Origin: a virus
DNA: 45,639 bases
IMG/VR virus record: IMGVR_UViG_3300028844_006960
Span: 1 to 45,639 of that record
Strand: one strand, 5' to 3'
This document shows, in pieces, positions 1 through 45,639 of the stretch. Every line of letters starts with the position of its first letter. The first letter of the stretch is position 1. The notes below the pieces were generated by a model, which was not told where the DNA came from, ran no database searches, and saw only the letters and a program-made list of their open reading frames with translations. The translations under genes and the position numbers were made by a program.

Positions 1-201
1 TTAAATATAAGTTATTCATTATGTTTAAGATTTAGAAATGAATTAATAAAGGATGGAAAGCTAAAACAAAAACCACCAATAAAAGAATTAGTTTTTGATT
101 TAATGAAAACAAAAACAACATCAGAGATTGCTAAAATTTTAAATGTTGACATAACGATGGTAAGCCGTGCCAAAAATAAATTGAAAAAAAAGACTTCTTG
201 A
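1..201 (+). CDS. C-terminal part of a four-HTH DNA-binding regulator (continues from 45271-45639)
   Basis: Frame 1 is open from the first base to the TGA at 199-201 (66 codons) and has no start of its own. It joins in frame to the ORF open at 45639, giving a 189-residue protein. This part holds predicted helix-turn-helix (HTH) units at about residues 117-146 (spanning the junction) and 163-186, the latter reading SEIAKILNVDITMVSRAKNK. See 45271-45639 for the N-terminal half and operator. Role inferred: DNA-binding regulator; target unknown. Confidence 0.8.
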   Translation, partial: LNISYSLCLRFRNELIKDGKLKQKPPIKELVFDLMKTKTTSEIAKILNVDITMVSRAKNKLKKKTS

Positions 202-222
202 TGAAGTCTTTTAAATAGTTTT
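190..222. terminator. bidirectional terminator between convergent genes
   Basis: AAGACTTC and GAAGTCTT form a stem around a short loop and are followed by T-rich sequence; the A-run on the left serves the leftward gene. It lies between the convergent ends of the HTH gene (201) and the secreted-protein gene (232). Confidence 0.75.
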
Positions 223-231
223 CTTTTTTTA

Positions 232-540
232 TTAATTTTGTTTTAAACATCTTAATAATATAGAATCTTGAAAATTAACAACTGCTCTTTTTCTGTATTT
301 TTCACCTGAAAATTGGGGTGTTTCATAAGCTTCAAGAATGATCGCTTGAAATATTTTTTTAATGTCTTTATCTATTCCTTCCAAAATTGCTAATTGATTT
401 GAAAGTGAAACTCCTGACTGTCTTGTTGTCATCGTTGATTCAGCAACTGATGCAAGATTGTTGCAGTAGTCCATCTTTGTAGCCTGCGCATTTATATTAA
501 ATGATAATAAAAGCGTTGTTATTAATATTAATTTTTTCAT
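232..540 (-). CDS. small secreted (periplasmic) protein
   Basis: 102 residues. Residues 1-19 are a typical Sec signal peptide (MKK, a hydrophobic stretch, then NAQA at the cleavage site). The mature part has a Cys early (YCNN) and one near the C-terminus (LRCL), possibly a disulfide, and an AYETPQFS...RRAV-like stretch (YRKRAVVNF). It resembles small periplasmic proteins of unknown function that I recall from proteobacteria and their phages; this is a weak recollection. The signal peptide supports a Gram-negative host. Single leftward gene, convergent with the four-HTH gene. Function unknown. Confidence 0.7.
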   Translation of the reverse strand: MKKLILITTLLLSFNINAQATKMDYCNNLASVAESTMTTRQSGVSLSNQLAILEGIDKDIKKIFQAIILEAYETPQFSGEKYRKRAVVNFQDSILLRCLKQN

Positions 541-652
541 TTTTAAATTCCTTTTGTTTGTTGAATATATATAATTATATAATATTTTATATATTAATCA
601 AGATTGCAAAAATAAAATCAAAAGAAAACCCTTTATATAATGACTTCTTTCT

Positions 653-703
653 GTTAACCATTTAGTGAATATTTACTAATTGGTTAACTTATACTATAAT
701 ATT
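653..703 (+). promoter_or_regulatory. promoter overlapped by a large inverted-repeat operator
   Basis: The arms GTTAACCATTTAGTGAAT (653-670) and ATTTACTAATTGGTTAAC (671-688) form an imperfect 36-bp inverted repeat. It covers the -35 region of a promoter whose -10 lies at about 692-702 (TACTATAAT), just before the SD of the HTH gene at 725. Layout typical of autorepression. The left arm plus three bases recurs exactly inside the TraB-like gene (11509-11529, opposite strand). Confidence 0.65.
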
Positions 704-724
704 ATTAAAAGGAGAGTGATTAAA

Positions 725-1093
725 ATGGAAATGACAAGAGAAGAAATTGAATTATTATTTAAAAAATTAATTGATAATAAAACAATAACACAACAAAAAG
801 ATAAAACAGAACAACCCACGAACAGGTCTTTTATATATCTTTCAATGTATTCTAATACAACAATAAGACAACTTAAAACAGCCTACAACGTTGAATTAAG
901 ACCACTTGATACGATAGGAAGCATTGATAATTTATTAAATAAAAATGTTAGAATGAAAGATTTTAAGATCGCATATTATAAATTTAGAAATCCAAAAGCA
1001 AACAATCAAGACATCATAAAACACTTTGGCATCTCACTTTCTCACATGTCAAATGTTAGAAGCAGATTAAGAAAATTAGGTTTTACAATATAA
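725..1093 (+). CDS. HTH DNA-binding protein, probable transcriptional regulator
   Basis: 122 residues. The ATG at 725 is chosen because AAAAGGAGAGTG precedes it at proper spacing; an upstream alternative in frame would lie inside the operator. The N-terminal 80 residues are unrecognised. Residues 92-117 (NNQDIIKHFGISLSHMSNVR...) predict an HTH followed by a C-terminal RLRKLGFTI. The same closing pattern (HTH, then RLAKFGLVI) ends the 66-residue protein at 1518, so the two are probably related. The inverted-repeat operator on its promoter suggests autoregulation. Family not identified. Confidence 0.7.
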   Translation: MEMTREEIELLFKKLIDNKTITQQKDKTEQPTNRSFIYLSMYSNTTIRQLKTAYNVELRPLDTIGSIDNLLNKNVRMKDFKIAYYKFRNPKANNQDIIKHFGISLSHMSNVRSRLRKLGFTI

Positions 1094-1110
1094 TTAAAGG
1101 AATTTAAAAA

Positions 1111-1455
1111 ATGGCTAAATTAACAAAAAAAGAAAAAGAAGAAATTAAAAATCTATATCAAAATATTTTGGGTATAATAAAAATAATCATTAAAAACAAA
1201 AACAGAACTGAACATTTAAGCATTGTTTTAAAAGATTATACTATTAATAGATTAACAAGTTTAAAAGAAAGAAAAGAATTAACTGAAGGCGGAAAATATA
1301 AAATGTATACTATTGAGCAGATTGAAGAAATTAAAGAAAGCTGGTTTTATAAAGAAGCATTAGACATGTTTGATTATTACAAAATAAAAGATATTGAAGA
1401 AATTGAAAGCGAATATAAAAAGCTTTTTCAAAATGAAATAATTAAAAATAAATAA
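1111..1455 (+). CDS. hypothetical charged helical protein
   Basis: 114 residues, rich in Lys, Glu and Ile, predicted mostly helical, with no signal peptide and no recognised motif. It follows the HTH gene by 17 bases with its own SD (AAAGGAATT) and is probably co-transcribed with it. Function unknown; it could be a partner of the regulator, but nothing in the sequence shows this. Confidence 0.65.
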   Translation: MAKLTKKEKEEIKNLYQNILGIIKIIIKNKNRTEHLSIVLKDYTINRLTSLKERKELTEGGKYKMYTIEQIEEIKESWFYKEALDMFDYYKIKDIEEIESEYKKLFQNEIIKNK

Positions 1456-1458
1456 ATG

Positions 1459-1486
1459 TTGACTTATATTATAATTATACTATAAT
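1459..1486 (+). promoter_or_regulatory. sigma70-type promoter for the 1518 gene
   Basis: TTGACT (1459-1464), 16-bp spacer, TATAAT (1481-1486). No TATGCGYAGGT box at this promoter. Confidence 0.7.
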
Positions 1487-1517
1487 ATAATAAAGTATAA
1501 TAAAAGGAATAAATAAA

Positions 1518-1718
1518 ATGAGCATACTTAAAGCAATATCAACAAGAAATGAAAGCAAAATAGGATTCATATTAAAAGGTAGTGATTACCGTTTTTTATT
1601 AGCAAAGCAAGAAGATCCAAAGTTAACTGATGATGAGTTATCAACAATATTTAATTGCAATAATTCTTTGGTTTCATTATCAAGAAAAAGGTTAGCAAAG
1701 TTTGGTTTAGTTATCTAA
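1518..1718 (+). CDS. 66-residue HTH protein
   Basis: Small protein almost entirely made of one predicted HTH (residues about 35-60: DDELSTIFNCNNSLVSLSRK) ending RLAKFGLVI. This resembles the C-terminus of the 725 protein, suggesting a paralogue that keeps only the DNA-binding part. Own promoter upstream and terminator downstream, SD AAAAGGAAT. Candidate regulator of the small transcription units nearby. Family not identified. Confidence 0.7.
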   Translation: MSILKAISTRNESKIGFILKGSDYRFLLAKQEDPKLTDDELSTIFNCNNSLVSLSRKRLAKFGLVI

Positions 1719-1741
1719 TAAAGCCCCTACTGTAAAAGAAA

Positions 1742-1764
1742 AGTCATTATTTAATGGCTTTTTT
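1742..1764 (+). terminator. rho-independent terminator
   Basis: GTCATTA / TAATGGC stem (one G-T pair) followed by TTTTTT. The T-run abuts the TATGCGCAGGT box at 1765, so terminator, box and next promoter are back to back. Confidence 0.7.
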
Positions 1765-1804
1765 TATGCGCAGGTATTGACAAAAGTTATTAATTTGTTA
1801 TTAT
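1765..1804 (+). promoter_or_regulatory. box A: TATGCGCAGGT element plus promoter
   Basis: TATGCGCAGGT at 1765-1775, one base, TTGACA (1777-1782), 16-bp spacer, TATTAT (1799-1804). Drives the 1831-3390 operon. Same box-to-promoter geometry as the boxes at 3472, 43766 and 43992. Confidence 0.8.
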
Positions 1805-1830
1805 AAATGAAACAAAAGGGAGAAAACTTA

Positions 1831-2643
1831 ATGAAAAACTTATTAATAAATAAATCGGTAATGAAAAAAGAAATTAAAAATTATAAAGATTATATCAAAG
1901 CAATCAAAAAAACTTTTAGACCTCACATTTGCGAATCAATAGAACTTGAAGTCTTTTCAAAAGAAAAAAATGTTATGGTTTTTAGCTGTGGAATTGGTGA
2001 TGATGATAAAGTATTATTAAAATTCGGTTATGATAATACTGAAATATTAAATTTACAAGAAGCAAAAGAAGATTATAAACCATTGTTAAAAAAACAAATT
2101 GAAGAATACAATCCTGATGATTATTCAGTGAGTGAAGATACTGATGCAGAGTTTGAAAATATACAATCAATAATGAAAAGAATGGTTGAAGCAATTGAAA
2201 ACGATGATGAAGAAGAGATTGCAAAAATAAAACAAATATTAAATAGTAAATCAAAAGCAGATTTTGAAAAAGATTTCAACCCTGATGAAATTTCTAATTT
2301 AATAACTAATAAGTTGCATTTTGTCAAAGAGTTTCAAAAAATAGAATACTTTCAATATAATTTTAAAGGTTTAAATGAACAACTTGATGAAATTATTGCA
2401 GCAAGCAAAGATGAAAGTGTTATTGATTATATTAAAGATGGCTTTTATTTTTTAGGAGTTACTGGTTTAAGAACACCAAAAGAAAAATTAATTTTTTCTA
2501 ATCTAACGGAAGATTTCTTTTTTATCGAGGGCGATAAATGCGGTCAGTTTTCTTTCAAGAAAAAGGATCAAGAATTCATTGACAAAGGCTTTTATGATTT
2601 AATGGAACAATACAAAACAGAAAAGAAAGTGAAAGAATTTTAA
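1831..2643 (+). CDS. hypothetical acidic protein
   Basis: 270 residues from the ATG at 1831, preferred over an in-frame ATG at 1807 because AAAAGGGAGA precedes 1831. Acidic middle (about residues 95-165), predicted helical, with aromatic-rich blocks near the C-terminus (DGFYFLG, EDFFFIEG). No known domain recognised. First gene of a three-gene box-controlled operon. The last codons (AAA GAA TTT TAA) give the C-terminus VKEF and serve as the SD of the next gene, whose ATG overlaps the stop. Confidence 0.7.
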   Translation: MKNLLINKSVMKKEIKNYKDYIKAIKKTFRPHICESIELEVFSKEKNVMVFSCGIGDDDKVLLKFGYDNTEILNLQEAKEDYKPLLKKQIEEYNPDDYSVSEDTDAEFENIQSIMKRMVEAIENDDEEEIAKIKQILNSKSKADFEKDFNPDEISNLITNKLHFVKEFQKIEYFQYNFKGLNEQLDEIIAASKDESVIDYIKDGFYFLGVTGLRTPKEKLIFSNLTEDFFFIEGDKCGQFSFKKKDQEFIDKGFYDLMEQYKTEKKVKEF

Positions 2644-2990
2644 TGTTATTCTTTAAAGTTTTAATATTTTATATCAAAAAAGCTTTCATTAGTAAATTTA
2701 TGAGAGCAAAAACCTTTGAAATCAAAAGAGGTTCAAACAGTTATAAAGATGGTAGCTATTATTATGACTTAATCTTTTATTATAATGATAGAAAAAGAAC
2801 AATATTTAGTATTTATCAAAATGATTTCCTTGCACCATATCGACCAGATGAGCAGGTTTTAACTGATAAAGCATTTAATGAAGCTACTGCTTTAAGAGAT
2901 AAATTAATGAAAATGACAGAACAAGAAAAAGACAACTATTTTTTTAAATACGAAAACAAAGACTTGATAAAAAAGATTGAGGATTTTTAA
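2643..2990 (+). CDS. hypothetical protein, possibly membrane-anchored
   Basis: 115 residues if started at the TAATG overlap with the previous gene. The first ~16 residues are hydrophobic (LFFKVLIFYI), so this start implies a short N-terminal anchor. A later in-frame ATG at 2700 (MRAKTFEIK) would give a soluble 96-residue protein. Translational coupling favours the early start. The C-terminus IEDF is encoded by GAGGATTTTTAA, the SD for the next gene. Function unknown. Confidence 0.6.
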   Translation: MLFFKVLIFYIKKAFISKFMRAKTFEIKRGSNSYKDGSYYYDLIFYYNDRKRTIFSIYQNDFLAPYRPDEQVLTDKAFNEATALRDKLMKMTEQEKDNYFFKYENKDLIKKIEDF

Positions 2991-2991
2991 A

Positions 2992-3390
2992 ATGAGCAAG
3001 GTTAAAAGTTTAATACTAAATAATTATGGATCACAAAGCATTGATTCCGATGAAGTCAAAAACATTGTCAACCAAATAATGGAATATGAAAACCTAAAAG
3101 AATTCATTATAGAAGAAACAGGAAGCAAAGATTTTGATTTTTATTATCACGGAATAATGGATGTAAAAAATGAAATTGGTGAGCAATCATTCAATGTTTG
3201 CTTTTGGATTAATAAAAAAGTTATCTTAATGATAAATACCGAAACAGATGAGGTTGCAACTTATGACACAGAAGATCCAAGAGTTCAAGAATTATCAATT
3301 TATAAAGAAATTATTGAGGCTTACAGTGAAAGTGAAGGATGCCAAAAATACGAAAAAATAAAACTAATTAATAAAGTTGAAGAGTTTTAA
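2992..3390 (+). CDS. hypothetical protein
   Basis: 132 residues from ATG 2992, one base after the previous stop, with the SD (GAGGAT) inside the end of that gene. Mixed alpha/beta with a central beta-like block (FDFYYHGIMDVKNEIG). Ends VEEF with GAAGAGTTTTAATG, i.e. the coupling cassette is kept although only a 12-codon remnant ORF (3390-3428) follows before the terminator. That suggests a downstream partner was lost. Confidence 0.65.
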   Translation: MSKVKSLILNNYGSQSIDSDEVKNIVNQIMEYENLKEFIIEETGSKDFDFYYHGIMDVKNEIGEQSFNVCFWINKKVILMINTETDEVATYDTEDPRVQELSIYKEIIEAYSESEGCQKYEKIKLINKVEEF

Positions 3391-3425
3391 TGAATAAAAA
3401 GAAACCTTTTAAAGTTTTAATCAAT

Positions 3426-3453
3426 TAAAAACCTATTATATAATAGGTTTTTT
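3426..3453 (+). terminator. terminator with palindromic TATTATATAATA core
   Basis: AACCTATTATATAATAGGTT is a perfect inverted repeat followed by T-rich sequence. The same terminator, with similar flanks and the same following box, occurs at 44736-44763, so the intergenic segment is duplicated. Confidence 0.7.
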
Positions 3454-3471
3454 TGTGTTTGCTTATTTATT

Positions 3472-3512
3472 TATGCGCAGGTCTTGCTATTTTTATTATA
3501 TTATAGTATAAT
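3472..3512 (+). promoter_or_regulatory. box B: TATGCGCAGGT element plus promoter
   Basis: Box at 3472-3482, one base, TTGCTA (3484-3489), 17-bp spacer, TATAAT (3507-3512). Drives the single gene at 3562. Confidence 0.75.
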
Positions 3513-3561
3513 AGAGAGTAAGAAGGCAAGAAGCCTTTTAAAAATAAAAGGAATTAAAAAA

Positions 3562-3765
3562 ATGAAATTAACAAAAATAAAAACAATACATAATAAAACA
3601 GTATTTATTAATACAGACTTTATAGCATCAGTTGAATACACAGGAAGTGGAAGTGGAAATGAAAATGTATATGTATTATTATCAGGAATTAATGAAAATT
3701 ATATGTTAACAAAAGAAGAGTTTGAAACAAAAATATTATTACAAGAAAAAATAAATAATTTTTAA
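3562..3765 (+). CDS. 67-residue hypothetical protein
   Basis: Start at 3562 set by AAAAGGAATT; an upstream extension would read through the promoter. Predicted beta-rich (TVFINTDFIASVEYTGSGSG, then VYVLLSG), like a small beta-sandwich or SH3-type fold. Alone in its transcription unit. Ends in INNF although no gene follows: the Phe-stop signature persists without a usable SD (AATAATTTTTAA). Confidence 0.65.
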   Translation: MKLTKIKTIHNKTVFINTDFIASVEYTGSGSGNENVYVLLSGINENYMLTKEEFETKILLQEKINNF

Positions 3766-3788
3766 TATAAAATTATAAACAAAAAAAA

Positions 3789-3814
3789 AAGACTTCAATT
3801 AAGAAGTCTTTTTT
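3789..3814. terminator. terminator, possibly bidirectional
   Basis: AAGACTTC / GAAGTCTT stem (3789-3796, 3803-3810) flanked by A- and T-runs, between the rightward 3562 gene and the leftward methyltransferase. The stem sequence is the same as in the terminator at 190-222. Confidence 0.75.
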
Positions 3815-3872
3815 GCATTCATCAATTATTAACTATGGATATGTTAATGCTTGCTATTATACCACAATTTAA

Positions 3873-4907
3873 TTATTTATCATCTTTTTTATTTAACTCA
3901 AATTCAATTCTTGCTTTTGCTATCTCTAAATATTCAGCATCTAAATCTATACCTACACCTTTAAAGCCTTCCCTTGCTGCTGCTTTCAATGTTGAACCAC
4001 TACCCAAAAATGGGTCTAAAATTAAGCCATTTTCAGGCGTTACTAATCTACATAAGTAAGCCATTAAATCAGTTGGCTTTACTGTTGGGTGGTTATTTTT
4101 TGCAACTGCTTTAACACTTCCATAAGCTTTTGCAACATCACCGTTTGTTCCACCGCCACCAATTGTTTGCTTATCTTCAAAATCATCCAAGCCTTCATTG
4201 CGATCCTTTTTGCTTGTTTTAGGTGAATAAAAATATTTAGTTTTCTCTCCTAAAATGTCAACTATTGGATCAGAGTTATCATGTATTAAGTTGGCTGGAA
4301 ATCTGCAACCTTTCAAATCACTATTATTAAATTCTTTTGATTCTTTATGCATTGAGTAAGAGGTTTTTTCTTTTTGCTCTGTTGCAATTCTACCAAGCTT
4401 TTCATCTGTTGGAATACGACAATCATCAATATTGATTCCTCCAACTCCGTTGACCAAAACATTTTCAGCAATCGTTTTCTCGCTTAATGGTTTTCTTGCA
4501 ATAGTAAAAGGTTCTAATGCTGGTTTTAGCGCTGTTCCAGTAATACCTTTTAAATCTGTTTCAATGCCTTTTTTCTTTAATGATTTTTCTATATTTAAAC
4601 TTTTGGGGAATCCACTTCCGTATAACCAGCCCCCCATGTCACGAATTTCGAATCCTGCATCCTCAATATTGCAAGCCATACGATGTTGTGTTCTTGTTCC
4701 AGCGAATGCTATCATATGACCGCCAGCTTTTAAAACTCGTAAGCATTCAGCCCAAATTTCTTTTGATGGAACGCCATGATCCCACTCTTTACCCATAAAC
4801 CCAATTCCGTATGGCGGATCGGTAACTATTGAATCGAAATGATTATCAGGGTATTTTTTTAATACTTCAAGGCAATTGCCGTGTTCTAATTTAAAATCTT
4901 TATTCAT
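3873..4907 (-). CDS. DNA methyltransferase, beta class (N6-adenine or N4-cytosine)
   Basis: 344 residues. The catalytic motif TDPPYG is at residues 29-34 and the S-adenosylmethionine-binding DPFLGSGS at 298-305, followed by a GIDLD strand. Catalytic motif before the cofactor motif is the beta-class order. DPPY is usual for adenine-N6 enzymes but does not exclude N4-cytosine. It transfers a methyl group to a specific DNA site; the sequence recognised is probably set by residues ~110-260 and cannot be read here. Last gene of the leftward operon from 7453; SD in ATTGGGAGATA. No cognate restriction enzyme is adjacent, so protection against host restriction or regulation is likely. Confidence 0.92.
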   Translation of the reverse strand: MNKDFKLEHGNCLEVLKKYPDNHFDSIVTDPPYGIGFMGKEWDHGVPSKEIWAECLRVLKAGGHMIAFAGTRTQHRMACNIEDAGFEIRDMGGWLYGSGFPKSLNIEKSLKKKGIETDLKGITGTALKPALEPFTIARKPLSEKTIAENVLVNGVGGINIDDCRIPTDEKLGRIATEQKEKTSYSMHKESKEFNNSDLKGCRFPANLIHDNSDPIVDILGEKTKYFYSPKTSKKDRNEGLDDFEDKQTIGGGGTNGDVAKAYGSVKAVAKNNHPTVKPTDLMAYLCRLVTPENGLILDPFLGSGSTLKAAAREGFKGVGIDLDAEYLEIAKARIEFELNKKDDK

Positions 4908-4931
4908 TTTTTTTTATATCTCCCAATATAT

Positions 4932-5051
4932 TTATGTTTGTTTTAATTTAAATCTTTTCTTTTTCTGTTTTCTTAAATAATCAAGTTGTTCCGTGTCTAT
5001 ATGAAAGCTTTTTTTCACACTTGAAAACGCTTTTAAAATATTATAATTCAT
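4932..5051 (-). CDS. 39-residue basic peptide
   Basis: ATG at 5051 preceded by AAAAGGAAAATAA inside the end of the upstream gene; stop at 4932-4934. The sequence is strongly basic toward the C-terminus (LRKQKKKRFKLKQT), which would suit nucleic-acid binding. Its stop and the following methyltransferase SD are about 10 bases apart. Short, but well placed in the operon with its own SD. Function unknown. Confidence 0.55.
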   Translation of the reverse strand: MNYNILKAFSSVKKSFHIDTEQLDYLRKQKKKRFKLKQT

Positions 5052-5394
5052 TTTTTTTATTTTCCTTTTTTAATTGTTTTTCTTTCTTTGATTTTTCAGC
5101 AAACCAAGCAATTTGTGATTGCCTTGTGTCTGTTTTCAATCTTGTTTTTTGGTTTTCTTTTCTTTTTGAAATCATGTCAATTATTTTTTTAAAGACTTCT
5201 TCAATTGTGATATCAGCAAAACAAGAAAACTTTTCATTTGTATTATTAAAACTTAATGTATAATGATTGCGCCTTTTATCAGCTATCACATCAAAGCCTT
5301 CATAATTAATAAAAATGCTTGTTATACTGTGTTTTTTTAATGTTGGTGTGTCAATTCTTGTTGAATAATCACACTCTTTTTTAATATCAATCAT
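5041..5394 (-). CDS. hypothetical protein with basic C-terminal tail
   Basis: 117 residues from ATG 5394, which overlaps the stop of the preceding gene; AGGATTGG upstream is the SD, and a GTG five codons earlier is less likely. The N-terminal ~70 residues look alpha/beta (INYEGFDVIADKRR); the last 35 are highly charged (EKSKKEKQLKKENKKNEL), possibly a helical tail. Function unknown. Confidence 0.65.
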   Translation of the reverse strand: MIDIKKECDYSTRIDTPTLKKHSITSIFINYEGFDVIADKRRNHYTLSFNNTNEKFSCFADITIEEVFKKIIDMISKRKENQKTRLKTDTRQSQIAWFAEKSKKEKQLKKENKKNEL

Positions 5395-5683
5395 GTTTCC
5401 AATCCTCACGTTTTAAACTTATATTTTTTATACCTTGCTTTTTCCATTCACTTCCTATTTTTTTTCTATCATAATTTTGACAATTTATATAAAATTCAAT
5501 GAATGTGTCAAGATTGTCATCTTCAATAAAATATTTAAGATTGTTTTTATTTTTTACAACTGAAATATTAAGAAGTTTTAAAGAAGAAGGCTTTTGAAAT
5601 TTATATCTAAAACCACTGATAGAATACTTTATATTGTTTTCTTCTTTTATTTTCTCCATTAATTTTGTTGTGATCTCAATCAT
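5387..5683 (-). CDS. hypothetical protein
   Basis: 98 residues from ATG 5683, which overlaps the stop of the small upstream gene. SD-like AAAGAGAA. The sequence is basic and contains a DDNLDTFIEFYINCQNYDRK stretch. No motif recognised. Tightly coupled to both neighbours in the leftward operon. Confidence 0.65.
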   Translation of the reverse strand: MIEITTKLMEKIKEENNIKYSISGFRYKFQKPSSLKLLNISVVKNKNNLKYFIEDDNLDTFIEFYINCQNYDRKKIGSEWKKQGIKNISLKREDWKHD

Positions 5684-5834
5684 TTTCAATTCTCTTTAAT
5701 TGCATCTCTTGATTCCTTAATAAAGCAGTAAGCAACCCTTTATTATTTTTATTTGAAATAATTAATTCTTCTTTACATTCTTTTATATTGTTTAATGTTG
5801 AAATTAATTCTTTTTGTATTTGTTTATTAGTCAT
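5676..5834 (-). CDS. 52-residue helical protein
   Basis: The ATG at 5834 follows the TTGGAGAACTTTTAA cassette that ends the upstream gene, so translation signals are strong despite the small size. Predicted all-helical (NKQIQKELISTLNNIKECKE...). The stop overlaps the next start. The length is consistent with a short coiled coil. Function unknown. Confidence 0.65.
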   Translation of the reverse strand: MTNKQIQKELISTLNNIKECKEELIISNKNNKGLLTALLRNQEMQLKRIEND

Positions 5835-5835
5835 T

Positions 5836-6309
5836 TTAAAAGTTCTCCAATTTATGCTTTATTTTAATTTTGTTGTATGCACCTTCACTTATTTTGTATT
5901 TATTTGATCTAAAACATTTAATATCAATGGTTAATTGAATAGATATTTTATAGCCATCATTTATTAACATTCTTTTTTCTACTTTACTTTTGATAAAATC
6001 AATATGACTTTTAAAATCCTCTGTTCTTGTTGTATAACATAAATTATTAAAGCCTTCTTCATTCTCTACAATACAATAATATATATCTTCTATTAATTCA
6101 TTTTCGTTTTGTAAATATTCAGCATCCAAAGATTCATTGCCAGCATCTTTTAATCTTATACCACTATGATCATAATATTTTCTATTATTTACATTATAAG
6201 TTTCAAACAAATAATGATTTTCAGGAAAGAACAATTTTGTTTCATAAGAGATTACAATATTTCCTTCATCTCCAAAAGTTTCATTTTTAAATCCAAGCAT
6301 TGCAAACAT
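5836..6309 (-). CDS. hypothetical protein, paralogue of the adjacent upstream gene
   Basis: 157 residues starting in a TAATG overlap. The segment LIEDIYYCIVENEEGFNNLC aligns with LYIEMIKDEETLKNLC of the neighbour, and the C-termini match closely (YNKIKIKHKLENF against YNKMKMKKKLENF), so the pair arose by tandem duplication. Ends KLENF, the coupling cassette. Fold and function not recognised. Confidence 0.65.
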   Translation of the reverse strand: MFAMLGFKNETFGDEGNIVISYETKLFFPENHYLFETYNVNNRKYYDHSGIRLKDAGNESLDAEYLQNENELIEDIYYCIVENEEGFNNLCYTTRTEDFKSHIDFIKSKVEKRMLINDGYKISIQLTIDIKCFRSNKYKISEGAYNKIKIKHKLENF

Positions 6310-6739
6310 TAAAAGTTCTCCAATTTCTTTTTCATTTTCATTTTATTATAATAGTTTTCATCATATTCATCCATTCTTTGAACTCTCATTGATCTAACTT
6401 TGAAAACAGTTGAATAAAAGATGTCTTTTCTCATTTGATCATTGCAAACATTAGTTTCAATGTTTTCTTTTATGAACTCAAAATGGTCTTGTTTTAAATA
6501 TGAATTAGTAACCAAACATAAGTTTTTTAAGGTTTCTTCATCTTTAATCATTTCAATATATAACTTATTAATAACTTTGTGTTGTATTGAATTAAATTCT
6601 TTTCTTATTTCGTGATTATCTACAAAGTCAAGTTTTCTGTGAAATTGAATATCAACTTTTGCTTTCTCTCCCCAACATAATTTTTTAATTTATATTTATT
6701 TGAAAAATCTTCATGTATCATTTTATTTTTAAAATTCAT
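6309..6739 (-). pseudogene. paralogue of the 5836 gene, apparently frameshifted at a CCCC (GGGG) run
   Basis: An ATG at 6739 with SD (TTGAGGAAATA) opens a frame that stops at 6620 after 39 codons. The -1 frame is open through the same region from just upstream of 6673 down to the stop at 6309 and carries the part homologous to the neighbour. The switch falls near GGGG at 6670-6673 (complement). Read through with one shift, the product would be about 140 residues and match the paralogue better over its N-terminal half. An 80-residue piece from ATG 6551 could still be made, without a clear SD. Real mutation, programmed shift or sequencing error are all possible. Confidence 0.55.
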
Positions 6740-6741
6740 TA

Positions 6742-7254
6742 TTATATTTCCTCAATGCATTCAATTGATTTTATTAATTCAATTTTACGTTTGCGATCAT
6801 TTGTTTCTTTTGCGATCTTCTGTAAGATTTCAAAAGCTTTTTCTTTTTCAATTTTTATTTCGTTAGTTGTCAATAATTCAGATGGCACTTTACAATTTAA
6901 GAAAACAAATTCTTTTTTTATTACTGGTTCAAGTTCTATATATTCAGTTCTTGTAGTTGTGCAGCCACTCATTAAAAATAATAATGTAAATAAACAAGCA
7001 GAATAAAAAAAGTATTTCAAAGATTTCTTGATGGTCTTAATATTCTCTTCTGCATTTAAAACAAAGTCTTGTGCTTTTCCACTTGAAAAATCAAAATAAT
7101 ATTTTGTATAAATATGTTTTTCATCTTCACTGAAAGTTTTTATTATATTTTTTAATTGTTTTTTATCAAAATGAGTTGTTGGTTTATGATTGAATTTTCT
7201 TGATATGCTTATTATCAATTTAGCTTCTTTTGATTCTATTTTATTTTTTTGCAT
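6742..7254 (-). CDS. protein with internal lipobox, possible outer-membrane spanin subunit
   Basis: 170 residues from ATG 7254 (SD TTGGAGAAC). Residues 1-78 are soluble and charged; 81-97 are hydrophobic and end in LFLMSGC, a lipobox with Cys98; the rest is a periplasmic-type segment. A lipoprotein signal 80 residues in is abnormal. A TTG at 7020 (Leu79) would start a 92-residue Rz1-like lipoprotein with a normal-length signal, so one ORF may encode two products. The spanin role is inferred from the lipobox and from the coiled-coil membrane protein at 8869. The upstream in-frame extension does not look coding. Confidence 0.5.
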   Translation of the reverse strand: MQKNKIESKEAKLIISISRKFNHKPTTHFDKKQLKNIIKTFSEDEKHIYTKYYFDFSSGKAQDFVLNAEENIKTIKKSLKYFFYSACLFTLLFLMSGCTTTRTEYIELEPVIKKEFVFLNCKVPSELLTTNEIKIEKEKAFEILQKIAKETNDRKRKIELIKSIECIEEI

Positions 7255-7453
7255 TTTGAAGTTCTCCAATTTTTTTGGAAAATCTTGCATAAGATAAGCA
7301 GTCTTTTATTTGTGTTTTATTTAATAAATTATATTTATGTATTTTTTTATTATATCTATAATTTTTTAAATCGTTTTCTATAAAATCAAGTTCTTGAAAT
7401 GTCATTAATTTTAAATTACTTTTTAATACTCTTGTTTTCTCATTATCTTTCAT
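7241..7453 (-). CDS. 70-residue hypothetical protein
   Basis: ATG at 7453 with SD AAAAGGGAG; first gene of the 7453-3873 operon. Basic and predicted helical (FQELDFIENDLKNYRYNKK). Near its end, an A7 run (complement) puts the KKLENF coupling signature in another frame, so the protein ends GELQNAKK instead. A one-base change there would restore the usual C-terminus. Function unknown. Confidence 0.65.
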   Translation of the reverse strand: MKDNEKTRVLKSNLKLMTFQELDFIENDLKNYRYNKKIHKYNLLNKTQIKDCLSYARFSKKIGELQNAKK

Positions 7454-7476
7454 GATATACTCCCTTTTGTAGTAAT

Positions 7477-7504
7477 AATATATCATATAAAATGCGCAGG
7501 TCAA
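7477..7504 (-). promoter_or_regulatory. box C: leftward promoter with the box inside the spacer
   Basis: On the minus strand: TTGACC (7504-7499), 16-bp spacer, TATATT (7482-7477). The element reads AATGCGCAGGT on the plus strand (7491-7501), so its GGT end overlaps the -35 box and its body occupies the spacer. This orientation is opposite to boxes A, B and D. Drives the 7453-3873 operon. Confidence 0.65.
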
Positions 7505-7553
7505 CAAAAAAACCATTATATATTGACTTTTTTAACTATTTTAATAATAAAGG

Positions 7554-7692
7554 TTGTAATTGTTATATTATAATATATAATAGAGGTATGCAAAAAAAGT
7601 ATTCTCCCAATATATATTTGTGTAAGTTATTATTTAACATTTTTATAATAACGCCTTTTGTAAAAAGCCCTTGATTAATTTCAGGGGCTTTT
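7554..7692 (+). ncRNA. short rightward transcription unit (small RNA or 28-residue peptide)
   Basis: TTGTAA (7554-7559), 16-bp spacer, TATAAT (7576-7581) would start an RNA near 7588 that ends at the hairpin 7661-7692, about 105 nt. An ATG exactly at 7588 opens a 28-codon hydrophobic peptide (YLCKLLFNIFIITPF) but with no usable SD; it would have to be leaderless. The stretch 7505-7698 holds no other gene. Weakly supported. Confidence 0.3.
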
Positions 7693-7694
7693 TT
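7661..7694. terminator. bidirectional terminator
   Basis: AAAAAGCCCTTGA / TCAGGGGCTTTTT stem (one mismatch) with A-rich left and T-rich right flanks. It ends the leftward operon 10049-7699 and any rightward transcript from 7554. Confidence 0.8.
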
Positions 7695-7698
7695 TTAT

Positions 7699-8142
7699 TT
7701 AAAAGTTATCTAATTTATTATTTATTTTATAAGCATTCAAATATTGTTGTATTCTATCATAACAATCATCTTCATTCTCATTAAGTGGGCAGTTATGAGC
7801 AGATGCCCATTCTTCAACTTTAAAACTTTCAAGATTTATTTTATAATAAATTATTTCAACATTAACATATATTGATTTTTTATTTTTAAATAATTCATTA
7901 TTTATTAAATCAATAAAAACATTATAATTAAAATCTTCAACATTAATTCTTATTCTTTTTTCAGCTCCATCTTTATTCCAAAAATCTATTTTTAATTTAT
8001 TTTCTTTGAGTTCTTTCAACTCTTTTTCTTTTTTTATTATTATTTTTATAGCTTCAACAATATTAAAAGTATCAAAATAAACATATGTAAACATTGACAA
8101 TGAAAATATAAGACTACAAATAAAAAATATAATATCAAACAT
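7699..8142 (-). CDS. membrane-anchored hypothetical protein
   Basis: 147 residues. Residues 3-24 form one transmembrane helix (IIFFICSLIFSLSMFTYVYF), then a charged helical linker (KKEKELKELKENKLK) and a C-terminal domain with Cys in HNCPLNE and DDCYD. Last gene of the leftward operon. It still ends KINNKLDNF, the Phe-stop signature, although a terminator rather than a gene follows. Function unknown; a superinfection or lysis role is conceivable but not shown. Confidence 0.65.
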   Translation of the reverse strand: MFDIIFFICSLIFSLSMFTYVYFDTFNIVEAIKIIIKKEKELKELKENKLKIDFWNKDGAEKRIRINVEDFNYNVFIDLINNELFKNKKSIYVNVEIIYYKINLESFKVEEWASAHNCPLNENEDDCYDRIQQYLNAYKINNKLDNF

Positions 8143-8144
8143 AA

Positions 8145-8528
8145 TTAAAACCCCTTCAAATTGTTTTCAATCTTTTCTTTTACTTCTCTTTCTTTTATTG
8201 TTTTAATTAATGTTTCAAGCTTTACGTTATGATAATGGATATTCCTATTTGATTTAGTTTTATAATGCTCACGTAAATCTTTTTTATAGTGCTCAAAAGT
8301 TTCAGCATCACAATATTTTAGTTTTTCGTTAAAATCAAATTGTTGTGCATAATCGGATGGAATATATGGATTGTTATTTTTCATTGAAAACCCTTTTATG
8401 TTTTCTTTTAATTTTTGTTTTCTTCTTTTCATTTCTTCCCTTTCAATTCTTGCTTGATCGTTTTCCAAAGTAAACAAGCTATAACCTTTAAAATCCAGTG
8501 TAAATTCAACCTCTGTTTCTTTGTCCAT
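8145..8528 (-). CDS. hypothetical protein that looks like a fusion of two coupled genes
   Basis: 127 residues. Residues 1-47 end ENIKGF, then Ser48 (TCA at 8388-8386) and Met49 (ATG at 8385). The bases AAAAGGGTTTTCAATG are the usual coupling cassette (SD, TTT, stop, ATG) with the stop TAA changed to TCA, so two neighbouring genes now read as one. The C-terminal 79 residues also end in the signature (ENNLKGF). Internal initiation at 8385 still looks possible. Both halves are charged and predicted helical; function unknown. Confidence 0.65.
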   Translation of the reverse strand: MDKETEVEFTLDFKGYSLFTLENDQARIEREEMKRRKQKLKENIKGFSMKNNNPYIPSDYAQQFDFNEKLKYCDAETFEHYKKDLREHYKTKSNRNIHYHNVKLETLIKTIKEREVKEKIENNLKGF

Positions 8529-8529
8529 T

Positions 8530-8850
8530 TTAAAATTCCTTTAATTTATTGATTATTGTTACATCATTAAAACCTAATTTTTTTAATGCCCACTTTATAT
8601 CATCACGCTCACTTCTAAACATTTCATCATCAATAAAATAATCAAGAATAAATTCATTATTTATAAAATGCATTTTACAAGGCATATATTCAAAAGATGG
8701 TTTTCTTGTGAAAAAGTCATTATCGGTAATTTTAACTTTTGATATTGAATAGTATTCATTATTTTTTATATTTTTAAAATAAAGTTTTTCACCTTGCAAA
8801 TCTCTTTTGTCGTTTTCTTGAAACTCTTGTTTTATAATTATTACATCCAT
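8530..8850 (-). CDS. hypothetical protein
   Basis: 106 residues, with the strongest SD of the operon (AAAGGAGG). Alpha/beta composition with aromatic-rich strands (EKLYFKNIKNNEYYSISKV). Ends TIINKLKEF; the codons AAA GAA TTT TAA act as SD for the next gene. No family recognised. Confidence 0.65.
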   Translation of the reverse strand: MDVIIIKQEFQENDKRDLQGEKLYFKNIKNNEYYSISKVKITDNDFFTRKPSFEYMPCKMHFINNEFILDYFIDDEMFRSERDDIKWALKKLGFNDVTIINKLKEF

Positions 8851-8868
8851 TATTAAGCCTCCTTTTAT

Positions 8869-9297
8869 TTAATTAAATATCTTGTTTAAGCTTTCAACCA
8901 TTTCATCGTCAACTATTGTTTGCAAACATTTTTTATTTTTTATTTTATTTAATTCAGCATTTATTTTTTTGTTGTCTTCTTCTTTTATTGTTTGATTATC
9001 TTTTAATAATATATTAATAATTTTTAGTTGTTCGTTTTCTTCTTTCAAAGTTTCATTATTATTATTTAAGATTTCAATTTCTTTGTTATTGTTACAACGA
9101 TTCCTTTCTTCGATCACTTTTATTTTGTTTGCTTCATTACTTGATATTAAAATTTTGTTTTCTTCTTCAAGATTTGAAATAGTAGTTTTGCTATCTATAT
9201 AAAAATAGATGGCTATTGTCAAAACAACTGAAAGAACAATTGTTATTGCTTTACTTTGTAATATTGTAGTTCCAGTTTTTATTAATTTATCTATCAT
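8869..9297 (-). CDS. inner-membrane spanin-like protein (Rz-type architecture)
   Basis: 142 residues: a single N-terminal transmembrane helix (about 17-34), then a long coiled coil (38-125; ISNLEEENKILISSNEAN and KEENEQLKIINILLKD) and a short C-terminal part. Cytoplasm-in anchor plus periplasmic coiled coil is the layout of phage i-spanins, which link to an outer-membrane lipoprotein to fuse the membranes at lysis. The possible lipoprotein partner is encoded at 6742-7254, not adjacent. Assignment rests on architecture only. SD AAAGGGG lies inside the preceding gene's end. Confidence 0.5.
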   Translation of the reverse strand: MIDKLIKTGTTILQSKAITIVLSVVLTIAIYFYIDSKTTISNLEEENKILISSNEANKIKVIEERNRCNNNKEIEILNNNNETLKEENEQLKIINILLKDNQTIKEEDNKKINAELNKIKNKKCLQTIVDDEMVESLNKIFN

Positions 9298-9298
9298 T

Positions 9299-9481
9299 TT
9301 AAAACCCCTTTAATTTATTATTTATTTTATTTCTTATTTCTTCTTTTTTAAATCTCATAACTTCTTGCCTTTTAATTTCTATTGATTCAACCATTTCATT
9401 ATTCCAATTATTAACAGTGAAACCTTTATTTATATTTCCATTTTCATCAAACACTCTATACATGTCAGGTTTATCACTCAT
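9299..9481 (-). CDS. 60-residue hypothetical protein
   Basis: ATG 9481 with GGAAGGAAAAAA upstream; overlaps the end of the preceding gene by 8 bases. Contains FDENGNINKGFTVNNWNNE and a basic helical C-terminus ending INNKLKGF, encoded so that AAAGGGG plus TTTTAA form the next gene's SD and stop. Function unknown. Confidence 0.65.
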   Translation of the reverse strand: MSDKPDMYRVFDENGNINKGFTVNNWNNEMVESIEIKRQEVMRFKKEEIRNKINNKLKGF

Positions 9482-9680
9482 CGTTTTTTCCTTCCAATAG
9501 ACTAAATTTAAAATTTTCAATCAGCCACAAAATTTGTTCATTGCTTAAATTGCCATCATATGTTGTTTTCATATTTCCATTTTTGTCCCATCCAACAACA
9601 AACATACTTTCATAAATACCTTTGGATTGTTCCAAAATATCATCAGCATCTTTTTTTATTTTTATTATTTTAGTTTTCAT
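9474..9680 (-). CDS. 68-residue hypothetical protein
   Basis: ATG 9680 after an AAAGGAGTTTTAATA cassette. The middle reads VVGWDKNGNMKTTYDGNLSN followed by a helix (EQILWLIENFKFSLLEG). This strand-turn-helix pattern recalls small phage and plasmid proteins of unknown function. Not assigned further. Confidence 0.65.
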   Translation of the reverse strand: MKTKIIKIKKDADDILEQSKGIYESMFVVGWDKNGNMKTTYDGNLSNEQILWLIENFKFSLLEGKNDE

Positions 9681-9682
9681 TA

Positions 9683-9841
9683 TTAAAACTCCTTTATTTT
9701 TCGTTGCATTACTTTTTCTCTTAATTCTTCTTTGCTTTCTTCACAAAGAATGCTCTTGTTAATTAAAAAATTAAGTATTTTTGCATTACCTAATTTTAAA
9801 TGAAGATCAATCATTTCATCAGTGAGTTCAATTTCATGCAT
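9683..9841 (-). CDS. 52-residue hypothetical protein
   Basis: ATG at 9841, overlapping the end of the upstream gene; stop at 9683-9685. Helical and acidic N-terminus (MHEIELTDEMIDLHLKLGNA), basic end MQRKIKEF with the coupling cassette AAAGGAGTTTTAA that supplies the next SD. Its own SD is weak (GTGAGC), so it probably depends on coupling. Confidence 0.6.
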   Translation of the reverse strand: MHEIELTDEMIDLHLKLGNAKILNFLINKSILCEESKEELREKVMQRKIKEF

Positions 9842-10049
9842 TTAGAAAGCTCACAATAAGAAAACAAATAAACAGTGATGAAATCCAGAATAATAAAACA
9901 AGAACAAAAGCTGCAATCATTAAAGTTACACACTCGTCAATTAAAGAATATTTTTTATTTCGTTTTTCTTCATCTTTTTCATTATTAAAAAAATAATTTA
10001 TAAATAAAATAATTGGTGTTGATATAATTAAAATAATATAATCAATCAT
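9834..10049 (-). CDS. small two-helix membrane protein, holin or superinfection-type candidate
   Basis: 71 residues with transmembrane helices at about 3-21 and 44-69, separated by a strongly charged loop (NNEKDEEKRNKKY). Size and topology fit a class II holin or antiholin, but also other small phage membrane proteins. First gene of the leftward operon, SD AAAGGGGA, just downstream of box promoter D. A better holin candidate sits beside the endolysin at 14395. Confidence 0.6.
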   Translation of the reverse strand: MIDYIILIISTPIILFINYFFNNEKDEEKRNKKYSLIDECVTLMIAAFVLVLLFWISSLFICFLIVSFLNA

Positions 10050-10081
10050 TTTGTTGTTCCCCTTTTTGTTTTTATTCCCTT

Positions 10082-10119
10082 ATATTATCATTAAAATAAA
10101 CTTTGTCAACCTGCGCATA
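10082..10119 (-). promoter_or_regulatory. box D: TATGCGCAGGT element plus leftward promoter
   Basis: On the minus strand TATGCGCAGGT (10119-10109) runs directly into TTGACA (10109-10104, sharing one T), then a 16-bp spacer and TAATAT (10087-10082). Drives the eight-gene operon 10049-7699. Confidence 0.8.
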
Positions 10120-10126
10120 ATAAAAA

Positions 10127-10150
10127 AAGCCCACAAAAATATGTGGGCTT
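10127..10150. terminator. terminator
   Basis: AAGCCCACA / TGTGGGCTT perfect 9-bp stem with a 6-base loop. The A-run on its left serves the leftward gene ending at 10173; box D begins just below it. Confidence 0.8.
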
Positions 10151-10172
10151 AATTATAGGGGTAAACAGTTTT

Positions 10173-10682
10173 TTATTTTATCTTGTTGACTTCATTCTTG
10201 AATGCTTTTAATGTTGGCATTTTATCATTTAATAATGAATTAAGAAAAGAAGTTAAGCAAACAGTTAACATGTAATCAACTTCATCAATCTTGTCTTCTT
10301 CAAATACTTTTGACATCGATGCACAAGTGATGTGAAAATCTGTAAGTCTTAATTTTGAATAATTTATTTCATTTTCATTTTCAGGTTTATTTGTTAATAC
10401 TAAATTAATAACGCCTTGAAAATCTTCAAGACTTTTATTATTTTTTAAATCAAAAGCCCTTTCTTTTTTCTCACCTTTTGAATTTACAAAACAAAATAAA
10501 ATATTATTAATTTTTTTCTCTTCTAAAAAATTATGTAACTCTTCATAATGTATTAATTCAGCAACTTTTTCTTTAACTCTTTTTTTTGCTTTTGTTTTTG
10601 CAACCTTCTTTGGCATGTTTAATTTTTCATTATAATGTTTCGAAAGTTTTCTGATCGCTTTTCTTGTGTTTAATGTTGGCAT
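10173..10682 (-). CDS. hypothetical protein with basic N-terminus
   Basis: 169 residues. The first ~45 are very basic (RKLSKHYNEKLNMPKKVAKT, then KAKKRVKEKV), suggesting nucleic-acid binding; the remainder is alpha/beta. Starts one base into the preceding gene's stop (shared position 10682). Last gene of a three-gene operon. No family recognised. Confidence 0.65.
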   Translation of the reverse strand: MPTLNTRKAIRKLSKHYNEKLNMPKKVAKTKAKKRVKEKVAELIHYEELHNFLEEKKINNILFCFVNSKGEKKERAFDLKNNKSLEDFQGVINLVLTNKPENENEINYSKLRLTDFHITCASMSKVFEEDKIDEVDYMLTVCLTSFLNSLLNDKMPTLKAFKNEVNKIK

Positions 10683-10900
10683 TATTTTCCCCTTATCTTA
10701 TTTAAAATATTAAAAGTTTTAAATAAAACAAAACCAGTTTGAATTATAAACATTGTAATTATAAAGCCAGCCCAAACAAAAACACCCCCAAGATAAAAAA
10801 TAGAAAAATGAAGAATCATTGCAATAATTGATTCAACATAATCCTGTTTGTATTTTGGCAGCAAATAAAACCATCTTAATGCTTTTTTAAATTTTTCCAT
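10682..10900 (-). CDS. small membrane protein
   Basis: 72 residues from ATG 10900 with the ATTGGGAGATA leader otherwise typical of virion genes. Two transmembrane helices (about 25-43 and 46-62), the first ending YLGGVF. Could be a holin-like or superinfection-exclusion protein; nothing decisive is visible. Confidence 0.6.
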   Translation of the reverse strand: MEKFKKALRWFYLLPKYKQDYVESIIAMILHFSIFYLGGVFVWAGFIITMFIIQTGFVLFKTFNILNKIRGK

Positions 10901-10926
10901 TTTTTTAATATCTCCCAATATTTTTT

Positions 10927-11316
10927 TTATATATTATCTAAAATTCCCAAATGTTTTTTTTCTGGAAATTTACAATTCTTCGTTTGCAACTTCTCATTGA
11001 ATTCATTAATGCAATCTGCTCTCACAAAAAACCTTTTAAAACTTTTTGTATTCTCAAAGTAGCCAACTAAATTATTAAAGTTTTCTCCTTGACTATTTAA
11101 AATATGTTGCGCTTTTCTTTCACTACAACAAAGCCTATTATTATTCATTAAAACTTGCAAAGAATAACATACTACTTTATGTTTTCCAAATTCTTTAATT
11201 ATAAATGGTTTTATGATTCTTAAATTTTTTGCTTGTGGTTGAGTGCTCAAAACCTCTTGTCCGTTTTTATCTAAATTCATTTTATTTTTTTTCTTGTAAT
11301 TGATTTTATTCTTCAT
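10927..11316 (-). CDS. hypothetical DNA-binding-type protein
   Basis: 129 residues, basic, SD ACGGAGAAG. The middle (SLQVLMNNNRLCCSERKAQH...) looks like a winged-helix or replication-accessory fold, and the C-terminus carries FFVRADCINEFNEKL. The assignment is only a composition-based guess. First gene of the 11316-10173 operon under box promoter E. Confidence 0.55.
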   Translation of the reverse strand: MKNKINYKKKNKMNLDKNGQEVLSTQPQAKNLRIIKPFIIKEFGKHKVVCYSLQVLMNNNRLCCSERKAQHILNSQGENFNNLVGYFENTKSFKRFFVRADCINEFNEKLQTKNCKFPEKKHLGILDNI

Positions 11317-11366
11317 CTTCTTCTCCGTTTTTTATTTCACTTATTATCAATCACCCTATATTTTAT

Positions 11367-11394
11367 ATTATAACATTTTATGCGCAGGTTACAA
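11367..11394 (-). promoter_or_regulatory. box E: leftward promoter with the box inside the spacer
   Basis: Minus strand: TTGTAA (11394-11389), 16-bp spacer, TATAAT (11372-11367). TATGCGCAGGT on the plus strand (11379-11389) lies in the spacer with its GGT end touching the -35 box, the same arrangement as box C. Confidence 0.65.
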
Positions 11395-11397
11395 GTT

Positions 11398-12144
11398 TTA
11401 AAACAAATTAATTTTTTCTTTATTTTTGACAACAAAACCTTTATTAACTAATAAGTGAACTATGCCTTTTAAATGGCTTTGACCATACGTAATATAAGCG
11501 TTCTCCTCAATATTCACTAAATGGTTAACAACCTTTTGATTCCTGTATTGAATAATAATGTCGTTGTAGAATTCTCCCTTATTCACTAATTGGTTAACCA
11601 CGATCCAGTTGTGTTTTAAATACATTTTATAAATTGGTTTAGGTATGTTTATTGTATCAATAAAGCCTTCTTTCTCTTGCGTTAAACCTTGATTTTTCAA
11701 CGATTGCTCAAAGCTTGTTAACTTATTGGTTAACCCGTATATTTTAGCTAAATTATTAAATTCAGTCATAGAAATGTCAAGATTGAATCCATCTTGTATT
11801 TCTTCAAAAGAGTTTTCATTTTTCCAATCCAATCTTTTAATTATTTTTTTTATACTATATTTTATATATTTTTCTTGATTGATTTCTTTTGATTTAATGA
11901 GTTCATAAAATGTTAAGTAGTCATTTTTTTTATATATAGATTTCTCATGAATAACTTTATTATAAAAACTTTCAGGGGCAACATGTAACATTCCTTGCAG
12001 AACTATTATTTGATTTCCTTTTTGAAGTGTTATTTTTTCAACATCATAAGTGATTAAATTTAAAAATATTAAATAAATAAATATAAAAGAGAATACAGAA
12101 TAAAAAATTATATTAATTATGTTTGTTTTTAAGTAGTTTAACAT
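11398..12144 (-). CDS. TraB/PrgY-like membrane protein
   Basis: 248 residues: N-terminal transmembrane helix (about 8-30), then QGMLHVAPESFY (50-61) and, near the end, ITYGQSHLKGIVHLLVNKGF (218-237). A His motif on an early strand plus a GxxHLxG-type motif before a final helix is the pattern of the TraB/PrgY/TIKI superfamily, some members of which are metal-dependent proteases and one of which (PrgY) silences a plasmid pheromone. His54 and His224 would be key residues. Own promoter and SD (GAGGAG). Three or four copies of a GTTAAC-containing element lie in its coding sequence. Confidence 0.6.
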   Translation of the reverse strand: MLNYLKTNIINIIFYSVFSFIFIYLIFLNLITYDVEKITLQKGNQIIVLQGMLHVAPESFYNKVIHEKSIYKKNDYLTFYELIKSKEINQEKYIKYSIKKIIKRLDWKNENSFEEIQDGFNLDISMTEFNNLAKIYGLTNKLTSFEQSLKNQGLTQEKEGFIDTINIPKPIYKMYLKHNWIVVNQLVNKGEFYNDIIIQYRNQKVVNHLVNIEENAYITYGQSHLKGIVHLLVNKGFVVKNKEKINLF

Positions 12145-12169
12145 GTCAACTCCTCATTAATTTTATTTA

Positions 12170-12197
12170 ATTATAACAATATAATAAATAAAGTCAA
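12170..12197 (-). promoter_or_regulatory. promoter of the TraB-like gene
   Basis: Minus strand TTGACT (12197-12192), 16-bp spacer, TATAAT (12175-12170). No TATGCGYAGGT box. Confidence 0.7.
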
Positions 12198-12199
12198 GA

Positions 12200-12610
12200 G
12201 AAAGGTCAAGAGATATAGTGCTATCGCACACTGACAACACTACGTGTTGATTGTTTTATTATGTATATGCCTATTAATTCGTGTTTTTAACCACCTTTTA
12301 GCATTAACCTATATAACCACAAGTTAAAGCGATTGCGAATAGCAATCAAGACCATTCTTTTACAGTGTTGCGTAGCAACTTTAAACATAACAAATATAAT
12401 AAATAATAATTGAAAAAACAATATTAGTTATAAGTAATAGTTAGTAAGGTATAAACTCCGCCAAATATCAACGATTTATTAAAAAAGCGTAGTATAGCAA
12501 AGGGCAAAAAATAGTATAGCAAAGGGCAAAACCTTTTTTTATAATACAATAGTATATTAAAGGGCAAAATTAAAACTAACTAAAAACCCTTTATATAAAG
12601 GACTTTTTAG
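12200..12610. other. origin-like region, left copy
   Basis: Non-coding. From left to right: GGTCAAGAGATAT (12204-12216), a series of short hairpins (12218-12229 GTGC/GCAC, 12235-12249 CAACAC/GTGTTG, 12331-12347 GATTGC/GCAATC, 12367-12379 GTTGC/GCAAC), an AT-rich stretch, and three iterons (12491-12569). About 150 bp around and left of the iterons is repeated in inverted orientation at 41577-41750. The GGTCAAGAGATAT/CAACAC hairpin block is repeated in direct orientation at 41771-41817. I see no exact DnaA box here. Confidence 0.65.
12491..12569 (+). repeat. three iterons, left origin-like region
   Basis: AGTATAGCAAAGGGCAAAA at 12491-12509 and 12513-12531; AGTATATTAAAGGGCAAAA at 12551-12569. 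Starts are 22 and 38 bp apart. The same three units with the same spacings occur on the other strand at 41577-41655. Confidence 0.9.
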
Positions 12611-12639
12611 ACTTCTTATATAATAAATTAAATACCTTA

Positions 12640-12667
12640 TTGAGTTATTTTAAAATTATACTATAAT
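12640..12667 (+). promoter_or_regulatory. sigma70-type promoter for 12696-13530
   Basis: TTGAGT (12640-12645), 16-bp spacer, TATAAT (12662-12667). No TATGCGYAGGT box. Confidence 0.65.
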
Positions 12668-12695
12668 GTAATTAACAACAAAAGGAGAATAAAAA

Positions 12696-13022
12696 ATGAA
12701 TTTTAAAAGAAAAATGGAATTACTATATAGAAATGTTATTATTGATATATCAAATGAATATGCTTCAAATGATAAAACAAGAGAAGACTTTATTGAAGAA
12801 GTTAATTCAGGACTTGCATCAATGCTAGGTTTTGAAATGTTTAAAAATTACTTAAAAAACGGTGATAAAGTTTTATTTACAGATGATTGCACACGTGAAA
12901 AAGATTTGGATCAATTCTTATTTCAATATTACAAAGTTTTAACTCTTATTTTTGATGCAATCGTTATTGAAAGAATAGATAAAAAAAGAAGTGGCTTTAC
13001 ACTAATCAAGGGGGGTAAATAA
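12696..13022 (+). CDS. hypothetical protein
   Basis: 108 residues, SD AAAAGGAGAA. Helical and acidic at the start (MNFKRKMELLYRNVIIDISN), ending ERIDKKRSGFTLIKGGK. It is the first rightward gene after the left origin-like region and directly precedes 13024. No family recognised; a replication- or morphogenesis-related role would be a guess. Confidence 0.65.
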   Translation: MNFKRKMELLYRNVIIDISNEYASNDKTREDFIEEVNSGLASMLGFEMFKNYLKNGDKVLFTDDCTREKDLDQFLFQYYKVLTLIFDAIVIERIDKKRSGFTLIKGGK

Positions 13023-13023
13023 T

Positions 13024-13530
13024 ATGATGCAAAAATGGCAATCTTGGTGGCAAAGACAAGACAAAGAAGCAGTTCAAAGTCGAGCAATTCAAAAGATAAA
13101 AGAAGGCATTATTGATGATTACTTTTTAGATGATGAGAATGGAATCGTTGAAGTTGTAAGAAATCTTGATGGGTCAAAGGATCTTGAATATAAAGAATTT
13201 ATGACAAGAGCTGAAGCTAAAACAAAATTTGATAAAGAAAACAATATAAGTGTATCACCTGAAAAAATAAAATTAACTAATAGAGAAGAGAATATTTTAG
13301 AACGTGGTGATGCATTCCAAAACGCTGATAAATATGACAGAAAAGCAAGGATGCAAATGTTACGAGAAGAAGGCAAATTTTCAACTAATAACGCAAAAAA
13401 TATTGTTGAAAAAAGAAGTCTTTCAGAAGAATTAAGAGGTGAAGCTGAAAGCAATTATAATTCAAAACCTAAAATGAATAAATATCAACAAAAAGATTAT
13501 AATGATTTTAAAGATGCATACGGATTCTAA
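13024..13530 (+). CDS. hypothetical charged protein
   Basis: 168 residues, SD AAGGGGGG within the end of the preceding gene. Trp-rich N-terminus (MQKWQSWWQRQ), then a charged, probably extended or coiled body (YDRKARMQMLREEGKFSTNN). Possibly a minor virion or assembly protein by position, but unrecognised. Ends DAYGF without an SD cassette; a terminator follows. Confidence 0.6.
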   Translation: MMQKWQSWWQRQDKEAVQSRAIQKIKEGIIDDYFLDDENGIVEVVRNLDGSKDLEYKEFMTRAEAKTKFDKENNISVSPEKIKLTNREENILERGDAFQNADKYDRKARMQMLREEGKFSTNNAKNIVEKRSLSEELRGEAESNYNSKPKMNKYQQKDYNDFKDAYGF

Positions 13531-13554
13531 ATAAAACTATTATATAATAATTAA

Positions 13555-13582
13555 AAGGAGCTTTCATAAGTTCCTTTTTTAT
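13555..13582 (+). terminator. rho-independent terminator
   Basis: AAGGAGCTT / AAGTTCCTT stem (one G-T pair) with loop TCAT and a T-run. A TATTATATAATA palindrome lies just upstream (13539-13550). Confidence 0.7.
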
Positions 13583-13645
13583 TTGACTTTTTTTATTATT
13601 ATTGTAGATGTAAATAAAGGAAACAATAAAATAATAGGGATCAAC

Positions 13646-14221
13646 ATGACAATTATTAAAATAGATGGATGTATATTTCAAAAGCTGGAAGCCAAAGCAA
13701 AAGAAAATTTTGAATATTGGGAAACGGTCAACAAAGCAAAAAAAGAAAAGCAATGCTTTAATACGATAAAATCATGCAGGGTTGGCGTTTTTTGCGAGTG
13801 GGCGGTCAAAATGCATTTATTAAATACATATAGTTTTGACCTTTTAGAATTAAATGTTTACGGAGAAATTGAAAGGCATCATAATAAACAATTTAGAGGT
13901 AAACCTGACATTGAATTAGTTACTTCAACCCAAGAAATCAAAGCAGAAATCAAAGGAATATCACAAGGACAACCCAAAAGTCAAGTGCTCACAGCACACG
14001 CTGAAAAATACCACAATAATAATTTTACCCACCTTATTTTTTGCGAATTATTTTTAAATGAATCAAAACAAGAAGCCGAAATTGAGATTTATTTAACTGA
14101 AAAATTAAGAGATACAATAAGAAATCCAATCTATAAAAACCTATATGGCAAAGAATGCTACACCAATGAAAACTTTATAAATACATTAATAAAAACTAAA
14201 CAAATAAGACCTGCGATCTAA
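13646..14221 (+). CDS. PD-(D/E)XK nuclease-like protein
   Basis: 191 residues from ATG 13646 (SD TAGGGATC); an in-frame upstream start lacks an SD. A Glu in a helix (VGVFCEWAVK, Glu51), then RGKPDIEL (Asp88) and, after a turn, KAEIKG (Glu101, Lys103) match the E...PD...ExK layout of PD-(D/E)XK nucleases, with a beta strand following (THLIFCEL). The probable role is DNA cleavage, for example in host DNA degradation, recombination or packaging. The exact family is not recognised. Precedes the lysis genes. Confidence 0.55.
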   Translation: MTIIKIDGCIFQKLEAKAKENFEYWETVNKAKKEKQCFNTIKSCRVGVFCEWAVKMHLLNTYSFDLLELNVYGEIERHHNKQFRGKPDIELVTSTQEIKAEIKGISQGQPKSQVLTAHAEKYHNNNFTHLIFCELFLNESKQEAEIEIYLTEKLRDTIRNPIYKNLYGKECYTNENFINTLIKTKQIRPAI

Positions 14222-14394
14222 TAAAAATCAACCTGCGTATATTTATAAAGATTTGTTTATTTATTAACTTTTTTTAATTCTTACTAATTAAAGAATCATA
14301 TCTTTAACAAACGATGAAATTTAACGAGTAAGGGGGGGAATGAGTAAAAAAACCATGATGATGGCTACTTTTACAACTTGCTATGCGTAGGTTG
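14222..14394. other. intergenic region with two outward-facing box elements and a tiny ORF
   Basis: ACCTGCGTATA (14231-14241, a variant box on the minus strand) and TATGCGTAGGT (14382-14392) bracket the region facing outward; neither has a gene in the direction it points. A G7 run (14332-14338) would be a strong SD for a 16-codon ORF at 14340-14390 that stops inside the second box. A CCAT/ATGG hairpin with an A-run on its left (14343-14367) probably terminates the leftward holin gene. Confidence 0.4.
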
Positions 14395-14658
14395 TTATTT
14401 ATCTTTTGTTCTTTCATAAGTATTAAGACCAAAATATGCACCTACAAGTATAAAAAACATTGCTTGTGTGCTGGTAATCAATGGAAGATATACAGGATTA
14501 ACCTCAAAATAAATAGGTAGTATACCAGACAATAAAACATATAAAAAAGCTACTATTGTCATGATGGTTCTGTTTCTGCCTTTCTCTTTTCTTTTCATTT
14601 CTTTTTTGATTTCTTCATCTGAAAAAACAACTTTTGCTTGATCTTCTTTTGTAATCAT
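14395..14658 (-). CDS. holin
   Basis: 87 residues: charged N-terminus (1-30), transmembrane helices at about 31-50 and 57-77, short charged tail. The second helix and its exit (TSTQAMFFILVGAYFGLNTY) match the VGAYFG-type ending common in holins of tailed phages of proteobacteria. It would form lesions in the inner membrane that release the endolysin. It is divergent from the endolysin gene at 14772 rather than in one operon, which is unusual. SD AAGGGAA. Confidence 0.7.
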   Translation of the reverse strand: MITKEDQAKVVFSDEEIKKEMKRKEKGRNRTIMTIVAFLYVLLSGILPIYFEVNPVYLPLITSTQAMFFILVGAYFGLNTYERTKDK

Positions 14659-14771
14659 TTTATTTAATTCCCTTGATTATATTATTATATAAAACATCAA
14701 AAACCATTGATTTTATTTTGTTGTATTATTTTTATTCTAATGTATTTTATTAAAAAATACAGGGGAACATC

Positions 14772-15335
14772 ATGAAACAAAAAAATAAAATAAAGCAAAT
14801 GCGAGAATTAATAAACTTTACACATGAGTTTTTAGCAACTTATGATGAGCGATTTAAAGGTGAAGTTGCTGATGAATTAGTTCTTGGAACTGGAGTTCAA
14901 GAAGGTGGGAATTTTGCATACATTAAACAATTGGACGGTGGCGTTGGTTGTTCTTATTGGCAGATTGAGCCTAAAACTCATGATGATAATTGGGAAAAAT
15001 ATTTAATTTATAGACCAGAATTAGCAAAAAAGTTTTTAATTTTGGCTGGTGATATTTCAATTTTTAATCATTTAGAAGAAAGTGAACACAATGATTTTAT
15101 AGTTAATTTTATAAAAGAGGGAAGACACAAAGACCTTTCAAATTTAACTTTAATTGCAGATCTAAAATATGCAATAGCACATTGCCGACTTTGGTATTTT
15201 AGGAAATCATTTCAAATGCCTTCTTACATTAATATTGAAGAATTGGCGGAAATATGGAAAGAACATTATAATACTAATGTAGGAAAAGGAACCGCTGAAC
15301 AATTCATTGAAGGTTATAATGCTTATGTTAAATAA
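14772..15335 (+). CDS. endolysin-like (lysozyme-fold) protein
   Basis: 187 residues, no signal peptide. LVLGTGVQEGGNFAYIKQLDGG (residues 37-58) places Glu44 like the catalytic Glu of lysozyme-like glycosidases, and SYWQIEPKTHDDNWEKYL (61-78) matches a block I recall from phage proteins found beside holins. Probable role: cleavage of the peptidoglycan glycan strand at lysis. Annotation by motif and location next to the holin; a hypothetical label is the fallback. SD CAGGGGAA. Confidence 0.6.
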   Translation: MKQKNKIKQMRELINFTHEFLATYDERFKGEVADELVLGTGVQEGGNFAYIKQLDGGVGCSYWQIEPKTHDDNWEKYLIYRPELAKKFLILAGDISIFNHLEESEHNDFIVNFIKEGRHKDLSNLTLIADLKYAIAHCRLWYFRKSFQMPSYINIEELAEIWKEHYNTNVGKGTAEQFIEGYNAYVK

Positions 15336-15631
15336 AAGAAGACTTAAAAAAAGAATTCAATTAAGAAAAATCAAATTCTTTAATAGTAAACATTAAAAAA
15401 AACCATTATATAATGTAAAAAGTTGACATTAACTTTTTTTATTATACCTTTTTAAATATATAGGTTAGATAATTAATAATTTTGGTTGATTGTGTCAACA
15501 ATTTTTATATAAGTTATCAAAAATATTTGTGATATTTAACACCTGTTTTTTAAATATGTAATTTAAAATGTAAAAACTAAAGACCTCGTGGGCAGTTCAG
15601 TGAACTTTAAAAATTAAAAGGAAAGTATAAA
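15336..15631 (+). promoter_or_regulatory. long untranslated region before the scaffold gene
   Basis: No gene seen. Holds a TATTATATAATG-like palindrome (15404-15415); AAAAAGTT/AACTTTTT (15417-15438), which is a likely terminator for the endolysin and also contains TTGACA; an inverted repeat GTTGATTGTGTCAAC (15485-15499); and AGTTCA/TGAACT (15596-15608) close to the SD AAAAGGAAAG. It probably includes the late promoter, but no convincing -10 can be fixed. Confidence 0.4.
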
Positions 15632-16402
15632 ATGAATCAAGAAAATAACGGTGAAAACCAAAATTTAGATAATAACAACGAAAACCAACAAACAGAACTT
15701 GAGCAATTAAGAGAAGCAAACGCACTACTTACAAATCAAGTAAATTCAATTACAGGTGAGCGTGATAAGGTTGTTGGAAAAAATAAAGATTTAATAAACG
15801 AGAATGGAAGTTATAAAGAGAAAATAAACAACTATTCAAATTTAGCAAGCGATGAAGAAGATAAAGAGTTATTGAGAAATGGAAACGCACAAGCGGTTTT
15901 CGATAAGCAAAAGAAAGCACAACAAAAAAACTTTGATGAAATCATGGGCGGTGCAAATAAAGAGATTGAAGATTTAAAAAATGAAGTTTTAGGATTTAGA
16001 AACCAAATTAAAAAAAGTGAGTTTGAAAGAGCAGCCGCTGATTATATATCAAAAACAGATATTAAAAAAAGTGCAGCATCTACTTTTATAAAACTTGCGA
16101 TGGAAAAAGCAGAATTAGTGAATGGTGAGTTTGTTTTTAAAGATTCAAACGGCAACATTAAACACAATTCAAAAGGTCAAAAGTTTACACTTGAAGACCA
16201 TGTGAACGAACAAAGAAATTCAAATGAATTCTTTTTTGATATTCAAGAAGGAACTAACGCTGCAAGAAATGGTCAGCAACAAAACGGTGTAAAAACTTAC
16301 ACGCAAGAAGAATGGCAAAACCTTTATTCAAAGGCAACACCAGAACAAGAGCTTGAACTTGATGCGCTTTATGATAGCGGAAAAGTAAAAGTTGAAGATT
16401 AA
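15632..16402 (+). CDS. capsid scaffolding protein
   Basis: 256 residues, very hydrophilic; Gln/Asn-rich start, predicted coiled coils at about 20-62 and 88-135 (EIEDLKNEVLGFRNQIKKS), acidic C-terminus. Lying directly upstream of the major capsid gene with this composition is the standard picture of a phage scaffold, which guides procapsid assembly and is later removed. No protease gene is adjacent. Confidence 0.75.
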   Translation: MNQENNGENQNLDNNNENQQTELEQLREANALLTNQVNSITGERDKVVGKNKDLINENGSYKEKINNYSNLASDEEDKELLRNGNAQAVFDKQKKAQQKNFDEIMGGANKEIEDLKNEVLGFRNQIKKSEFERAAADYISKTDIKKSAASTFIKLAMEKAELVNGEFVFKDSNGNIKHNSKGQKFTLEDHVNEQRNSNEFFFDIQEGTNAARNGQQQNGVKTYTQEEWQNLYSKATPEQELELDALYDSGKVKVED

Positions 16403-16439
16403 TAAGATTTAGAAAATAAGTAAAAAAAAATTACATAAA

Positions 16440-16475
16440 ATTACATATTTAAAACACAAACGGGAGAATTAAAAT
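16440..16475 (+). promoter_or_regulatory. translation leader of the capsid gene, duplicated at the tail-tube gene
   Basis: From 16440 the sequence ATTACATATTTAAAACACAA and then ACGGGAGAATTAAAATATGG recurs, minus one A, at 20608-20646. Only the two most abundant virion proteins carry it, so it is probably a high-yield ribosome-binding leader. Confidence 0.7.
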
Positions 16476-17645
16476 ATGGCGAATAATAACGATTTTAGCG
16501 CAACGTATAGAGATAAACTTGCACCAAAAGCAATTAAAAGATTAGTTGCAAAAATGGAACCACTTCATTATCTTAATCAAGATATTAGTGATGACATTAT
16601 AGACAAAAACCAATCTGTATCAATAGAACTTCAAACTGAAGATTTTATTGCCAATGATTTTGATGATGTGAATGGTATTCAATCACAATCATTTAAAACT
16701 AAAACCAAAACAATTATAGTTGACAAACATAAAGAAGTTACGTTTGAATTATCTGACAAGCAAATGAGAGAAGTTCAAACAATGAACATTGTTCCTGATC
16801 TTTTCAATAATGCTGTTAATGCATTAGCAAAAGCTCAAGTTTTAGAGTTTTATAAACTTTATAAACAAGTTTATAATTTTGCAGGTGTTGGTTCAAACAA
16901 TGCTTTCAAATCTGATGATATTTTTGAAGGTGAAAAAATACTTTTTGATGTATTAGTAGAAACAGATCCTGTTTGTGCAGTAACATCAAGAGCATTTACT
17001 GATTTAGCACACGAATTAAAAAACGCTGGTAAAAATGCAGATTCTACATCTGAGAATGTTTTAAGAAATAAAAATCTTGGCACAATTGCAAACTCTTATG
17101 TTTTCCGTGATCAACTTTTACAAGATGTTTATCATACAGCAGGAACTGCAAGCGCAAACGAAACTTTGGTTTCAAAAGGTGCAACTGCAATTGGTGAAAC
17201 TTCAATTTTAATCACTGGTGAAATTGGTGAAACTTATGTTGAGGGTGATTTAATTTCAATTGAAGGTCATGAGCAAACATACACTGTTACTGGTGATGCT
17301 GTTCACGTAGCCGCAGATTTATCTGTTAATGTATCTCCTGCAATTTCTATTGAAATAGCTGATGCAAGCGCAATAACAGTTGTAGGTTCTCATCCTGTTA
17401 ATCTTATGTATGGCAAAGAGTTTGCGGTTCACGTAATGCGTCAACTTGATAAATCTGCACAAGAGTTAGGATTAAGTTCTACAAATTCAGTGCAACAAAA
17501 CGTTGTTGATCCACGCACTAAAACTTCAATGAGAATGGAATCATTCCGTGATCCTAAATTGAAAACTCACTTTTTCACTTTTGATGTTTTATTCAATGTT
17601 GAATTAATGGATGCACGATACGCAGTTAGATTATTAAATTCTTAA
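16476..17645 (+). CDS. major capsid protein, P22 gp5-like
   Basis: 389 residues. N-terminal arm, then HK97-fold segments, with a beta-rich insertion at about 230-305 (SKGATAIGETSILITGEIGE) resembling the KGA-T-A-G-TSL block of P22-type coat proteins. The C-terminus returns to the shell fold (MDARYAVRLLNS). It forms the icosahedral shell. Preceded by the scaffold and followed by a partial terminator, so it is likely made in excess over downstream products. Confidence 0.85.
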   Translation: MANNNDFSATYRDKLAPKAIKRLVAKMEPLHYLNQDISDDIIDKNQSVSIELQTEDFIANDFDDVNGIQSQSFKTKTKTIIVDKHKEVTFELSDKQMREVQTMNIVPDLFNNAVNALAKAQVLEFYKLYKQVYNFAGVGSNNAFKSDDIFEGEKILFDVLVETDPVCAVTSRAFTDLAHELKNAGKNADSTSENVLRNKNLGTIANSYVFRDQLLQDVYHTAGTASANETLVSKGATAIGETSILITGEIGETYVEGDLISIEGHEQTYTVTGDAVHVAADLSVNVSPAISIEIADASAITVVGSHPVNLMYGKEFAVHVMRQLDKSAQELGLSSTNSVQQNVVDPRTKTSMRMESFRDPKLKTHFFTFDVLFNVELMDARYAVRLLNS

Positions 17646-17675
17646 TTTAAAATTAAGGTAAGTCTATAAACACTA

Positions 17676-17710
17676 TAAAGGGTTGGGTTTTAAAACCTAA
17701 CCTTTTTTTT
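17676..17710 (+). terminator. terminator (probably partial) after the capsid gene
   Basis: AAAGGGTTGGGTTTT pairs with AAAACCTAACCTTT and is followed by a T8 run. Downstream head and tail genes have no obvious strong promoter, so read-through is presumably needed. Confidence 0.75.
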
Positions 17711-17732
17711 ATTTTAAATTTGGAGAAATAAG

Positions 17733-17948
17733 ATGACAAAATACATAATGATTAATTTATACAATAAAGACAGAGAAGCCAAAGTTGAAAAAGATGGCGC
17801 TGCACATTTAAGATTTCTTAAAAACGGCTGGGTTGAAGTTAAAGAAGAAATTAAAGAAGAGATTAAAGAAGAGATTAAAGAAGAAGTAAAAAAAGAAGTA
17901 AAAAAAACATCAAGAAAAAAGAAAGTTATTAAAAAGGAATCTGAATAA
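17733..17948 (+). CDS. small protein with EEIK repeats
   Basis: 71 residues. The N-terminal 36 are ordered-looking (KYIMINLYNKDREAKVEKDG); the rest is a tandem repeat of KEEI units (DNA period 12 bp, 17842-17895) followed by a Lys/Arg tail. A low-complexity charged helix next to the capsid gene fits a minor head or connector-associated protein. The repeat makes its length prone to change by slippage. Confidence 0.6.
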   Translation: MTKYIMINLYNKDREAKVEKDGAAHLRFLKNGWVEVKEEIKEEIKEEIKEEVKKEVKKTSRKKKVIKKESE

Positions 17949-18331
17949 TGGGTGAAAATAACAACGATTGGACAAAAGAACTTTTGATGACCTTGGGTAA
18001 AATTAATGGTGAGGTTGGTTTAATAAAAGATGGTATGAAAGAGCAGAGCGAAGACTTAAAAACTCAACAAAAAATGATTGCAAGTTTAGTTTCAAACGAT
18101 ATAAAATTAACAAATACTATTGCAAAAATAAACGATATAAAAACAAACATTGATAAAAACGAAGATAAAAACGATGCAGAAGTAAAAGAGTTAAAAAAAA
18201 AATAAGATAATGATATAAAAAAATTAAATGATCGTGTTTTAAAAAATGAACATATTGCAAAAATAGGTGTTTTTATATTTACTTTTTCTTATGCTGTTTT
18301 TATGTTTTACATTAAAAGTTTGATAGGTTAA
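17948..18331 (+). pseudogene. coiled-coil membrane protein interrupted by an in-frame stop
   Basis: ATG at 17948 gives 85 residues to a TAA at 18203-18205, which follows an A10 run. The same frame continues open for 41 more codons and encodes the rest of the coiled coil (KKLNDRVLKNEHIAK) and a transmembrane helix (VFIFTFSYAVFMFYI) to a second TAA at 18329-18331. The whole would be a 126-codon coiled-coil protein with a C-terminal membrane anchor. Either the anchor was lost recently, the stop is read through, or the base is a sequencing error. The function is not recognised. Confidence 0.6.
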
Positions 18332-18334
18332 TTT

Positions 18335-19207
18335 ATGGAAGCTTACAATAGAGGACAGGTTGTTCACTTGACAGAATTAGAAGGACAAAAGCAACGTGTT
18401 CTTCTTCTTCTTGATAAAATAATTTTAAAATATAGTAAAAATATTATTGAAAAAATTAATATTAATTCAAATTCAATTCAATACACAAATGAAAGTATTG
18501 AAGAAATAGTTGATGAAATGTTTGAAAATCAAAAATCTTTTTTACAGGAAGAGCTTTTATTGTTAGCTTTATATGAGAGCAATTTTCAAAGTAAGTTGAC
18601 AAATAAAGAAAAAAAAGAAAACATAAAACCGTTAACTGAAACACAGGCATCTAAAATTCTTGGGTTTTCTGTGTTGGGTGCAACGTTAGCAACATTTTTA
18701 AGAAATCAAAAGATTAAATTAAAGCAAGAATTAAAAAAAGAAATAAATTTTATTTACGGTCAAAAAACAACAAATGCGGCTGCAAGAAATAGAATTATTA
18801 ATAATGTTTTAAATTCAAATAAAAATCAACTTGAAACAATATCAAGAACAACAACAAGCCACATTTTAAATAATACAAGAATTGAAACATATATAAAAAA
18901 CGATATTGAAAAAGTTATTTATTCAACAATTGCAGATAAAAAAAGAAGTAAAATTTGCAAAGATTTAAATGGATTAATACAGTTTGCAAATGATCCAAAG
19001 ATAATAAATCCACCACAGCATCCAAATTGTCGAAGTTTTCAAATGCCGTATTTTGGAAAAGGTGATAAATATGATGAAACTTTTGCAGCTTATGCATCAG
19101 AGGAAGGTTTGAAAATGGATGAAAATGGCAACTTTGCATTGAATAAAAAAGATATAATTTCATTAAAAGATTTGGAAAAAAGAGACAAAAAGAAGTATGG
19201 TTTTTAA
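18335..19207 (+). CDS. minor head protein, SPP1 gp7 / Mu gpF family
   Basis: 290 residues. The C-terminal part carries the family signature: SHILNNTRIETY (175-186), VIYSTIADKKRSKICKDLNG (194-213) and a closing PPQHPNCRSF (226-235) with Cys208, His229 and Cys232. These proteins sit inside the head near the portal and assist DNA ejection or head morphogenesis. The start is three bases after the previous stop with a weak SD, so it is probably coupled. Confidence 0.85.
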   Translation: MEAYNRGQVVHLTELEGQKQRVLLLLDKIILKYSKNIIEKININSNSIQYTNESIEEIVDEMFENQKSFLQEELLLLALYESNFQSKLTNKEKKENIKPLTETQASKILGFSVLGATLATFLRNQKIKLKQELKKEINFIYGQKTTNAAARNRIINNVLNSNKNQLETISRTTTSHILNNTRIETYIKNDIEKVIYSTIADKKRSKICKDLNGLIQFANDPKIINPPQHPNCRSFQMPYFGKGDKYDETFAAYASEEGLKMDENGNFALNKKDIISLKDLEKRDKKKYGF

Positions 19208-19272
19208 TGTTTGATTTTAAAAAAAATCAATATACAATGAAAATAATACAAAAAATTATTGGGAGATAATAA

Positions 19273-19671
19273 ATGGCAATAGAATACATCACAAGAGCAC
19301 AAGTATCAAAACATATTGATGAAATAGAATATCCACGTCTTCCTGATAATTCAATTGATGAAGAAAGAATTGCAGAAACGATGACATTTCCACGAAAAGA
19401 AATTGAACCATATTTAATTCAAGGTGGTTATGTTGTGCCTGTTATTTTACAAGAAGATATTGATCAAATGATTAATATAGTATTGCCAATTTTCAAATAT
19501 TACATGACAAATAATAACGGCAACAGAACTGATGAAATAACAGAAGGTTATAATAATGCAAAAAGCATTTTAAATAAAATTGCATCTGGTAAGACTACTT
19601 TAAATATTGAAAACGACATCTCAAATAGTGCAGGAAGTGAATTAAACTTTTTCACGTTAGATGTTTTTTAA
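19273..19671 (+). CDS. head-tail connector, Mu gp36-like (DUF1320)
   Basis: 132 residues. The N-terminal YITRAQVSKHIDEIE, a middle helix with ERIAETM, GGYVVPV, and a repeat-helix end YNNAKSILNKIASGKTTL match the layout of gp36-type adaptor proteins that sit below the portal. Followed by gpG-like and terminator-like genes in the same order as in Mu-like phages. Its leader (19230-19271) is duplicated at the fibre gene (33638-33679). Confidence 0.75.
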   Translation: MAIEYITRAQVSKHIDEIEYPRLPDNSIDEERIAETMTFPRKEIEPYLIQGGYVVPVILQEDIDQMINIVLPIFKYYMTNNNGNRTDEITEGYNNAKSILNKIASGKTTLNIENDISNSAGSELNFFTLDVF

Positions 19672-20105
19672 TGGCAAGTTTAAATATTGAAGAATTGGAA
19701 GAGTTAGAAAAGAAGTTTTCCAAAATTGACACTGATGAAATGATGAGAAATACATTATTAGAAATCTCACAAGGATTCAAGGAATTTTCAAAGGGAACTT
19801 TTATAAGTAAAAAAAGCCCTTTTGGTAAAAAATGGGAACCTTCCCAAAATCCTGACACTTTAATTGATACTGGTGATCTATTTAATAGTATTGAAAGTGT
19901 TGTAAGAGGTAATAGTGTTGTTTTGTTTTCATCGGGAAATTTAGATTATGCTATTGAACATAATGATGGCTGGGGAATTATGCCAATACGTGAATTTATT
20001 CCAAACAAGGGAAAAATACCTGCTGCTTGGAGACGATTTGCAAAAGAAAGTATTGAAAAAAATTATAATAGCAAAATATTAAAAAGAATTAAAAAGAAAA
20101 AATAA
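19671..20105 (+). CDS. virion morphogenesis protein, Mu gpG-like
   Basis: 144 residues, start shared with the preceding stop. SPFGKKWEP (49-57), TLIDTGDLFNSI (63-74), EHNDGWG (96-102) and REFIP (107-111) are the hallmark blocks of the phage virion morphogenesis (tail completion) family. It completes the head-tail joining region. Basic C-terminal tail. Confidence 0.85.
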   Translation: MASLNIEELEELEKKFSKIDTDEMMRNTLLEISQGFKEFSKGTFISKKSPFGKKWEPSQNPDTLIDTGDLFNSIESVVRGNSVVLFSSGNLDYAIEHNDGWGIMPIREFIPNKGKIPAAWRRFAKESIEKNYNSKILKRIKKKK

Positions 20106-20128
20106 AAATTATTGGGAGATAATAAAAA

Positions 20129-20596
20129 ATGTTTGAAAGTAAAAATCTAATTGTAAGTGAATATTTAGAATCTTTATGTTTAAAAATTAAAGAAGATATG
20201 CCTGATGAAGTTTTTACTTGTGATATTTACGCAGGGCAACTTTCCGAAGGTGCAACAAATGGATTGAATTTTAATGTGAAAAAAGGTTGTCAACTTTACT
20301 TGACACTTGACAGTATGACTTTCCCAAAAGGAGAAATCTTAATTGGAGAAGCTACCTTTGTTTTATATTGTGCAGCATTACCATCAATAAACACAAGAGG
20401 TTTTTCACTTGAAGGATTGAATGCAGTTCAAAAAATAATTGGCTACATAAATGAGCAAGAATATTTTATGCAAGGGCTGATGACAAGACCAGAATTTCAA
20501 CTGGTTGAGCAGATGGAAAATAAAGAAAAGAGCAACCGTTTATATAATATTTTTAAAATATCATATAGACAAAGAATAATGTTAAATCAAAGTTAA
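20129..20596 (+). CDS. tail terminator candidate (Mu gp37-like)
   Basis: 155 residues, SD in ATTGGGAGATAATAAA. Alpha/beta with GEILIGEATFVLYCAALP in the middle. Position after the gpG-like gene and before the tail-tube gene is where gp37-type proteins (DUF1834) or tail terminators lie. Sequence similarity is only faint, so the call is mainly positional. Confidence 0.6.
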   Translation: MFESKNLIVSEYLESLCLKIKEDMPDEVFTCDIYAGQLSEGATNGLNFNVKKGCQLYLTLDSMTFPKGEILIGEATFVLYCAALPSINTRGFSLEGLNAVQKIIGYINEQEYFMQGLMTRPEFQLVEQMENKEKSNRLYNIFKISYRQRIMLNQS

Positions 20597-20641
20597 GAAA
20601 AAATAAATTACATATTTAAACACAAACGGGAGAATTAAAAT

Positions 20642-21472
20642 ATGGCTATAAATAAAAGTTTAGCGAAAAAAATTGCTAACAAAGATGAATTTCATATGGC
20701 AGAAGGAACGGCAGTAATCCGTCCTGTTGACATTAATGGAGTTCCAACGGGTGATTTCCGCAGAATCGGATCAATGAGTGAATTTTCAGTTTCACATGAA
20801 GTTGAAGAAACAGAAATAAGAGAAAGTGAAAGCGGTCAATCAAACATTGCTGAAACTATTTACAACAACCCAACAGCTGTTTTTACTCTTGGTTTTAGAT
20901 CTTTTAGTTCACAAAACTATCAAATTTTTACACTTGGTAATACAACAGATGAAGCGGCAGCTGTTGCAGAAACTAAAACAATAAATATTAAAGCAGACAC
21001 TGTTTATTCATTAGATGATTTAGTTGATACATCAACGAATGCTGTTTCAATTGCAGACACTTCAACAGGTCTTGTTATTTTAGAAGAAGGCAAGAATTTT
21101 GAAATCGGTGAATCTGGTTTAATTCAATTTTATACAGTTGCAGAGCAAACATCGTTTGGTGCTGATACAATAATTGATGACACTGGTGTTGATTATGATG
21201 TTACTTACGATAAATATTTGCAAGAAGCAACACAAGCTTTTCAAAATAATGCATTGAATTTTGAAGTTCAATTTGCAGTTATTAAAAAGAGTGGTGGCGT
21301 TTATGAAGAATTTTTGGTAATCATTCCAAATCTTTCAGTTTCACCATCTGATGGCGTTACATTTTTAAGCCCAACCGATGCAGCTGTTGCAACTGTTACA
21401 GGTAAAGCTCAACAGTCTAAAATTAACACTGCCGCATCTCCATATTTAATTAAAAAGCGTAAAGCAGCTTAA
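20642..21472 (+). CDS. major tail tube protein
   Basis: 276 residues, beta-rich. The N-terminal block (GTAVIRPVDINGVPTGDFRR) resembles that of tail-tube proteins; a central insertion of about 85 residues (110-195) carries DLVDTSTNAVSI and VLEEGKNFEI. Its position before the tail chaperones and its capsid-type leader mark it as an abundant tail protein. It polymerises into the tube through which DNA passes. A single tube gene and no sheath support a siphovirus-like tail. Confidence 0.75.
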   Translation: MAINKSLAKKIANKDEFHMAEGTAVIRPVDINGVPTGDFRRIGSMSEFSVSHEVEETEIRESESGQSNIAETIYNNPTAVFTLGFRSFSSQNYQIFTLGNTTDEAAAVAETKTINIKADTVYSLDDLVDTSTNAVSIADTSTGLVILEEGKNFEIGESGLIQFYTVAEQTSFGADTIIDDTGVDYDVTYDKYLQEATQAFQNNALNFEVQFAVIKKSGGVYEEFLVIIPNLSVSPSDGVTFLSPTDAAVATVTGKAQQSKINTAASPYLIKKRKAA

Positions 21473-21488
21473 TTTAAATTAGTATATA

Positions 21489-21535
21489 AAAAGTTATATA
21501 AAATATTTAATTATATTATTATATAACTTTTATTT
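21489..21535 (+). terminator. stem-loop after the tail-tube gene
   Basis: AAAAGTTATATAA (21489-21501) pairs perfectly with TTATATAACTTTT (21519-21531), followed by ATTTTT. Probably a partial terminator or mRNA-stabilising hairpin. Confidence 0.55.
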
Positions 21536-21559
21536 TTAAAACAAAAAGGAATAAAAAAA

Positions 21560-22003
21560 ATGGGATTAAAAAATTTTTTAGAAGATTACATTGAAATAAA
21601 AGTTGACAAAGAATTTTTAAAATTTAAAACATTATCTGTTGATGATATGTTTAAATTATTAATTGAAGAAAGAAGATTTATAACATATTTGTTTGAAGGT
21701 GTTGTTGATGATGATAAAAAAGCATTAAACGATCCACAGGATTTTACAAATCATATTATGGCAAAATATCCAACCGTAATTATTGCAATAATTGCAATTT
21801 GTTATGTTGAGGAAGATGATGAAAAAATGAGTTATGAAGAAAAAAAGATTGCTATTAAAAATATTGATGTCAATACACAATTAGTGATTTTTAAAAATAT
21901 TAGTGAGAAGACTTTTAAAGGTGGTGTTTTCAAATCTATAAAAAAGACAGAGGATGTGATCGCTCAAATAAGAGATCAATACGGATTAGTGAAGAAGAGC
22001 TAA
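21560..22003 (+). CDS. tail assembly chaperone, upstream frame (gpG-type)
   Basis: 147 residues, SD AAAAGGAAT. Small acidic protein between tail tube and tape measure, the usual place of the tail chaperone. Its codons reach a slippery heptamer A AAA AAG at 21940-21946, 19 codons before its stop. A -1 shift there leads into the 22015 frame and would give a fusion of about 252 residues. Chaperones hold the tape measure during tube assembly and are absent from the virion. Confidence 0.75.
   Translation: MGLKNFLEDYIEIKVDKEFLKFKTLSVDDMFKLLIEERRFITYLFEGVVDDDKKALNDPQDFTNHIMAKYPTVIIAIIAICYVEEDDEKMSYEEKKIAIKNIDVNTQLVIFKNISEKTFKGGVFKSIKKTEDVIAQIRDQYGLVKKS
21919..21946 (+). promoter_or_regulatory. programmed -1 frameshift site
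   Basis: Heptamer A AAA AAG (21940-21946), correctly phased in the upstream frame, with an internal SD-like AGGTGG at 21919-21924, about 15 bases before it; upstream SDs stimulate -1 shifting in bacteria. The -1 frame is open from 21919 to the stop at 22317. Confidence 0.75.
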
Positions 22004-22317
22004 AAGATCAAAAAATGCAAGCAAAGTTTGAAGAGCAGGAAAGGCATAAAAAAGTTAAAGAACTTGGAATGCCTACTTTCTTTGCAGCATTGGTCGAAGG
22101 TGTTGAAACAATACGAGAGACACATCCAGATGTAGAAAGTTATGGATTGCAAAAAGTTTTAAAATTAATAGAAGTAAATAAAAAAATAAAAAAACGTGAA
22201 TATTTAGATGATCATATTTTAATGAAAGCTTTATTTTCGATGATACACGGTGATCCAAAAAAGGCAGAAAAAACACGTGAAGATTACAACAAAATTATTG
22301 ATGACTACCAAAAATAA
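21946..22317 (+). CDS. tail assembly chaperone, downstream frame (gpT-type), made by -1 frameshift
   Basis: The frame entered after the slip at 21940-21946 encodes about 123 residues, charged and helical (EEELKDQKMQAKFEEQERHK...). The first ATG in this frame, 22015, lacks a good SD, so frameshifted synthesis is more likely than independent initiation. The fused product links the chaperone to the tape measure, as for lambda gpGT. The next gene, the tape measure, starts 18 bases after the stop. Confidence 0.7.
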   Translation, partial: DRGCDRSNKRSIRISEEELKDQKMQAKFEEQERHKKVKELGMPTFFAALVEGVETIRETHPDVESYGLQKVLKLIEVNKKIKKREYLDDHILMKALFSMIHGDPKKAEKTREDYNKIIDDYQK

Positions 22318-22334
22318 TAACGGGAGAATAAAAA

Positions 22335-24863
22335 ATGTCCGAAACAGTAAGTCTAATCTTTGAACTTGAGGATCGAGCAAGCAAAGAATTTAAAAAGTTT
22401 CAAAAGCAATTAAAAGAAATAAAGAAAGAAGCAAAATCGGCAGGTGAAGAACTTGATGATCTTGGTGATGAAACAGATAAAGTTGGAAAAGGATTAAAGA
22501 AAGCTGGCGAAGGTGCAACATCTATGGGTAGCAAATTAAAAGGTGCTGCTGGTGCATTGTCTTTGATCGCTGGTGCGATGGGAGCAGTTATTGCACAAGT
22601 TGTGGCATTAAATAAAGAGCTTATTGAACAAGCAAATTTTGGAGGAGTTAGCGTTGAAACAATGCAAAAATTAGGATTTGCAGCAACACAAACTGGCGGA
22701 AGTTTTGAAGATGTTGCTGATGCATTGAATGAAATAACATTAAAATCAACGGAAGCTGCAAAAATTGGATCAGGTGCTTTTGTTGATATTGCAAAATTGG
22801 CAGGGTTAACAATTGAAGAGTTTGCAAAGTTAACTCCAGAGGAGCAGCTTTATAAATTTGCAGATGCAACAAAAGATATGGATGCAAATTTAAGAAATCT
22901 ATTACAAGATGAGTTAGGAAGTGATACCTTTATAAGATTAAATAAATTGCTTTCTTTAGGAAGTGATGGATTTAAAAAATACGGAAAAGAAGCTGAAAGA
23001 ATTGGTATTATAACAGAAGCAGAAAGTCAAAAAGTCGCTGGAATAGGTCAAGCTTTTGAAAGCTTAAGTCAAACATTTAAAACTTTATCAACAAAATCTG
23101 TTGCTGCAATAAGTGAAGAAATAACCTTTTTAATTAAGAAAACACAAGATTTAATAATTGGATTTTCAGAAGGAACTTTTGCACGCCCGATTAGTGCAAG
23201 CTTTAATTTAATTGGAAATGCATTAAAAGCGGTTGGTCTTGTTATTTTTGGATTATTAAAGACAGCTGGAGATTTTATTGGGATAGGTCTAAATAAAATT
23301 GAAAGTGGTTTAAAAAGCACATTGTTATCAATACACTCAACTTTAAAAGAGACATTTGACACAAACCTTCTTGATGACTCAACTGTAATAACTTATAAAA
23401 GTCAAATTGAAAGACTTGATCATGCAACATCAACAACAGCAAAAAACATGATTAATAATTTTAAAGGAGTTAAAGAATCAGCTGAAGATGTTGTTGGTTC
23501 TGCCAAAAAGTTTGCATTATTAACAGCAGCCGATCAAAGTCTTTTAGAGAGAGCGCAAAACGGTCTTGTTAAAAGTGCAGAAGATTATAATAGGGCAATT
23601 TTATTAAGTGGCACAATTTATGGTGAAAATAATACAAGAACACAAGAATTAATTTTTAATCAAAGAAAGTTAACAGAAGAAACAGCAAAAACAGTTAATG
23701 AAGTTAAAAAGTTGGAAAGTTTATCAAATTCAATTCAACTTGATTTAAATTTTCAAAAAGCACAAATTGAATTATTAAAATTTAAGGGTGATTTGTTGGG
23801 GGCTTTTGAATTGAAAGCAAGCTTTGATAATAAGCAATTATTAGATGAAGCTAACGCTTTAAAATTATCTTTGGAAAAGTCTTTAACAAGTATTTCAGAT
23901 GATTCTATTTCATTTAATCCAAATATAAAATTAGGTGATGATGATTTTGATCAATTGCTTGATGAAATGAAAAAAGAAGTTAGCGATGTTAAAGGTAATG
24001 AGGAATTTGTTGTTAGCTCAAATAAAGTTATTGAAAAATTAAGAGTTATAAACGAATATCAAAGATTAATTGAAGGTCAAGTTGGAATTGAAGCATTAGC
24101 ACAACAAGTGGAACAATTACAACTTCAGATGCAATTGGGAGATGTTACACCCGATCAAGTTTTGGCAAAAATGAATGAGCAACTTTTATTAATGCAAGAA
24201 ACATTGCCAGCCAACTCAACCGAATTATTAGCTTTTGAATTACAAGTTAAAAAAATGACTGAAAGTTTGGATGTAATGAAGGGAGTTAGTGAACATTTTG
24301 CTGAAAGTTTTTCAGATGGATTTGCGCAAGCATTTACTGATTCATTGCAAGGTGGTGAAAAATTTGTTGATGGAATGAAAAATTTATTAAGAGATTTAGC
24401 GCTTTCATTTATTCAAGCAGCAATTAAAGCTTTAATTTTAACTGCAATAATGAGAGGAATTAATGGGGGGTCAGCAAGCACAACAAGTTTTGGACAGGAT
24501 TTTAGTGCAAACTTTGGATCAAGTTTTGGCGTTGATGTTCCGAAAGCTCACAATGGAACAGGTAGCGGAACGATGGGTGATGAAAATGGATTAAGAAACG
24601 GAACCAAATCAATTAATGCATTCAATCCAGCTGGTTCTTTGAATTCAGATGAAATATTTGCAGTATTGAAAAAGGATGAAAGCGTTGTGCAAACATCATC
24701 ATTAAGTTCACCAACGGGCGTTGGAAGTCAAAATGTTGTAAATGAAACCTCAATTACTAATGTTATAACATCTGACGAGGTTGGGGCAATGATGGAAACT
24801 CCACAAAACGTTGATAAGTTTGTTAATATGATGAATGCAAACCGTTCAAGAATTAATATATAA
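22335..24863 (+). CDS. tape measure protein
   Basis: 842 residues, the longest gene here, SD CGGGAGAATAA. Coiled-coil start (residues 15-45), a Gly/Ala-rich segment (GAAGALSLIAGAMGAVIAQV), long helical stretches, and hydrophobic segments near 285-310 and 690-715 as in tape measure proteins. The C-terminal 100 residues are low-complexity and Gly/Ser-rich. It sets tail length; by the usual ~0.15 nm per residue the tail would be roughly 125 nm, ignoring processed parts. Confidence 0.88.
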   Translation: MSETVSLIFELEDRASKEFKKFQKQLKEIKKEAKSAGEELDDLGDETDKVGKGLKKAGEGATSMGSKLKGAAGALSLIAGAMGAVIAQVVALNKELIEQANFGGVSVETMQKLGFAATQTGGSFEDVADALNEITLKSTEAAKIGSGAFVDIAKLAGLTIEEFAKLTPEEQLYKFADATKDMDANLRNLLQDELGSDTFIRLNKLLSLGSDGFKKYGKEAERIGIITEAESQKVAGIGQAFESLSQTFKTLSTKSVAAISEEITFLIKKTQDLIIGFSEGTFARPISASFNLIGNALKAVGLVIFGLLKTAGDFIGIGLNKIESGLKSTLLSIHSTLKETFDTNLLDDSTVITYKSQIERLDHATSTTAKNMINNFKGVKESAEDVVGSAKKFALLTAADQSLLERAQNGLVKSAEDYNRAILLSGTIYGENNTRTQELIFNQRKLTEETAKTVNEVKKLESLSNSIQLDLNFQKAQIELLKFKGDLLGAFELKASFDNKQLLDEANALKLSLEKSLTSISDDSISFNPNIKLGDDDFDQLLDEMKKEVSDVKGNEEFVVSSNKVIEKLRVINEYQRLIEGQVGIEALAQQVEQLQLQMQLGDVTPDQVLAKMNEQLLLMQETLPANSTELLAFELQVKKMTESLDVMKGVSEHFAESFSDGFAQAFTDSLQGGEKFVDGMKNLLRDLALSFIQAAIKALILTAIMRGINGGSASTTSFGQDFSANFGSSFGVDVPKAHNGTGSGTMGDENGLRNGTKSINAFNPAGSLNSDEIFAVLKKDESVVQTSSLSSPTGVGSQNVVNETSITNVITSDEVGAMMETPQNVDKFVNMMNANRSRINI

Positions 24864-24881
24864 TTATATTATAATATAATA

Positions 24882-24914
24882 AAAAGCCCTCTTAAAAATA
24901 AGTGGGCTTTTTTT
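24882..24914. terminator. bidirectional terminator after the tape measure
   Basis: AAAAAGCCC and GGGCTTTTTTT flank a CTT/AAG extension and short loop. Serves the rightward tape measure gene and the leftward gene at 24931. Confidence 0.8.
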
Positions 24915-24930
24915 GTTTTTTATTTCTTTT

Positions 24931-25500
24931 TTAATAATAAAAAGAGGTTTCCATGTCATCAAACATTAATAAATCTCTCAATAAATCTTTTTTAATTTTT
25001 TCTTTTTGTTCTTTCTCTTTTTTTATTTTTAACATTAATTCTTTTTTTTCTTTATTTTTAATTTTTTGTTTTTCAATTTCAACTTTACAGTCATATATTT
25101 TTTTGATTGCTTCCATAACTTCATCTTCTGTTGGTTGTATTTTGATTGAATTAGTATACAGATAACAAGACCTTGTTTTTTCATTTCCTTGAGTGTAAGT
25201 ATTCTCACGAGTTGAAATAACAATCTTCCATTTCATTGGTTTATAATAACCAAACTTGCACTTTTTAGAATGCTCAAAATGTTCAATCTCCATCAACTGA
25301 GCTTGACAAACTTTTATTGAAATAGATATTTCACCTAAAATATCATGTCTATATCTATTTATTAACTTATTAACAATTAAAACTCTTGAATGTAAATAAC
25401 TATCATGAACATCATCACTTAACAAATTAACTTTTGATCTATATAAAATATTTGCTTCTATATCATCGCCTTTTTTGTAAACTCTTTCTTCCATTCTCAT
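24931..25500 (-). CDS. inserted leftward gene (moron) of unknown function
   Basis: 189 residues, SD AAAGGAG. N-terminal part of mixed composition with Cys and His (FEHSKKCKFGYYKPMKWKIV); C-terminal third a very charged helix (KNKEKKELMLKIKKEKEQK). Opposite in direction to all surrounding tail genes, bounded by its own box promoter (25535-25575) and a terminator: a self-contained unit inserted in the tail operon. Such units often affect the host, but nothing here reveals the function. Confidence 0.7.
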   Translation of the reverse strand: MRMEERVYKKGDDIEANILYRSKVNLLSDDVHDSYLHSRVLIVNKLINRYRHDILGEISISIKVCQAQLMEIEHFEHSKKCKFGYYKPMKWKIVISTRENTYTQGNEKTRSCYLYTNSIKIQPTEDEVMEAIKKIYDCKVEIEKQKIKNKEKKELMLKIKKEKEQKEKIKKDLLRDLLMFDDMETSFYY

Positions 25501-25534
25501 AATGTATTCTCCTTTTTGTTTTCTTTATAATTAT

Positions 25535-25575
25535 ATTATAGTATAATTATTAATTAAAGTCAAGACCTACGCATA
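25535..25575 (-). promoter_or_regulatory. box H: TATGCGTAGGT element plus leftward promoter
   Basis: Minus strand TATGCGTAGGT (25575-25565), one base, TTGACT (25563-25558), 17-bp spacer, TATAAT (25540-25535). Same geometry as the accessory-region boxes, although in the middle of the virion genes. Confidence 0.8.
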
Positions 25576-25663
25576 AATATTTTTTAATTAGTTGCATAAA
25601 TTCGTTTTAAATGTATTATTTAATATATAAATTAAATAAAAAAATAATTGGGAGATTAAATAA

Positions 25664-26704
25664 ATGGCATTAATTGCAGGATCAACTTATACATATAAAG
25701 AAGGCATTATTGATAATAAAGGTATAATGTTAACTATAAAAAATAGGGCAGAAGAGCAAGGATGGATCGTTTTAAAGTATGATGTTGTTGATTATGATGT
25801 GCTTGTTTTAAAGGCTCCTGATGGTTCTTTTTGTGTTGGTTTTCAAGAATTAACATCAATATTAAATGAAGTTTACAATATAGAAGTTACAATGTTTAAA
25901 GATTTCAATGATAAAAATGGAATACATAATCAATTATTATCTATTCCAAAAGATGAACACAAAGGATTTAATGAAGGCAATCATCCACCTCAATTAGTTT
26001 GTGCAGCGGATTCAACTGATATGTGGTTACAAATTACACCTGATTATATTTCTGCAATTGTTAAAAGTCCTATTGATGCAAGCCCAACAAAATTATATAC
26101 AACTTTTTATGCAGGTCGTTTTAATTCTTATGCAGAAAAAGAACAGTATTTTTTACCTATTTTTTGCGGAGGTAGTGGTCAAGCAGAAGATAATATTTTA
26201 ACTCAAGATGGCAAAACTCCTTCAGATTCTTCCGTTAATTCTTTGGGTTTTGATACATTTTCAAATTATATGTTTTCAAGAAGAGACTCACCAACAAGTT
26301 CATCATATAGAAGTGGAGATTATTTTTTATCTCCTGATGGACGATGGGTTCCTCTTGGCAGCGGTGCAAGTGGTGCAGTGGATTCTTACCCAAATTTATC
26401 AACAAGCAATGTTCCTCCTTATTTTCAAAATGCAACCATTTTTCCGATTGCAGGTTTAATGTATGCAACGAAAGGATCAATGATAGATGGTGAATATATT
26501 TTGCGCCCAATTATTATAATAGGTCAACCAGATTATACTGAAAAATCATCAATGATGGGTGAAATATTTAATATTTATAGAGTAGAAGATGAAACACTTG
26601 TTGCCGAAGATGAAATTGTTGTTGATGGTGAAAATTATATTGTTTTCCATGATGTTTATCGTGATTTAAATTCAAATAATTTATTTGCTTTGAAGGTGAT
26701 ATAA
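25664..26704 (+). CDS. tail-region structural protein, paralogue 1 of 3
   Basis: 346 residues, SD in ATTGGGAGATTAA. Alpha/beta N-terminal ~60 residues (a helix, then a strand VLVLKAPDGS), long beta-rich body with Gly/Ser/Asp turns, and a C-terminal VVDGENYIVFHDVYRDLN block. The two following genes have the same length, a similar N-terminal helix-strand and the same final block, so the three are paralogues. Probable tail tip or baseplate-periphery proteins; direct function unknown. Confidence 0.65.
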   Translation: MALIAGSTYTYKEGIIDNKGIMLTIKNRAEEQGWIVLKYDVVDYDVLVLKAPDGSFCVGFQELTSILNEVYNIEVTMFKDFNDKNGIHNQLLSIPKDEHKGFNEGNHPPQLVCAADSTDMWLQITPDYISAIVKSPIDASPTKLYTTFYAGRFNSYAEKEQYFLPIFCGGSGQAEDNILTQDGKTPSDSSVNSLGFDTFSNYMFSRRDSPTSSSYRSGDYFLSPDGRWVPLGSGASGAVDSYPNLSTSNVPPYFQNATIFPIAGLMYATKGSMIDGEYILRPIIIIGQPDYTEKSSMMGEIFNIYRVEDETLVAEDEIVVDGENYIVFHDVYRDLNSNNLFALKVI

Positions 26705-27771
26705 TGAGTTATAATTTAGTTTTAGAAAAAAGCGGTCAAAATTCCGTTGGATTAATAAAAGACTTATATGAGGTTTTATCTTCATCAGGTTTTGAAGTTC
26801 ATGCATTTCGAGATGTTGAAATTCTTGATCCTCAACAAGAAAAATCAAAGGGGAAAGAATTGTTTATAAGCAGAAATGGCAAGCATTTTTCAATGAGTGC
26901 ATCACCTTTTGACAACTTTTTCTCAACAACAGATGATATTCCTGTTGATGATTCTTTGCGTGTTCATTGCGGAGTTTTTGGAGTTTCAATAAATACATCA
27001 TTTATATCAAATGATTTATATTATAACCAGCCAACCAATAACCCAAGCCAATCAGTTAAAAATGTTTGTGGTGGAGCTTGTATTCCAAAAAATGATTTTT
27101 TTGATTATCAAATTTTTAGTGATAAAAAAGGTTGGCAATGGTTTATAAAAATAAGTTTTAATGATGTTGCCACTGGTGATGAAATGAATTTTTTTGTTAT
27201 GTTTGGAGATATTTTTGAAGGTGAAAATATTAAAGAGGGGCAATACTCTTTGGGAAGTAATACACAAGGAGTTAGTGGAATGACATGGAATGGTTACACA
27301 AGTTATTATATTGATCCAGCATACGAAACAACAACAGATAATCCATACCGCTCAACACATCCTTTAATGAATTATGGAACAGAAAAATATAATTTATTTT
27401 ATACAGATATAAATGATGATCTTGTTTCTCATTATTTAATAAATTCAATAGTTTCAACAGAGTATAGTTTGCCCAATAGAAATTTTGGATTTAATGAACA
27501 TATTTATGCAAGTTCTCACAATGAATTTTTGGGAATAACTCCATTATTTCCTTTTGAATTTTTTGTTCCTAAATTTACAATAACAGAGGTGAAATCAATG
27601 GGAAAATTACCGATGGGAGTGGTCAACCAGTGGGGAGTTGAAAACGGAGAAATTAGAATAATAAACAATAAAAAAATACAGTTCTTTCATGTTTTCAAAA
27701 GAGATCAAAACCAAACACCGAAATCTCACATGAACAAAGGGATGGCAATTTATATAGAGAGAGGGCTTTAA
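26704..27771 (+). CDS. tail-region structural protein, paralogue 2 of 3
   Basis: 355 residues, overlapping the previous stop by one base. Shares with paralogue 3 the blocks KGKELFISRNGKHFSMSAS (RGKEIFANKGNSHFSFSAT in paralogue 3), CGVFGVSINTSF, ACIPKNDFF, and the ending NGEIRIINNKKIQFFHVFKR. Closer to paralogue 3 than to 1. Probably a virion component at the tail tip. The ending MAIYIERGL lies next to the ATG of the third copy. Confidence 0.65.
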   Translation: MSYNLVLEKSGQNSVGLIKDLYEVLSSSGFEVHAFRDVEILDPQQEKSKGKELFISRNGKHFSMSASPFDNFFSTTDDIPVDDSLRVHCGVFGVSINTSFISNDLYYNQPTNNPSQSVKNVCGGACIPKNDFFDYQIFSDKKGWQWFIKISFNDVATGDEMNFFVMFGDIFEGENIKEGQYSLGSNTQGVSGMTWNGYTSYYIDPAYETTTDNPYRSTHPLMNYGTEKYNLFYTDINDDLVSHYLINSIVSTEYSLPNRNFGFNEHIYASSHNEFLGITPLFPFEFFVPKFTITEVKSMGKLPMGVVNQWGVENGEIRIINNKKIQFFHVFKRDQNQTPKSHMNKGMAIYIERGL

Positions 27772-27773
27772 AT

Positions 27774-28841
27774 ATGTATTCATTAATTAAAAATGAAAGC
27801 AATAAAAACACAACTGATTTAATGAATGATTTGCATTCTGTTTTATTAAATGCAGGTTATACAATAAATAAATTTGATACAATTTTGGGTGCAAATTCAT
27901 TAAGAGGAAAAGAGATTTTTGCAAATAAAGGAAATAGTCATTTTTCATTTTCAGCAACACATTATTCATTTGTTGATCAAAATGATATGAGCGATCTTAT
28001 TATTCCAGTTGATACTGATGATGTTGTTTCTTGTGGCTCTTTTACAGTTTCAGCAAACACAGGTTTTGATTTAAATGAGAACTTTGCAGATCAACCATCA
28101 AACCAAATTCTTTCAAATAGTAAAGTTTCATCTGCTTGTATTCCAAAAAATAATTTATTTAATTATACAATTTATAAAACAGATGATGATTTTAATTTTA
28201 TAATAAAAATTAATTTTGATGATTTAAATTTTTATGTTTTGTTTGGTGATGTTTCAAATAATGATTCAAAAACAACTCTTGCAAGAAGTTATATTTTTGG
28301 AAGTGTTAGACTGGTCGGAGCAGTTAAAAAAATAGGTTATCCAAAAAATTTAACAGAAAGATTTAGTCAGTTAGACAATCACCAAATACCAAATCATTTT
28401 TTAATGAAAGATATTAGTTTGACAGGTGATTTTTGGGGAAATATTATTTATTATATTGATTCAGTTATTGTTCCGCATAATTTTTTAGAAACAAAATCAT
28501 CCACCTCAATTGGTGTTGATAAAGGTGTTTATTCAAATAACCAATCAATGTTGGCTGGTTTAAGTGATAATTATACGGGAGCAGATGTAATGTTACCTTT
28601 TGAATTATATTTGCCAACAAATACAACTGATAGCGATCCACCACAAAAAAGAATAAAGGAATTTGATTTTGGTGTTTTTAGTGATGAAAATATTGAAGAT
28701 GGAGAAATAAGAAAAGTTGATGGTGTATATTATGAATTTATGCATTTAATGAAAAGAATTGAAAAGGATCGTGATGGTTCTTTTTTACAAGCACAAAATT
28801 TTAATTTAGGAATGTATATTAAAAGAGGAGATATATTTTGA
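27774..28841 (+). CDS. tail-region structural protein, paralogue 3 of 3
   Basis: 355 residues, two bases after paralogue 2 and the same length. Carries the same order of blocks (LRGKEIFANKGNSHFSFS, ACIPKNNLF, LPFELYLPT, DGEIRKVDGVYYEFMHLMKR). The stop TGA overlaps the TTG start of the next gene. Tandem triplication with strong divergence suggests either a heteromeric tip or specialisation for different ligands. Confidence 0.65.
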   Translation: MYSLIKNESNKNTTDLMNDLHSVLLNAGYTINKFDTILGANSLRGKEIFANKGNSHFSFSATHYSFVDQNDMSDLIIPVDTDDVVSCGSFTVSANTGFDLNENFADQPSNQILSNSKVSSACIPKNNLFNYTIYKTDDDFNFIIKINFDDLNFYVLFGDVSNNDSKTTLARSYIFGSVRLVGAVKKIGYPKNLTERFSQLDNHQIPNHFLMKDISLTGDFWGNIIYYIDSVIVPHNFLETKSSTSIGVDKGVYSNNQSMLAGLSDNYTGADVMLPFELYLPTNTTDSDPPQKRIKEFDFGVFSDENIEDGEIRKVDGVYYEFMHLMKRIEKDRDGSFLQAQNFNLGMYIKRGDIF

Positions 28842-30157
28842 TAACTAAAAACAAAGTTTCAAGAAAACCGAAAACAAATAAAGGATCAATAGGTCAAGAT
28901 GTAAACTATAAATATTTCAATATAGTTGAAAAAAGCAACTATATAAATTTAGTTGAAGAATCAAAAAAATTATTTTATTGGAGACCAAATACAAAAATTA
29001 ATATGACTGAAAACATAACATTTAATACAGATAAAATTGAAGCAATAAATGGAAATGAACAAAGAATTTCATTATTACAAGAAGCAAGAAATACATTCAA
29101 ATATTATTATACATTACATACAACAGAATTGCAAAAATTTAATAATTTTTTATTTCAATATCAAAGTAGTTTTATAAATTTACCTCTTTGGCAAGAAATA
29201 GGCAGGTTAAGAAATGATATTGAAATTAATCAAACAGTGTTTAAAGTTACGATGGATTTTAGAAGATATCAAACAGATATTAAATTTATTATTATGAATC
29301 CTCTTGATTATTCCGATTATTCAATTTTTTTTATTGATGGCATTGATTATGACAATGAAGAAATTTATGTTGCTGCTGGTTTTGATCGAGCTTGGGGAGA
29401 AGGTGCTTTAATAATGCCCGTTGTTAGTGTTAAAGTTAAAGATGCAATCAATAAAACTTTGCCAGCTGGTGTTGATAGATTAGCAGGAATGTCAATAAGT
29501 TTTCAAAAAGAAGTTGGCAATGATACGATTATAAATAATTCAATAATACAATATCCAAAATATAAAGATTTATATATTCTTGATAAACAACCTAATAGAA
29601 GAGATATTTTGACACAGCAATGGCAAAGAAAAAAATTAAGTATTGATTTAGGTTTTGGTAAACCTCACGAATTGGACAGAAGCGATCAACCATTTAATTT
29701 ATATAATTATACTTGGACTTTAACAAGTAGAGAAAAAATAAATGATTTAAAAACATTTTTTGCAGAAATGCGTGGAAGTGCAAGCGATTTTTGGATGCCA
29801 ACTTTTGAAAATGATATGACTTCAATTTCAAATTCATATTCATTAAATGATAATTATTTATTAATAAATGATATAAACTTAATGGAAACTTTTTTGGGTA
29901 GAAAACTAAATATAAAAATTAATTTAACAGATGGAAGTTATTTAATAAGAGAAGTTGTAAATGTCAATGAGGGAGCAGGAATTGAACAGGTTTTTTTAGA
30001 TAAAATTCACGGGGTAGATTTTACAGACAAGCAAATTGGAAGCATTAATTTTGTTTACAAATCAAGATTTAATAATGATGATTTTGCTTTTATTTATACA
30101 AATGACGAACAAGCAGAAATCACAAAAAATGTGTTTATGCAAAATATGGGAGATTAA
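28838..30157 (+). CDS. minor tail protein (DUF2460-like ending)
   Basis: 439 residues, started at TTG 28838, which overlaps the previous stop (TTTTGA) and has AGAGGAG eight bases upstream; no ATG fits. FFAEMRGSASDFWMPTF (about residues 308-324) matches the RG...FW.PT motif of tail proteins located just before DUF2163 genes. This gene and the next two form the usual tail-tip order. Binds tube end or hub by analogy. Confidence 0.7.
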   Translation: MITKNKVSRKPKTNKGSIGQDVNYKYFNIVEKSNYINLVEESKKLFYWRPNTKINMTENITFNTDKIEAINGNEQRISLLQEARNTFKYYYTLHTTELQKFNNFLFQYQSSFINLPLWQEIGRLRNDIEINQTVFKVTMDFRRYQTDIKFIIMNPLDYSDYSIFFIDGIDYDNEEIYVAAGFDRAWGEGALIMPVVSVKVKDAINKTLPAGVDRLAGMSISFQKEVGNDTIINNSIIQYPKYKDLYILDKQPNRRDILTQQWQRKKLSIDLGFGKPHELDRSDQPFNLYNYTWTLTSREKINDLKTFFAEMRGSASDFWMPTFENDMTSISNSYSLNDNYLLINDINLMETFLGRKLNIKINLTDGSYLIREVVNVNEGAGIEQVFLDKIHGVDFTDKQIGSINFVYKSRFNNDDFAFIYTNDEQAEITKNVFMQNMGD

Positions 30158-30160
30158 ACG

Positions 30161-30994
30161 ATGAGTTTTTTAAGTGCAGAAATAAGCAAATTTTCATCAC
30201 AACCTGTTGAATTATACGAATTCACAAACGGTGTTAAAAAGTGGTATTTTACAAGCAGCGATCAAGATGTAAGATTTAACGATATTACATGGACAGCTCA
30301 AACAATAAAAAGAAGTGCAATAATTATGAGCAGCGATTTAACAAGAAGCAATTTAAAAATTAATCTTGTTGAAAATAATCCATTAAAAGAATATTTTTTA
30401 AATGATGGTTTAAATTATGCTTTGGATGTAACAATTTATAGATTGCAAATAAAAGAGGATGAAGCTATTTCATTTTTTAGCGGAACATTAGGAGATCGAA
30501 CAATTGAAAATGAGCTTGAAATATCTTGTAATTTTCAACAGATAGGTCAATTTTTATTAAATAATTCTCAACGATATAAATACGGCTATAATTGCCAACA
30601 CGATCAATATACCAGAAAATGCAGGATTTCAAAAGAAAATGAAAGTCGATTTGATCTTGTTGTAACTGAATTAAATGGTAATTATATAACTGTTGAAATG
30701 GGAATTCAGCCGCCTTTAAATGATTATTTTACAGGTTTAGCTTGGTTTTATAATGCTGATGAAACAGTTGAAAGATTTATCATTGAAGATGTAATTGATG
30801 GAGTAACAAGAAAAATAAAAATAGATTTTCCATTTAATGATGGTGATTTAGAAATTGGTGATAAATTAAATTTAGCATCTGGTTGTAAAAATACAAGCGC
30901 AGGTTGTAAAAATTTAAATAATTTTGACAATTTTATTGGTTTTGAACATATACCAACACAAGAATTTTTCACTGATGGAATAAAAGACAGATAA
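30161..30994 (+). CDS. tail-tip protein, DUF2163 / phage BR0599 family
   Basis: 277 residues. A Cys-rich block (YNCQHDQYTRKCRIS, about 145-160) and the C-terminal GCKNTSAGCKNLNNFDNF followed by IGFEHIP (241-265) are the family's marks, probably binding a metal or iron-sulfur cluster in the tail-tip hub. N-terminal DUF2163-like beta part (PVELYEFTNG). SD in GGGAGATTAAACG. Confidence 0.85.
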   Translation: MSFLSAEISKFSSQPVELYEFTNGVKKWYFTSSDQDVRFNDITWTAQTIKRSAIIMSSDLTRSNLKINLVENNPLKEYFLNDGLNYALDVTIYRLQIKEDEAISFFSGTLGDRTIENELEISCNFQQIGQFLLNNSQRYKYGYNCQHDQYTRKCRISKENESRFDLVVTELNGNYITVEMGIQPPLNDYFTGLAWFYNADETVERFIIEDVIDGVTRKIKIDFPFNDGDLEIGDKLNLASGCKNTSAGCKNLNNFDNFIGFEHIPTQEFFTDGIKDR

Positions 30995-31023
30995 TAAAAA
31001 AATATATTGGGAGATATAAACAA

Positions 31024-33456
31024 ATGAATTTTTTCATACAACTATTAATTAGTTTAGCAATAAGTATAATTTTTGCACCAAAAATTGAAAGTCAAAAACC
31101 ACCTTCAAAAGATGATATTGAATTTCCAACAGCTGATGAATCAAGAAATATTCCTGTTGTTTATGGAACTGTTAGAATAGACGGACCAAACCATATATAC
31201 GCAGGTAATGATTTTGAAGTTGAAGAAATGACAGAATCGGTTGGTGGAGTTTTTGGGATTGGAGCGGAAGATGTAACGTTAGGATGGAAATATTACATCA
31301 CATGTGCTGTTGCAATTGGGTTTGGAGAATTAAAATTAAGAGAATTATTATTTGAAGATGTTAGCGTTTTAAGATACCCAAATGTTGGTGTTAAAGATGT
31401 TGAAATTGAAATTGATGCACCTCAAGCTTTTAGAAATGAGCAGGATAAAGCACCCGATAATGGAGTTGCTGGAACTGTTAAATTTTGGGGTGGTGAAAAC
31501 AATGATTATGACACATTTATTGGTGCAACTGGTGGTGGTGTTTCACCGCTTAAAGGGTTATCTTATATGAGTTTCAACCATTTTTATTGGGGCAACAAAA
31601 GAGTATTCCCAAAGCCTTCTTTTATTGTTGAAAGATATCCTCAACAAGTAACAACAGGCGATGAAAACAAGATTGATGATCCTGATAATTTCTTGGGTGA
31701 TGGTGATGCAAATCCTGCTGAAATATTATTTGATGTTATGACTAATATAGATTTTTATGGTGTTGGAATTCCACTTGAAAAAATTGACATTGAAAGTTTT
31801 AGAGATACAGCAACAAAACTTTATAATGAAAATTTTGGGCTATCTTTTGTAATGGAAAGCGGAGCAAACTTTGAAGACATTTACAAAGATGTAATAAAAC
31901 ATATTGATGGTAATTTATTTATTTCACCTTACACATCAAAATGGACTTTGAATTTAAATAGGGATGATTATGATATAAATGACCTAATTGAATTTAATAT
32001 TGGAAATATTAAAAGTGTTTCGAAATATACAAGAAAAGAAATAAGTTCATTAAAAACAGAAGTAAAAATAAACTATAAAGATAGACAAAAATTATATAAA
32101 GAAAGAAATATTTCTGCAAAAAGTTTATCAATATTAAAACAAAAGAGAGGTATTCCTGATGTTCATACAGATGATTTTTTTGCATGTAAAAATAAAACGC
32201 TTGCTGCAAAAATAGCAACAAGAGAAATGAGGGCTTGGTCTACTCCAATTTTTACACTTGAAATGATAACTTTGCGAGATGCTTTTGGATTGCAAAAAGG
32301 CGATGTTTGTTTAGTAAATTATGAAAAGGGAAATGTAAGAATTCAAAATAAAGTTTTCAGAGTTATTGAAATGAATTTTGGTGAATTTAATAAAAATGAA
32401 ATCACATTAAATTTAGTTGAAGATATTTTTGCATTTGGCGATCAATCTGTTGAAGTTATCGGAGATACGAAATGGGAAGCACCAACAGATGAAGATTTAG
32501 ATTTTGAATATAGAACATCGGAAGCACCAATTTTTTATGGTAAAAAATCAAATGCATTAGTTGCAATTGGAAAACATTCAACAAGAGCAAAGGGTTTTTC
32601 ATTATTTAAACAAGAATTAACAAACAAAATATTAATGCAAGAGCGATCGGGATTAGTTCCTTATGGATTTCTAAAAAATGATATTGGCAAGCTTGATATT
32701 AATTTTCAGTTAACTTTAACACAATCAAACCGTTATTTTAATTTTGGGAGATTAGCAAGCAAAACAGAAGAAGCGAGATTGCTTGGTGAAAATATGTTTT
32801 ATATAACAGATGGAATTAATGAAGAATATATTTCTTTTTCAAACTTTGATAAAAGTGATGAATTTAATTATTTACAATTAAATAGTTGTTGGAGAGGCGG
32901 TTTAGATACTCAACCAAAAAATTGGTTGGCTGGTGCAACTGTTTATTTTGTTTCACATAATGCAATAATTTCAAATATTGATGGACAAAATCAAAATGGA
33001 ACTGTTGTAACTTATGATTTAGAGAAAACATATTTAAATAAAGCAAACTTATTTTTAGAAGACGATTCAAATATTGCTTTTACTCATAGATATAATAAAC
33101 CATTTTTGCCATATAATTTAAGAATTAACACTGTAAAACTTGCAGAAACAATTGATGTTGGTGATACTTTAAGATTAGATTGGAATCATTCAAACAGAGA
33201 TGAAGCAGTTGCAAATTTCACTTGGTTTGATAATGAAGGATTAACAAAAGAAAGTAATGTTGTTTATAACTTATATATTTATGATGATACAAACACATTA
33301 ATTAAAACAGAGTTAGGATTGATAACTGATTTTTATGATTTTACTGATGAAGTTTCTTTGGGCGGATTATTTACACAATTAAGAATTGTTATTGAGAGTG
33401 AGAGATTAGGAATTTTATCAAATGAAAAATACGATATTACAATAAACAGAATTTAA
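31024..33456 (+). CDS. central tail-tip / host-specificity protein (gpJ-like)
   Basis: 810 residues. A short hydrophobic N-terminus (1-20), then DIEFPTADESRNIPVVYGTV (36-55), the conserved opening of phage tail proteins of the gpJ/TipJ type; hub-like domains follow and the C-terminal ~150 residues are fibronectin-like beta structure (NLRINTVKLAETIDVGDTLR). Forms the tail tip that contacts the host and the tube. SD in ATTGGGAGATATAA. Confidence 0.8.
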   Translation: MNFFIQLLISLAISIIFAPKIESQKPPSKDDIEFPTADESRNIPVVYGTVRIDGPNHIYAGNDFEVEEMTESVGGVFGIGAEDVTLGWKYYITCAVAIGFGELKLRELLFEDVSVLRYPNVGVKDVEIEIDAPQAFRNEQDKAPDNGVAGTVKFWGGENNDYDTFIGATGGGVSPLKGLSYMSFNHFYWGNKRVFPKPSFIVERYPQQVTTGDENKIDDPDNFLGDGDANPAEILFDVMTNIDFYGVGIPLEKIDIESFRDTATKLYNENFGLSFVMESGANFEDIYKDVIKHIDGNLFISPYTSKWTLNLNRDDYDINDLIEFNIGNIKSVSKYTRKEISSLKTEVKINYKDRQKLYKERNISAKSLSILKQKRGIPDVHTDDFFACKNKTLAAKIATREMRAWSTPIFTLEMITLRDAFGLQKGDVCLVNYEKGNVRIQNKVFRVIEMNFGEFNKNEITLNLVEDIFAFGDQSVEVIGDTKWEAPTDEDLDFEYRTSEAPIFYGKKSNALVAIGKHSTRAKGFSLFKQELTNKILMQERSGLVPYGFLKNDIGKLDINFQLTLTQSNRYFNFGRLASKTEEARLLGENMFYITDGINEEYISFSNFDKSDEFNYLQLNSCWRGGLDTQPKNWLAGATVYFVSHNAIISNIDGQNQNGTVVTYDLEKTYLNKANLFLEDDSNIAFTHRYNKPFLPYNLRINTVKLAETIDVGDTLRLDWNHSNRDEAVANFTWFDNEGLTKESNVVYNLYIYDDTNTLIKTELGLITDFYDFTDEVSLGGLFTQLRIVIESERLGILSNEKYDITINRI

Positions 33457-33527
33457 TTTAACAATCAAGATTAATATATAAAATATTATATATTTTTCTT
33501 GAATACTTTGGAGAGTAAAAAAAAAAT

Positions 33528-33605
33528 GACAATTACCTTTTTTATTACGATGGATCTATTTGGAGATATTTAGATCAGAACACAAAAAATGGTGGCATAG
33601 TTTAA
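33528..33605 (+). pseudogene. remnant coding fragment before the fibre gene
   Basis: Within the gene-free stretch 33457-33680, one frame encodes DNYLFYYDGSIWRYLDQNTK plus NGGIV and stops. The Y-YDGS-WRYL-NTKNGG pattern looks like a piece of a fibre protein. It has no start: an SD (TTGGAGAG) and ATG at 33525 are in another frame after an A10 run and give only 14 codons. Probably a decayed gene end. A promoter is not evident here. Confidence 0.35.
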
Positions 33606-33637
33606 ATTAATGCGTTAGTTGATTATTAAAAAATTAA

Positions 33638-33680
33638 ATATACAATGAAAATAATACAAAAAATTATTGGGAGATAATAG
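33638..33680 (+). repeat. 42-bp leader duplicated from 19230-19271
   Basis: Positions 33638-33679 match 19230-19271 base for base (begins ATATACAATGAAAATAATAC, ends TTATTGGGAGATAATA). Carries the SD for the fibre gene; the earlier copy serves the head-tail connector. Confidence 0.85.
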
Positions 33681-35033
33681 ATGACAATATATAACACAAA
33701 CCCATCATCATCTGATGGTGGCGGAAGCTATGATTTTATGGAAGATGCGGAGGTTGGATTAACTGCATTACTTCCAGCAAAAATTGCTGATGATCATGTA
33801 AAGTGGACGACAGATTTACAAAATAACAGAACTGAACAATTTGGCACATTTCCAGACATGGACAACTTAACAGATTTTCATGTTGCAGAGCAAACTTCTA
33901 ATGTAAGTAGATCGGCAGATTTAGATGATATTATCGAAGGATCAATTTTAATTCCTTCAGAAATTGAAGGAACTTACATGAGTTTTGAAACAAGTGGATC
34001 AAGTCAATTAATTTATGAAATTGTTTTTGATAAAATAACAGAAACGCAAACAAAAACTTTTTTAAAAACAGCACCAAATTTGAATGGTGAAATAAAGCAT
34101 ATATCAAAAAAAACAGGAACTAATGAATATTTAATAAATATAGCTCTTAATTTATTTCATTATAATTTTGATACAAACACAACTACAAATATAACATCAA
34201 ATTTTACAGGCAATTTTGAATCAATAACAACATTACATTACAATAATAATTTATCTAAATTTGTTATAATGTATATTTATAATACAAATAATCTTTATAC
34301 ATACACAACATCTGGAATTTCAAATTTTACTCTTGAAAATTCTGTTTTAAATATTTTAAGTTTTGGATCTGGTGATGTTGTCGGTAAGCATAAAAGCAAA
34401 ATCAATACTGATGGAACAGATAATTATAATTATAATAATAATAAATATTATTATTCAAAAGCTTTTGAACATTCAACTTTAATAATAGAAGTTGATGAAA
34501 ATAATTTAAATACTGAAATAGAAAAATATAATTATAAATTTGGTTTTAGTAATGATTTTATTCAAGGGGTTTGTTTTGTTGAAAATACATTGTTTTGTTT
34601 TGTTGATTATATAGATTTTGCAAATAATGCAACAGTTTTAAAATCTGTTGATAATGGTGACAATTGGAATGAAATAATGGGGCATTTTGCAAGTTCATCA
34701 TTCAAAGGAGTTTTTAAAGCCTTTTTTGTAAAACATGATTATTTTTTGGCTATCACTGACAGAGATCCGATTTCAGCAACAGCTTTAGTTGCTCGATGCA
34801 ATCTTTATTCTGTTGAAGGTGAAACTACATGGCATTCAACAAATTTTCAAAAAGGAACGAGTGATGCATTATCATCTAATTGCATTTTAACAGATAATTC
34901 AGTGATTTTAACGGGTAATATAAAAACAGAATATCATGAGATATCAACTATAAATGGAGAGGGTGTTACATTTCCAATTTTAGAAAACTTAAACGAGCCT
35001 CAACTAAAATATGCTTTAAAACATACAAAATAA
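33681..35033 (+). CDS. tail fibre / receptor-binding protein with beta-propeller-like repeats
   Basis: 450 residues. After an N-terminal ~100-residue attachment part, the body is Asn/Thr-rich beta structure with a sialidase-type Asp-box (KSVDNGDNWNEI) and similar blade-like segments, suggesting a beta-propeller. Position after the tail-tip gene and before small genes fits a fibre that recognises the host surface. Gly- and Asn-rich composition suits fast change. Catalytic activity is not shown. Confidence 0.65.
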   Translation: MTIYNTNPSSSDGGGSYDFMEDAEVGLTALLPAKIADDHVKWTTDLQNNRTEQFGTFPDMDNLTDFHVAEQTSNVSRSADLDDIIEGSILIPSEIEGTYMSFETSGSSQLIYEIVFDKITETQTKTFLKTAPNLNGEIKHISKKTGTNEYLINIALNLFHYNFDTNTTTNITSNFTGNFESITTLHYNNNLSKFVIMYIYNTNNLYTYTTSGISNFTLENSVLNILSFGSGDVVGKHKSKINTDGTDNYNYNNNKYYYSKAFEHSTLIIEVDENNLNTEIEKYNYKFGFSNDFIQGVCFVENTLFCFVDYIDFANNATVLKSVDNGDNWNEIMGHFASSSFKGVFKAFFVKHDYFLAITDRDPISATALVARCNLYSVEGETTWHSTNFQKGTSDALSSNCILTDNSVILTGNIKTEYHEISTINGEGVTFPILENLNEPQLKYALKHTK

Positions 35034-35045
35034 GGAATATAAAAA

Positions 35046-35300
35046 ATGAGTGAAAGAATTATAAAAGAAGAATACATCGAATATATGCATGTCTGGTGTG
35101 AAAACATGATGAGAGAATTAGATCACATAAGAAATAATGATGATTATACAGAAGCAGAGAGATTAGAAATTGAAGAATATGTTATTTATTTAAGAAATAT
35201 ACATTTAACATATAAAATAATTAATCCGCCAACTTGGTATAAAATAAGCAGAATTTTTTATATATCAATGAATGAATATAAAAAAACAATTATAAAATAA
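35046..35300 (+). CDS. 84-residue hypothetical protein
   Basis: SD AAGGAATATAA. Helical and acidic (HVWCENMMRELDHIRNNDDY), then a basic C-terminal helix. Lies directly after the fibre gene, where fibre-assembly chaperones are common, but no signature is visible. Confidence 0.6.
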   Translation: MSERIIKEEYIEYMHVWCENMMRELDHIRNNDDYTEAERLEIEEYVIYLRNIHLTYKIINPPTWYKISRIFYISMNEYKKTIIK

Positions 35301-35321
35301 AATTATTGGGAGATAATAAAA

Positions 35322-35666
35322 ATGAGTAATAACACAATAGATAGAACAAAAGTAAAAAACACAAAAAGCAAACCTGATAATATTAAAAGTGTTGAGGGAG
35401 CTTATACAAAAATACCTAATAATTTAAAAGTTCATCGTGAAACTTATATTTTAAATTTGCATGGTGATGATTCTTCAAAAAAATGTTTGTTAAGTTTAGA
35501 TGGTTTGGATGACGATCAAGCAATTGAAATTCCCGTTGGTTTTCTTTCAGTGAATGATTTCACTTATGCTGATGATCAATGGTTCATTAAATCAAAAGAT
35601 GGAACAGGTGAAGTTAATGTTGTAGTTATACAATCAAAAGATGATGGCTTTCCAAAAAGGAATTAA
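35322..35666 (+). CDS. hypothetical virion-associated protein
   Basis: 114 residues, SD in ATTGGGAGATAATAAAA, the leader used by virion genes. Basic N-terminus, beta-rich rest (YILNLHGDDSSKKCLLSLDG). Could be a head decoration or fibre protein; not recognised. A 23-codon ORF (35669-35740) follows with no SD and is probably not a gene. Confidence 0.6.
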   Translation: MSNNTIDRTKVKNTKSKPDNIKSVEGAYTKIPNNLKVHRETYILNLHGDDSSKKCLLSLDGLDDDQAIEIPVGFLSVNDFTYADDQWFIKSKDGTGEVNVVVIQSKDDGFPKRN

Positions 35667-35755
35667 TGCATGAAAAAATATATTTATAAAATTTATATTT
35701 TTTCTATAATTTTAAGAGAAAAAATAAAAAAAATTATTTAAAGAGGTTGATAAAT

Positions 35756-36283
35756 ATGACAGATAAAAAACCAGTTAAAAAAAAAGTTGTTAAAAAGACA
35801 ACTAAAAAAAAGCTTGGCGCACCTTCAAAAGTTGACATCTTATTACAACCAGAAAACTTTCAAAAAATTATTGAATTAACAAGAAGAGGTATGCCTCGTG
35901 ATGTTGTAGCTCTGATGATGGATGTCGGTTATGATACTTTACTAAAAGCAATAAAGCAATTTGATCAAGGTCAATACAGGCATTTTGAACACTTTGCAAA
36001 ATGTCAAGAGTTTATTTTTAGAGATATGGTAAAAAGAAGATATTATGATCGTTTGCAAGATAAAGAAGCAACTGAAAAAATAATTATTGATGCAATGAAT
36101 CGTGTTGAGAAAAAAGAAGAAAGCGAAATTGTTGTTGAAGATCTTGATAAGCCAAAAGTTATTATTATGCCATTTATTGATATGGAAAAACCAGAAGAAA
36201 TTGCAAAAGAAGTTGAAAATCAACAAGAAGAATTGATGGAACGTATAAGACAACATCGAATTGAAAACGGCTTGGGAGAGTAA
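35756..36283 (+). CDS. terminase small subunit
   Basis: 175 residues from ATG 35756 (SD AAAGAGG); an upstream TTG is unlikely. Lys-rich N-terminus, HTH-like region (LTRRGMPRDVVALMMDVGYD, about residues 44-63), long helices, acidic C-terminus. Directly before the large subunit with eight bases between. It would recognise the packaging site and load the large subunit. Confidence 0.8.
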   Translation: MTDKKPVKKKVVKKTTKKKLGAPSKVDILLQPENFQKIIELTRRGMPRDVVALMMDVGYDTLLKAIKQFDQGQYRHFEHFAKCQEFIFRDMVKRRYYDRLQDKEATEKIIIDAMNRVEKKEESEIVVEDLDKPKVIIMPFIDMEKPEEIAKEVENQQEELMERIRQHRIENGLGE

Positions 36284-36291
36284 CAAAAAAA

Positions 36292-37812
36292 ATGAATATT
36301 AACACAAGTATTTTTAAAATACAGCCAACGGCAACGCAAGCGGCAACACTCAAAATGGCAGATTATATTTTGCCAATTTGCAAAAGGAACCACAAATTTA
36401 CATCAGATTTAAATATTTTCATGTTTGATGGAACACGTGGATCGGGCAAAAGTGATTTATCAATTTGGGAAATAAAAATGCAATTGGATAAGGGTTATGG
36501 ATCAGAATATAAATGTATGGTTTTCCGTAAAAATATGGGAGACTTAAAAGATTACATGAATAAATGTAATGACTTTTTCAAATTATGCGGTTATAAATTT
36601 ACAATGAATAGAGGGATGGCATCACCAAGCATTAAATTCTCAACAGGTGAGATTGTTTTCTTCCAAATGATGCGGAATTTGGCGGATTATGCAAAAATTC
36701 ATGGTTTTAGTATTCAACATGTAATTATGGAAGAAGCCACGCTTTGGAGTGAAATTACTGAATTAATGACTTCTATATTGTCATGTATGCGCTCGCCTTG
36801 GAATAAAAAATATGAAAATGAGATTGCAGCAGGTGAAAAACCACCAATGATTTTGCGTTTTAGGCTTACAACAAACCCGCATGGCGCAGGCAAATATTTA
36901 TTGAAAAAATTATTTGTTGACAATCAAAAAGTAGGTGTTCCTTTTTTAAAAAATGGCATCACTTATTGCCGTTTTGTTTCAACCTTCCTTGATAATCCTT
37001 ATATTGAAGATACATATATTAACCAGTTTTTATTAAGCCATAATAAATCAAAGGTGGCTGCGTTTTGCTATGCCGATTGGGAGACAGAAAATGACTCTGC
37101 TTGCTTTGGAAGTCTTTATGATCCATCTGTTTTTAATATTCCAACCTTTAAAATTCCTACTTCTTGGAGCGTTTTCCGTTGTTACGATCACGGAACAAAA
37201 GATCCTTTTTCTGTTTTGTGGTTTGCTGAAACTAATGATGAGGAATTTACTTTTGAATTTTTAGGCAAAAAACGAACAATTAAATTTCCTAAAGATTCCA
37301 TTATTTTAATAAATGAATATTATGGTTGCGATCCAAAAATTGGGCAAAACCACGGCTTGCGAATGAATGCAACAAACATTGCAAAAAACATTAAAAGAAT
37401 TGAAGATGACATGTATAAAAACTTATTAGAAAGAGGGCATTATATAGAAGACGGACCAGCAGATAATAACATCCGAAATGATACAGGAACAATTAAAACA
37501 GTTGAAGAATTATTTGAAGATCAAGGAATCACTTGGGAAAAATCAACAAAGACCAAAGGTTCAAGAATTGCAGGTGTTGATCTAATGATCGAAATAATGA
37601 CAAACACACTTGAAAAATCAACAGAAAGAAAGCATTTTTATATTTTTGCAGATAATTGCCCAAATTTTATTGAAGATGTTTTTTCTCTTGAATATGATGA
37701 CAAAGTAAATGGCGATGTTAAAACATCAGGGGTAGCCGATCATTCTTGGGATTGTTGTAGATATTTCTTATTGAGATTGGGTATGCCTGAAACAAGTGTT
37801 GATTATGGTTAA
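36292..37812 (+). CDS. terminase large subunit
   Basis: 506 residues. ATPase: Walker A GTRGSGKS (47-54), Walker B VIMEE (144-148), coupling motif RLTTNPHG (191-198). RNase H-like nuclease: YDHGTKDP (Asp299), GPADNNI (Asp391) and DHSWDCCR (Asp483/Asp487). All catalytic positions look intact. It translocates DNA into the head and cuts it. It sits near the end of the virion operon, not at its start as in most tailed phages. Confidence 0.93.
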   Translation: MNINTSIFKIQPTATQAATLKMADYILPICKRNHKFTSDLNIFMFDGTRGSGKSDLSIWEIKMQLDKGYGSEYKCMVFRKNMGDLKDYMNKCNDFFKLCGYKFTMNRGMASPSIKFSTGEIVFFQMMRNLADYAKIHGFSIQHVIMEEATLWSEITELMTSILSCMRSPWNKKYENEIAAGEKPPMILRFRLTTNPHGAGKYLLKKLFVDNQKVGVPFLKNGITYCRFVSTFLDNPYIEDTYINQFLLSHNKSKVAAFCYADWETENDSACFGSLYDPSVFNIPTFKIPTSWSVFRCYDHGTKDPFSVLWFAETNDEEFTFEFLGKKRTIKFPKDSIILINEYYGCDPKIGQNHGLRMNATNIAKNIKRIEDDMYKNLLERGHYIEDGPADNNIRNDTGTIKTVEELFEDQGITWEKSTKTKGSRIAGVDLMIEIMTNTLEKSTERKHFYIFADNCPNFIEDVFSLEYDDKVNGDVKTSGVADHSWDCCRYFLLRLGMPETSVDYG

Positions 37813-37854
37813 ATATAAGATAAGATTAAAAAATAATATTGGGAGATATAAAAT

Positions 37855-39327
37855 ATGAGTGAAGAAATCACAAGTGTTTCAAAAGAAGAGATTGAAGCAC
37901 GATCAAAAAGAGCGAATGTTGGAAGTGGTAAAAGACAACTTTTAAGAAATTTAAGAGATGGCGAAGATGCAATGCGAGCAATGTCAACAGGTAAGCCAAA
38001 CAGCTATTTACCGTTAGAACCAAACGAAACAAAAGAAGCTTTTGATATTCGTGTAAAGCATAAAACAAGTTTAAACAATTCAACTTCAAAAAGTGTAAAA
38101 GATATGGTAACAAGTGTATTTGAAAAAGAAATATTATTTGAAACAGAAGATGAAGATCTTAAAAGAATAATTGAAAACTTTAATGGAGCAGGTGAAGATT
38201 TAAACTCTTGGGCAGAATCATGGATGATGGATGCATCATTTAATGGTGCAGCTTATGCGCTGGTTAATTTTGACAAAGGAACAACAAAAGAAGATCCATA
38301 CTGCATTGAAATTGATGCAGAAGATGTTCACAACATAAGAAAAAATAAAAAAGGTAAAATGACTTTATTTAAATATGAAGTAAACACGACAGAACCAAAA
38401 AGTGATTTTGCAGATATAGATGTTAAATATGTTTATGTTTATAAAGTAAGCGAAACAAATATTGTTACAGTTACAACATACAAAGGTATTTATGAAGAAG
38501 GCGTTATTGAAAATTATAATTTTGAAAGTGAAACAACTTTGGCAGGTTGGACTGAAATTCCTATTGTTGAATTATACCCTGAAACTCGTTCAAAAAACCT
38601 TGATGCAGATTGCCCATATTCCGACATAGCTTTGAAAAATTTGGTTCACTGGAAAAATAATAGCCTTTATCATTCTTTGGTTAATACAGCATCAAGACCT
38701 TTTATTTTTGGCAGTGGTTTCAAGCAGAAATCAAGAAATGGTAAAGAAAACAAAATACCTTTTGGAATTAAGGTGATGTATACCACGGAAGATCCAAATG
38801 CAAAAATTAGTTGGGTTCAAGCTGATAATAATTCAAGTGATATGATAATTAAATTACTTGATAAATTAGAAATGGAAATGGAAGTTTTAGGTTCCGAATT
38901 TATAAGTATTTCGGGCAATAGTAAAATGACAGCCACAGAAGTCAACACAACATCTGCTGATACAAATGCGAGAGCAACAAAATATTCAACACAACTTGAA
39001 AAAGCATTAATAAGAATTGTTAATTTCATGTTAAAATGGAAGAAAAAAGAAAGTGTTGAATTTGATTTAATGACTAATAAAAATATTGGTGTAACTGTTG
39101 ATGTTGAAAAATACAACGCAATTATGGGAATGTTTGCGGCTGGTTTAATTAGTGCTGAACATTGCAGAATGTTATTAAAAGCAATTGATTATTTGCCTCA
39201 AGATTGGACTGAAGAAGAGATTACACTTTTACTTGAAAAAGCGGAAGAAGATTCTTTGAATAGTCTTATTCAAACAGAAGATGAAGCCGTTAAAAATGAA
39301 ACGGTTGAAGCTATAACAGAAGTATAA
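37855..39327 (+). CDS. portal protein (DUF4055-like)
   Basis: 490 residues, SD ATTGGGAGATATAA. The start region (LRDGEDAMRAMSTGKPNSYL, then LPLEPNETKEAFDIRVKHKT) and the following layout match the portal family often paired with P22-like coat proteins and Mu gpF proteins. It forms the dodecameric DNA gateway at one capsid vertex. It is the last virion gene before the leftward replication block, separated from the other head genes by over 18 kb. Confidence 0.88.
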   Translation: MSEEITSVSKEEIEARSKRANVGSGKRQLLRNLRDGEDAMRAMSTGKPNSYLPLEPNETKEAFDIRVKHKTSLNNSTSKSVKDMVTSVFEKEILFETEDEDLKRIIENFNGAGEDLNSWAESWMMDASFNGAAYALVNFDKGTTKEDPYCIEIDAEDVHNIRKNKKGKMTLFKYEVNTTEPKSDFADIDVKYVYVYKVSETNIVTVTTYKGIYEEGVIENYNFESETTLAGWTEIPIVELYPETRSKNLDADCPYSDIALKNLVHWKNNSLYHSLVNTASRPFIFGSGFKQKSRNGKENKIPFGIKVMYTTEDPNAKISWVQADNNSSDMIIKLLDKLEMEMEVLGSEFISISGNSKMTATEVNTTSADTNARATKYSTQLEKALIRIVNFMLKWKKKESVEFDLMTNKNIGVTVDVEKYNAIMGMFAAGLISAEHCRMLLKAIDYLPQDWTEEEITLLLEKAEEDSLNSLIQTEDEAVKNETVEAITEV

Positions 39328-39348
39328 ATATAGTATTCAAAAATAAAT

Positions 39349-39376
39349 AAAGGGTCTTTTAAAGCCCCTTTTTTTA
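39349..39376. terminator. terminator at the end of the virion operon
   Basis: AAAGGGTCTTTT pairs with AAAGCCCCTTT (imperfect), followed by a T7 run. Between the convergent portal gene and the 39374 gene. Confidence 0.65.
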
Positions 39377-39751
39377 TGCAAATGGATCGTAATTGGGGCA
39401 ATCTTCATTCAGTAATAAGACTTCTTTTATTTCAAGAAAGCTTTCAAATATTTTTATTAATTCTTCTATAATATTATTATCACCTTCAAAATCAAGAAGA
39501 CCACAAAAGCCAACTTTAAAACTAAATTTATATTTATTTTTATTATTTAATTTTTCAACAATTAATTCTTTATTGCTTGAAAAAACATTTTCAGTTTCAC
39601 AAAATACATCAATATATGAATCAACATCAACATCCTTTATTATCATTTTATTTATTATAATATTTTTATCTTTAATTTCAAAATTGCAATGCGGAGGTTT
39701 GTCGTTTGGGAATGTATAAACATCACCATTTTTTATAAAATTAATTTTCAT
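39374..39751 (-). CDS. hypothetical protein
   Basis: 125 residues, overlapping the methyltransferase stop by 11 bases with no strong SD, so probably coupled. Beta-rich N-terminal half, acidic helical C-terminus (NNIIEELIKIFESFLEIKEV) ending CPNYDPFA. Linked to the methyltransferase; it might modulate it, but nothing shows that. Confidence 0.6.
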   Translation of the reverse strand: MKINFIKNGDVYTFPNDKPPHCNFEIKDKNIIINKMIIKDVDVDSYIDVFCETENVFSSNKELIVEKLNNKNKYKFSFKVGFCGLLDFEGDNNIIEELIKIFESFLEIKEVLLLNEDCPNYDPFA

Positions 39752-40397
39752 TATTATTAATTCTATTTACAGAAATATCAAAGTATTCTTTATCTATTTC
39801 TATTCCTATAAATTTACGGTTTAAGTTTTTACAAGCAACTCCAGTTGAACCACCACCCATGAAAGCATCAAGGCAAACATCGCCTTCATTACTAAATTTT
39901 TCAAGTAAATATTCTAATAAGTCAACAGGCTTTTCAGTTGGATGTAATTGATTTCTTGTTTTATTAAATTCTAATATATCACAATCTCTTTTTCCATTTA
40001 TCAACTTCCTACCTTTATGAAAAAATATAATCATTTCATATTTAGGTGCAAAAGATCCTTTTAAATCACCCATCCCTGTATTATTCTTTTTCCATATTAG
40101 TATATTTTTTATTTTAAAATATTTTTCAATTTCCTGTTTAAATAAATCAATATTATGAATTGAGCAGAATAAATAATGACCTGTATTATTTTTTGAAACT
40201 CTGTATATTTCTTTTATAAAATCCTCCAACCAATCCAAGCAGTCATCATTCTTAATAATTTTATGTTTTATTTTTCTATAATTTGATTGAAATGACATTC
40301 CATAAGGTGGATCACTTAAAACCACATCAATTGAATCATCTTCTATTTTTTTTAATTCTTCAAGGCAATCACCATTTATTAATTTTATATCTTCCAT
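39741..40397 (-). CDS. second DNA methyltransferase, beta class
   Basis: 218 residues. SDPPYGM at 28-34 and, later, LDAFMGGGSTG (176-186) followed by GIEID. Order is beta class and the size is that of a compact adenine-specific enzyme. The cofactor loop reads DAFMGGG where DPFxGSG is usual, a noticeable departure that may affect activity. Distinct from the enzyme at 3873 and with a different recognition region. SD in ATTGGGAGATATGATAA. Confidence 0.88.
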   Translation of the reverse strand: MEDIKLINGDCLEELKKIEDDSIDVVLSDPPYGMSFQSNYRKIKHKIIKNDDCLDWLEDFIKEIYRVSKNNTGHYLFCSIHNIDLFKQEIEKYFKIKNILIWKKNNTGMGDLKGSFAPKYEMIIFFHKGRKLINGKRDCDILEFNKTRNQLHPTEKPVDLLEYLLEKFSNEGDVCLDAFMGGGSTGVACKNLNRKFIGIEIDKEYFDISVNRINNNEN

Positions 40398-40471
40398 TTA
40401 TCATATCTCCCAATATTGTCATTAAATAATACATTTAATTAATATTATTTCAAGGGGTGGTTGATTTTAGG

Positions 40472-41449
40472 TTAAAAAAAATGATTTTTAACTGATAAGT
40501 TGCCTTTATTTAAATTTTCAATTGCTTTCATTTTTAATTCTTTTTGTTTTGTTGTCTCTTCTTTCATTAATAAAATACTTTCAACAGTAGTTCCAATTGT
40601 ATTTTTTGAATTATCTTCTTTTATTTTAGTTAATGAAATGCTATCATCAATATTAAGTTTATATTTACCAGTTATTATTTTATTTGTTGCTAATTCTTTT
40701 AATGCAGCATTTATTTTTTTTCTTTGGTGTGGCGTTAATTTTACGCTTTTATCATTAATGTTTTTAATATCATTAAATTTATTTCGAACAGGTGAAGAAT
40801 ACAATTGTATTTTATTATTTTTTGAATCAATATTATTTATTAAAGGAAATAATACTTTTGAATATTCAAGCTTTAAATTCAACAATGTTTCAATTTCAAA
40901 AAAAGATTGGTTTGTTGAAGTGAAAAAGTTTAAAAAATCATTAACAAAATTAACAATTAAGATTGTTTCTTTGCCATCTTTTTCTTGTTTCCAACTTGAA
41001 AGAATATTGAAGTTTCCTTTTCTTTCTTGGCTTTCATTACATAAAACTTTTATATTACATTCAATATGTTTATCAAGTGAATTATAAATCCTTTCTTTTG
41101 TGTCTTTGTCATTTTGTTTCTTTTTTGCTATTCCCATTTTTGCAGCTAAATCTCTAACTGAAATTTTAACAGTTGAGGTTGATTCTTCAAAATTAAAATC
41201 ATTAATACTTAATAAGCAGAATAAAACAAGTTCATCAGTTTTTGCATTCATTGGAACAAGATTTAATTCATAAGTTTGTTTTTTAGTTCTAAAATATTTA
41301 ACTTCTTTTATACAATTTATTGTTTGATTTTCTTCTAAATTATTTAGTTTATAATCTCTTTTTGAATCTATAACTTGATATATATTTGTTGTATTGAATT
41401 GAGAACTTACAGATTGATCAGTTGTTAAAGATTTAAATTTTTTAGTCAT
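40472..41449 (-). CDS. plasmid-type replication initiator (Rep_3/RepB-like)
   Basis: 325 residues. The layout suggests two winged-helix domains: LVLFCLLSINDFNFEESTST with VRDLAAKMG in the first, and LKLEYSKVLFPLIN plus LTPHQRKKINAALKELATNK in the second, as in iteron-binding initiators. The strongest argument is context: three iterons lie just upstream of its promoter, and it is the only replication-type gene besides the resolvase. It would bind the iterons and recruit host replication proteins. The family assignment should be confirmed by profile search. Confidence 0.62.
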   Translation of the reverse strand: MTKKFKSLTTDQSVSSQFNTTNIYQVIDSKRDYKLNNLEENQTINCIKEVKYFRTKKQTYELNLVPMNAKTDELVLFCLLSINDFNFEESTSTVKISVRDLAAKMGIAKKKQNDKDTKERIYNSLDKHIECNIKVLCNESQERKGNFNILSSWKQEKDGKETILIVNFVNDFLNFFTSTNQSFFEIETLLNLKLEYSKVLFPLINNIDSKNNKIQLYSSPVRNKFNDIKNINDKSVKLTPHQRKKINAALKELATNKIITGKYKLNIDDSISLTKIKEDNSKNTIGTTVESILLMKEETTKQKELKMKAIENLNKGNLSVKNHFF

Positions 41450-41451
41450 TT

Positions 41452-41519
41452 TATGCGCACCTTTGTTTTATATTACCTATTATATTACATAATAATATAA
41501 TTGCAAATACCTACGCATA
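41452..41519 (-). promoter_or_regulatory. box J: TATGCGTAGGT element plus promoter of the initiator gene, with second variant box
   Basis: Minus strand TATGCGTAGGT (41519-41509), two bases, TTGCAA (41506-41501), 16-bp spacer, TATAAT (41484-41479). A variant box (plus strand TATGCGCACCT, 41452-41462) overlaps the SD AAAGGTG just before the ATG at 41449. The initiator thus appears to belong to the same regulon as the accessory genes. Confidence 0.72.
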
Positions 41520-41539
41520 TTATTATTGATAATCATTAA

Positions 41540-41830
41540 AAAGTGTATTAAATAAAGGGTTTTAATTTTATTAATATTTTGCCCTTTAATATACTATTAT
41601 ATAATAAAAAAAGGTTTTGCCCTTTGCTATACTTTTTTTTGCCCTTTGCTATACTAAGCTTTTTTAATAAATCGTTGATATTTGGCGGAGTTTATGCCTT
41701 ACTAACTATTACTTATAACTAATATTGTTTTTTTAATTATTATTTATGTATTTTGTTGTGTTAAAAGCAAGGTCAAGAGATATGGTTGCTACGCAACACT
41801 GGCAACACTACGTGTTGATTGTTTTTTATT
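41540..41830. other. origin-like region, right copy
   Basis: Contains three iterons (41577-41655) and about 100 bp beyond them that match, in inverted orientation, the left copy at about 12400-12600, including a block beside the iterons (TTAATAAATCGTTGATATTT, GGCGGAGTTTAT, CTTACTAACTATTACTTATA). From 41771 the GGTCAAGAGATAT block and hairpins 41785-41797 (GTTGC/GCAAC) and 41803-41817 (CAACAC/GTGTTG) follow, in direct orientation to the left copy. The AT-rich stretch 41830-42036 holds no gene but includes the DnaA-box match at 41932. Confidence 0.7.
41577..41655 (-). repeat. three iterons, right origin-like region
   Basis: On the minus strand: AGTATAGCAAAGGGCAAAA at 41655-41637 and 41633-41615, AGTATATTAAAGGGCAAAA at 41595-41577. 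Spacings of 22 and 38 bp equal those of the left set. Confidence 0.9.
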
Positions 41831-41931
41831 TATTTGTTCTATTTATGTATTTAAAAAGACCTTTAATATATCAAGCCTTATGTTAATACTATTTTATATT
41901 TAAACATACCTTAAAAATCATTTTAATAACC

Positions 41932-41940
41932 TTATACACA
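41932..41940 (+). promoter_or_regulatory. DnaA-box match
   Basis: TTATACACA matches the DnaA consensus TTATNCACA exactly, about 280 bp from the right iterons. Such boxes are usual in iteron origins. One nine-base match in an AT-rich genome is only supportive. Confidence 0.5.
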
Positions 41941-42036
41941 TTTATTTCTCTTTTTCAGTAATGTTTTTAAAAGCCCACTACTAATTTTTCTTATAACGAA
42001 CCCACTATAAAAAAAATAAGATAATTAAATAAAAAC

Positions 42037-42100
42037 TTGACATCTTGATTTTGAGATCAATTATATATATTAATTACATCGTATTTACTTATGCGTAGGT
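42037..42100 (+). promoter_or_regulatory. promoter region of the resolvase operon with inverted repeat and box K
   Basis: TTGACA (42037-42042) is followed at 18-19 bp by TATATA (about 42061-42067). TTGAT/ATCAA (42045-42060) forms an inverted repeat in the spacer, a probable operator. Box K (TATGCGTAGGT, 42090-42100) lies downstream of the -10, unlike the other boxes. The -10 assignment is weak. Confidence 0.45.
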
Positions 42101-42137
42101 TATGATAAAATATAACTATACAAAAGGAATAAAACAA

Positions 42138-42749
42138 ATGGAAGATTTAACAAAAGAACAATTATTAAAACTACTTGAAAATAAAAATGGTAAATTGGTT
42201 TATGTATCACAATTTATTAATACTCCGCTTGTTTCAATTAATTCTGCTTATCATTTTACAAAAACAGGTTCAAGAATAATAAAAGTTAAAAACAAAAAAT
42301 CAAAAGAATTTCAAAAACTAACTTATGATTACATTAAAAATATTGTTTTAGATAATAACAAACATTATAAAATATTTGTTGAAATGCATGTGAATTATCA
42401 ATCAAGCGATGTTGATAATAGATTTAAACTATTACTTGATATCATTGAAAATGCGGCAAATCGTGCTCCTTGGGATTATAACGAATCAACACCTTACGTG
42501 CCAAATGGTTTTGATGACAAGCAATTTTTAAGGGTTGAAGGCGAGAAAATCAAAGTTAAGAAAGCCGATCAAGGTTTTCAATTTTTCATTTATGAGCATA
42601 AACAAGATGAAAGATCGCTTGATTTTGATTTTACCAAAAAAGAAAAAAAGCAAACTAAAACAACAAAAAAGCCAGCTAAAAAAGAAACGACAAAAGAGCA
42701 ATTAAAAAGAAAGGTTGATGAGAAGTTAAAGGCGAGAGGTTTATTATAA
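42138..42749 (+). CDS. rusA: RusA-like Holliday junction resolvase
   Basis: 203 residues from ATG 42138 (SD AAAAGGAAT). The catalytic core reads DVDNRFKLLLD (residues 91-101: Asp91, Asp93, Asn94, Lys97) and GFDDKQFLRVEGEKI (Asp126, Asp127), the DxDN..K...D and DD...I..l pattern of RusA, preceded by the substrate-binding N-terminal sheet (NTPLVSINSAYHF). It resolves four-way junctions or branched DNA before packaging. N- and C-terminal extensions (a ~20-residue helix and a Lys-rich tail) make it longer than the ~120-residue E. coli protein. First gene of a three-gene operon. Confidence 0.85.
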   Translation: MEDLTKEQLLKLLENKNGKLVYVSQFINTPLVSINSAYHFTKTGSRIIKVKNKKSKEFQKLTYDYIKNIVLDNNKHYKIFVEMHVNYQSSDVDNRFKLLLDIIENAANRAPWDYNESTPYVPNGFDDKQFLRVEGEKIKVKKADQGFQFFIYEHKQDERSLDFDFTKKEKKQTKTTKKPAKKETTKEQLKRKVDEKLKARGLL

Positions 42750-43111
42750 TGAAATTTAATAATATAAAAAGAAGAAAAAAAGAAAAAAATTTTATAGATG
42801 AATACAAAAATAAAATTGTTTTTTATTATGATTACAATGTAAATTCAACAATATCATCAAATAAAATAATTATTAATATAGAAGATTTAGATGATGAATT
42901 AAAAAACATTTATAAAGAAGTTAAATTTGATCATTGTATTAGTGTTCAAATTTGTGCATCAGGATTCTTTAAGATGAATTTAAATAGTTTTGAAGTTTTT
43001 GATGGATTCTCTTTTGGAGATAAAAATAATTATGAAGTAGAAAAAGAAAAAATAATAAATTATTTTAAGCATTCCGAAATTAGAGAAAAGATTGAAGGTT
43101 TTTTAAAATGA
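42749..43111 (+). CDS. hypothetical protein
   Basis: 120 residues, start overlapping the resolvase stop (TAATG). Basic start, beta-rich middle (KIVFYYDYNVNSTISSNKII). The end REKIEGFLK carries the coupling cassette with one extra T (GAAGGTTTTTTAAAATG), so the protein reads two residues past the usual Phe before a TGA that overlaps the next ATG. Function unknown. Confidence 0.65.
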   Translation: MKFNNIKRRKKEKNFIDEYKNKIVFYYDYNVNSTISSNKIIINIEDLDDELKNIYKEVKFDHCISVQICASGFFKMNLNSFEVFDGFSFGDKNNYEVEKEKIINYFKHSEIREKIEGFLK

Positions 43112-43317
43112 TTAATCAAGTTAAACAAGTATTGAAACATAAGAAATATATTCAATTAAAAAATTATAATATGTTATTTAGTGATGATAGATTTAAAAAC
43201 TTTCACAAATTAAATAAAATATATTCATCAATTAAAGATATTGAAATAATGCAAGATTTAATAAATAAAGATGAGAAGGCATATAAAGATGTCTTAAAAA
43301 TGTTAAGGAAGCTATAA
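43108..43317 (+). CDS. 69-residue hypothetical protein
   Basis: Start overlaps the previous stop by four bases; SD GAAGG within that gene. Lys-rich and helical (KQVLKHKKYIQLKNYNMLF). Last gene of the resolvase operon, followed by a TATTATATAATA palindrome and T-run (43323-43345) that probably terminates it. Confidence 0.6.
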   Translation: MINQVKQVLKHKKYIQLKNYNMLFSDDRFKNFHKLNKIYSSIKDIEIMQDLINKDEKAYKDVLKMLRKL

Positions 43318-43362
43318 GAACGTATTATATAATAGGGTTTTTAACTATATTAAAATATAAAG

Positions 43363-43390
43363 TTGATTTAATATATAATTATACTATAAT
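43363..43390 (+). promoter_or_regulatory. sigma70-type promoter for the 43466 gene
   Basis: TTGATT (43363-43368), 16-bp spacer, TATAAT (43385-43390). No box. A leader of about 70 bases precedes the gene. Confidence 0.65.
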
Positions 43391-43465
43391 ATAATTAGAT
43401 AGTTTATATTATGATGCAATTTATCGACAATTTAAACACTTAATAAAAAACAAAAGGAATTATAT

Positions 43466-43717
43466 ATGAATAACACAACCAAAAACACAGTATTTGCAGC
43501 TGCTATTATTGCAGCTTTAAGCCCTCTTGCGGATTTCGACAATGTAAAAGACTATAATGATGAAGTGGGTTCAGCAAACTCAATTGCAGAGCTTACAAAA
43601 TTACAAGGTAAACCTATTAAGCAGGAGAAGAAGGCAATTCAGCAATGTTTACAAGAGAAGATTGAAAGTTTAAAATGTAAAACAATAAAAAATAATGTAA
43701 CTAAACTTAAAATGTAA
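43466..43717 (+). CDS. 83-residue hypothetical protein, possibly exported
   Basis: SD AAAAGGAAT. The N-terminus (KNTVFAAAIIAALSPLADFD) is hydrophobic and may be a short signal or helix; it lacks the early basic cluster of a classical signal peptide. The rest is charged with two Cys (QQCLQEKIESLKC). Own promoter and terminator. Function unknown. Confidence 0.6.
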   Translation: MNNTTKNTVFAAAIIAALSPLADFDNVKDYNDEVGSANSIAELTKLQGKPIKQEKKAIQQCLQEKIESLKCKTIKNNVTKLKM

Positions 43718-43738
43718 TCATAAAATAAATAATATTAG

Positions 43739-43765
43739 AAAGCAATCAAATAAGATTGCTTTTTT
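43739..43765 (+). terminator. rho-independent terminator
   Basis: AAAGCAATC / GATTGCTTT perfect stem and T-run that runs straight into box L at 43766, as at 1742-1765. Confidence 0.8.
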
Positions 43766-43806
43766 TATGCGTAGGTATTGACAAAATAAAAAAACTATTA
43801 TATATT
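43766..43806 (+). promoter_or_regulatory. box L: TATGCGTAGGT element plus strong promoter
   Basis: Box 43766-43776, one base, TTGACA (43778-43783), 17-bp spacer, TATATT (43801-43806). The downstream unit has no convincing protein gene. Confidence 0.78.
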
Positions 43807-43981
43807 TATAGGTGATGATTATGCGATTATCAAAACGAAGCGGTCAAGTTTTTTTTTAAATTTCCTTTAATCAATGTCCTGCCTTGATCGTCTTCACCTT
43901 ATATTAAAATAAAAATAGTTATATATTTTTTTTTGCACAAAGTTTTAAATGAATTCCTTTTGTTTCCTTTGTGTTTTTTTT
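43807..43981 (+). ncRNA. candidate structured small RNA
   Basis: Between a strong box promoter and the next box there is no plausible gene: the only ORF (ATG 43820) is 12 codons long without an SD. The sequence can fold: AGGTGA (43810-43815) with TCACCT (43894-43899), and inside it CGGTCAAG (43841-43848) with CTTGATCG (43883-43890). A second stem CACAAAG/CTTTGTG (43936-43942, 43967-43973) with T8 would terminate transcription at about 43981, giving a ~165-nt RNA. Expected role: antisense or regulatory RNA; target unknown. Confidence 0.45.
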
Positions 43982-43991
43982 GTCTTTTTTT

Positions 43992-44031
43992 TATGCGTTG
44001 GTATTGATTTAATTATATTATAATATATAAT
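43992..44031 (+). promoter_or_regulatory. box M: TATGCGTTGGT element plus promoter
   Basis: Variant box (43992-44002), one base, TTGATT (44004-44009), 16-bp spacer, TATAAT (44026-44031). Drives 44064-44721. Confidence 0.72.
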
Positions 44032-44063
44032 AAAAATAGAAATAGAAAAAGGAGATTTTAAAA

Positions 44064-44438
44064 ATGGAAAACTATATCAAAATAAATAATACAATAATTA
44101 AAAACATTTCAAGCTTTCGATTTAATGAAGAAGACAAAAAAGATTTGTCAACATATTTCAAAAACCATAAGCAGCACCCTTTAGTTTGTGTTGATGGTCA
44201 ATTTAATTTTGTTTTCTTATGCGTTGATTTAGAAGACAACACGATGAACTTTACAGAGTTTTCAAATAAGCAAGGATTTATTGAATTTGTTGAGGTGCTG
44301 ATGTGCTTTGGCTTGTCTTCTGTTCCATCTGATTTATTTCAAGATGAGAATGTAAAGAATGAATTTTATATTGCATTAAGAGAAATAAAATTATTGGAAG
44401 AAATGAAAAGACAAAAAGAAGAAGCCGATGCAAAATAA
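44064..44438 (+). CDS. hypothetical protein
   Basis: 124 residues, SD AAAAGGAGA. Alpha/beta (VCVDGQFNFVFLCVDLED) with a helical charged C-terminus (LLEEMKRQKEEADAK). Overlaps the next gene by 11 bases. No family recognised. Confidence 0.65.
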   Translation: MENYIKINNTIIKNISSFRFNEEDKKDLSTYFKNHKQHPLVCVDGQFNFVFLCVDLEDNTMNFTEFSNKQGFIEFVEVLMCFGLSSVPSDLFQDENVKNEFYIALREIKLLEEMKRQKEEADAK

Positions 44439-44721
44439 AGAAGACTTATTAAAAATTAAATTCAAAATATACGGCAAGCTAAAAGAAAGGTTTCAAAGTG
44501 TGGATGCTGATGATTTTGATGTTTGCTTTGATATAGTAAACGATGAATTTTTTACTGAAATGGATAATAATATTATTTATAATTTATCTTTTAAATATAA
44601 TTTTAATAATGAAAACCAAGTCGCAAGCCTTAATGACAGAAAAGATTTTTTATATAATATGATAGTAAAGGATGCATCATTTAATGAATTCAAATTAAAA
44701 ACCAATGTAGATAGCTTTTAA
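44428..44721 (+). CDS. hypothetical protein
   Basis: 97 residues, SD AAGAAGA within the upstream gene. N-terminal helix, acidic centre (VDADDFDVCFDIVNDEFF). Ends NVDSF: the Phe-stop signature is retained at the end of the operon with a decayed SD (GATAGCTTTTAA). Function unknown. Confidence 0.62.
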   Translation: MQNKEDLLKIKFKIYGKLKERFQSVDADDFDVCFDIVNDEFFTEMDNNIIYNLSFKYNFNNENQVASLNDRKDFLYNMIVKDASFNEFKLKTNVDSF

Positions 44722-44735
44722 AAAAGAAATCAATT

Positions 44736-44763
44736 AAAAACCTATTATATAATAGGTTTTTTT
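44736..44763 (+). terminator. terminator, copy of 3426-3453
   Basis: AACCTATTATATAATAGGTT with flanking A- and T-runs, preceded by CAATTAA as at 3421. Followed 19 bases later by box N, as the first copy is followed by box B. Confidence 0.72.
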
Positions 44764-44781
44764 ATGTTTTGTTAATTAATT

Positions 44782-44821
44782 TATGCGTAGGTCTATTATT
44801 TTAATTATACCATGATATAAT
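44782..44821 (+). promoter_or_regulatory. box N: TATGCGTAGGT element plus promoter
   Basis: Box 44782-44792; -10 TATAAT at 44816-44821. The expected -35 position (about 44793-44798) reads CTATTA, a poor match, so activity may depend on a factor bound at the box. Confidence 0.65.
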
Positions 44822-44854
44822 ATAGACATAAGCAAAACAAAAGGAATTAACAAA

Positions 44855-45163
44855 ATGGATTTTAAAAACACATACTTAATAACAACTGAATATGACACAG
44901 ACGAATGCACAACAAGAACATCAATTGATTTTTTAACAAAAGAATTATTGACTCAAATTGATTTGACAATAGAAGAATATATTGAAGAAACCACTTCAAC
45001 AATGAAAACAAATAAAATAATTAACACAAGAGTTTTAAAAAATATAAAACAAAAAGAATTAATACAGGAGTATTTGAATAATGGTTATCAAATAGAATAC
45101 AAGGAAGAACTGAAAAAAGAAATAATATTTTTAGAAACTAAGCAAACAATAAAAAACTTTTAA
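44855..45163 (+). CDS. hypothetical protein
   Basis: 102 residues, SD AAAAGGAATT. Thr-rich N-terminal half (YLITTEYDTDECTTRTSIDF), helical basic end. Ends TIKNF, the Phe-stop signature without an SD; a terminator follows. Single-gene unit. Function unknown. Confidence 0.65.
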   Translation: MDFKNTYLITTEYDTDECTTRTSIDFLTKELLTQIDLTIEEYIEETTSTMKTNKIINTRVLKNIKQKELIQEYLNNGYQIEYKEELKKEIIFLETKQTIKNF

Positions 45164-45190
45164 AAAGTAAACAAATTAAATAATATTAAT

Positions 45191-45218
45191 AAGATAACTA
45201 AATTTAGTTATCTTTTTT
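45191..45218 (+). terminator. rho-independent terminator
   Basis: AAGATAACTAAA and TTTAGTTATCTT form a perfect 12-bp inverted repeat, followed by TTTT. Confidence 0.8.
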
Positions 45219-45219
45219 A

Positions 45220-45255
45220 TTGACTTTTTTTTATATATTGTTATCATAACAATAT
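45220..45255 (+). promoter_or_regulatory. promoter with a perfect 21-bp palindromic operator
   Basis: TTGACT (45220-45225), 16-bp spacer, TATCAT (45242-45247). The half-sites ATATTGTTAT (45235-45244) and ATAACAATAT (45246-45255) around one central C form a perfect palindrome over the -10 box. A repressor bound here would block RNA polymerase; the HTH protein encoded just downstream is the natural candidate. Confidence 0.78.
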
Positions 45256-45270
45256 TATTGAGGAGATAAC

Positions 45271-45639
45271 ATGAAGAATAAAATATTAAGAGATATAAAA
45301 GAAGGCAACTTTTTAACAATAAAACAGATAGCCAAAAAAAATAAAATAAGTTTTGATGATGCTGTTGATATCATAAGAGAGTTAAGAGAAACCAAAAAAA
45401 TTATATCAATGAAGGATGAATATAGATCCAGAAGAAAAATAATATTAAAAGAATTATTTGAAGAAAACATTTATATGTCGTATGACATCATAGAAAAAAG
45501 AATGAATTTAAAACCTTCATCAGTTAATAAATTATTAAGAGATAACAATATTTATATTAATAAACATAATTCAAAAATAAAGGATGCTGTATTAAATGAA
45601 TTAAAAACAAATAATAATATCGATGGCGTTAAATTATCA
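45271..45639 (+). CDS. N-terminal part of a four-HTH DNA-binding regulator (continues at 1-201)
   Basis: 123 codons from ATG 45271 (SD TTGAGGAGATAA) to the window end without a stop, in frame with bases 1-201; total 189 residues. Predicted HTH units at about 15-45 (LTIKQIAKKNKISFDDAVDI), 67-96 (MSYDIIEKRMNLKPSSVNKL), 117-146 and 163-186. Four successive winged-helix-like units with little else are unusual. The palindromic operator on its own promoter implies autoregulation. It is the best candidate for a master regulator, possibly of the TATGCGYAGGT sites, though that link is a guess. Confidence 0.8.
   Translation, partial: MKNKILRDIKEGNFLTIKQIAKKNKISFDDAVDIIRELRETKKIISMKDEYRSRRKIILKELFEENIYMSYDIIEKRMNLKPSSVNKLLRDNNIYINKHNSKIKDAVLNELKTNNNIDGVKLS

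Follow-up and report, generated by a model that had tools for sequence, protein, structure and literature searches.

The closest described phage system is the TipsytheTRex/L5 repressor of the cluster A mycobacteriophages, a monomer that reads its asymmetric site through an HTH together with a further HTH-like domain and binds only when the two are linked (PMC9283540); domain IV of SelB holds four winged-helix domains per chain (PMC8124441). MarR proteins are defined by one winged HTH with N- and C-terminal dimerisation helices, and Lrp/AsnC proteins by an N-terminal HTH followed by a RAM domain. A literature search on tandem HTH phage regulators returned the two-domain mycobacteriophage case only, and no 191-residue phage protein made of four HTH-like units alone was found in it. 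The locus described here had been picked out in a sequence-only reading, which took known phage repressors to have one HTH per chain; the two DNA-binding domains of the cluster A repressor contradict that generalisation.

The window (the whole stretch of DNA that was analysed) covers the whole of an IMG/VR virus record, 45,639 bases long with 26.6% GC. Its ends share no direct repeat of at least 12 bases, and it carries the gene set of a tailed phage (terminase, portal, head, tape-measure and tail genes), with distant kinship to phages of Pseudomonadota. Starting at 45271, the four-HTH gene has met no stop codon where the window ends, and its frame goes on at base 1. The locus is made up of the following parts:

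45191 to 45214, + strand: likely terminator of the upstream gene, judged from its sequence, a 12-bp perfect inverted repeat followed by a T-run
45220 to 45247, + strand: promoter TTGACT-16 bp-TATCAT with an extended -10 TG, the -10 lying inside the palindrome
45235 to 45255, no strand: perfect 21-bp palindrome ATATTGTTATCATAACAATAT (10+1+10), putative auto-operator over the -10
45271 to 45639, + strand: first 123 codons of the four-HTH gene (units 1 and 2, start of unit 3), which goes on at 1 to 201
1 to 201, + strand: last 66 codons and the stop codon of the four-HTH gene (rest of unit 3, unit 4)
188 to 212, no strand: likely terminator, inverted repeat AAAAGACTTC...GAAGTCTTTT over the four-HTH stop codon

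IMG/VR has another record of almost the same phage, IMGVR_UViG_3300004097_000024 (L003), which matches window positions 40482-45639 and then 1-10198 in one unbroken match at 99.96-100% identity, and contains the four-HTH ORF uninterrupted at 7581-8156. The earlier joining of the ORF across the window ends was thereby borne out, as L003 runs straight through the seam, and an artefact of joined contig ends is ruled out. The product length given in that reading, 189 residues, had to be corrected: six A's (AAAAAA) of an A-run are absent from the window at the seam and present in L003, so the true protein is 191 aa long, with KLSKKLNISYS in L003 where the window has KLSLNISYS. The six missing bases are two Lys codons within the third HTH, and the two lysines improve the HTH_24 Pfam score from E 0.4 to 3.7e-05. 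At the base composition of the window, 191 stop-free codons have a chance of ~1e-8 per given start, and a Shine-Dalgarno-like GAGGAG lies 5' of the ATG. With DNA nearly identical to the window, L003 confirms the seam and does not serve as an independent, diverged homologue. Searches for such a homologue, by tblastn in phages and plasmids and by pattern-based scanning of contigs from viruses and genomes, found none beyond the same phage; 369 genomes from the class of an Acinetobacter genome, a class which may not be that of the host, contained none either, and scans of viral contigs with the terminase and tail proteins returned no close relative of the phage.

Other features of the phage were seen along the way. 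A gene for a Rep3_N plasmid-type initiator (40472-41449, - strand) adjoins three 22-bp iteron-like repeats, TTTTGCCCTTTGCTATAC, at 41577-41658; a second, inverted copy of ~230 bp lies at 12379-12609, with the stretch 12470-12569 inside it, and is 91% identical. The phage may be a phage-plasmid that has two origin-like regions. L003 has 145 bases more than the window (its 2647-2791) at 40481/40482, close to the Rep gene's 3' end. A shared C-terminal tail of the type (I/L)NNKL(D/E/K)(G/E/N)F, possibly a common docking or degradation tag, is found on many short proteins that are otherwise dissimilar and are encoded by these ORFs:

1807-2643, 2643-2990, 2977-3390, 3484-3765, 5836-6309 and 6309-6551
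7699-8142, 8145-8528, 8530-8850, 9299-9520 and 44855-45163

The sequence-only reading had placed a perfect 21-bp palindrome over the -10 of the gene's own promoter, and this held exactly, on the extended -10 TATCAT. With the start site inferred from the -10, the palindrome spans ~-19 to +2, so that merely its end would be transcribed; this position excludes an mRNA hairpin and makes the palindrome a DNA site. Perfect palindromes with arms of at least 10 and a spacer of at most 1 occur four times against 0.8 expected per window under a Markov model, the other three being terminator-like hairpins, two of them identical. The size of the palindrome is by itself unremarkable in AT-rich DNA, and it is its promoter position that makes it notable. 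A search of the window at up to three mismatches yielded no further copy. The sequence-only reading had suggested that a four-unit chain could read a long or repeated site or bridge two sites; the sole palindrome, at 21 bp, has room for two HTH units, and its sequence is not repeated in the phage. As the repeat at 45191-45214 likely terminates the upstream gene, the four-HTH gene has its own promoter, and the repeat at 188-212 sits between it and the convergent 232-540 gene; together these terminator-like repeats point to a transcript of this gene only. Elsewhere in the window, 26-bp perfect palindromic terminators, AAAAACCTATTATATAATAGGTTTTT, are identical at 3427-3452 and 44736-44761, and each is followed by a promoter with the TATGCGYAGGT box described below.

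The 191-aa protein appears to consist of four units at about 1-53, 54-100, 101-150 and 151-191 (roughly 41-53 residues each). Nearly all Pfam matches of the whole protein were to HTH or winged-HTH families, with HTH_24 (residues 106-146) and MarR (163-189) above the curated cut-offs, and HTH_28, HTH_36 (68-90), HTH_29 and DnaD_N (4-56) below them. Profile evidence for the HTH superfamily therefore exceeds the Pfam cut-offs for units 3 and 4, whereas units 1 and 2 have only weak, sub-threshold matches. When scanned singly, each unit matched mainly HTH or winged-HTH families, strongly in the case of unit 3 only; unit 2 reached HTH families at E>=0.036 only, and DnaD_N and S25 were among the best matches of unit 1. 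Neither five shuffled copies of the protein nor five other proteins of the window matched HTH families at E<=1. A joint shuffle test supported similarity among the units (p=0.002), due to pairs 1-3 and 3-4, and unit 2 resembled the other units no more than expected by chance. The resemblance to Lrp was weak (phmmer, NCBIfam), as was a match of residues 95-148 to positions 5-58 of the 116 in phrog_142, a Ren-like exclusion family (E 0.001); there was no full-length phrog_142 match that would make the protein a Ren-like exclusion protein.

Single-sequence AF2 modelling of the full-length protein gave low confidence (pLDDT 55.1, pTM 0.29), with predicted three-helix groups in units 1 (helices 2-10/17-23/28-40), 2 (47-64/71-78/82-91) and 4, and unit 3 partly merged. 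When the C-terminal 100 residues were folded alone (pLDDT 57.5), six helices were predicted as 3+3 and unit 3 was resolved (101-113/117-126/130-142 in unit 3, 152-162/165-172/176-188 in unit 4). Unit 1 had the best confidence in the chain, with block means of 68-85 over residues 1-40 and a normal three-helix pattern. Neither low-confidence model had a significant match when searched against PDB folds; somewhere along its chain, the full-length model matched the AsnC-type HTH of 2ia0 locally at low rmsd (1.1 A over 40 columns), and 1lva (SelB) was present, without significance, among its matches. The predicted helix pattern thus fits four units and does not speak against them, while the models are too weak for proof. 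The earlier description of four HTH units stood as far as their positions and HTH-like sequence are concerned; the four folds themselves were not secured, as the Pfam matches of units 1 and 2 are weak and the AF2 models have low confidence. The protein is strongly basic (pI 10.0, net charge +22), and the net charge of the third helix is -3 in unit 1 and +1, +2 and +6 in units 2-4. Unit 1 is the least likely base reader because its third helix, the expected recognition helix, is acidic, and it may be structural rather than DNA-reading.

A second motif, TATGCGYAGGT, is over-represented in the window, with 24 sites at up to two mismatches against 6.6 expected. Of 15 box-like sites, 8 are followed at a distance of 23-24 bases by a -10 matching in at least 5/6 positions, where the background rate is 0.062, and these boxes are:

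1765, 3472, 43766, 43992 and 44782, + strand: box at a fixed 23-24 bases upstream of the -10
10119, 25575 and 41519, - strand: box at a fixed 23-24 bases upstream of the -10

The centre of the box falls at ~-41 to -42, just upstream of the -35, and a centre near -41 to -42 is the class II activator position in bacterial promoters. At 42090 the box lies between -35 and -10, as it does at 7491 and 11379, where it is apparently reversed. No such box was found upstream of the four-HTH gene's own promoter. A scan of viral contigs for box plus -35 found the box-promoter layout in the same phage only; other matches were single, in GC-richer contigs, and probably due to chance. Two further HTH-like ORFs lie downstream of the four-HTH gene, one at 722-1093, with a near-perfect 36-bp inverted repeat, GTTAACCATTTAGTGAATATTTACTAATTGGTTAAC, over its promoter at 653-688, and one at 1518-1718 with weak matches to Sta1/Lrs14. 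Any of the three HTH-like ORFs may be a candidate box reader.

The reading I favour, at about an even balance of probability, is that of an autorepressing phage regulator of four tandem tri-helical HTH-like units with its own sigma-70-type promoter, and from promoter geometry and sequence family autorepression appears likeliest. Transcribed alone from this promoter, the gene would yield a protein that binds the palindrome over the -10, blocks RNA polymerase and so limits its own level. The palindrome's two neighbouring major grooves would be occupied either by two basic units within a single chain or, in a dimer, by one unit per chain, and the leftover units would provide extra affinity, hold the dimer together or contact other phage promoters. 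How many units read DNA is a separate matter of anatomy, compatible with any functional reading. That two or three are true DNA-reading HTHs, with units 1 and/or 2 being HTH-resembling helical modules for dimerisation, is quite possible though short of even: the acidic third helix of unit 1, its DnaD_N and S25 matches and the poor E-values of unit 2 alone point this way, while the top AF2 confidence and normal three-helix pattern of unit 1, and the local 2ia0 match from the full-length model, point against it.

Counted against autorepression is that nothing favours the four-HTH protein over another regulator as the binder of the palindrome. The palindrome might be read by a host factor or by the 722-1093 or 1518-1718 protein, in which case the four-HTH protein would act at some other place, on the host genome for instance, or in phage exclusion. 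The 722-1093 gene also has an inverted repeat at its own promoter, and the phrog_142 match would agree with action elsewhere, but this match overlies unit 3 and may merely reflect a shared HTH. Phage regulators, moreover, commonly control themselves through a palindrome at their promoter, which weakens this alternative, and I consider it unlikely. A role as activator of the box promoters, with the asymmetric box read by a monomer through at least two units and the palindrome left to autoregulation or another factor, seems unlikely too, though marginally less so. The -10 spacing is fixed in 8 of 15 sites, and these are upstream of genes; the four-HTH promoter is without a box, as expected if the protein is made before the products of the box genes; and linked units in a monomer suit an asymmetric site, as with the mycobacteriophage repressor on its asymmetric 13-mer (PMC9283540). 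However, no result links the protein directly to the box, the two other HTH-like ORFs could equally be its readers, and the box is placed differently relative to the promoter at 7491, 11379 and 42090. Most ambitious, and very unlikely, is a two-site switch in which four non-identical HTHs would repress through the palindrome and activate about eight box promoters from -42, different pairs of units serving each site and one chain timing the whole programme.

If all four units bind DNA, the protein would be a natural phage regulator built as a modular chain of DNA readers, useful for learning how linked HTHs divide recognition between palindromic and asymmetric sites, and for linked-module repressors. 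If only some do, it would be a phage repressor of the usual autoregulated sort, unusual just in its dimerisation part.

Compared with the known systems, the protein resembles the cluster A repressor, which is likewise small (183 aa in L5) and whose chain holds a pair of DNA-binding units, an HTH plus an HTH-like Stoperator fold (PMC9283540). It differs in having four units rather than two, and one palindrome in place of an asymmetric site repeated more than 20 times; tblastn against 50,697 phage records including mycobacteriophages gave no match, and the single palindrome likewise sets it apart from that group. In SelB, a single chain likewise carries four winged-helix domains (PMC8124441), but SelB is a translation factor that binds SECIS RNA, its fragment in 1lva has 258 residues, and there is no significant similarity. 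Units 3 and 4 resemble the HTHs of Lrp/AsnC and MarR, with HTH_24 and MarR above cut-off, yet there is no room here for a RAM ligand domain or MarR dimer helices, and the unit is repeated within one chain. The MarR match covers profile positions 18-44 of 59 alone, at the C-terminal end of the chain, and the Lrp/AsnC match is confined to residues 95-146 of a chain without a RAM domain, which places the protein in neither family. The arrangement is unusual, yet it is assembled from well-known parts.
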